From NCBI GenBank assembly GCA_017995735.1, contig JAGOIG010000003.1, positions 1 through 33,851 of the forward strand: DNA of 33,851 nt, in the 5' to 3' direction. The translations under genes and the position numbers were made by a program. Positions within the stretch are counted from its first letter, which is position 1. The number at the start of each line of letters is the position of its first letter. The stretch comes from Candidatus Kapaibacterium sp. (GTDB lineage: Bacteria; Bacteroidota; Ignavibacteria; Kapaibacteriales; UBA2268). The notes below the pieces were generated by a model. The model saw nothing but the letters and a program-made list of their open reading frames with translations. It had not been told where the DNA came from and made no database searches. Of this stretch, positions 1-33,851 are shown piece after piece.

Positions 1-40
1 CGTCATAGCCCTTTTATATATTAAAAAGGGTGAGTTCTAG

Positions 41-75
41 AAAAATCCTCTTTCTCTTTACGAAAGAGGATTTTT
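41..75 (+). terminator. Rho-independent terminator
   Basis: A 14-bp perfect stem (41-54 with 62-75) encloses a 7-nt loop. The right arm runs into a T tract (71-77), and the left arm begins with an A tract, so it could work in both directions. A smaller hairpin, CCCTTTT (9-15) with AAAAGGG (24-30), lies just before it. No gene is visible on the left, so this presumably ends a unit lying outside the window and insulates the pst operon. Confidence 0.8.
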
Positions 76-359
76 TTGTTTAGAGTACTGATGTATCATA
101 AAGCAAGAACTATGTCAAATGGATTTTAAGAAATTAATTCAACAAATTAGAATTGTTAATGAATGGAACAAATAAATTATTAAAATCTCTCTCTAAGATT
201 ATATAAATAAATAACTCACAACACTGTGGTCCCCATCATTGTTTCGCGAAGATTTATATTCTGTTTTTTTCATCTTTTAATAGTATTGATTCTGCAATAT
301 TATTGAGCAAAGGTTGAAATATTTCGAGTTATTTCTATATAGATTTCGATTATCATTTG
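76..359. other. Intergenic region with no recognisable gene
   Basis: AT-rich spacer between the terminator and the TTAACA array. The only ORFs are tiny; one of 18 codons begins at 119 and has no ribosome binding site. CACA(190s)/TGTG short inverted bases are present but weak. I see no RNA gene, repeat family or riboswitch here. Confidence 0.5.
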
Positions 360-417
360 TTAAGTCTTTTTAACATATTCTTAACAATCTTAATATTTGC
401 TCAACTTTATTTTAACA
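360..417 (+). promoter_or_regulatory. Pho-box-like phased TTAACA array upstream of pstC
   Basis: Hexamers resembling TTAACA recur at roughly one helical turn: TTAAGT (360), TTAACA (370), TTAACA (381), TTAATA (390), TCAACT (401) and TTAACA (412). Start-to-start steps are 10, 11, 9, 11 and 11. Direct TTAACA-like repeats with 11-bp period are the known binding pattern of PhoP in Bacillus, and PhoB/PhoP-type winged-helix regulators in general bind direct repeats. The array ends 55 nt before the pstC start codon. The repeats are seen directly; phosphate-starvation control by a PhoB/PhoP homologue (not in the window) is inferred. Confidence 0.65.
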
Positions 418-441
418 TTAATTCTTCAATTTTGAATTAAT
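417..441. repeat. Inverted repeat between Pho-box array and pstC
   Basis: Perfect 8-bp arms ATTAATTC (417-424) and GAATTAAT (434-441) are separated by 9 nt, starting in the last TTAACA unit. It could be an operator or a 5'-leader hairpin. Being all A/T-rich, it could also have arisen by chance. Confidence 0.35.
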
Positions 442-472
442 CAAATATGAATACAATTATTAAGGGATAATA

Positions 473-1489
473 TTGCAAAACAGTAAAGAACTAAATCAGG
501 ATCAGGAAAATAGCGAGAAATTGCAACCAACTACTGATTTTATAAAAAGAAAGGACAAGATTCGAAAAAGTAGGAACCTTGGGGATTTTATTTTCAATAA
601 TCTTACAAAGTTCTTTGCTTCTTTATTGCTTCTTCTTGTTATTCTGATGGGATTTATGATGTATCTGCAAGCGTTACCATCAATCCAGAAGTTCGGATGG
701 GGGTTCTTAACCAGTATGGAATGGGATCCGGTACAAGAAAATTATGGTGCGCTTCCTTTTATTTTTGGAACCTTGTATTCATCCTTACTTGCAATACTCA
801 TTGCACTTCCATTAAGTGTAGGAATAGCAATTTTTCTATCAGAATTTTCACCAAAGTGGCTCGAAGGTCCATTATCAATGTTAGTTGAACTTCTCGCTGC
901 AATACCAAGTATAGTATATGGGCTTTTTGGAATGTTTGTAATTGCTCCTTGGCTACGCCAAACTATTGAACCTTTTTTAGGGGATAAATTAGGGAATATT
1001 TTTTTATTTAAAGGACCACCATACGGTCTGGGGATGCTTGCAGGGGTTTTAATTTTGACAATTATGATTCTTCCAATTATAACTTCTATATCACGGGATG
1101 TTTTAAAAGCTATTCCCGATTCACAAAGAGAAGCTTCATTTGCACTGGGTGCAACAAAATGGGAAACAGTTAAGATTATTCTTGCTAGTGGAAAATCGGG
1201 GATATTAGGAGCAGCTCTTTTGGGGTTAGGACGTGCGGTTGGTGAGACAATGGCTGTTACGATGGTTATTGGAAATAATCCTCAAATATCAACTTCACTA
1301 TTTGCACCAGGTTATACAATGCCAAGCGTGATTGCTAACGAATTTACTGAAGCAACTTCCGACCTCTATTTAAGCTCACTCATTGAAATTGCATTTTTGC
1401 TGTTTATTTTAACAATAATCCTCAATTCTATTGCAAGGCTTATTGTATGGAGTATTACAAAAAAATACAGTAAAGGAGTCGAAGTATGA
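473..1489 (+). CDS. pstC: Phosphate ABC transporter permease PstC
   Basis: One of the two inner-membrane permeases of the high-affinity phosphate importer PstSCAB. The 338-residue protein has a charged cytoplasmic N-terminus, a first membrane helix at about 46-65 and five more hydrophobic segments. The ABC-permease EAA loop is clear at about 219-230 (R-E-A-S-F-A-L-G-A) and contacts PstB. A GRAVGETMA motif typical of PstC follows at about 253-261. The start is TTG, chosen because AAGGGA (462-467) lies 5 nt upstream and no better start precedes the first helix. The gene overlaps pstA by 4 nt (ATGA), so the two are translationally coupled. pstS is not adjacent, so the phosphate-binding protein must be encoded elsewhere or be different. 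Likely phosphate-regulated through the repeat array upstream. Confidence 0.95.
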   Translation: MQNSKELNQDQENSEKLQPTTDFIKRKDKIRKSRNLGDFIFNNLTKFFASLLLLLVILMGFMMYLQALPSIQKFGWGFLTSMEWDPVQENYGALPFIFGTLYSSLLAILIALPLSVGIAIFLSEFSPKWLEGPLSMLVELLAAIPSIVYGLFGMFVIAPWLRQTIEPFLGDKLGNIFLFKGPPYGLGMLAGVLILTIMILPIITSISRDVLKAIPDSQREASFALGATKWETVKIILASGKSGILGAALLGLGRAVGETMAVTMVIGNNPQISTSLFAPGYTMPSVIANEFTEATSDLYLSSLIEIAFLLFILTIILNSIARLIVWSITKKYSKGVEV

Positions 1490-2319
1490 TGAGCTACTAT
1501 AAATGGCGCAAATTTAAAAGTAGTGCAATGATAACATTATGCTTTATAAGTGTGCTTATTGCCATTGTTCCATTATTTGTGATACTACTTTACACAATAT
1601 CAAAAGGAGTAGACGCTATCTCATGGGATTTTTTCACAAAAATGCCAAAACCTGCGGGTGAAGCTGGTGGAGGAATGGCAAATGCTTTAGTCGGTAGTGG
1701 CATTTTATTAGGATTAGGTAGTATTGTAGGCTTACCAGTGGGAATTTTATCGGGTATTTACCTTTCTGAAAATAGGAACAGTATGTTTGCAAGTATTGTT
1801 CGTTTCCTTACTGAGGTATTAAACGGTATCCCATCAATTGTAGTTGGTGTTTTTGCGTATGGAGTAATTGTTGTCCCAATGCACAGATTTTCTGCTATTG
1901 CAGGAGGTTTTGCACTTGCCATTTTGATGTTACCTATTGTCACAAGGACTACCGAAGAAATGCTAAATCTTGTTCCAGCATCTTTCAGAGAAGCATCGCT
2001 TGCATTGGGAATCTCCAGATGGAAAACTACTTTATTTGTAATATTTCCAACAGCAATGAAAGGTGTATTCACAGGAATTCTGTTATCAATAGCGAGAGCA
2101 GCAGGCGAAACTGCTCCCCTTTTGTTCACATCATTAGGAAATAGATTTTGGTCAACACAACTTGACCAACCAATTGCTTCACTCACTGTATTCATATATG
2201 ATTATGCGAAAGCTCCTTTTGACGATTGGAACCGTCAAGCGTGGGCGGCTGCTCTTGTTTTAGTTGTTATAATTTTATTTATAAATATTATATTCCGTAT
2301 AATTTCAAGGAAAAGATGA
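1486..2319 (+). CDS. pstA: Phosphate ABC transporter permease PstA
   Basis: Second permease subunit of the phosphate importer, pairing with PstC in the inner membrane. At 277 residues it has normal family length, with six predicted membrane segments, the first at about 15-37. The EAA loop is at about 168-176 (R-E-A-S-L-A-L-G-I), and an R-A-A-G-E-T-A motif typical of PstA lies at about 204-210. The start ATG overlaps the pstC stop codon and is preceded by AAAGGAG (1472-1478), a strong ribosome binding site. An alternative ATG lies directly after it. The stop codon overlaps the proposed pstB start in the same ATGA fashion, so the three genes form one coupled operon. Confidence 0.95.
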
Positions 2320-3146
2320 ACATCTATTTTAATGGAGGTAATGTGCCCGAAATATTAAAAAATTCGGAAATTGAAACGGCTGATTTAAATGATAAAACTA
2401 ATGATAAAATAAATGTCAATTCTCTAAGAGCATTTTTTGGAAAATTTGAAGCTATAAAAAATATTACATTGAATTTTTCTGAAAATAAAATTACAGCTAT
2501 TATCGGTCCATCTGGGTGTGGTAAATCCACTTTATTACGTTGTCTTAATAGAATGCATGAAGAGGTTGGAGGGACTATGAAAGGTGAAATTTTATTGGAC
2601 GGTGAAAATATATTTAATCACGATCCAGTATGGTTGAGGAAAAAAATTGGAATGGTATTTCAAAAACCTAATCCGTTTCCAACAATGTCAATAGCTGACA
2701 ATGTTACAATTGGGTTGCGATTAAATGGAAGGCATTCAAAGCGAAAATTAACTGAGGTTGTGGAGTCTTCATTAAGACAGGCATTTTTATGGGATGAAGT
2801 TAAGGATAATTTAAAATCGTCGGGCGCTAGTTTATCCGGTGGCCAACAACAACGTCTTTGTATCGCAAGAACTCTGGCTGTCAATCCCGAAGTTATTCTT
2901 TTAGACGAACCAACAAGTGCATTAGATCCTATTTCTACGGCTAAAATCGAAGAAATGTTAATAGGGCTAAAAGAAAAATATACCATAGTAATCGTGACAC
3001 ATAATATGCAGCAAGCTGCAAGGATTAGCGATTATACTGCTCTTATGTATCTTGGGGAGCTAATAGAATATAATTTGACCAAAAAAATATTTCTTGCTCC
3101 CGATAAAAAGCAAACTGAAGATTATATTACAGGTAGATTCGGTTGA
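2316..3146 (+). CDS. pstB: Phosphate ABC transporter ATPase PstB
   Basis: Cytoplasmic ATPase that powers phosphate import through PstC/PstA. Counting from the ATG at 2316 (276 residues): Walker [10 protein letters not shown] at 64-72, Q-loop Q116 in [11 protein letters not shown] signature LSGGQQQR at 173-180, Walker B VILLDEP at 193-199, and switch His229. The open frame extends further left into pstA, but that part is a frame-shadow of pstA. ATG 2316 overlaps the pstA stop (ATGA) with AAGGA 4 nt upstream. GTG 2343, preceded by GGAGG, is an alternative that would shorten the protein by 9 residues. The first ~35 residues are a polar extension before the ABC domain, slightly longer than in many PstB proteins. 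Confidence 0.95.
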
Positions 3147-3269
3147 TGCATAATATGTGATATAACCAAAAGAGAAATTAGAATAAATTTATTACATAAT
3201 TAAAAAAATGAGATTCTTTTCCATAAGTATTTGCTTAAGGAGAATAAAATAATTAAAAATAAGATCGAT

Positions 3270-3953
3270 ATGGAAAGACGTTTTTTAAATGAACTTGATG
3301 AATTGAAAGTCGCAATCAATAAGATGGCATCGTTAGTTGACGAACAAGTCGATAGTAGCTTCAAGATTTTAGAAGATGGGAGCACTGAATTCAAAAGAAT
3401 AAAACAGAAAGATAGAGAAGTAGATGCTCTTGATAATTTAGTAATGGCAAAGTGTGAAAATTTGTTAGCATTATTTCAACCGGTCGCAGGAGATTTGCGT
3501 TTTATTCTCGCAGCAATTAAGGTCGGCAATCAACTCGAGCGCTGTGGAGATATTGCAGTGAATATTGTCCAGAGAATCGACAAAATTGAGAATTTTTATG
3601 AATTAGTTTCGGACCTCGATATTCTTAAGATGGCAGATATTGCTCGTATGATGGTTAAGGATGCAATAACCGCTTTTGTGAACCAAGATACAAAGCTTGC
3701 AGAAGCAACTTATGAAAAAGATAATATTGTCGATGCTTTTAATAAATCAATCTTTAACCAAATTGTTGAAAAAATAAAAAAGAATCCTGACATTACTGAG
3801 CCTTGCGCACACTTGATAGTACTACTGAGGCACATCGAAAGATTAGCAGACCACGCAACTAATATTGCTGAAGATGTTATATTTTTGACTGAGAATGAAA
3901 TTATAAGCCATAAGAAAAAACTTAAGAATTTTCACTCCCCGTCACAAGATTAA
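3270..3953 (+). CDS. phoU: Phosphate signalling regulator PhoU
   Basis: PhoU links the Pst transporter to the phosphate-sensing kinase and represses the Pho response when phosphate is plentiful. The protein is all-helical with two repeats, each carrying the metal-site motif E-R-x-x-D: ERCGD at 90-94 and an ERLADH copy in the second half. Length 227 residues is normal. I chose ATG 3270 because the product then begins M-E-R-R-F, like most PhoU proteins. This ATG has no ribosome binding site; a perfect AAGGAG sits at 3237-3242, 27 nt upstream, so an upstream non-ATG start (ATT 3252 or TTG 3231) is possible. It lies 123 nt after pstB, probably in the same transcript. Confidence 0.92.
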   Translation: MERRFLNELDELKVAINKMASLVDEQVDSSFKILEDGSTEFKRIKQKDREVDALDNLVMAKCENLLALFQPVAGDLRFILAAIKVGNQLERCGDIAVNIVQRIDKIENFYELVSDLDILKMADIARMMVKDAITAFVNQDTKLAEATYEKDNIVDAFNKSIFNQIVEKIKKNPDITEPCAHLIVLLRHIERLADHATNIAEDVIFLTENEIISHKKKLKNFHSPSQD

Positions 3954-4022
3954 ATAAGCTTAATAAAATAGGCAAAAATCTTATCTACAATTCATTAATT
4001 TTCAAGTTATTTTATAAAGGCG

Positions 4023-4700
4023 TTACTTCTCCCCTTCTAATTCTGCGTAATATTTGCAATATTGGCTGATGGAACATACATTGCATTTTGGACTGCGAGC
4101 AGTGCAAATTTTTCGTCCGTGTTCAATGATAATATATGTAAAGTTAATCCATTGATCTTTAGGCACAATTTCATTCAATTCATATTCAATTTTTTCGGGA
4201 TTATCAGTATCAACAAAACCAAGGCGATTTGATAAACGTATTACGTGTGTATCAACCACAATCCCTGGTGTATTGAATAAATTTGCAAGCAACACATTTG
4301 CTGTTTTACGACCAACGCCGGGCAATTTCGTTAATTCTTCCATTGTATTTGGCATTTCGCCGTTATATTGTTCAAGCAGAATGCGGGCAGATTCCCTGAT
4401 TTTGCTTGCTTTTGATTTATAGAAGCCTGTGGAATAAATATCCTGTTCCAATTCTTCTTGTGGCACTTTCAAATAATCATCGATAGTGATATATTTTTTG
4501 AAAAGCTTTTCGGTCACTTTATTAACCCGGTCATCTGTACATTGTGCAGAAAGCACAGTAGCAACAAGCAATTCAAACGGTGTATTATATTTCAAAACAG
4601 TATGGGCATTTGGATATTCTTTTTCAAGAATAGCAATAATATTTGCCATTCGTTTTCTTTTATTTTCAAGAGTTTCGTTATTATAATTATATTTTTTCAT
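4023..4700 (-). CDS. nth: Endonuclease III (base-excision repair DNA glycosylase/AP lyase)
   Basis: Removes oxidised pyrimidines and cleaves the abasic site. The 225-residue protein has the helix-hairpin-helix LPGVGRKTAN at 126-135 with the catalytic lysine K132, the catalytic aspartate D150 in V-V-D-T-H, and a C-terminal 4Fe-4S cluster with the expected spacing C199-x6-C206-x2-C209-x5-C215. All key residues are present, so it should be active. Its start overlaps the 3' end of the upstream glycosyltransferase gene by 14 nt, implying co-transcription. It is convergent with phoU across a 69-nt gap in which I see no clear terminator. Confidence 0.96.
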   Translation of the reverse strand: MKKYNYNNETLENKRKRMANIIAILEKEYPNAHTVLKYNTPFELLVATVLSAQCTDDRVNKVTEKLFKKYITIDDYLKVPQEELEQDIYSTGFYKSKASKIRESARILLEQYNGEMPNTMEELTKLPGVGRKTANVLLANLFNTPGIVVDTHVIRLSNRLGFVDTDNPEKIEYELNEIVPKDQWINFTYIIIEHGRKICTARSPKCNVCSISQYCKYYAELEGEK

Positions 4701-5349
4701 AATTTTTTTTATAATTAAATGTCATTGAATCTTTTAATTCTCTATGATATATATAGGTTCGATTTTCAGATTTAAAAATATTAGCTTTAGATTCTTTAAC
4801 ACGTGAATAAAATTCGCTATCGTCGCCATAATCAAGATTTTTAAAGCCATTCAAGGCAATCGCCAATTCTTTTTTTATAAAGAAAGAGCCACCAACTGCG
4901 CAATCATCAATATTTACAAGTTTATTCCTATCATTCAAATCGGGAACATACGGACTGCCAATTACTTGGACATATCCATAAATAAAGTCAATATCGGGAT
5001 TATGAACAATAATGTTTTTATGTAATTCTAAATGATTTGGTGCATATTCGTCATCGGAATCAAGGAAAGAAATAAAATTACCTGCTGCAGCAAGAATACC
5101 TGCATTGCGGGAAAAAGGCAATCCGCGATTTTTATGATAAAAATAACGGATAGAAAAATCATTATTGAAGTATTCTTTTATAATTGTATATGTATCATCG
5201 GTGCTGCCGTCATCTATAATTAGCACTTCAAAATTGCGATATGTTTGAGTTAAAAGAGAATCCAAAGCACGACACAAAAGATTAGCTCGATTATATGTAC
5301 AAATTATCACTGAAAAAAAAGGGGTCCAATCGCGATAAATTTGTATCAT
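4687..5349 (-). CDS. Family 2 glycosyltransferase (GT-A fold)
   Basis: Transfers a sugar from a nucleotide-sugar donor, probably in surface polysaccharide or glycolipid synthesis; acceptor unknown. The N-terminus has the GT2 signature V-I-I-C-T-Y-N-R followed by I-I-D-D-G-S-T-D-D-T, and the metal-binding DxD region appears as L-D-S-D-D-E-Y near residue 98. There is no obvious membrane helix, and at 220 residues it is short, essentially a single GT-A domain. The gene overlaps nth by 14 nt, an unusual functional pairing that says little about the substrate. The start ATG lies 9 nt from the left arm of the 5358-5384 inverted repeat, and the gene is divergent from rsmG. Confidence 0.88.
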   Translation of the reverse strand: MIQIYRDWTPFFSVIICTYNRANLLCRALDSLLTQTYRNFEVLIIDDGSTDDTYTIIKEYFNNDFSIRYFYHKNRGLPFSRNAGILAAAGNFISFLDSDDEYAPNHLELHKNIIVHNPDIDFIYGYVQVIGSPYVPDLNDRNKLVNIDDCAVGGSFFIKKELAIALNGFKNLDYGDDSEFYSRVKESKANIFKSENRTYIYHRELKDSMTFNYKKNYEKI

Positions 5350-5357
5350 ACAATCAT

Positions 5358-5384
5358 TATAATTTTGTAAATAACAAAATTATA
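5358..5384. promoter_or_regulatory. Inverted repeat in the divergent GT2-rsmG promoter region
   Basis: Perfect 11-bp arms TATAATTTTGT (5358-5368) and ACAAAATTATA (5374-5384) flank AAATA. Each arm contains TATAAT on its own strand and also TAATTTTG, which fits the Bacteroidetes -7 consensus TAnnTTTG. It lies 8 nt before the GT2 start and 12 nt before the rsmG start. It may be a pair of overlapping opposed -10 elements, an operator, or both. No good -35 element at standard spacing was found on either side. Confidence 0.45.
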
Positions 5385-5396
5385 AAAATAAATTAA

Positions 5397-6056
5397 ATGC
5401 AAATAAATGAATTTGTTGAAATATGCAACAGAAACAATATAATACTTGATGATAAGCAAATCGCTCGCATTGAAGATTATATGGAGGAATTGAAGAAGTG
5501 GAATGAAAATGTCAATTTAATTTCGCGAAAGGACATTGATAATATTTTGGATAGGCATATACTGCATTCATTGACCATATTGAAATATGTGTCAATTTTT
5601 GATAATGCAATTTGTTTAGATATAGGTTCAGGTGGTGGATTACCGGGAATTCCTATAAAGATTGCAAAACCTAATATTAAATTAATAATGATTGATTCGA
5701 TTGCAAAAAAAGTAAATATAATACGGCAAATTATTGAAAAATTAGACCTTATAAATGTCGAAATAATCAATGATAGAATCGAGAATCTGGCAAAAAACAA
5801 GAATTTCAAAAATTCAATAAATTTTATTTTCGCTCGAGCTGTAGCCAGTACAGATTTAATTTTGAAATGGAGTTTTCCACTAATCAAAAATAACGGAAGA
5901 ATTGCGTTGCTCAAAGGTGGAGATTTGTCAAAAGAAATTGCGGACGCTCAACGTATTTCAAAATCAATAACAATAGAGGAAATTCCTATTAAATTGAAGG
6001 GATTCGATTATTTTGAAAAAGAAAAGAAAAAGTTGATAATAATTGGACAGGAATAA
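5397..6056 (+). CDS. rsmG: 16S rRNA (guanine-527-N7) methyltransferase RsmG
   Basis: Methylates G527 in the 530 loop of 16S rRNA using S-adenosylmethionine. The protein has normal length (219 residues). The SAM-binding glycine loop D-I-G-S-G-G-G-L-P-G-I-P is at 75-86, an acidic ribose-binding residue at about D100, F-A-R-A-V-A-S at 145-151 and L-L-K-G-G at 171-175, all typical of RsmG (GidB). The ATG has no evident ribosome binding site, as is common in this phylum. In many bacteria rsmG sits near the replication origin with parA/parB, but no such neighbours or DnaA-box cluster are visible here. Confidence 0.96.
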   Translation: MQINEFVEICNRNNIILDDKQIARIEDYMEELKKWNENVNLISRKDIDNILDRHILHSLTILKYVSIFDNAICLDIGSGGGLPGIPIKIAKPNIKLIMIDSIAKKVNIIRQIIEKLDLINVEIINDRIENLAKNKNFKNSINFIFARAVASTDLILKWSFPLIKNNGRIALLKGGDLSKEIADAQRISKSITIEEIPIKLKGFDYFEKEKKKLIIIGQE

Positions 6057-6072
6057 GGCAAAAAGGAGCGGT

Positions 6073-6114
6073 CAATACGTATTGTTTGAATTTATAATTC
6101 TATAGGATTATAAT
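6073..6114 (+). promoter_or_regulatory. Sigma70-like promoter with upstream palindrome for the DUF4159-DUF4175 operon
   Basis: TTGAAT (6086-6091) and TATAAT (6109-6114) are separated by exactly 17 nt, which predicts a transcript start near 6121, 22 nt before the ATG at 6143. Immediately upstream is the perfect 12-bp palindrome CAATACGTATTG (6073-6084), centred near -42, where a class II activator would bind. The 10-bp core AATACGTATT recurs at 24697-24706. Confidence 0.55.
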
Positions 6115-6142
6115 CGTTTATTATTGATATTAAATATGAAAA

Positions 6143-6823
6143 ATGATAAAGAATCAATATAAATTTATAATCACTGCATTTTTTTTCATTTTATCAATTG
6201 GAAATACTGTATTTGCACAAAAGCAGACAAGCGATTTTGTAATTGGGCGAGTGAAATACTCGGGCGGTGGTGATTGGTATAATGATCAATCTGCTGATTA
6301 TAATTTATTGAAATATATAGCACAAAACACAAATATCTACACAAATCCCGGTTATCAGTATGTCGATTTGGCAAGTGATAAAATTTTCGAATATCCTTTT
6401 TTATTTATCACGGGACACGGGAATATGAAATTTTCTGATGTGGAAGTGCGCAATTTACGTGCATATTTGCAAAATGGAGGATTTCTTTATATAGATGATG
6501 ACTACGGTTTGGACCAATCTGTACGGAGCGAAATGAAAAAAGTATTTCCCGACCAAGATTTTAGGGAATTGCCTTTTTCTTATGGATTATATTCAATACA
6601 TTACAAATTCCCTCAAGGACCTCCTAAAACGCACGAACACGATAATAAACCACCTAAAGGATTTGGGTTATTTTATAATGGCAGGTTATGCGTTTATTAT
6701 ACATTAGAGAGCAATCCAAGCGATGGATGGGCTGATCCTGAGGTACATAACGATCCACCTGCAAAACGTGAAGAAGCTCTACGGTTCGGGACAAATATTG
6801 TAGTTTGGGCATTAACTCATTAA
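6143..6823 (+). CDS. Secreted DUF4159 domain protein
   Basis: Family of unknown function; the fold is thought to resemble class I glutamine amidotransferase-like domains. The 226-residue protein starts with a signal peptide (hydrophobic 8-23, cleavage likely after V-F-A-Q near 26), followed by a single DUF4159 domain. Visible landmarks are F-L-F-I-T-G-H-G-N, N-G-G-F-L-Y-I-D-D-D-Y-G and a C-terminal segment F-G-T-N-I-V-V-W-A-L-T. It is followed 12 nt later by the DUF4175 gene, and the two families often co-occur in Bacteroidota and relatives, frequently near BatA/MoxR-type genes, none of which are seen here. Periplasmic location is likely. A nine-codon out-of-frame ORF beginning at 6136 overlaps the start and is probably meaningless. 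Confidence 0.85.
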   Translation: MIKNQYKFIITAFFFILSIGNTVFAQKQTSDFVIGRVKYSGGGDWYNDQSADYNLLKYIAQNTNIYTNPGYQYVDLASDKIFEYPFLFITGHGNMKFSDVEVRNLRAYLQNGGFLYIDDDYGLDQSVRSEMKKVFPDQDFRELPFSYGLYSIHYKFPQGPPKTHEHDNKPPKGFGLFYNGRLCVYYTLESNPSDGWADPEVHNDPPAKREEALRFGTNIVVWALTH

Positions 6824-6835
6824 TAGTTAATAATT

Positions 6836-9800
6836 ATGGAAGATATAAGTTATTATAAAAAAACAGAAAAGAAGCTAAGTGCTACAAAAAGAAAAATGTA
6901 TCTGCTTGATGCATTAGCGGGTTTGTTTATTGCAATTGGAACTTTTGCATTAGCAACTACCATATTTTCCGTTCTTGAACATTTCGGAAATTTTTCATCA
7001 GCAGTGAGATTGGTTTTTTATGGGTTAATTTGGCTCAGTGCAATTGTACCTTTCGGGATTTTTAGCGTTCCATCATTATTAAAATTATTAGGTATCTCAA
7101 AAAGCATTCAATTTGACGAGCTTGCTTTGCGGATTGGTTGGTATTATCCCGATGTACAAGACAGATTATCAAATTCATTGCAATTAGTATCCAGAAGCAA
7201 ATCATTACAGGGAATTTCACGAAGCTTGATAGAAGCATCATTTCAAGAAGCGTATAAAGCATCAGAAGGCAAGGATTTCAACGTTATAATAGATAAAAAG
7301 AAATTCCAGCGGTCATTGTTTTATATGATTGGTGCATTATTATTGACAGTTGTGATTTTTGCAACATCATCAAATTCATTATTTTCAGCAATGAACCGCA
7401 TACAAAACTGGAACACATCATACACTCCACCTGCACCATACACATTGAAAATACAACCAAAATATCAAAAGATATTGAAGAACTCAAATCTACGCATTAC
7501 AGTAAAAGCGGATGGCGTTCCACCTGAATCAATCAAATTATATGTGAAGGAAGAAGCAAGCAATGAATATGATTCATATACATTACAATTAGATACATCC
7601 AATACATACAATTATTATTTTACAAACATTAAATCCACGTTTGAATTTTATGCAGAAGCTGATTGGCTTGGCAAACCTGTGCGAACAGATACAGGCAAAA
7701 TAGTAGTTTATGATAAACCTGAGATACGCTCAATCAATGGAGAGGTACATTTTCCATTATATACACATATAAGTCCGCGTCCAATTAATGAACAAAATGG
7801 CGACATTACAGCATTGCGTGGCTCGCAAGTCAATTTTCAAATATCGGCAAATAAAGAATTGCGTTCCGCAAAAATATACTTTTTGAATAGTACTAAAGAT
7901 TCCACTACAAAGAAAGATACATCTGTTATTTCGCTTGCGGTAAATAAAAATACTGCGTCAGGTTCAATGAGTATAATAAATTCGGGAAGCTATTATTTCA
8001 AAGTCTATGATAAAAATAATGAAGAAAATGAGCAACCTGTTCAATATGGCGTAATTGTGATGCAAGATGAGTATCCCGCAGTGCGATTAATTCAACCAAT
8101 GTATAACGTAAAATTAACCGATGATGCAATTCTACCAATGCAAATTGGTATAACTGATGATTATGGATTTTCGTATCTAAAATTATATTATAGATTAGCA
8201 TATTCTGAATTCTCAGAGCCAGATAAGGAATTTCGTTCGGTTAAAATTCCAATAATTTATAATGGTTTGAGTGTAGAAATACCATTTGTTTGGAATTTGA
8301 AGCAACTGGATATTGTACCAAATGATCGATATGAATTTTTTGTAGAAGTCGCAGATAATGATATAATATCAGGACCTAAGACTGCACGCTCGCAAATATT
8401 GACAGCAATTTTGCCATCCCTTGAAGATGTATTAACAGAAAACGAGTCAAAGCAAGAAAATATTCAACAAGATATAAACAAATTAACTCAAGAAGTATCC
8501 GATATTAAAAAGGATGCCGAAAATTTGCAACGTGATTTGCAAAAAAATCCAAATCAAAAGCAATTAAATTGGGAGCAGCAGAAAAAAGCAGAGGATATAC
8601 TTAAGAGACAAGAAAAGGTAATGCAAAAGATGGAGGATTTGCAAAAGCAATTAAGCCAATCAACGCAGGAAATGAATCAAAACAAATTAATATCGCAAGA
8701 GACATTGCAAAAGTATTTGGAATTGCAAAAGCTTATGAAAGAAATAAATTCACCTGAATTACAAAAATTGCAAAACAAAATCCAAGAAGCTTTGAAAAAT
8801 ATCTCAAAAGAAGATATGGAAAAGGCTTTAAAGAATTTTACTTTTAATGAAGAACAATTCAAACAAAGCATCGAAAGAACAATGAAAATACTGCAACGGC
8901 TTCAATTGGAGCAAAAAATAGATGCTCTCAATCGCCGAGCGGAAAAATTGCAAGAATCTCAAGAGGAATTGAAAAATCAAGCAAATCAGAAAAATCTTTC
9001 AAAAGAACAACAACAAGATATTGCAAAAAAACAAGAGCAGTTGCAAAAAGAAGTTCAATCAATCGATAAAGAGCTTCAGGAAATTGAGAAATTGATGAAT
9101 AAAGTTCAAGACGAAGATATGCCAAAAGCAGAATTAAAAGATGCCGAGCAAGCTTTACAATCTGAGAACACTCAGGAACAGATGCAGGAAGCATCAGAGC
9201 AAATGCAAAAAGGAAATCAAAACAAAGCATCAAATTCAATGCAAAAAGCTTCTAAAAATCTTGCCGATTTTAGACAAAAGATGCAAAAGCTTCGTGATGA
9301 AATGGCAAAACGGTCGTCAGAGGAAGCAATTCGTCAAATGCAAAAGGCGGTATCTGATATGATGGAAGTATCAAAGGACCAAGAGCAATTGCTTGAAAAA
9401 TTATCAAAAATCGATTATAATTCTGCTTTATTGCCACAATTGGGGCAAGCACAACAGAAGAACTTTGAAAATTTAATGCGTATAGCTCAGAGATTATCAG
9501 AATTAAGCGAAAAATCATTTGGCGTGACTCCACAAATGGCAGAAGAAATTTCATCAGCATTGCAAAATATGAATGAAGCAATGGAAAATTTTACTGATAG
9601 AAAAATTCCAAATATAACCAAAAGTCAGAAACAAGCGCTCGGAGATATCAATTCTGCCCTTGCTCAGATGCAAGAGATGCTTTCACAAATGAAAAAATCA
9701 AATGGAAGCTGTCCTAATCCTGGTGGAAGCGGGCAACCACAGCAAGGTTCAGGCGGAAACAGTGGCTTTTCTCAACGCTTGCAACAGTTAGCTGCTCAAC

Positions 9801-10333
9801 AACAAGCCATAAATGAAATGATGCGTCAAATGATGGAGGGAAATGGAAAAAATGGACAAAATGGTAATATATCACCTGAAGCACAGTCGCAATATCAAAG
9901 ATTGCAAATGGACCAGACACAAGCACAAAAAACAATAGATCAAATGTTACAGGAACAAAAGCAATTCTCAACTCCTGAGGGACAAAAATTAAAGAGCGAA
10001 CTCTTGGATTTGCAAAAGGAAATGAGGGAAAATATAGAGGATGTGAAGCAATATGGGGTGCGTCCCGAGGCTCTAAAGCGGCAAGAAAGGATTATGGTGC
10101 GATTGCTTGATTTATATAATTCAACAAATGAAAGGGATTTTGAGAATAGGCGTGAATCACGTTCAGGCGGTGTATTTAATTTGCAAAGCCCCGATGAAAT
10201 TGATTTTAGCAATCAAGAAACTCGCAAAGCTATTATAGACGACATTATGAAACAATCTGAAAAAGATTATACAATCGATTATCGAAACCTAATCAAAAGT
10301 TATTTTGAGCAATTAGATAAGAAAACGCAGTAA
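6836..10333 (+). CDS. DUF4175 membrane protein with long Gln-rich coiled coil
   Basis: 1165 residues. The N-terminal membrane module has helices at about 22-46, 58-78 and 161-178, followed by an Ig-like beta-rich region (about 195-520). Then comes a very long predicted coiled coil rich in Q, K, E and M (about 530-1090), broken by a Gly/Ser/Gln low-complexity patch near 955-980. This is the DUF4175 layout. The function is not established. The bulk after the third helix probably lies in the periplasm, where a coiled coil this long could span much of the envelope. The gene follows the DUF4159 gene by 12 nt and shares its promoter. Its stop codon directly abuts the stop of the convergent GT9 gene. 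Confidence 0.85.
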   Translation: MEDISYYKKTEKKLSATKRKMYLLDALAGLFIAIGTFALATTIFSVLEHFGNFSSAVRLVFYGLIWLSAIVPFGIFSVPSLLKLLGISKSIQFDELALRIGWYYPDVQDRLSNSLQLVSRSKSLQGISRSLIEASFQEAYKASEGKDFNVIIDKKKFQRSLFYMIGALLLTVVIFATSSNSLFSAMNRIQNWNTSYTPPAPYTLKIQPKYQKILKNSNLRITVKADGVPPESIKLYVKEEASNEYDSYTLQLDTSNTYNYYFTNIKSTFEFYAEADWLGKPVRTDTGKIVVYDKPEIRSINGEVHFPLYTHISPRPINEQNGDITALRGSQVNFQISANKELRSAKIYFLNSTKDSTTKKDTSVISLAVNKNTASGSMSIINSGSYYFKVYDKNNEENEQPVQYGVIVMQDEYPAVRLIQPMYNVKLTDDAILPMQIGITDDYGFSYLKLYYRLAYSEFSEPDKEFRSVKIPIIYNGLSVEIPFVWNLKQLDIVPNDRYEFFVEVADNDIISGPKTARSQILTAILPSLEDVLTENESKQENIQQDINKLTQEVSDIKKDAENLQRDLQKNPNQKQLNWEQQKKAEDILKRQEKVMQKMEDLQKQLSQSTQEMNQNKLISQETLQKYLELQKLMKEINSPELQKLQNKIQEALKNISKEDMEKALKNFTFNEEQFKQSIERTMKILQRLQLEQKIDALNRRAEKLQESQEELKNQANQKNLSKEQQQDIAKKQEQLQKEVQSIDKELQEIEKLMNKVQDEDMPKAELKDAEQALQSENTQEQMQEASEQMQKGNQNKASNSMQKASKNLADFRQKMQKLRDEMAKRSSEEAIRQMQKAVSDMMEVSKDQEQLLEKLSKIDYNSALLPQLGQAQQKNFENLMRIAQRLSELSEKSFGVTPQMAEEISSALQNMNEAMENFTDRKIPNITKSQKQALGDINSALAQMQEMLSQMKKSNGSCPNPGGSGQPQQGSGGNSGFSQRLQQLAAQQQAINEMMRQMMEGNGKNGQNGNISPEAQSQYQRLQMDQTQAQKTIDQMLQEQKQFSTPEGQKLKSELLDLQKEMRENIEDVKQYGVRPEALKRQERIMVRLLDLYNSTNERDFENRRESRSGGVFNLQSPDEIDFSNQETRKAIIDDIMKQSEKDYTIDYRNLIKSYFEQLDKKTQ

Positions 10334-11476
10334 TTAATTACTTTCACAATTTTTCATTTCATCTAATTTAGCAAGCGCCTTATTTGCAACAAATTCGGGA
10401 ATAATCGAGTTCATACATTCGAGTGTTTTTAGAGGGCAGTGGTTGCTACCGTGAATCTTACAAGGCCTACACCCCAATGATTCATTTTCAATAATTATAT
10501 CTTTTTCCCTAAAAGGTGCAAAACCAAAAATCGGCGATGTAGGACCGAAAATTGTCATAACGGGTGTTCCAACTAAATCAGAAAAATGAGTGGGTGCTGA
10601 ATCATTCGTAATAGTCAAATTAGCATATTTTAAAAATAGAATTGATTGAGATAAATTTGTTATCCCTGCTATTGATTTGCAATTTGTAGAATTATGAATT
10701 TCATTACATATTTCTAAATCTTCTTTGCCTCCAATCAATACAGGATCACAATTTTTATCTTGTAAAATTGAGATAAGCTCTGAAAAATATTCTGCATTCC
10801 AGCGTTTTGTTTTCCAGACAGACCCAGGGGCGACTGCTATAATTGGTTTTCTATTTTGAGAGAAATTTTTATGTTCTAATTTTAGAGATGAAGAATTTTG
10901 ATCAATGAGTTCAATGTTAATATCATTCTCATTTAAAATCGATTGCAAAGTAATTATATCTTTATCAGAAAAAATTAGATTTGGGTATATATCTTCTTTA
11001 TGAAAATTTGAAAAAGTTAATCCAAAAGGTTCAAGTAAAGAAAGCAAACGATCCACTTCGTGTAGTGCGGGGTGATAAACCACACGATAATTATAAGCAA
11101 GAATGCTATTTGAATTAATATTATAACCAATTTTAATAGGTGATTTAATTTTGCTTGCAAGCAAGCTTGTACGAAATGATCGATGAGGAGCTATAGTACA
11201 ATCTATATCAAGCTTATTAATTTGCTTTGAAATTTGATTTATACCTTTCAATCCCTTGTGTGCATCTCGTTTATCGAATTCAAGAACCTGCGTAATTGAT
11301 TCTGAAAGATGTGCAATTGAAGAAGCATTTGGAGTTGTGACGAAATATATATCAGTTTTTGGTAAAATCTGTTTGATAGCTTCAACAAGATAAAGCGTAA
11401 GGGTTACATCACCAAGAAACGCAGTTTGAATGAGAAGGATACGATTAACATTTGAAATATCAATTATTTTCTGCAT
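10334..11476 (-). CDS. Glycosyltransferase family 9 (heptosyltransferase-type, WaaF-like)
   Basis: GT9 enzymes add heptose or a related sugar to the LPS core from an ADP-activated donor at the cytoplasmic face. In the 380-residue protein, R-I-L-L-I-Q-T-A-F-L-G-D near residue 12 is the family's N-terminal motif. A-P-G-S-V-W-K-T-K-R-W follows in the middle, then T-N-D-S-A-P-T-H-F near the donor site and G-T-P-V-M-T-I-F-G-P-T-S-P. A C-terminal cluster C-R-P-C...C-P...C-M is also typical of this family. It overlaps the acyltransferase gene by 17 nt. The operon context (lipid A-type acyltransferase) supports an LPS role, but the exact sugar cannot be read from sequence, so I give no gene symbol. 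Confidence 0.88.
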   Translation of the reverse strand: MQKIIDISNVNRILLIQTAFLGDVTLTLYLVEAIKQILPKTDIYFVTTPNASSIAHLSESITQVLEFDKRDAHKGLKGINQISKQINKLDIDCTIAPHRSFRTSLLASKIKSPIKIGYNINSNSILAYNYRVVYHPALHEVDRLLSLLEPFGLTFSNFHKEDIYPNLIFSDKDIITLQSILNENDINIELIDQNSSSLKLEHKNFSQNRKPIIAVAPGSVWKTKRWNAEYFSELISILQDKNCDPVLIGGKEDLEICNEIHNSTNCKSIAGITNLSQSILFLKYANLTITNDSAPTHFSDLVGTPVMTIFGPTSPIFGFAPFREKDIIIENESLGCRPCKIHGSNHCPLKTLECMNSIIPEFVANKALAKLDEMKNCESN

Positions 11477-12371
11477 CTACATATTCTATTATATGTTTCC
11501 AACGGCGATGTTGCCAAACCCAGTGGTCGGGATATTGTCTTATTTTCTGTTCGAGGAAATCCGCATATCTTCGTGTAAGTTCATAAATGCCTTCCTTTGA
11601 GTTTTGCAAATCATCGTGTTTCAATTCATACATTTCAACTTTATAGGTAAAATCTTTTTGGCGAATCATAAAAGGCATAATAATTGGAACGTTGTACCGC
11701 AAAGCTAGACGTGCAGGTGCTTCATAAGTTGAAGTATATCTGCCAAAGAATGGGACGTAGACATCTTTATCTTTTGACGCGCTTTGGTCGGCAAGAATTG
11801 CAAGGATTTCTTTATTTTGCAAACTTTTAACAATTTCAAACGCAGAATTGTATGACGATATTAGTTTATTCCCAAAACGCATCCGCATTTTATTCAAAAT
11901 TTTATCAAGTTGAGCATTCGATTGAGGTTTTACAATAATGGTGGGTTTAATATCGAGATGCAATGCTACAGACAGAGCAAGAAGTTCCCAATTGCCAAAG
12001 TGGGCAGAAAGGAAAATAAGTCCTTTATTTTGATTAATTAAAGATTTTGTCAAATCAGCATTTTCAATTGATATTAAATAATTATAAATTGATTTTTTGG
12101 AAATAAAAATAAAGGCAAACATTTCGGCGAACACAATTCCAAGATTAGCAAAGCTTTGCTTGAATGTTTTTTCAATCCATTCTTTTGATTTATCGGGAAA
12201 AGCATAAGTGAGATTATCAAGAGTAATTTGCTTTCGGGAAGGAGATATTATCATTATTGAATATCCCAGCATTTTTCCAAAGTATCCTCTTGCTTTTCGA
12301 GGGAGTATAGCAGAAATAAGGCTAAGAAATAAAATGAAAATTGTGGAAATAGTGTTAAGTATAAACTTCAT
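11460..12371 (-). CDS. LpxL/HtrB-type lipid A late acyltransferase
   Basis: Transfers a secondary acyl chain onto lipid A (or a related lipid) at the inner membrane. The 303-residue protein has an N-terminal membrane anchor (about 5-24), the catalytic H-x4-E motif as H-F-G-N-W-E at 124-129, a D-Q-S-A-S-K segment near 191 and the hallmark C-terminal D-H-W-V-W-Q-H-R-R-W-K. All residues expected for activity are present. It overlaps the upstream GWxTD gene by 4 nt (ATGA) and the downstream GT9 gene by 17 nt, so all three are translationally coupled. This supports an outer-membrane lipid assembly unit. Whether it is an LpxL or LpxM equivalent cannot be decided. Confidence 0.9.
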   Translation of the reverse strand: MKFILNTISTIFILFLSLISAILPRKARGYFGKMLGYSIMIISPSRKQITLDNLTYAFPDKSKEWIEKTFKQSFANLGIVFAEMFAFIFISKKSIYNYLISIENADLTKSLINQNKGLIFLSAHFGNWELLALSVALHLDIKPTIIVKPQSNAQLDKILNKMRMRFGNKLISSYNSAFEIVKSLQNKEILAILADQSASKDKDVYVPFFGRYTSTYEAPARLALRYNVPIIMPFMIRQKDFTYKVEMYELKHDDLQNSKEGIYELTRRYADFLEQKIRQYPDHWVWQHRRWKHIIEYVDAENN

Positions 12372-13801
12372 CGAAGTTGATTGTTTTCTAATCCATTTGA
12401 TTCCAAGAAGTTTCTCTCTTTGACGTAATTATTATACCAATCGGGGTCATTTGGCTCACCTTTGAGATCTGAGTGAACGAGGATATAATTACCATATCCG
12501 ACCATATCAACAAAAATGAAATGAACACCACCTTGAATCTCGCCATAGAACCAATCCTCATACGGACGATTTTCTGCCCCTGCAGAATATCTATCCCGTT
12601 GGGTTGGTTCGCCATATTTCAAATAAATACGTCCACGGTCTGTGTTCCAGCCTGGATTTTTCTCTGTAAAAGTAAAGTACGTTTCTGCATATTTTATTCT
12701 TTCAAGATACTCCCCGCGGTCTTCATTATAAAATGTAGATGTATCAGAATCTCGTATTTTCCAAAAACGATATAAAAAACGTTGTCTTGCTTTGAGATCA
12801 GTCAATTTTTTCCATTGATCGACTTCAAAATTAGTCGCAATTGCTTTCGATTTCTTAAATTCTAATTCTGTTTGGTCATAAGATAATGCTGCAAATTCGC
12901 TCATTTCAAACAATTGATCTTCGGTAAACCCAGAATAATTTACTAACTTAGAATTTTTATTAAAATAATAGAATTTTTTGACATGATTATCATAAATTAT
13001 ATTATCATCTTTTGTATCAAGTAAAGAAACTTTTAAATAATATATGCCTGTCGATAAAAGGTCGAGCGGAATCGAGAAAATTTCAGATATTGCATCACTT
13101 TTTGGAATAATATTAATTGAAGATTTATTTACTTCCCGTTGAGCACCGTCAAGGATTGAGAAAGTTATTTTAACCGAATTTGGAGAAATCGTTTTTGCAT
13201 TATAAATTTCAAAATACAAATGTAAATTTGGTTCATCGGAATTATATTCACCTATGACATTTGGTAGTACATAATAATTACCCTTGATAAAAAAATGTCC
13301 TGAATTTTGATTAACTTTAGAGGCATCCTCAATTACTTGAGCAAGTTCTATTGAAGATAGTGTAATCGATTTTTCAGAGAAATTTTTAATCACAACTGAT
13401 GCTTTATCATTTGAATGATTATCGAGATTTTTGTCGTCATAAGCAGTTGTTAAAATGCTATATTCAGCAGGTTTGAGAAGAATCTTTTTTACACCATATA
13501 AATTATAGATATTGAATGTATCGGAGAGAGGCTTTATATTTGTATGTTTCCAACTCAATTCTTTTTTTTGACCATTATTTAGATTTTCAAATAAAATCGA
13601 AATATCAAGAATGCCAACTTGTTGAGAATCCACACGTTGATATGTTAGATTAGAATCTATAAATGTATAGTAAATTTCCAACAGAAGTGTATCTTTACTA
13701 TATTTAAATAAAGCAAAATCATAATTAATATTGATATTGCTTGAAAATAGAGGAACGGTTGAAAAGAGAACCGCAATTAAAAAAGTATATAATTTTTTCA
13801 T
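12368..13801 (-). CDS. Secreted GWxTD domain protein
   Basis: The GWxTD domain is a family found mainly in Bacteroidota, Ignavibacteria and some other lineages; function unknown. The 477-residue protein has an N-terminal signal peptide (hydrophobic 5-20), a beta-rich middle region, and a C-terminal domain with the diagnostic G-W-N-T-D at 384-388. The motif continues R-G-R-I-Y-L-K-Y-G-E-P and ends with aromatic-rich Y-E-D-W-F-Y and G-Y-G-N-Y-I-L-V-H-S-D. It overlaps the acyltransferase gene by 4 nt, so it is tied to LPS genes in this genome. It lies 105 nt after the PorV-family gene but is separated from it by a strong terminator, so it needs its own promoter in 13802-13868. Confidence 0.85.
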   Translation of the reverse strand: MKKLYTFLIAVLFSTVPLFSSNININYDFALFKYSKDTLLLEIYYTFIDSNLTYQRVDSQQVGILDISILFENLNNGQKKELSWKHTNIKPLSDTFNIYNLYGVKKILLKPAEYSILTTAYDDKNLDNHSNDKASVVIKNFSEKSITLSSIELAQVIEDASKVNQNSGHFFIKGNYYVLPNVIGEYNSDEPNLHLYFEIYNAKTISPNSVKITFSILDGAQREVNKSSINIIPKSDAISEIFSIPLDLLSTGIYYLKVSLLDTKDDNIIYDNHVKKFYYFNKNSKLVNYSGFTEDQLFEMSEFAALSYDQTELEFKKSKAIATNFEVDQWKKLTDLKARQRFLYRFWKIRDSDTSTFYNEDRGEYLERIKYAETYFTFTEKNPGWNTDRGRIYLKYGEPTQRDRYSAGAENRPYEDWFYGEIQGGVHFIFVDMVGYGNYILVHSDLKGEPNDPDWYNNYVKERNFLESNGLENNQLR

Positions 13802-13861
13802 TTATAAATAATAAAAACAATTTAATAATCGAAAGAAAGGAATAATTATTTTAAATAAAAA

Positions 13862-13890
13862 AATAAAAAGGGGAGGCACAAACCTCCCCT
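13862..13890 (-). terminator. Rho-independent terminator after the surface cassette
   Basis: AGGGGAGG (13869-13876) and CCTCCCCT (13883-13890) form a perfect 8-bp GC-rich stem with loop CACAAA. On the minus strand it is followed by a T-rich tail (complement of the A run at 13862-13868 and beyond). It lies 16 nt after the PorV-family stop codon. Confidence 0.88.
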
Positions 13891-13906
13891 AAACGAATAA
13901 TCAAAA

Positions 13907-14941
13907 TTATAATGACAAGCCTATTGTAAAGCGGTTGACAAGTCCTAGATCAAATGTTGGGGAAATTGCATAATCAAATCTGCCAATAAATCCTGGGCCA
14001 TCGTATTTGATACCAATACCCGCAGAAAAACCTGTCTCGTCATGGCCAAATAAATAGCCACCTCTTAATGATACAATATCGCCATATGTATATTCGATAC
14101 CTAATCCATATTGCTCAGGAACATCAGAATATGTAGTAAAATCAAATGCAGCTGTAAGAGCATGCTTATTGGCCTTCCAAACTGTAGAAGACAATCCAGC
14201 TCTAAATATTAAAGGATATGAATAACCATTTGAAATATACTCAACTTCTAATGGGTTAGCATCCATTGCGGTATATAATTTCTTGACATCTCTTAGAGAT
14301 TGTCCGCTAAATGTGGCTTCCGAGCCTAAATTATGTATCGAAAAGCCAATTTTAAGGCCTAGGAATCTTGTATCATAAAGAGTTCCAATATCGAATGCAA
14401 ATCCTGTTGATGAGACATTATAGATTGAATTACTAATATATTTTGCAGTCACCCCAAAGGAGAATTGCTCAGTCAAGAAACCGCTAAATGACAATCCTGC
14501 TGCAATATCAGAATTTTGATATTTGGTGCTCAATCCTTCGGGATAGGCAGTAGTCGTAACTTGTATATCTCCGCTGGATAATGAAATTAAATGAGCAGCG
14601 ATAGTAAAATCATTTCCTAATCCAAAAGAAACGGCAGCGAAATTATGAGTGTATCCAGCAAACCACTGCAAATATGAGAATTCAGCCGCTAAACCGCGTT
14701 GATATGCAAGCCCTGCAGGGTTCCAGTAAATCGAGCTTAGGTCATTTGCGACAGAGCTAAAAGCTGTCATCCCACTTCCACGGGCACCAATAGGTATTTT
14801 CAAAAATTGAGAGCCTGTAATTCCAACTTTATTATTGCCACCGCTCGATGTAGCAGTGGATGTCTCTCCTATTGCTAAAGCAAAATTTGTAGAACCTATA
14901 ATTAAACCAAAAACTACTATTAAATTTATTATTTTTTTCAT
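13907..14941 (-). CDS. PorV/PorQ-family outer-membrane beta-barrel protein
   Basis: Family of FadL-like barrels. PorV itself shuttles T9SS cargo from the translocon to the attachment complex, and paralogues serve other surface proteins. The 344-residue protein has a signal peptide (hydrophobic 4-23, A-L-A site). It then shows the family's N-terminal stretch F-L-K-I-P-I-G-A-R-G-S-G-M and N-D-L-S-S-I-Y-W-N-P-A-G-L-A, followed by about 14 alternating beta strands. AAAGGA is present 8 nt before the ATG. It is the last gene of a four-gene unit with a TonB receptor and two secreted proteins, and is followed by a terminator. A dedicated carrier or anchor for those proteins is likely but inferred; it need not be the core PorV of the cell. 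Confidence 0.85.
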   Translation of the reverse strand: MKKIINLIVVFGLIIGSTNFALAIGETSTATSSGGNNKVGITGSQFLKIPIGARGSGMTAFSSVANDLSSIYWNPAGLAYQRGLAAEFSYLQWFAGYTHNFAAVSFGLGNDFTIAAHLISLSSGDIQVTTTAYPEGLSTKYQNSDIAAGLSFSGFLTEQFSFGVTAKYISNSIYNVSSTGFAFDIGTLYDTRFLGLKIGFSIHNLGSEATFSGQSLRDVKKLYTAMDANPLEVEYISNGYSYPLIFRAGLSSTVWKANKHALTAAFDFTTYSDVPEQYGLGIEYTYGDIVSLRGGYLFGHDETGFSAGIGIKYDGPGFIGRFDYAISPTFDLGLVNRFTIGLSL

Positions 14942-14958
14942 ATTGTTTTTCCTTTAGT

Positions 14959-17900
14959 TTATTCTTGAGGTATTAATCTAAAACCACCTACTACAACTGA
15001 GAAATTCCTAACTGCTTGGGCACCATCTGCTGAAGTAATTAATGCTACAAATGCTTGACTTTGCACCCTGATCCCGTTAGTAGTTAACAAATCCCACACC
15101 TCCATAAATTCACTATCTTTCATTGATGATGTTGTCTCATCGTGATTAATTGTTCTAACCAAATCGCCAGCAATTGTATAAATATTAATTGTGCATTTCT
15201 TTGGCAATTTAGTAAAGTAAATCTTAGAATCATACGGAGAGCGTGTACCTTCGTGCGCTATGAAATATGGATTTGGTACAACCTGCACATTTTGAAGTAA
15301 CTGGTCTGTATAAGTACCATTGTTACCTTTCGGGTTATTTAAACGGAATATTACTTTTGCATCGGGCATAGGCATACCAAGTGCTCCACCTAATGTGCGA
15401 AGAGTAATTTTATCGCCTGGTTTGAAATCATTTCCATAAACATAATTTTGTGTTCTTTGCCATTTTGGGCCAGTATTGAACATACGTCCCGAATTTGCAT
15501 AATCAAGAGCGAATTGAATACCTCCAATATTTAGTATATGTGTGAAATCAAGAGTATCTTTGCCATCTATAGAATATCCAGATAAGTAATATCTATTTTG
15601 CCTATCCATATAAAACTTTGCACCACCATCATTTGCAGAACTTATAAAAGGTTCGTAATTTGGACGTGCAGCTTGTTTTTGCAATTTAATCTCTGTCACA
15701 TGCCTCATATTTACCCAACCATATACACCAATGTTGTATTTTCCAATGAATTGATTAGTCTTAGGATTTAATCTATCTACACCTTGATAACCTAAATTAC
15801 GTGGATCTGGATAATATCTCTGCGGAAACATATTCTTAATTACTGTATTATAATTTGAATATCCATAATTGTCTCCGGTTCCTATCGGCAAATACATTGG
15901 TTCAAGGTTAGTAATTCCATTAACGACAACAGAATCATACGCATCTAATACTACTGGCCTCTTATATGTTAATGTATTTTTTACTTTTACATTCAAATAA
16001 TTCACAATGAATTTATTATTAAATGAATAATCTGGAGGATTTGCTCCCCAAACTACATCAAGAGTATCAGTACCACCGGGCAGGAATTCAACTTCATAGA
16101 TACCTGGACCGTTATTGAAGCTACCATATCCTGGTAAATATGAATCAAAATCCAAACCAACAGGTTGTGTTGACATTATATTGTCTGTATTTGAAATTGG
16201 TCCAGTATCATCAATAAATGTAACAGGTGTGGAAACGTCCATTCCTTCCGGTTTTGCTGTTGTTATTGTTATTGAATCAGGCCGATAGCGACCACCCCAT
16301 TGCTGCATTGTAAAATCATAGCTAAATCCAATTGTCCCATAAGCTGGTGGTAGGGTTGCCAATGCATAGCAATAACCTGGGTCGCGGAAATCACCTGACA
16401 TAAATGAACCTGATCGTGTAATAATATCTCTATTATACTTCAATCCAAAGGTAATTTGCTCGTTTGTAACTGTATCAGTAATAACAGTATCAGAAACCAC
16501 ATATGAACAACTATTCTCGGTAAATAAGCCACGGAATTCTCCGCTGCAAGGTACAATTTCAAAATTCATAAGCCCATCATAGAGGACCTTATCTGTTGTT
16601 AAATCTTTTAAGACCGCTCTACGTTGGTATAATCCAAATTTAATTGTATCTGTTCTACCTTGGAAATTAAAAGCATATTGATTCCAATATGGATTGAAAG
16701 TAAGTTCAAGGTCGTGTCCTGCAAAATTCTGCAAAGCTCTATCTCTATCAATAGCATACATTTTAAAATTAAATAATCCACCAAGTTTCAGAGAATCTTC
16801 AGGTGAAATTATAGTTTCGAAAATGGGCTCTTCTGAGACAGTATTTGCCGATGGTTTTACGCTAGTTATATTTGGTAAGCCAATAAATGCATCATTAACC
16901 TTAGATGGTGTTCGTTGAACATAATCCCCTTCATCAAAAGCAAGTATTTTATAATAATAATCGATATTATTAACTAATTGCTCGGATTTTGTTGGGTCAG
17001 CATCAACCTGAATATATCCATCTACAACTTTATCATCACCAATATCAGTAAACGTTCGATTATTTGTAAGTTCCTTTACATATGGAATTATAACTTCTTT
17101 TTGAGCAGCATCAGATTGTTCAAAATCTGGGAAGTCAATTGTAACCCATCCATTTTGAATATACTTATACAATTCCTCTAATACAATTTGATATTTTATA
17201 GTATCTTTTAATGTGCTATTAAGATTGTCATAAGTCAAAATGTCAATTATGTAACCTGTTGATGATAAGGTTGATTTCCGAAGTGTAGATAATTGATAAA
17301 CTGTGTCAATTGAGGTTCTGACAGTATCAAGTTTTCCAAAATTCTCTTCAACATGCCATTGTCCAACCATTCCATCTTTGAACATAAGATTTTTAATATA
17401 GTTAGGATCAATTGAAATTGTATTTTCTTTATAGAATATCCTATTATAAGGCATAAATGCTTTTTTGAGATGAACAACTCCCAACATAACACTATCGATA
17501 AGTTTATTATTTGTTCCGACATCGGGAAGAATTTGCATTGTTGGGATATCAACTCCGCTTTCTTTTAATAATTTATAATAGTAAGGACCCCATGGTTTAC
17601 TATATAAAGAAGTATCAATGCCAACAATAAATGGTGTGGCAGTAAGTATATTTCCATCGGAAGTTAAAAGATTTGCTATTGATATACCTCGAGGAATACG
17701 GACAACACGTAATGCGAGAGAATCAAGTATCTTACCAACAGAGTTCATAACAGGTCCTACAATCCTCAAGGAATCAATGTAGGGCATTAAAGCATTATTA
17801 GGATCGGTTCCAGCTTTATTTACTGATTTGAAGAATGGTGTTGGAATTTGATATTGAGATATTAATTTCCATCCAAAAGGACCTTTACCACCAGGATAAA

Positions 17901-19485
17901 GACCTCCACCTTTTATATTATTGACATCAAAAGTATCTAAGTCAACACGGCGTGCTCTATAAATCTTCAAGCCCATAAAATCGAGGCCCTTCTCGTATAC
18001 ATCTTTTGAAAGTTCAGCAGTACTATCCCATTGAATAGCGACAGCATGATTATAACCATTTTGACGATAAATAATACTTCTATCAGGGGGTGTAGGAGTT
18101 CGGAAATTGTTATCGTAAACCTCCTGAGCAAATTTATCTTTGAAAACAAGTTCCTGCATATCTTCATAAGATCCATCAGCATTGGCACCTTTTGTTGGCA
18201 CAGCAAGGACCATTCCCACAACTACTCGAGCTGTATCATTTGGTTTCATATTGAAAGGACCTGTAGCCATTAGAAGCCGTTTGTCACCAGGACCTGTATC
18301 GCCATCTTTAACAGCAGCAGACATAAAATTGTATCTATCTTCTGCTTCGATTTTATCTTCAGAAATTGGCCAGTTTCTAAAAGTCACCAAACCAATTTGT
18401 TCTGAGTTTAAAAATACTCGCTTATCGTGCCGAATATATCTCGATGAATCAATTGCGGGTGATTCAAGAAAATCAAATCCTAAATAACCAAAACCTTGAT
18501 TGGCTTCGCCTCTATCGGAGTTTGACCATTGTGCTGCAAGATTAAGTGTGTCCTCTTTATCATAGAATCGCACTCTATCATTTGTCGCACCCAATGAATA
18601 ATTTGGATAAGCAGCAATATCTATGTCCATAACAGGAGCAACCCAGACTTCTTGCAGAATATCTGATGATTTATTAATTATATTAAATGATAAGAAAATA
18701 AAATCTCTATAATCACCAAAGCCCCAAGAATAAATAGTTTGCTCGACTTGAAGACGAAGTGGATAACCCTCACTCTTCATTTTTCCTGCACCTGGTTCAA
18801 AGAAGTTCAGGTCCGTATCTTTATATGTTGCAAAAATATCTTCGCCTGATATAAATGCAGGGCCTTTTGGGAAAATTGATTTATATCTAGTTGTTGAATC
18901 ATAAATAAAATGGCCAAAATACCTGTTTTGCTTTAGTGTATCATTTTGTGAATCATCCCAGATAGGCCAATTACCTTTGTCATTAACAGATAGCGGTGTT
19001 CCATCTGTCCGAAAATCAACAGAAAAGAAAGTACGATAGCGATAAATATCTGTTTGATCAACTAAATCTCCATCATTGATACTACCAGGAACAAACCAAG
19101 ATTTTCCTGAATTTGGATTATAAGAAACCTCTACATATTTTTTTAAATCGTTGGGGTCAGTGGATCCTGGCCTTACCTTTTTTGCCCCAATCCAAATACC
19201 ACCACCGAAAATATATTGATTTGTTGAACCGCGTGGCCAAAAACCACCACCTGTATTATGAGCAATATCTAAACCAAATATCCCATAATTCGATGTATAA
19301 AAGTCAATATTACTTACTGTATTTTTTTGTACATCAAACACACTTGTGTAAGATTTTGTAAGTATTTGATTAGTATTGCTTTCTTTTTTATTTTGTTTAT
19401 ATTCAGGCAAAATATCAGCCTTTATATTTAAACAACTTACAAGAATAAACAAAATTGTTAATGTTAATATATTTGTTTTTTTCAT
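14959..19485 (-). CDS. Large secreted surface protein with C-terminal T9SS/FlgD-like domain
   Basis: 1508 residues, function unknown. The N-terminus is a signal peptide with L-V-S-C at 15-18, which fits a lipobox; cleavage by signal peptidase I is also possible. Early landmarks are G-G-F-W-P-R-G and Y-I-F-G-G-G-I-W-I-G-A, which I recall from large secreted proteins of Ignavibacteria-type genomes. The C-terminus carries V-P-N-P-Y-F and a beta-sandwich with I-N-I-Y-T-I-A-G-D-L-V-R-T-I, the pattern of FlgD-Ig/T9SS type A sorting domains, but extended by a V-V-G-G-F-R tail. No membrane helix lies in the body. It is 17 nt before the PorV-family gene and 18 nt after the TonB receptor, so one transcript is likely. 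A surface partner of the receptor, taking the place SusD holds in Bacteroidia, is speculative. Confidence 0.75.
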   Translation of the reverse strand: MKKTNILTLTILFILVSCLNIKADILPEYKQNKKESNTNQILTKSYTSVFDVQKNTVSNIDFYTSNYGIFGLDIAHNTGGGFWPRGSTNQYIFGGGIWIGAKKVRPGSTDPNDLKKYVEVSYNPNSGKSWFVPGSINDGDLVDQTDIYRYRTFFSVDFRTDGTPLSVNDKGNWPIWDDSQNDTLKQNRYFGHFIYDSTTRYKSIFPKGPAFISGEDIFATYKDTDLNFFEPGAGKMKSEGYPLRLQVEQTIYSWGFGDYRDFIFLSFNIINKSSDILQEVWVAPVMDIDIAAYPNYSLGATNDRVRFYDKEDTLNLAAQWSNSDRGEANQGFGYLGFDFLESPAIDSSRYIRHDKRVFLNSEQIGLVTFRNWPISEDKIEAEDRYNFMSAAVKDGDTGPGDKRLLMATGPFNMKPNDTARVVVGMVLAVPTKGANADGSYEDMQELVFKDKFAQEVYDNNFRTPTPPDRSIIYRQNGYNHAVAIQWDSTAELSKDVYEKGLDFMGLKIYRARRVDLDTFDVNNIKGGGLYPGGKGPFGWKLISQYQIPTPFFKSVNKAGTDPNNALMPYIDSLRIVGPVMNSVGKILDSLALRVVRIPRGISIANLLTSDGNILTATPFIVGIDTSLYSKPWGPYYYKLLKESGVDIPTMQILPDVGTNNKLIDSVMLGVVHLKKAFMPYNRIFYKENTISIDPNYIKNLMFKDGMVGQWHVEENFGKLDTVRTSIDTVYQLSTLRKSTLSSTGYIIDILTYDNLNSTLKDTIKYQIVLEELYKYIQNGWVTIDFPDFEQSDAAQKEVIIPYVKELTNNRTFTDIGDDKVVDGYIQVDADPTKSEQLVNNIDYYYKILAFDEGDYVQRTPSKVNDAFIGLPNITSVKPSANTVSEEPIFETIISPEDSLKLGGLFNFKMYAIDRDRALQNFAGHDLELTFNPYWNQYAFNFQGRTDTIKFGLYQRRAVLKDLTTDKVLYDGLMNFEIVPCSGEFRGLFTENSCSYVVSDTVITDTVTNEQITFGLKYNRDIITRSGSFMSGDFRDPGYCYALATLPPAYGTIGFSYDFTMQQWGGRYRPDSITITTAKPEGMDVSTPVTFIDDTGPISNTDNIMSTQPVGLDFDSYLPGYGSFNNGPGIYEVEFLPGGTDTLDVVWGANPPDYSFNNKFIVNYLNVKVKNTLTYKRPVVLDAYDSVVVNGITNLEPMYLPIGTGDNYGYSNYNTVIKNMFPQRYYPDPRNLGYQGVDRLNPKTNQFIGKYNIGVYGWVNMRHVTEIKLQKQAARPNYEPFISSANDGGAKFYMDRQNRYYLSGYSIDGKDTLDFTHILNIGGIQFALDYANSGRMFNTGPKWQRTQNYVYGNDFKPGDKITLRTLGGALGMPMPDAKVIFRLNNPKGNNGTYTDQLLQNVQVVPNPYFIAHEGTRSPYDSKIYFTKLPKKCTINIYTIAGDLVRTINHDETTSSMKDSEFMEVWDLLTTNGIRVQSQAFVALITSADGAQAVRNFSVVVGGFRLIPQE

Positions 19486-19503
19486 ATACTATACCTATTC
19501 AAA

Positions 19504-22500
19504 TTAAAATTTAATCATAAAACCAAAATAAATAGTACGAGGAGCCATATAATTGCCAAGGAATGACAAAGCATCTTTTGCATAACGCATATATGCTTCA
19601 TATTTTTCAGCTTGGGTAACGGTTCCATTTTGATCAAGATCTGCATTTGCATTATAGAATCTATTTCCATAAATATCATATTGGTCCGACCTGAAAGAAG
19701 CTGCATTATCAAAGCTTGCATCCTTATACCAAGTAACACTACTAAAATCGCCAATCTGGCGTTGAAGTGTAACACCATTATCAACTGCATCTCCTGTTGT
19801 GGAATAAACTCCAACCACAGCTCTCCTGTTAAGGATATTATAAATATCAAAGAAGATTTCGATAGAAGTATTTCCTAATGATTTTCCAAAGATATTACGT
19901 AGATAGATTTCTTTAGAAATTCGAGAATCTACTGTCCAGTATGAAGGTTGGCGTTCTGCATTAATTTCACCAATGATATTACCATTTTTATCTGTTTTTG
20001 TATACGGGTAGCCGCTTCTATATACACCCGTGAAATTTATCTGAGCATTTTGTAAAGGTTTCACCTTAAATATTGATGGTCCCTCATCATTGCCCCAAAC
20101 AAATGTTAAATAACCTTTTACATAATGGCGGACATCCCACGGTTGTGGAAATGGTGCTAATGGGAATGCCATTCTACCCGAATAAGGATCATAGGATACC
20201 ATATAATTAGAACTTGGATCAGGTGCTGTACCCGTTACATAAGATAAAGTATAATTTAACACTAAAGCAATATGATCGTTTGTCGGATTCTTCCTAAATT
20301 CTACCTCTACACCTCGAGAATTGCCAAATTCTGCTACAGAATATTGATAATAAGGTGTAGGAATAGATGGAACATACGCAAGACCAAGTTGATTGTACAT
20401 ATCTTTATAATATGTAGTCACACCAAGTGCCATATTATCACCAATTTGTTGATTATAGCTTACTTGATATTCATTAGTTCGCTGTGATTCCATATTTGGA
20501 TTGCCAAGTAAATTATTTCCTCGTAGAATGTCGACAGCAAAATTATCATATAGATACTGATACGATGGAGTTTTGAAATATAATCCATAAGATAGCGACA
20601 ATACAGATTTGTCAGTAATAGGATAAGCAATATTAATTCGTGGGCTTATTTGATACTTCACACTTGCATCTGCAAAACCTGTATCCGAACGTATGGATAC
20701 AAATGTATTAGAAGGCAATCTATATTGAGAATTAGGTGCAAATAAATCTAAACGTAAACCTGGAGTAAATATAATCCCCTTATAAGAAATTTTGTCCTGT
20801 ACATACATAGCAAATTGTGTTGGCTTGAAAGGTTTGCTTGTTTTATCATAAATTGCTTTATTATCAGCATAGATGTTTCCGCCATATTTATCTGTAAATA
20901 AATCAAAGAAGGGGTTTCCATCCCATGGCATACCGTTATAATGTCTATGCAATTCAAAGAGCTGTAATTGAAATCCTGTTTTGAACAAGTGTGAAAAATC
21001 ACTCCCCGTTTTGAAGGAATTTGTGTAATTACCATCTATTTGCCAATAATATTGGTCACGAAATTCTAATCCGCCTTGATTTCCATGAGTTGCGAATAGC
21101 CCTTGAACCCCATACGGATTATCCGTGCCGGCGTAAGCTGCTCCTTCATAATATCCGGTTAAACTATTTCTTACAGGGAAATCGCCAAGTAAATAGCCAT
21201 CGCTAGTATATTGCAAAGCTGTCCAAGATGTAAATTGATCAAGAATTTTATCTCCTACAATACGTCCATCTTGCATTGTTCCGGGAACTAATGTTTTACC
21301 ATCAAAAACATATTTATCTTGCGGTTCCATTATTTCAAATCCTGTAAAGAAATTAGGATCATCAAAGTTCCCTCTACGTCCTACTTGGTCAGTATTAACA
21401 TTATACGAAACAGTAAAATCATAGAAGCTTGAAGCTGTTAATGTATGGTTTATACGCCCCAAAAATTTATAATTATATTGGTTTCCAACATATTGTTTTG
21501 CAAAATTTTCAGGTACGCCATTTAGTGTTCCGTCAGATTTAACACCCTGAGTAGTATCATACAACCAGCCCCAACCACCAAGTTCGTGGGAACCTATACC
21601 ATATTCAGTACCAAGTATTAAACCGATATCGCTTGATAATTGGAATCTTAACCTGAGGGAGATATTTTTAACCCACGATCTTTGATTATCAAATTGCCCT
21701 AGATTATTTCCTGCAGGGTCATAAATTTCGTAACTTGAGTTCCTATATTTATCGGTTTCACTGCGTGCGGCAATATAAAAAGTAGAATTCTTTAAGAAAG
21801 GTATTTTCAATGGTCCCCCGATACCAAAATCAAAGGTATTCTGACCGGGTCCCTGCAATTTTGCGCCCTCGCCCGTTAATACAGGAACTAATTTTGTATC
21901 TTGTTTTATAATTTGCAAACCGTGTGCTTGCCTTCCCCAAAGTCCAGGTACATCTGTACGGTATCTAAACAAACCTTCATAACGGTCCGTCCTTCCTGTC
22001 TTTAAAACATTATTAACAACACCGCCTTGGGATTCTCCATATTCTGCTGAAAAGCCACCTGTGAGCACTTGAACTTCCTCAACAGCATAAGCTGATACCA
22101 TTGGATAAAATCGTGTCCCGCCAAGTCCCATATCACCAGTAAAACGGTTTGTTATATCCAAACCATCTACTCTAATTTGTGTCTCTGATGATCTAGTACC
22201 TCTAATATTAAATCCATCACCTGCATCACGGACGCCTGCGCTAAGACTCACAATCGAATTGATACCTTCTCGTGATGTGGTTGTAATTTCATCACCTGTA
22301 AAGGTTGTTTGTTTACCCACAGCATCTTTACTCACTAGCGGTCGTTCAGCTGTTATGACCACAGTTTCCTTCATAATTGCTTCATCTTCGAGAACAGCTG
22401 AGACTTCTGTTGTCTCATCAGCAGATATTCTGACTTTTTTAATAACCGTCCTTTTCCCAACAGCACGAAATTCAATTTCGTACTCGCCTGCAACTATATT

Positions 22501-22698
22501 TGCTATCGTAAATTCCCCATTCTTATCGCGGACATTCACTCCCCGTGTTGTACCTTTGACAAGTACAGTTGCGCCGACGACTCCTTTACCTTCGGAATCA
22601 ACAACCTTGCCATGAAGTACTCCATAGATACTTGCATAACTCAAGATCGGGAAAAATAATGATAGAAATAAGCTTAATAGTATGATTTTTTTTGTCAT
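19504..22698 (-). CDS. TonB-dependent outer-membrane receptor with carboxypeptidase-regulatory-like domain
   Basis: Energised outer-membrane importer or protein-handling channel; substrate unknown. The 1064-residue protein has a signal peptide (hydrophobic 5-22), then a CarboxypepD-reg-like beta-sandwich (about 27-110, with G-K-V-V-D-S-E-G-K-G-V-V-G-A-T-V). A plug domain (about 125-235, with F-N-I-R-G-T-R and Q-I-R-V-D-G-L-D) and a 22-strand-type barrel follow, ending in the canonical terminal Phe. Just before the last strand is a canonical EF-hand loop D-L-D-Q-N-G-T-V-T-Q-A-E (1020-1031), unusual for this location. There is no SusD homologue beside it. It sits 16 nt after the Asp-box protein gene and 18 nt before the 1508-residue protein gene. 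Confidence 0.93.
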   Translation of the reverse strand: MTKKIILLSLFLSLFFPILSYASIYGVLHGKVVDSEGKGVVGATVLVKGTTRGVNVRDKNGEFTIANIVAGEYEIEFRAVGKRTVIKKVRISADETTEVSAVLEDEAIMKETVVITAERPLVSKDAVGKQTTFTGDEITTTSREGINSIVSLSAGVRDAGDGFNIRGTRSSETQIRVDGLDITNRFTGDMGLGGTRFYPMVSAYAVEEVQVLTGGFSAEYGESQGGVVNNVLKTGRTDRYEGLFRYRTDVPGLWGRQAHGLQIIKQDTKLVPVLTGEGAKLQGPGQNTFDFGIGGPLKIPFLKNSTFYIAARSETDKYRNSSYEIYDPAGNNLGQFDNQRSWVKNISLRLRFQLSSDIGLILGTEYGIGSHELGGWGWLYDTTQGVKSDGTLNGVPENFAKQYVGNQYNYKFLGRINHTLTASSFYDFTVSYNVNTDQVGRRGNFDDPNFFTGFEIMEPQDKYVFDGKTLVPGTMQDGRIVGDKILDQFTSWTALQYTSDGYLLGDFPVRNSLTGYYEGAAYAGTDNPYGVQGLFATHGNQGGLEFRDQYYWQIDGNYTNSFKTGSDFSHLFKTGFQLQLFELHRHYNGMPWDGNPFFDLFTDKYGGNIYADNKAIYDKTSKPFKPTQFAMYVQDKISYKGIIFTPGLRLDLFAPNSQYRLPSNTFVSIRSDTGFADASVKYQISPRINIAYPITDKSVLSLSYGLYFKTPSYQYLYDNFAVDILRGNNLLGNPNMESQRTNEYQVSYNQQIGDNMALGVTTYYKDMYNQLGLAYVPSIPTPYYQYSVAEFGNSRGVEVEFRKNPTNDHIALVLNYTLSYVTGTAPDPSSNYMVSYDPYSGRMAFPLAPFPQPWDVRHYVKGYLTFVWGNDEGPSIFKVKPLQNAQINFTGVYRSGYPYTKTDKNGNIIGEINAERQPSYWTVDSRISKEIYLRNIFGKSLGNTSIEIFFDIYNILNRRAVVGVYSTTGDAVDNGVTLQRQIGDFSSVTWYKDASFDNAASFRSDQYDIYGNRFYNANADLDQNGTVTQAEKYEAYMRYAKDALSFLGNYMAPRTIYFGFMIKF

Positions 22699-22714
22699 TA
22701 TTAATTAATCCTAT

Positions 22715-24676
22715 TTATTTAATAATACTTAACATCTTTGTTGTGGATTTATTTCCGCTTTTTAAAGTAATATAGTATGTTCCTGATTGGAGATCTTTTG
22801 TATCAATATTATATGAATAGACCCCCTCAGATTGAACACCTGAAAACACATTTTGCAATTTCTTTCCAAGTAAATCATATATTGAAATATCAATATTTGC
22901 AACGCCTTTTATTGAATAATCGAGTGAAGCAGAATTCTGAGCAGGATTTGGATAAACTCGATTTAAATTAGTTTCAGATTGTGCTATTGGATAATCATCA
23001 ACACCGAGTATTGCATTAAAATGAGCAATCTGGACTTCTTGTTTACGCAGATATTGTCTCATAGCAAGAATATATTCACTTGTGCCAGGAACTTCATTAT
23101 TAGCTGGATCAAAAATTGTTTGAATTTTTAGAATTGGTATATCAACTAAATTATTTGGAACAATTGGTGCAATATGAGTTTGTCTATCATATTCATCACT
23201 TTCAGTCAAATTTCTAGGGGTTTGCCATCCTGTTCCTTGTGTGAGATCTTTAACAGAATAAAACACATCACTTGTACCAAATTGATAAGTACTGTCAGTG
23301 ACCCAATTCACATCTATTAAATCAACCCATTTAAGGAATAATTTTGATTCATCAACTGTTTTTGCAAGCTGGAGTTCATTATAAGTTGGATTAGCGAAAG
23401 GATTGAGATTTTCATCTACTACATTTACATAGAGACCAGTACAATCAGCAATTTTTGAAATAGACCAACTTTGACTTGATGCTGTATATTTTACTTCAAC
23501 TAGTTGATTAATTAATTCATAAAATGCTTTATAGGAATTAAATTCTCTAAAATGTCCAATAAAATACACATCGCCATTCGAGAGAACCGTAAATCCTTCT
23601 GCATCATAAAGAATTCCTGCACTATCCCGTTCGATACCAAGAGACTCTGTATAATCTTGTATAATACTCGCGGGCATTATTACATAAGGTTGCCAGGTAT
23701 CACCATTATCTGTCGATATAGAAAAACCAAATTTTGCTTTTTGAACATCAGGTGTTACTTTAAAATTGCCTAAAACACCGAGGTAAAGTGGAGAGTTCGG
23801 ATTTGAATTAAGTGGACGTAAGCCTATAATTTCATTAGGACGAGAGGATGTGTCTGTAACGGGATAAAAGAAAGAAGATTTCCAAGCATCGGGTATAGAG
23901 GTCTCGACACTTTCCATTTCCACAATCTTTCGCAATCCGAAATTTCCATAATCTGATAAATCTTTTGATAATGGAGTGATACCATTCGCTGCAATAATTA
24001 CTAATTGGCCTGAACCATTAGTATATCCATGGACGACAGCATCACTTATTCCCCAATCATATACCGCACCATTTGCTACACATTTTTGTGAGCCAAGGCT
24101 ATTTATATCACCCTCAGCAGACCATAAACCTGTTACTTGACCCAGCCAGCTTCCTGACGCTTCATTAACTAAAGATCCACTGAATGCAACTGCAAACACA
24201 TCATCATACAGAAAAGTTGAACATGTTGGGTATCTTCCACTTCCTATTTGGCTTTCAATTTCGTCATAAACTAAAATTCTCGGTTCCCAGGTATAACCAT
24301 TATCTTTTGAAATTCTTAGAAATAGATTATTCTTTGAATTTAATTTAGTCCAACCTGCATCAGTAACCTCTTTTGACCCTCTCTTTATAGTCACCAAATA
24401 ATTATTAATAGGGTCAAAAACAAATGGGGTTTCTGCTGAAGAACCGCAATAAGAAAGAGAATTTGCAATACTATCAAAAACTGTAAAACTTGTTTCTTGT
24501 AAACGGTCCACTGGCTTTGCAAATATCTTTTGCCAATCATAATCCTTAAGATCAATTTCTTTTGCCTGCCGCGCATCTTGAGGAAGATGTTTAATAATAG
24601 GCACTTCCTCAGAGAACAATAAATTTGTGCATCCTATTAAAAAGAATGCAACAATCAAGTTTTTGTAAAATTTCAT
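22715..24676 (-). CDS. Asp-box (BNR) beta-propeller protein with T9SS type A sorting domain
   Basis: Surface or secreted protein exported by T9SS; enzymatic role unknown. The 653-residue product has a signal peptide (6-20; L-I-G-C also resembles a lipobox). Its propeller-like body contains two clear Asp-boxes, S-K-D-N-G-Y-T-W (123-130) and S-T-D-N-G-D-T-W (about 310-317). The C-terminal T9SS domain (about 575-653) has V-Y-P-N-P-A, I-S-I-Y-D-L-L-G-K and the G-T-Y-Y-I-T-L-K ending. Asp-boxes occur in sialidases, glycosidases and non-enzymatic propellers; I do not see a sialidase F/Y-R-I-P motif, so a binding role is as likely. GGAG lies 5 nt before the ATG. It opens the four-gene cassette, 75 nt downstream of the anti-sigma-barrel gene. 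Confidence 0.82.
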   Translation of the reverse strand: MKFYKNLIVAFFLIGCTNLLFSEEVPIIKHLPQDARQAKEIDLKDYDWQKIFAKPVDRLQETSFTVFDSIANSLSYCGSSAETPFVFDPINNYLVTIKRGSKEVTDAGWTKLNSKNNLFLRISKDNGYTWEPRILVYDEIESQIGSGRYPTCSTFLYDDVFAVAFSGSLVNEASGSWLGQVTGLWSAEGDINSLGSQKCVANGAVYDWGISDAVVHGYTNGSGQLVIIAANGITPLSKDLSDYGNFGLRKIVEMESVETSIPDAWKSSFFYPVTDTSSRPNEIIGLRPLNSNPNSPLYLGVLGNFKVTPDVQKAKFGFSISTDNGDTWQPYVIMPASIIQDYTESLGIERDSAGILYDAEGFTVLSNGDVYFIGHFREFNSYKAFYELINQLVEVKYTASSQSWSISKIADCTGLYVNVVDENLNPFANPTYNELQLAKTVDESKLFLKWVDLIDVNWVTDSTYQFGTSDVFYSVKDLTQGTGWQTPRNLTESDEYDRQTHIAPIVPNNLVDIPILKIQTIFDPANNEVPGTSEYILAMRQYLRKQEVQIAHFNAILGVDDYPIAQSETNLNRVYPNPAQNSASLDYSIKGVANIDISIYDLLGKKLQNVFSGVQSEGVYSYNIDTKDLQSGTYYITLKSGNKSTTKMLSIIK

Positions 24677-24695
24677 AAAAACTCCATAAATTATT

Positions 24696-24707
24696 AAATA
24701 CGTATTT
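24696..24707. promoter_or_regulatory. Palindrome upstream of the surface cassette
   Basis: Perfect 12-bp palindrome AAATACGTATTT, 20 nt before the start codon of the Asp-box protein. It shares the 10-bp core AATACGTATT with the palindrome at 6073-6084. It is a candidate operator in the only gap (75 nt) between the anti-sigma gene and the cassette. No convincing -35/-10 pair was found beside it. Confidence 0.35.
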
Positions 24708-24751
24708 TTAAGATTTTCAAATTAACAATTATTTAACAAATATTACTAATT

Positions 24752-26041
24752 TCAAAATTCAAAATGAAATCCATATATTAATGAAATTGTAGAACTAATT
24801 TTACTTTTCGCTTCGGGATTAAAGCTTTGTCCTAATAAAAGTTTTGATTCGCTTCCCACTGTAAAGTCTATAGAGTTAGAAATTTTATAATTAGCCAACA
24901 CTTTCAAGTTCCCTATCATTCCACTACCACTAAATCCCGCACCTATCCTTGATGATAAAGTAAAATCATAAAAATCCAATAAGTTTTTTTCATAAAACAG
25001 GCCCGCCCAAATTATTTTTTGTTCATAATTCACTTTACCTGGTGTTCGTATTAAAAATTCAGTTCCTCCACTATTTACTAAAGAGCCAAACACATCTCGG
25101 GAACCTGATTTAATATCAAGAAAGTTCGCCCTATCCACTCCAATTTGAAAATATCCCGTTTCAATACCGATTTTTGAATCTGGATTTAAATTGTATGCAA
25201 CACTTTGAGTGAATGATGAAATTGTAGAATGCGATTTATTTACACCAAATATGGCAATATCAGTGCCTAAAAATGAATTAAGTTCTACTTGTTCCGATTT
25301 TGCAATAGTAGAGATTGCATTTAAAAGTTCTCCGTTAAAATTCTTTATTTGCTGCTTATTGAAAATTAAGATTTCATTTTGGGTTATCATATTTTTTACG
25401 AAAAATGAATTATCCATTTTCAAGTTATTTCTCTGAATATTTTGTGCAAATTGGGCTTCGGTCATATAAGGATTTGACGATAAGGACATTTTATTTGATT
25501 TGTCAGGAGTGGGCTCGGGATTTTCACTGAGCTTTGCAATTCCATCTACTTTTGAATATATTGTTATTTGTTTATTTCTTTGATTCTTTTTAATTATCGA
25601 CTTCTTTTTAATTTTAGAATTATTATCAGAAAGCAAATTCGATATTGTGACTTTTTCATTATTTATTGATTCTGTCAATTTCTCATCATTGTGTTCTTTT
25701 ATGAGATAATGAATGGGATTATCAATATTTGAAAAGACAAGAAATAGCATAATAGCGAGCACTGATGCAAATTTAAATTGGTTCGATTTTTTCTTTCGCG
25801 CAATTTTTTTATTATTATCTGCAATAATTTTATTTTTGATTTCCTCTTTGACATTATCAAAGAATTCCTCTGGAAAATCGACTTCATTTGCATCTTTTTT
25901 AATTTCAAAATCAAAATTGAGCAAAGCATTATATTCTTGCTTTAATGATGGATCTTCCTCAATCATTTTCAGCAATATGGCATTTTCTTCTCGAGTTATT
26001 GTGCCATCAATATATTTAAATATTAATTCAGTTAGATTCAT
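24752..26041 (-). CDS. Membrane anti-sigma factor-like protein with C-terminal beta-barrel-like domain
   Basis: 429 residues. The N-terminus (1-50) has the anti-sigma pattern Y-I-D-G-T-I-T-R-E-E-N...E-E-D-P-S-L without zinc-ligand Cys/His. One membrane helix (about 89-105) follows a Lys/Arg-rich stretch, which predicts a cytoplasmic N-terminus. A polar, Lys- and Asn-rich linker (106-250) leads to about eight alternating strands (255-429) with aromatic ends and a terminal F-x-F, typical of small outer-membrane barrels. The second copy at 30966-32174 shares A-Y-N-x-N-P/I-E-x-G and other motifs. The gene overlaps the sigma gene by 14 nt. The inference is that it restrains the sigma factor and responds through its outer-membrane end. 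Alternatively the C-terminal beta domain may be periplasmic. Confidence 0.72.
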   Translation of the reverse strand: MNLTELIFKYIDGTITREENAILLKMIEEDPSLKQEYNALLNFDFEIKKDANEVDFPEEFFDNVKEEIKNKIIADNNKKIARKKKSNQFKFASVLAIMLFLVFSNIDNPIHYLIKEHNDEKLTESINNEKVTISNLLSDNNSKIKKKSIIKKNQRNKQITIYSKVDGIAKLSENPEPTPDKSNKMSLSSNPYMTEAQFAQNIQRNNLKMDNSFFVKNMITQNEILIFNKQQIKNFNGELLNAISTIAKSEQVELNSFLGTDIAIFGVNKSHSTISSFTQSVAYNLNPDSKIGIETGYFQIGVDRANFLDIKSGSRDVFGSLVNSGGTEFLIRTPGKVNYEQKIIWAGLFYEKNLLDFYDFTLSSRIGAGFSGSGMIGNLKVLANYKISNSIDFTVGSESKLLLGQSFNPEAKSKISSTISLIYGFHFEF

Positions 26042-26591
26042 TTAATTCTTTCACAAGTGGTGCCAATAATTCTTTTAATTTAAGTCGAGCGCGATGAACT
26101 CTGACGAGGGCAGTATTTTTATCAATTTTCAAAATTTCTGCAATACTCTCATAAGTCAAATCTTCATAATCTCTAAGAATTAAGGCTTCTCTGAGCAAGA
26201 TTGGTAATAATTGGATTTTTTCGTTTATAGCTTCTTTCATTCCAATGTTCAAATAACTTCGTGGTTTAAATCCATAATCATCGTTACCAATTTTAACTTG
26301 TCTTTTCTGCTTGCGGAGATAATTAATGCAAGTATTATGCGCAATCGTATATAGCCAATTATGAAAAGTCTCGGGCTTAATATCCATTCTGTGTTCATAA
26401 GCTTTCAAAAATGTCTCATGAAAGCAATCCTTGGCTAGTTCTTCATCTCCAAGCAATTTAAAGCATAATCTGTAGATCATATTTTTAAATCGATTATATA
26501 AAAATTCAAAAGCTTCGGCATCTCCTTCCTTAAACCTTTTGGTTGCTTCTATGATTTTCTCTTGCTCGCTATTTTCATCGCCTTTTTTCAT
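26028..26591 (-). CDS. ECF RNA polymerase sigma factor (copy A)
   Basis: Alternative sigma factor of the extracytoplasmic-function group, 187 residues. Region 2 is clear around 30-90 (Y-N-R-F-K-N-M-I-Y-R, then D-C-F-H-E-T-F-L-K-A-Y). Region 4 is at about 125-175, with R-E-A-L-I-L-R-D-Y-E-D-L-T-Y and the helix-turn-helix I-A-E-I-L-K-I-D-K-N-T. It overlaps the downstream anti-sigma gene by 14 nt, the usual arrangement for a regulated pair. No ribosome binding site is visible. A possible -7 element, TAAATTTG (complement of 26642-26649), lies about 50 nt upstream. Its likely targets include its own operon and perhaps the surface cassette that follows on the same strand. Confidence 0.93.
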   Translation of the reverse strand: MKKGDENSEQEKIIEATKRFKEGDAEAFEFLYNRFKNMIYRLCFKLLGDEELAKDCFHETFLKAYEHRMDIKPETFHNWLYTIAHNTCINYLRKQKRQVKIGNDDYGFKPRSYLNIGMKEAINEKIQLLPILLREALILRDYEDLTYESIAEILKIDKNTALVRVHRARLKLKELLAPLVKELNESN

Positions 26592-26641
26592 TCTCGAACT
26601 TTATCTCAAATATATATACAATTTCGCAACTTGATTTATTA

Positions 26642-26649
26642 CAAATTTA
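26642..26649 (-). promoter_or_regulatory. Candidate -7 element for the sigma A operon
   Basis: On the minus strand the sequence reads TAAATTTG, matching the Bacteroidetes consensus TAnnTTTG. An imperfect -33 (ATTG, 26672-26675) lies 22 nt further upstream. The surroundings are about 90% A/T, so chance matches are common. Confidence 0.25.
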
Positions 26650-26744
26650 GTTATTTTTTTTCTAAAAAATACAATATTTATTTTATTATTTCTTTATTAT
26701 TAAAAAAATTACTAATGAAATTATTATATTTATATAATTTTTAT

Positions 26745-26752
26745 TAATTTTG
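26745..26752 (+). promoter_or_regulatory. Candidate -7 element immediately before the FnIII-like gene
   Basis: TAATTTTG matches TAnnTTTG and ends 5 nt before the ATG at 26758. If used, transcription would begin at or next to the start codon, giving a leaderless mRNA. No -33 TTTG at the expected distance was found. Confidence 0.25.
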
Positions 26753-26757
26753 ATATT

Positions 26758-27186
26758 ATGAAAAAGGCAATTTTTATATTTTCCATTTTACTTTTATCGA
26801 CAGTAGTTGTTTTATTTGCTACTGATAGTTATTTGAGGTCCTTTCGAGCTTCATCTCAAAACACAGACATAATTGTCGAATGGGAAACAACTGATGAATC
26901 TCAAATTAAAAATTTCGACATCGAGCGAACCTCAAATAATCAAAATTTCCAGAAAATTAAAACTCTTGATTCAAAAGGAAAACCAAGTTCCTATCGCTTT
27001 GTTGATGAAGAGGCTTTCTTAAAAAATGGTGATAACTCCACAATCCAAAGTGCCAAAATATATTCTTATAGATTGAAAATTAACTTCACTGATGGAAATG
27101 GAAGTTATTCAGAGCAAATTTCTGTGACTCATCAAACAAGTGGAATTCGCCGAACTTGGGGTATGATTAAAGAACTTTTCAGATAA
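26758..27186 (+). CDS. Small secreted fibronectin type III-like protein
   Basis: 142 residues with a signal peptide (hydrophobic 5-21). The mature part is a single FnIII-like domain recognisable by I-I-V-E-W-E-T-T-D-E near 40-49, followed by F-D-I-E-R-T-S-N and the late Y-S-Y-R-L-K-I-N-F-T-D-G-N-G motif. It ends in a basic tail (R-R-T-W...L-F-R) and has no T9SS sorting domain. The same module normally occurs inside large T9SS cargo proteins, so a free-standing copy is less usual. It is divergent from the sigma A operon across a 166-nt, very AT-rich gap, and is followed 53 nt later by the metalloprotease gene. The function is unknown; adhesion or binding is only a guess. Confidence 0.7.
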   Translation: MKKAIFIFSILLLSTVVVLFATDSYLRSFRASSQNTDIIVEWETTDESQIKNFDIERTSNNQNFQKIKTLDSKGKPSSYRFVDEEAFLKNGDNSTIQSAKIYSYRLKINFTDGNGSYSEQISVTHQTSGIRRTWGMIKELFR

Positions 27187-27239
27187 TTATTATTTTTCTA
27201 CCTTTTTTATTATTTTTGCTTTATTACTTTTTACTTAAA

Positions 27240-28943
27240 ATGAAATTCTATCAAATTTCTCTTTTTTTATTTATTATCCCACTAGTTGTAAATGCAAAGG
27301 TACAGGATTTCGATACACTCGCAAATGATAATAAATGCTTAACCTTCCATAATTCCAATCAAAAAAATAAAATTCTAAAAACATTGTATTATGATTCAAC
27401 GGGACGTCCAATCAATCAAAAGATATTTTTATCTCCTTCGGGATTATTTTTGATACATTATGATACATCAGGAGTTCATTCAGTGGATTTAACTGACAAT
27501 GCTCACAATGGCATCCCTGATTACGTTGATTCTGTTGCTTATTACTGCGATTATACATATCAAAAAGAAGTTGTAGAGTTCGGTTTCCGCTCCCCTCTTG
27601 GAGATAGTTCTATGGGTGGAAGTGATGCTTATGATATTTATCTTTTAAATATTGGTGATAGAGATCTTTATCCAAATTCTAACGGCGTCAAAGATAATGG
27701 CGGAGCGTATGGGTTTACACAAGCTGAGCTTCAAATTAACTCAGGAACAGGTTACGCAAAAAACACGTCATTTATTATAATCGACAATGATTTTTCTCCA
27801 AAGGATTCGATGCTAACAGCTGACAACCAGTTAGTCCAATCATTTAAGGTTTTTGGCTACGATGGTGCAAAGGTTACAATTGCCCACGAATTCCACCATG
27901 CAATACAGATGCGTTATGGATTTGATGATTATACGGGGGCAATAATTGCAGAAATGTCAAGTGTAATGATGGAAATGACTCTATACCCTGAAATCCTAGA
28001 TTATATGCAATATGTACGCAGTTTGTTCAAAAATCCCTCAAAATATCCATTTAGCAAACCTGATGCAAATGTGGGCTATCGCTACGGCATTTTTGCGTAT
28101 TTTTTGCAAAAAAGATATGGGATGGATGCAATCAAAAAAATTTGGGAGGTAATTGGGAATGGTACACCTACATACAGAGCAATAAATTTAGCACTTCAAA
28201 GTTATAATTCATCATTGAACCAAGGATGGAAAGAATTTATTAAAACCATTTATTATACTAATTCTCGAGGCAAAAGCAACCCATATTTTGAAAATGCTTG
28301 GCAAATGCCCGAATTTTCAATACACAATGAAATGATTTTTTCGCCTCCATCTGCATCCTATTCAGGCGAATTATTGCAATATGAAATACGAATGGATAGA
28401 ACAATTATAAATAATCAGCTTCCACTTAGCAATGACACATTGATTGCAATTTCATCAAGTTTTGATACAACTGCACTTTTCAATCAAAATACATATTATG
28501 ATGATTTTAATGCATCAATTTGCAATGATAATGTGCAAGATGCAATACTAATTTTTGATAATTCATCTCGTAAAAAGTATTTTTTCTTATCGAGTATTCA
28601 TAATACTATAGAAGCAGAATTGATTGAGATAATCGGTGAGGAAACAAATGCAATTGATTACGCATTCCCAAGTCCTTTCCGATATAATGATGATGATATA
28701 ATTTATTTCCCTGCCCCTGAGAACATTGAAATTGGGAAAAAAGCAAATATTAAAATATACAATTCAGCAATGAAAGAAATTTATAATAATGATATTTCAA
28801 TATCATCTATTAATAAAAATAGAATCATTGCTCTCGACATTAAAAATACAGTACCTAGATTGAACCTTGAAACAGGAGTTTACATTTATGAAATTGAAGC
28901 AAATGGGGAGCAAAAAATTGGCAAGATTGCTATAATAAAGTAA
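27240..28943 (+). CDS. MXAN_6640-type secreted zinc metalloprotease with C-terminal sorting-like domain
   Basis: Putative secreted protease, 567 residues. A signal peptide occupies 1-19 (V-V-N-A site). The zinc motif H-E-F-H-H is at 216-220 inside T-I-A-H-E-F-H-H-A-I-Q. It is followed by I-I-A-E-M-S-S-V-M-M-E-M with E238 as a possible third ligand, and then Y-M-Q-Y-V, the arrangement seen in the MXAN_6640 family. The C-terminus has F-P-S-P-F-R-Y and G-V-Y-I-Y-E-I-E-A-N-G, resembling a T9SS type A domain. I start at ATG 27240 rather than TTG 27216 because the signal peptide begins directly there. It probably shares a transcript with the FnIII-like gene. No terminator is evident after it. Confidence 0.8.
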   Translation: MKFYQISLFLFIIPLVVNAKVQDFDTLANDNKCLTFHNSNQKNKILKTLYYDSTGRPINQKIFLSPSGLFLIHYDTSGVHSVDLTDNAHNGIPDYVDSVAYYCDYTYQKEVVEFGFRSPLGDSSMGGSDAYDIYLLNIGDRDLYPNSNGVKDNGGAYGFTQAELQINSGTGYAKNTSFIIIDNDFSPKDSMLTADNQLVQSFKVFGYDGAKVTIAHEFHHAIQMRYGFDDYTGAIIAEMSSVMMEMTLYPEILDYMQYVRSLFKNPSKYPFSKPDANVGYRYGIFAYFLQKRYGMDAIKKIWEVIGNGTPTYRAINLALQSYNSSLNQGWKEFIKTIYYTNSRGKSNPYFENAWQMPEFSIHNEMIFSPPSASYSGELLQYEIRMDRTIINNQLPLSNDTLIAISSSFDTTALFNQNTYYDDFNASICNDNVQDAILIFDNSSRKKYFFLSSIHNTIEAELIEIIGEETNAIDYAFPSPFRYNDDDIIYFPAPENIEIGKKANIKIYNSAMKEIYNNDISISSINKNRIIALDIKNTVPRLNLETGVYIYEIEANGEQKIGKIAIIK

Positions 28944-29007
28944 TTTTTAAGATACTAATTTAGATTAAAATATAACCCTATCAATAGATTTCAATAAATA
29001 CCAAAAG

Positions 29008-29081
29008 TACACCCGGAGGGATTCGAACCCCCAACCACTTGATCCGTAGTCAAGTACTCTATCCAATTGAGCCACGGGTGC
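29008..29081 (-). tRNA. tRNA-Arg (anticodon ACG)
   Basis: A complete cloverleaf is read on the minus strand. The acceptor is GCACCCG with CGGGTGT, giving a G1-U72 wobble at the end pair. The D stem is GCTC/GAGT, the anticodon stem CTTGA/TCAAG with loop CTACGGA (anticodon ACG), and the T stem GGGGG/CCCTC with loop TTCGAAT. Discriminator A73 follows. No CCA is encoded, so it is added enzymatically. It lies 24 nt downstream of rpsT on the same strand and is probably co-transcribed. ACG implies deamination to inosine by TadA to read CGU/CGC/CGA. Confidence 0.96.
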
Positions 29082-29105
29082 ATCGAAAAGATATATTTCT
29101 TTTTA

Positions 29106-29372
29106 TTAATTCAGGCTTGGAGACAATTTCTTAACGTAGTGTGCAAGCTTGGATTTTTTATTTGAAGCATTATTTTTATGAATTATGCCTCGTCTTGCTG
29201 TCTTATCAATAATGCTCATTGCTTTACGCATATTTTCTTGTGCCTCCTCATAATTTTTTGATTCACGCACTGAACGGATTGCCATTTTCATAATTCTTTT
29301 ATTTTTTCTATTGTAGATTCTCGCTTTCTGAGATTGGCGAATTCTCTTTTTCGCTGACTTATGATGTGCCAT
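29106..29372 (-). CDS. rpsT: 30S ribosomal protein S20
   Basis: Primary 16S rRNA-binding protein of the small subunit body. At 88 residues it has normal length and is very basic. It shows the usual M-A-H-H-K-S-A-K-K-R-I-R-Q start and the helix-rich K-T-A-R-R-G-I-I-H-K-N-N-A-S-N-K-K-S core that defines S20. AAGGAA is 7 nt before the ATG. The tRNA-Arg gene lies just downstream and an AlbA_2-domain gene 59 nt upstream. S20 is often a single-gene unit with its own promoter. Confidence 0.97.
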   Translation of the reverse strand: MAHHKSAKKRIRQSQKARIYNRKNKRIMKMAIRSVRESKNYEEAQENMRKAMSIIDKTARRGIIHKNNASNKKSKLAHYVKKLSPSLN

Positions 29373-29431
29373 CTAAATTTCCTTTTTTATCTTTATATAA
29401 CTTACAAAATTATGAATTTTTTCACAAATAT

Positions 29432-30082
29432 TTATCTTATTAACGAATAATAATCATGATGAGTATCTGTTGTCATTTGTATTACACCTGCCCTAACTAA
29501 TCTAATTAGCAACCTTCCCGCTCGTCTTCTAGATATATTTACCAACTCAGCATATTCTTGCACAGAAATTCTATCATTCATCTCTAAATATTGAAACAGG
29601 CGTTGCTCCTTTTCGCCAATTCCCAAACGCAAAGGCTTTCCATCTGTTTGAGCTTTCATCAATCGTTTCATTTCACTACTTGCGGGCATTGAATTTTCCC
29701 CAACACGTATAAATACTTGTCGATATTCTTTCCCATCTGTTTCATCTATTAATATAGCTTGATATGGCTTACGGTTTCCTTCCTTGATTGCAACAACCAT
29801 TACATCTTTTCCCTGTATCTCAATTATTTCAATTTCCGGTTTTATCTCGGGTTCAACTGAAAATTTGCACGCTCTTTCTACAATATCAGCTTCGCTCTTT
29901 TCACTTTTTATACCTACAATCGATTTATCATCATCAACTCCTACAAATATGTACCCGCCTTTTGTATTTGCAAATGCGCAAATTTCCTTTGCTATTTTTT
30001 CGGGAGTTTTTAGTTTTCGCTTGAATTCAATTGAGGTTCCCTCACCCCCCTCAATCATTTTTAATACTTCTTGGACATACAT
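29432..30082 (-). CDS. AlbA_2/Schlafen-type putative DNA-binding/ATP-binding regulator
   Basis: 216 residues from the chosen ATG. The N-terminal domain (about 5-130) matches the AlbA_2 (divergent AAA-4/Schlafen) family: E-G-G-E-G-T-S-I-E-F-K, F-A-N-T-K-G-G-Y-I-F-V-G-V-D-D and an R-V-G-E-N-S-M-P segment. The C-terminal part (about 155-216) looks like a winged helix (I-S-V-Q-E-Y-A-E-L-V-N-I-S-R-R-R-A). This layout suggests a transcriptional regulator, though targets are unknown. The frame is open to 30163 and would add 27 mostly hydrophobic residues. I chose 30082 because family members begin a few residues before the G-E-G-T-x-x-E-F-K motif. The longer form would be membrane-anchored. No ribosome binding site supports either start. 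Confidence 0.78.
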   Translation of the reverse strand: MYVQEVLKMIEGGEGTSIEFKRKLKTPEKIAKEICAFANTKGGYIFVGVDDDKSIVGIKSEKSEADIVERACKFSVEPEIKPEIEIIEIQGKDVMVVAIKEGNRKPYQAILIDETDGKEYRQVFIRVGENSMPASSEMKRLMKAQTDGKPLRLGIGEKEQRLFQYLEMNDRISVQEYAELVNISRRRAGRLLIRLVRAGVIQMTTDTHHDYYSLIR

Positions 30083-30226
30083 TATAAAGAGCGCAATTAT
30101 TAATAATATAAAATACGAAAATATGCAAAACGAATTGTTAAAGAATATAAACATTCTAATCATTTAAGAAGGTGAAAAATCATCCGAATGCATAATGTGG
30201 AATGATAAAGTATTATATGATTTCTT

Positions 30227-30964
30227 TTATTTAACTATAGTAATATTGCATATACTATCTGCAAGTTTTCTATCACTTGCTCCATTAAATTGAAATATAA
30301 GTTTATTTTTCTCACTATCTTCAGAAATTGGAGTATAGGATATTTGCAAATTATATACAGAATTGCGATTGACCTGGATTGGAAATGGAGTAAGAATTGA
30401 AAAACTTTTAGTTTCATTTGTAAAATATGCATTTGTAATAGTTATATTTGACTCGCTTGTGTTATGAACTATAATATCCTTTGTGCTCGGATTATTCGAT
30501 TCAAATACTACATTATCAAAATATAAATTTGGCACCTTAGCTTCCAGCAGACAAAATGGATAAAGCAAATCTGCAAAAAGAAGCGTATCTAAATAATAAC
30601 CCGAATTTTTAGCCGTAAATAATATATTTATCTGTGCCTTGGAACTTTCGTTGTCCTTAGGTTCTAATATTATTGGGACAATTTTATTATTAACTGAAAA
30701 TCCATTTTTATTAAAATATAAATTATAATCCCAAATTATATATACCTTATCAAGATTATTTGCAACGTTGATAAAAATAACCACTTGCGAATCTGGATGA
30801 ACAAATCCAAGATTAATATAAGAAGGAGTTGCACTGATTGGAGGATTAAGAAATGGATCCGTTGTTATATCCACATTTCTATTTGCTGGCACATTAAGTG
30901 GAGATTCGCACGAAGCAAGTCCTATTAATAGGAATATCAATAATATGTATCTGAAATTCTTCAT
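30227..30964 (-). CDS. Lipoprotein with ASH/choice-of-anchor-like beta-sandwich domains
   Basis: 245 residues. It begins with a lipoprotein signal peptide (hydrophobic 6-17) ending in L-A-S-C, with the acylated Cys at about 19. The mature part is beta-rich. A pattern like I-N-L-G-F-V-H-P-D-S-Q-V...N-V-A-N-N followed by F-T-A-K-N-S-G-Y-Y-L-D-T-L-L-F recalls ASPM/SPD-2/Hydin-type Ig domains, and a second similar unit follows. The start is fixed at ATG 30964, 1 nt after the anti-sigma B stop; the open frame extends further but would bury the signal peptide. It completes a sigma, anti-sigma-barrel, lipoprotein operon and may be a periplasmic or outer-membrane partner of the barrel protein, which is inferred. 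Confidence 0.75.
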   Translation of the reverse strand: MKNFRYILLIFLLIGLASCESPLNVPANRNVDITTDPFLNPPISATPSYINLGFVHPDSQVVIFINVANNLDKVYIIWDYNLYFNKNGFSVNNKIVPIILEPKDNESSKAQINILFTAKNSGYYLDTLLFADLLYPFCLLEAKVPNLYFDNVVFESNNPSTKDIIVHNTSESNITITNAYFTNETKSFSILTPFPIQVNRNSVYNLQISYTPISEDSEKNKLIFQFNGASDRKLADSICNITIVK

Positions 30965-30965
30965 T

Positions 30966-32174
30966 TTATCTAAAACTAATAGATAATCCTCCGGTAAATC
31001 CATAGTTCAGCGAATTAAAAATTTGGCTTTGGAATTTATATAATAACAATGATGTTTCAAATCCTCCTCGTATCGCCATCTTTTCATTCAGACTATAATT
31101 CAAACCTGCCTCAACTTTCCCAAGCCCTCCAACTTGAGTTGCTCCTGCAAATATTTTTGTATAGGGATTAGCTTTGTAAATAGATGGGATATGTGCAAAA
31201 TAATGATAGTAACCAATTCCTGCATATTGAGCAGTATAGACCTGAATTATCTTAGCATCATTTCCATCAATTTTTCCTGAAAACTTTTGTGTGAAATTCT
31301 CTTGTCCATATTCAATTGATAAAGAGTTCATCGGATTAATATTATAAGCAATATTTAACGAGAAATTATTCAGCATCGGATTACTTAATGGGTCAAGATT
31401 TGATTTTATATTAGGACTTATAAAATTCTTATTAAACGAAATACTTATATTTTCCAAAAAATTATAGAAATTATACGGGTTCTTTCTATTCCCTATAAAA
31501 TCAGGATTATTATTAAGTAATATATTGGATTTGTTAAAATCGCCTTGAGAGCTATATATTGCCCTAGGTAATGGAACAAATTCATCAGGTGTAGTATCTT
31601 CATTAAAAAGATAATCACTCCTATCATCATCTCCACCAATATCAAAAGGTTCTCCCAAGCGATTTTTTGATTGTACTTTGTTCAATAATGCAATTGACTT
31701 ATGCGTAGAAATTGTATTTGTATTTTCGCTTGCAATTGAACTTACTATTGGTGCTGTTGAGTTCTGTATTATTTGTGTCTGATTTGCAATTTTACTGATT
31801 TGGTTATTTTCTCGCTCTGGATTAATAAAATAGCCAATTAAAAACATCAATCCACCAAATACTATTCCCCCCGCAATTGGATTCATCAAATATCTCCGCA
31901 AAAATGCAAGAATTGCAAAAGAAATTGTACCCAAAAAAGCAGTCTTCTTCAAATTGAATTTTACTATCAACTTATCTTTTAAATATGCCGGTGGGGCAAT
32001 CATATCCTGTTTTAACATATTTTGCAAAACTAATGATTGTGTGAATTCTTCTTGCAATGCGGGGTCGTCGGCAATTGCATAAAAGAGCTCTGTCGTTTCA
32101 TCCGGGGGGAGCTCCCCATCCACAAATTGATTAATTTTACTTATATAATCATTATCTCGATTTAATCTATCCAT
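30966..32174 (-). CDS. Membrane anti-sigma factor-like protein with C-terminal beta-barrel-like domain (copy B)
   Basis: 402 residues, same plan as the copy at 24752-26041. The N-terminus has F-V-D-G-E-L-P-P-D-E and A-D-D-P-A-L-Q-E-E-F (16-44), without zinc ligands. Hydrophobic segments lie at about 79-91 and 98-116, separated by R-R. An Asn/Ser/Thr-rich linker follows to about 235, then about eight alternating strands ending in S-I-S-F-R. Shared motifs with copy A are A-Y-N-I-N-P...S-I-E-Y-G (276-290) and E-T-S-L-L-L (373-378). Two hydrophobic segments pose a topology problem, because only an odd number would place the C-terminus outside. The first is short and may be peripheral. It overlaps the sigma gene by 8 nt. 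Confidence 0.7.
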   Translation of the reverse strand: MDRLNRDNDYISKINQFVDGELPPDETTELFYAIADDPALQEEFTQSLVLQNMLKQDMIAPPAYLKDKLIVKFNLKKTAFLGTISFAILAFLRRYLMNPIAGGIVFGGLMFLIGYFINPERENNQISKIANQTQIIQNSTAPIVSSIASENTNTISTHKSIALLNKVQSKNRLGEPFDIGGDDDRSDYLFNEDTTPDEFVPLPRAIYSSQGDFNKSNILLNNNPDFIGNRKNPYNFYNFLENISISFNKNFISPNIKSNLDPLSNPMLNNFSLNIAYNINPMNSLSIEYGQENFTQKFSGKIDGNDAKIIQVYTAQYAGIGYYHYFAHIPSIYKANPYTKIFAGATQVGGLGKVEAGLNYSLNEKMAIRGGFETSLLLYKFQSQIFNSLNYGFTGGLSISFR

Positions 32175-32754
32175 TCTTTCTCTCCTTTTCTTTTTTTATA
32201 TATTCTTTAAAATAAGGTGCAAGCATTTCCCTTAATTTTTCTTTTGCTCTATATATATTCGAAGCTACCATTGTTCGTGATATTCCCATTATTTCAGCAA
32301 TTTCATCATACGAATAGTTAAGTGATTCTTTTAACATTAATGTCTCTTTTAAATTAAACGGCAATTTATCTATTGCTGAATCAATAATATCTTTTTCTTC
32401 TTTTTGTTCATATCTTAGCTGATAGTATCTTCCTACCGACTTGTCCAACGGACCAGGCGCTTTCTTAATCTCATTTACTCTATCAATGCAAACATTATGA
32501 GCAATTTTCATTAAATATGCCTTAATATTGTCAAATTTATCTTTTTTTGAAACGACATTTAAAAATTTTACGAAAGTATCTTGAAAAGCATCCTTAGCAT
32601 TTTCCTCATCGCGCAAGATTTTTACACAATAAGTATAAATGAGCTTTGAATAACGATTATAAATCTCCTCGAATGCTTGCCGCGATATCGATTTATTATC
32701 GGAATTCAGCATAGCACTCAATTCAGAATCGTTATATTTTTCAATATCGTTCAT
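32167..32754 (-). CDS. ECF RNA polymerase sigma factor (copy B)
   Basis: 195-residue extracytoplasmic-function sigma factor. Region 2 spans about 25-95 (I-Y-N-R-Y-S-K-L-I-Y, then D-A-F-Q-D-T-F-V-K-F-L). Region 4 lies at about 135-185, with L-M-L-K-E-S-L-N-Y-S-Y-D-E-I-A-E-I-M-G-I-S-R and the following Y-R-A-K-E-K-L. It ends in a Lys/Glu-rich tail. It overlaps the anti-sigma B gene by 8 nt. It differs clearly from copy A in region 4 recognition residues, so the two probably read different promoters. There is no visible ribosome binding site. The 121-nt gap to the receiver-CheD gene contains paired hairpins. Confidence 0.93.
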   Translation of the reverse strand: MNDIEKYNDSELSAMLNSDNKSISRQAFEEIYNRYSKLIYTYCVKILRDEENAKDAFQDTFVKFLNVVSKKDKFDNIKAYLMKIAHNVCIDRVNEIKKAPGPLDKSVGRYYQLRYEQKEEKDIIDSAIDKLPFNLKETLMLKESLNYSYDEIAEIMGISRTMVASNIYRAKEKLREMLAPYFKEYIKKEKERKNG

Positions 32755-32839
32755 AAAAAGTTATTTTTCATATATATAAGACTGAAAAAGTTAAAAAAAG
32801 TTGCAAATTACTACAAAATAATTTGAATTTTATATCGAG

Positions 32840-32875
32840 GAGAGGGACACTCTCTTTTTTATTGAAGTTGTCCCT
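32840..32875. terminator. Overlapping hairpins after the receiver-CheD gene
   Basis: AGGGACA (32843-32849) pairs with TGTCCCT (32869-32875) directly after the minus-strand stop codon, but no T run follows on that strand. Alternatively GAGAG (32840-32844) pairs with CTCTC (32850-32854), followed on the plus strand by TTTTTT. The two structures exclude each other. A weak terminator or processing site for the CheD transcript is the most likely role. Confidence 0.4.
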
Positions 32876-33838
32876 TTAAATTTTCCAAGTTCCTTGCATT
32901 GGATGGTGGATATATAGATTCGTCTCGTTTGATTTGATAAATACTGTTCTTGAAATATCTCCTCCAACGTCTTGCGCAACTAAATCTATGTTATTTTTTA
33001 ACAGGTTTGCTTTTAAGGCAATAATATTTTTCTGCCCAATATTGAAAAAATTACCAATCTCAGCTCTTGTTTTTGCCCCTCCTGCTATCTTTGCAAATAT
33101 TTCATTTCGATTGCATCCCATCTTCATCATCTGCTTTAGCATCTCTGCTGGCGCTGTATCGCAGAAATATCCCGGCAATTCCTCTGATTTCTCCAAATTT
33201 GTTCCTGAATATGGTAATGCTATATGCGATAAGCCATAAATATTTTTTGATGGACAAAACATTGCAAGACTAACACACGACCCAAGTGCATATATCTTTA
33301 ATATCTTTTGTGAATCGCTCGCAAATTCCATTGCCCCCATTCCCAAAATCACTGTATCTGTCTTTGTCTGACGATCTATTACAGTTTGAGGTAATTCATA
33401 GTGTTGTTCCTCTGTCTTCAAATAATGCACATCATCATTAACTGCTATTTTTATTTTTATCCACAACTGAGATATTACATCAAGCAATCCTTGCGAACCC
33501 CCCGAGGGTTTTTTAATGAAATCCACAGCACCCGCTTCGAACGCATCTCGTGTTAATTTTGAGTCTTTATCTGTAAGTGCGCTCAATACTATCGTAGGAA
33601 TTGGATTTATTGAATTCAATTTCAATAAAAAATCAATACCGTTCATCTTTGGCATTTCCAAATCAAGCACTATCACATCAGGTTTATTGCGTTTTACTAA
33701 ATTCAATCCAATTTGTCCATCTGTTGCTGTTCCTATTACTTCAATCATTGGATCCCTTACAAGTCCCTTTGATAATATATCAAGCACAAGCGGTTGGTCA
33801 TCGATTATAAGAACTTTAATTTTTTGATTTGCTTCCAA
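32876..33838 (-). CDS. CheB-type receiver domain fused to CheD deamidase domain
   Basis: 320 residues. The receiver domain (about 7-125) has the acidic pair D13-D14, phosphoacceptor D59 in V-L-D-L-E-M-P, S86 and K110. Its C-terminal G-A-V-D-F-I-K-K-P-S-G-G is the form seen in CheB. After a linker, instead of the CheB methylesterase, there is a CheD domain (about 160-318): A-L-G-S-C-V-S-L with C188, S-H-I-A-L-P with H205 17 residues later, and D-V-G-G-D-I-S-R. CheD deamidates glutamines of chemoreceptors, so phosphorylation may control deamidation. The Thr normally just before G-S-C in CheD is replaced (I182/Y183). The start is TTG 33838, but the frame stays open to the window edge, so the 5' end may lie outside. 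Confidence 0.85.
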   Translation of the reverse strand: MEANQKIKVLIIDDQPLVLDILSKGLVRDPMIEVIGTATDGQIGLNLVKRNKPDVIVLDLEMPKMNGIDFLLKLNSINPIPTIVLSALTDKDSKLTRDAFEAGAVDFIKKPSGGSQGLLDVISQLWIKIKIAVNDDVHYLKTEEQHYELPQTVIDRQTKTDTVILGMGAMEFASDSQKILKIYALGSCVSLAMFCPSKNIYGLSHIALPYSGTNLEKSEELPGYFCDTAPAEMLKQMMKMGCNRNEIFAKIAGGAKTRAEIGNFFNIGQKNIIALKANLLKNNIDLVAQDVGGDISRTVFIKSNETNLYIHHPMQGTWKI

Positions 33839-33851
33839 TAGAATATTAATT

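Follow-up and report, generated by a model that had tools for sequence, protein, structure and literature searches.

A predicted anti-sigma factor anchored in both membranes heads, with its ECF sigma factor, a conserved surface-protein operon in Kapabacteria-type Bacteroidota

The sigma/anti-sigma pair and its operon

The window, that is, the whole stretch of 33,851 nt analyzed here, contains two pairs of ECF sigma factor and anti-sigma genes, copy A and copy B, together with a series of envelope genes following copy A (Table 1). The sigma gene of copy A overlaps its 429-aa partner gene by 14 nt, which a preliminary description of this locus had pointed out and which the coordinates of the open reading frames bear out; in relatives the overlap is 11 or 14 nt as a rule. 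Across the homologous loci the sigma gene keeps the same position, directly upstream of the anti-sigma gene, and the sigma factor was also placed in a sigma tree. The 429-aa protein itself is without any Pfam match, and phage-defence models matched neither the A nor the B proteins.

The pair stands at the front of a conserved operon, newly described here, that also contains genes for a TonB-type receptor, a PorV-family protein and type IX secretion. Wherever the sequence of a relative extends far enough, the sigma factor is followed by the anti-sigma barrel protein, in most cases the BNR-repeat type IX protein, the TonB-dependent receptor and a protein of about 1500 aa, and then by the PorV-family protein, the GWxTD protein and two envelope genes; all lie on one strand, mostly with short gaps between them. 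Copy B (30966-32754) is genuinely, if distantly, paralogous to copy A (BLASTP E 8e-7), and profile comparison of the two families gives 98% in the N-terminal and 98% in the C-terminal domain. Two further genes of the window are listed here as observations: positions 27216-28943 (plus strand), divergent from the sigma operon, encode a putative metalloprotease of the MXAN_6640 family (3e-45) that carries a weak type IX tail, and positions 29432-30163 (minus strand) a putative regulator that matches the PADLOC candidate model PDC-S50 at 4.7e-11, probably a generic domain match.

Table 1. Features of the copy A operon and of copy B in the window
Feature	Position	Strand	Evidence
Predicted operon promoter TGTAAT-N16-TTGTAT	26616..26643	-	diverged copy of family motif, 2 mismatches
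ECF sigma factor (copy A), 187 aa	26028..26591	-	Sigma70_r2 3e-18, Sigma70_r4_2 6e-12
Overlap of sigma stop and anti-sigma start, 14 nt	26028..26041	-	sequence
Anti-sigma barrel protein, copy A, 429 aa	24752..26041	-	ORF, homologues, alignment, AlphaFold2 model
Predicted zinc-less class I anti-sigma domain, residues 1-82	25796..26041	-	PDB fold matches, weak zf-HC2, profile match
Predicted inner-membrane helix, residues 88-104, N-terminus inside	25730..25780	-	AlphaFold2 helix, charge bias
Predicted disordered periplasmic tether, residues 105-248	25298..25729	-	pLDDT <50
Predicted 8-stranded outer-membrane beta-barrel, residues 249-429	24755..25297	-	eight strands 252-427, structure matches
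Secreted BNR-repeat protein, type IX sorting tail	22715..24676	-	Por_Secre_tail 1e-11; same place in most relatives
TonB-dependent receptor	19504..22698	-	CarboxypepD_reg and Plug; conserved downstream in relatives
1508-aa protein, conserved in operon	14959..19485	-	no Pfam match; E near 0 in relatives
PorV/PorQ family outer-membrane protein	13907..14941	-	NF033709 1.7e-49; conserved
GWxTD-domain protein, conserved operon member	12368..13801	-	TIGR04514 8e-23
ECF sigma factor (copy B), 195 aa	32167..32754	-	37% identical to copy A sigma
Predicted dual-membrane-spanning anti-sigma paralogue (copy B), 402 aa	30966..32174	-	8-nt overlap with own sigma

Architecture and distribution of the anti-sigma protein

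The AlphaFold2 model of the 429-aa protein was built on an alignment of 32 sequences. The preliminary description had read from the sequence an anti-sigma-like N-terminus, one membrane helix at about 89-105, a linker of about 145 residues and a barrel-like C-terminus, and the model recovers all four parts: helices at residues 3-82 with a class I anti-sigma fold, a membrane helix at 88-104, a disordered region (105-248) of about 144 residues, and eight strands (252-427) that end in ...YGFHFEF and form a confident outer-membrane-type barrel. A confident soluble fold for the C-terminus, which would speak against the barrel, did not appear in structure prediction.

The head helices reach pLDDT 78-93 in most blocks. 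Folded alone and compared with the whole PDB, the head retrieved RsiW first, with MucA, ChrR and RslA among the few other matches; the Foldseek probability for RsiW was 1.00, and the E-values of the head matches were only 0.04-0.05. Structure alignment (VIA) gave Z 7.1 for RsiW, 6.2 for MucA, 5.6 for RslA and 4.1 for RseA, of which even the highest is modest for a helical domain of this small size. Against the profiles of solved structures, the head profile reached RsiW and RseA at E 0.7-1.2 only, and the full-length profile retrieved nothing useful. Additionally, zf-HC2 weakly matched 19/29 copy A family members. The zinc-binding HxxxCxxC motif is absent, and the A family alignment has no conserved Cys or His; this motif is optional in class I, and RseA and MucA likewise do without it. 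The head profile matches stand-alone anti-sigma factors at 99%, and the homologous stand-alone domains L117 and L119 retain zinc-type Cys residues. Outside the order, it finds anti-sigma-like proteins with other C-terminal parts, most of them adjoining sigma genes. Both fold and homology thus assign the A head to class I. As a side observation, the head relatives L106, L110, L113 and L118, which adjoin sigma genes, are fused to a periplasmic domain that by eye is putatively carbohydrate-binding (glycogen-binding-like), and L111 (1486-2583, plus strand) carries a head-like domain, a membrane helix and, again by eye, a putative trypsin-type protease domain, with a sigma-like gene nearby.

Distances among the sigma factors follow those among the heads (r 0.82, and partial r 0.67 when controlling for the barrel) more closely than those among the barrels (partial r 0.36). 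This co-divergence suggests, at the level of sequence, that sigma factor and head are in contact, and the contact is predicted on the basis of fold, homology, gene adjacency and co-divergence taken together.

Behind the head, a positive-inside charge bias in 42/44 A members places the N-terminus inside. No A member has a tether of fewer than 129 residues; in the family alignment, conservation is seen in the head and the barrel but not in the tether. The barrel is modelled with pLDDT mostly 72-97, one loop excepted. Compared with 8-stranded outer-membrane proteins, it scores Z 12.6-14.9 overall, including NspA (Z 14.9, rmsd 2.8 over 140 residues), OmpA (14.6), PagL (14.2), OprF (13.6) and OmpW (12.9). 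A C-terminal beta-signal is found in 42/43 A members, such that the protein combines an eight-stranded barrel of the OmpA/OmpX/NspA fold with this signal, and the A family shows no variation at several barrel positions (G, E, R). The HMM comparison with OMP_b-brl families that had been suggested as a check on the barrel gave no match in the A family: no copy A member matched PF13505 or PF13568 at E 1 or better, and one B-family member reached E 0.41. As judged from the model, one chain should physically join the outer membrane and the sigma factor, in support of the earlier proposal.

A homologue of copy A is present in 40/60 related genomes, nearly always as a single open frame of about 400-580 aa; because of this recurrence, the 429-aa architecture is not a chance product. 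All four parts are present in the aligned homologues, and about 44 family members from Kapabacteria-type Bacteroidota retain this layout. An adjoining sigma gene is present in 29/30 loci of one collection and in 30/30 loci on GTDB contigs (59/60 in total), two collections that share part of their genomes or species. A contig scan with the single protein returned no relatives, and with the alignment as query it returned 30 loci. The named contigs with family A belong to Candidatus Kapabacteria/Kapaibacterium, a member of the phylum Bacteroidota in the case of Kapaibacterium, and to 'Ignavibacteria' MAGs. Two loci (L082 and L085) lie on contigs labelled Desulfobulbaceae and Bradyrhizobiaceae, which are probably mis-binned or mislabelled MAG contigs. 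The B family has matches in 55/60 genomes, with up to 22 in one genome (G050), and all 30 B loci read (L031-L060) have an adjacent sigma gene.

Promoter motif and predicted regulon

A Gibbs sampler run on the sequences preceding the sigma gene returned TGTAAC-N16-KTGTCT with a score of 937 versus 357-373 in shuffles. Of 39 homologous loci, nearly all carry the motif ahead of the sigma gene, and its shape is typical of ECF-type promoters. The copy in the window is weak on its own because of its two mismatches, and the window's own genome contains no exact TGTAAC-N16-KTGTCT site; for these two reasons, we infer the regulon from relatives. In 20 family genomes, the motif has 94 exact matches versus 22 for the reversed pattern. 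Among the distinct sites followed up, 49/57 are intergenic and at most 200 nt upstream of a same-strand gene, compared with 1/20 controls (Fisher p 8e-11); this p value is optimistic, since coverage of the motif sites was close to complete in four genomes, whereas those from the other genomes had been selected. Among the genes downstream of the motif in relatives are those for ExbD and TonB_C and several whose products bear type IX sorting tails. We also observed the motif before penicillinase-repressor (BlaI/MecI-type) genes in L237 and L254 (Pfam-confirmed in L237 only), possibly a further regulatory layer, and before STAS-domain genes in L233 and L252 (Pfam-confirmed in L233 only). For the B sigma factors, the same kind of search was weak (373 versus 287-309 in shuffles), and the candidate motif was dropped on account of this score.

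Proposed mechanism and relation to known systems

The architecture, the pairing, the operon, the promoter with its autoregulation and the theme of the regulon are supported by computation, and from them we propose the following mechanism. The cytoplasmic class I domain would clamp the sigma factor, the single helix would cross the inner membrane, the long disordered tether would span the periplasm, and the BAM machinery would build the 8-stranded barrel into the outer membrane. A change at the barrel, such as failed insertion, an occupied or missing partner, or a pull on the tether, would most likely lead to proteolysis of the anti-sigma protein and release of the sigma factor, by analogy with RseA/RsiW and Dma. 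Once freed, the sigma factor would use TGTAAC-N16-KTGTCT promoters to transcribe its own operon together with a small regulon, comprising the TonB-type receptor, the PorV-family protein and type IX cargo, and in relatives TonB and ExbD as well, so that the supply of surface proteins might be matched to the state of the outer membrane. Four elements go beyond the computed features and are inferred: membrane insertion in the living cell, the nature of the signal, cleavage by a protease and the direction in which the feedback acts. Taken as a whole, we consider it likely that this ECF sigma factor is held by an anti-sigma protein anchored as one chain in both membranes, and that the pair provides transcriptional feedback from the outer membrane to the supply of surface proteins. 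In this little-studied Bacteroidota lineage, the condition of the cell surface could thereby directly activate genes that serve outer-membrane transport and the secretion of surface proteins.

What the barrel reports, and whether the chain stays whole, can be read in other ways. The protein may sense assembly load: normally folded and stable, it would be cut only in new copies whose barrel is not inserted, as RseA is when porins misfold. This is a possible reading, which we hold tentatively. The beta-signal and the OmpA-like barrel, which must use BAM, the wealth of outer-membrane and surface proteins in the regulon and the RseA-type fold of the head are all consistent with it; however, the invariant barrel residues may indicate a specific partner, and the predicted regulon raises rather than lowers the supply of outer-membrane proteins, opposite to the relief given by sigmaE. 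A different sensor would be the TonB-dependent receptor of the operon, signalling to the barrel or the tether in a Fec-like manner. Its gene follows in every relative with enough sequence, and TonB and ExbD are part of the predicted regulon, but the receptor has only CarboxypepD_reg and Plug with no match to the signalling (STN) domain, and the anti-sigma protein has no FecR domain match, so we regard this route as unlikely. The same receptor qualifies the contrast with FecIRA drawn in the preliminary description, in which a separate TonB receptor was the mark of the classical systems: the contrast loses sharpness, as the conserved operon itself includes a TonB-dependent receptor gene further downstream, and it stands insofar as no signalling domain is predicted in this receptor. 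Finally, the tether might always be cut, leaving a conventional anti-sigma factor in the inner membrane and an independent small barrel, the two being joined only at synthesis. A disordered, unconserved tether would allow this, yet the fusion is kept in about 44 A and 29 B members and the tether is never shorter than about 106 residues among them, as expected if length across the periplasm matters; we rate this reading as quite improbable.

The closest described architecture is that of the Dma family, whose members consist of an anti-sigma head, a helix, a long disordered tether and a barrel, are encoded beside an ECF21 sigma gene, span both membranes and control vesicle formation; the family is stated to be restricted to Bacteroidota, and the pairs Dma1/Das1 and Dma2/Das2 of Bacteroides thetaiotaomicron are characterised (PMC13088901, dated 2026, a follow-up to the 2024 PNAS founding Dma paper). 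The dual-membrane architecture is therefore not unprecedented, and the earlier statement that no mechanism had been characterised for barrels attached to anti-sigma proteins is out of date. The ECF classification literature examined does not mention barrel-bearing anti-sigma factors. For comparison, we used Dma2 orthologues recognised via their DUF4943 neighbour, with the gene order of the published operon, instead of the B. thetaiotaomicron genes themselves, and with their help compiled 19 Dma-type proteins from the Bacteroidota order to which the orthologues belong.

The A protein shares the complete Dma layout in a single chain, the adjacent cognate ECF sigma gene, the phylum and a similar minimum tether length, and these likenesses would fit a true but very diverged Dma, with sigma pairs from a shared ancestor. 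Against such descent, profile comparison of the A family with the 19 Dma-type proteins yields 3% for the heads and 5% for the barrels, compared with the 98% between copies A and B, and the B family scores similarly low. The Dma-type barrels match OMP_b-brl (best E about 7e-7 to 4e-12), whereas the A barrels do not. In the sigma tree, 20 Das-type sigmas split from all 70 A and B sigmas on a 100/100 branch, which puts the A sigma outside the ECF21/Das clade as judged by tree placement. Moreover, a genome of the same order as the window (G050) encodes a Dma-type protein (L147, 805-2058, minus strand; Dma profile E 1e-16) beside its own sigma gene (2051-2626, minus strand) and carries A and B types too, such that both kinds coexist. 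Since the head is of class I, neither end has profile homology to Dma, the sigma factor falls outside the Das clade and a true Dma-type pair occurs in the same order, Dma descent is not detected, and we consider it improbable. By sequence comparison, the A protein is a Dma-like variant: it would work like Dma, but membership by descent fails on homology and on sigma clade. The barrels of A and Dma may share a very deep common ancestry. We give about even chances to the wider proposal that Kapabacteria-type Bacteroidota built a second class of both-membrane anti-sigma proteins independently of Dma, from a class I head and a barrel, with single-copy A providing direct feedback from the outer membrane to the promoter for TonB/ExbD energy transfer and type IX cargo, and B expanded to many paralogues (the 22 matches in G050). 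The large B family would supply numerous natural variants with which to trace the signal that the barrels respond to.

Placed among known systems, the A protein resembles RsiW, MucA and RseA in the fold and homology of its cytoplasmic head, in its membrane anchor and in its likely release by proteolysis; those proteins end without an outer-membrane barrel, while the A chain continues into one. Like FecI-FecR-FecA, the locus unites a sigma factor, an anti-sigma factor and a TonB-dependent receptor, and it differs in the missing FecR and receptor signalling domain matches and in an anti-sigma protein with a barrel of its own. In the SigP and PorX/PorY system of Porphyromonas gingivalis, type IX secretion genes are likewise tied to an ECF sigma factor, but control of SigP runs via a two-component system, and the text does not mention an anti-sigma factor (PMC4800418). 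With its conserved promoter and regulon, the A system has a testable function as an outer-membrane gauge in cells that export many type IX proteins and use TonB-driven receptors. Relative to Dma, whose architecture has so far been described as a special class in Bacteroides, the A protein carries a class I, RsiW/MucA-like head of about 80 residues instead of a short one of about 45, and its predicted regulon consists of TonB/ExbD and type IX cargo. A second lineage with another head, barrel sequence and sigma clade suggests that the tie between sigma factor and outer membrane arose on more than one occasion, or is far older and more widespread than known.

Follow-up and report, generated by a model that had tools for sequence, protein, structure and literature searches.

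A CheB-type receiver joined to CheD in Kapaibacteriales, a candidate for phosphorelay control of CheD in cis

An open reading frame at one end of the window (the whole stretch of DNA analysed here, 33,851 nucleotides from a Candidatus Kapaibacterium sp.) encodes a receiver of the CheB type that is fused to a complete CheD. Profile matches, structure comparison and conserved residues all bear out the receiver–CheD fusion proposed in the initial annotation, whose coordinates, 32876-33838, are correct (Table 1). Judging from sequence comparison, we consider it rather probable that the CheB-derived receiver lets the CheA phosphorelay control CheD in cis, beside CheB, and that this control replaces the one exerted in trans by CheC and CheY-P.

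Alignment makes TTG at 33838 the probable start codon of the fusion; the assignment is probable rather than certain because the frame runs on without a stop as far as the contig end, 13 bases from the gene start. Residue numbers (D13, D59, C188 and so on) follow the 320-residue protein, and Pfam spans refer to the 324-residue open frame.

Table 1. Positions of the fusion gene, its parts and its downstream neighbour in the window.
Feature	Coordinates	Strand	Remarks
REC–CheD fusion gene	32876..33838	(-)	320 aa from TTG 33838 (probable start); frame open to contig end, 33850
CheB-type receiver domain, with alpha-5 helix and start of CheB-like linker	33431..33826	(-)	
Phosphoacceptor Asp59 codon	33664-33662	(-)	within receiver domain
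Interdomain linker	33353..33430	(-)	residues 144-157 disordered in model
CheD domain	32897..33352	(-)	Cys188 codon 33277-33275; His205 codon 33226-33224
ECF-type sigma factor gene directly downstream of fusion	32167..32754	(-)	context, no chemotaxis part

Both halves are recognised by Pfam far above cut-off: Response_reg (PF00072) at residues 13-117 (E 1e-22) and CheD (PF03975) at residues 212-315 (E 2.5e-22), the latter scoring 79.5-82.4 bits against a curated cut-off of 25, which places it within the family. The CheB methylesterase domain (PF01339) is absent from the fusion protein in the same analysis. Among NCBIfam models, CheB fits the front half best (residues 9-156); those for CheD span about 163-318. 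Structure comparisons of the AlphaFold model (Foldseek, VIA) paired the C-terminal half with Thermotoga maritima CheD (2F9Z; Z 25.7, rmsd 1.6, 154 residues aligned). For the N-terminal half, the best solved-structure matches are CheB receivers, among them that of T. maritima (3T8Y; Z 23.4, rmsd 1.5, 137 residues aligned). An identity of the C-terminal half other than CheD, which would have told against the initial annotation, is thus ruled out by profile and fold. Across 20 aligned fusions, the receiver-site residues D13, D14, D59, S86 and K110 occupy invariant columns, as do the catalytic residues of the CheD half that had been named earlier, C188 (in the motif G-S-C) and H205.

The fusion recurs within one order. 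CheD was found in 25 of 123 Kapaibacteriales genomes, and 23 of the 123, from two families, carry receiver and CheD on one intact open reading frame, several of them sharing neighbouring genes; an assembly chimera or a chance reading frame is thereby ruled out. A 24th copy (G062) is truncated by its contig end, though the linker is still present. One genome (G085) has a lone CheD only, and another (G050) has one besides the fusion; a locus of the latter (L177, G050:C377) holds an additional, divergent che cluster, which comprises a CheB of its own and a lone CheD. The other CheDs in 395 sampled genomes of the phylum are stand-alone proteins; their open frames, of 159-229 aa, leave no room for a fusion. 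A contig scan with in-house profiles gave only two receiver-then-CheD fusions among the matches listed, both from Kapabacteria/Ignavibacteria records; two named relatives are MAGs, one of Candidatus Kapabacteria and one of an uncultured Ignavibacteria. Plasmid matches listed are annotated as CheD, as hypothetical protein or are unnamed, and are known by annotation alone. An uncultured Steroidobacter encodes the opposite order, CheD followed by a receiver, in a 670-aa open frame (L125:5716-7725). We found no description of a receiver–CheD fusion in the openly accessible literature. A widespread and already characterised fusion, the other finding that would have told against the initial annotation, was not encountered in these papers.

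Trees agree with the profiles and structure matches on the CheB-like character of the receiver, another point made initially. The receiver of the fusion clusters with those of CheB and stands apart from most others, including CheY-like outgroups. In a receiver tree that contains the window's own sequence, all CheB receivers lie to the same side of one branch, which gives no support to the idea that the fusion receivers were recently and separately copied from the CheB of each genome. The fusion receivers form no single clade in the tree, and a single clade is not rejected (AU p 0.14). In a quick CheD-domain tree, one clade (SH-aLRT 99) unites the CheDs of 21 fusions with that of the truncated copy; its neighbours are lone CheDs from Desulfuromonadales-type and Spirochaete records. 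De-duplication removed the window's sequence from this tree and from the first receiver tree, and the trees do not each hold every fusion copy.

The initial annotation took the deamidase to stand in for the methylesterase of CheB. This holds for the architecture of the protein only; for the circuit it fails. The window's genome encodes a complete CheB (G000:C10), and CheA and CheB domains, the CheB methylesterase domain included, occur in all 24 fusion-bearing genomes, so replacement of CheB is ruled out. The cheA, cheR and receptor genes that the annotation suggested seeking next to the window, together with a true cheB, were all found in the same genome on other contigs: cheA, cheW and cheR on one (C180; cheA is G000:C180) and a single MCP on C75, plus FliP. 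In the same genome, a CZB zinc-binding domain interrupts a CheW (L172:2920-3729, G000:C1), and two-part CheW matches on open reading frames of 264-299 aa occur in five relatives too.

CheC shows a different pattern. No match was obtained in 21 of the 24 carriers, the window's genome among them, with a short Pfam model of 38 positions (this genome being ~95% complete), and three carriers gave weak CheC-like matches. In Bacillus subtilis, the affinity of CheC for CheD rises by a factor of more than seven with CheY-P, and conservation of the CheD residues M101 and F102 (B. subtilis numbering) goes with the presence of CheC (PMC3513319). T. maritima CheD has Met-Phe at this CheC-contact pair; none of the aligned fusions keeps the pair, the first residue being Thr, or Ile in G093, while the second varies. 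With CheC unmatched in most carriers, the contact residues lost and the receiver site invariant, CheD is here without its customary regulator in trans and has a phosphorylatable domain of its own. That the phosphorelay controls deamidation is plausible and consistent with the loss of both CheC and its contact residues.

On the reading we prefer, control in cis, the dedicated CheA of the cluster would phosphorylate Asp59, as it does for CheB. Phosphorylation would alter the access of the CheD domain to the receptor helices, and this in turn would change receptor deamidation, the stimulation of CheA by CheD, or both. The fusion would thus impose on CheD in cis what CheC and CheY-P do in trans in B. 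subtilis, and would work beside CheB rather than as its substitute. What we infer is that CheA phosphorylates the fusion, in which direction and to what effect this acts, and that the receptor is the substrate. The receptor of the window's genome accords with this reading: it has Glu-Gln pairs at candidate modification sites, and its C-terminal DFGRY follows the published xZxxZ pentapeptide rule. Several observations count against control in cis: the indefinite arrangement of the two domains, the position of the gene outside the che cluster in the window's family, Ile182 at the triad position, Thr at the position of M101, the weak CheC-like matches in three carriers, and a genome (G046) that has the che cluster and no CheD match.

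Alternatively, the receiver could serve mainly as an address label, docking, like CheB, on CheA or on the receptor tail and so bringing a constitutively active CheD to the array, with a minor part for phosphorylation. The AlphaFold model is compatible with such a tether: it comprises two confident domains (mean pLDDT 89.5) joined by a disordered linker (pLDDT <50), their relative position is not fixed (pTM 0.54), and no confident interdomain interface is predicted, which also leaves a CheB-like occlusion of CheD by the receiver unsupported. Linker length differs widely as well, being short in the window's family and long and variable in the second family. Receptors in three genomes have pentapeptide-like xFGRY ends, DFGRY in the window's genome and EFGRY in two receptors of the second family (L043:1-2295, L047:10921-13083, L048:5366-7534), which fit the published xZxxZ rule for CheR/CheB-binding pentapeptides (PMC7390727). 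A pure tether, however, would need neither the phosphorylation residues, invariant over the 20 fusions, nor a receiver that is more conserved than the CheD half within the window's family. We regard this alternative as unlikely, though it deserves some weight.

In the CheD half, the triad Thr (T. maritima Thr21) corresponds here to Ile182, and the neighbouring position has no Ser or Thr either. The fusion also has Thr at the position of B. subtilis M101, where the mutant CheD-M101A has little deamidase activity (PMC3513319). A CheD half that binds receptor or kinase with little catalysis, its binding switched by the receiver, would accommodate the change of Thr to Ile, and in B. subtilis CheD binding does outweigh catalysis (PMC3513319). 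Against this, Cys and His are invariant and the fusions of the second family keep the triad Thr; moreover, the third triad position varies widely among CheDs, many stand-alone proteins having no Thr there, and CNF1 uses a backbone carbonyl as third element (PMC7022378). Because the Thr is kept in the second family and the position is variable, catalysis by the CheD half is likely rather than certain. A mainly binding role appears improbable.

Gene order suggests how the fusion arose. In three genomes of the second family (f7; G093, G096 and G100) it directly follows cheR–cheB in a che operon, with cheA and an MCP gene upstream in two of them within the contig stretch covered. Marispirochaeta has the order cheA-cheR-cheB-cheD followed by a receiver gene; its cheD is stand-alone, and cheB and cheD overlap by 4 nt. 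As cheR–cheB precede the fusion in the one and a lone cheD in the other, the fusion occupies the cheD slot, and we infer that a piece of a cheB copy became fused to the cheD behind it.

In the family to which the window's genome belongs, the gene has been relocated and lies outside the che cluster. The initial statement that the window holds no other chemotaxis gene agrees with our results for the part from about 24.7 kb on, and no homologue of the genome's own CheA, CheW, CheR or MCP was recognised beside the fusion in ten neighbourhoods of the family. The neighbour is a large receiver-bearing open reading frame (1439 aa) in two of the ten and a permease gene in several; a homologue of the sigma factor also follows the fusion in two close relatives, G052 and G053 (Pfam run on the G052 homologue). 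The window contains two sigma-factor-like genes of one BLAST family (26028-26591 and 32167-32754); after each comes a larger gene that has the strand in common with it. That this orphan gene, beside a transporter permease or sigma factor, has left chemotaxis for another pathway is very improbable, given that CheA and CheB domains accompany every copy, that a long CheA type tracks the fusion (22 of 24 carriers versus 2 of 99 other genomes, by hand tally with genome kinship uncorrected) and that a genome of the same genus lacking CheA also lacks the fusion. One of the two exceptions, G101, has a more distant CheA and no CheB orthologue beside it.

Together with the CheB of each carrier, control in cis would give a two-arm circuit, in which one CheA feeds two receivers on two receptor editors, CheB and REC–CheD, the second arm replacing the CheC/CheY-P branch. 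We give this wider scheme an even chance; we found no description of such an adaptation circuit in the open literature. If true, a sensing kinase could control a receptor-editing enzyme directly, without a separate partner protein. The fusion would be a simple and testable answer, in one lineage, to the control of CheD in bacteria without CheC, and its single polypeptide isolates the question of whether phosphorylation acts on CheD.

The protein shares with the CheDs of T. maritima (2F9Z) and B. subtilis the fold, the Cys and His residues and the whole domain length; unlike them, it has a receiver, lacks the CheC-contact Met-Phe and, in the window's family, has Ile for the triad Thr. With CheB it shares the receiver and the start of the linker, but it has no methylesterase domain and coexists with a separate CheB. 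It would resemble the CheC/CheD/CheY-P system of B. subtilis in tying CheD to the phosphorelay, and would differ from it in that control is in cis, in carriers that mostly gave no CheC match. CheV, a receiver with a CheW adaptor (PMC3513319), offers a precedent for a chemotaxis module with a receiver of its own, although the module differs.
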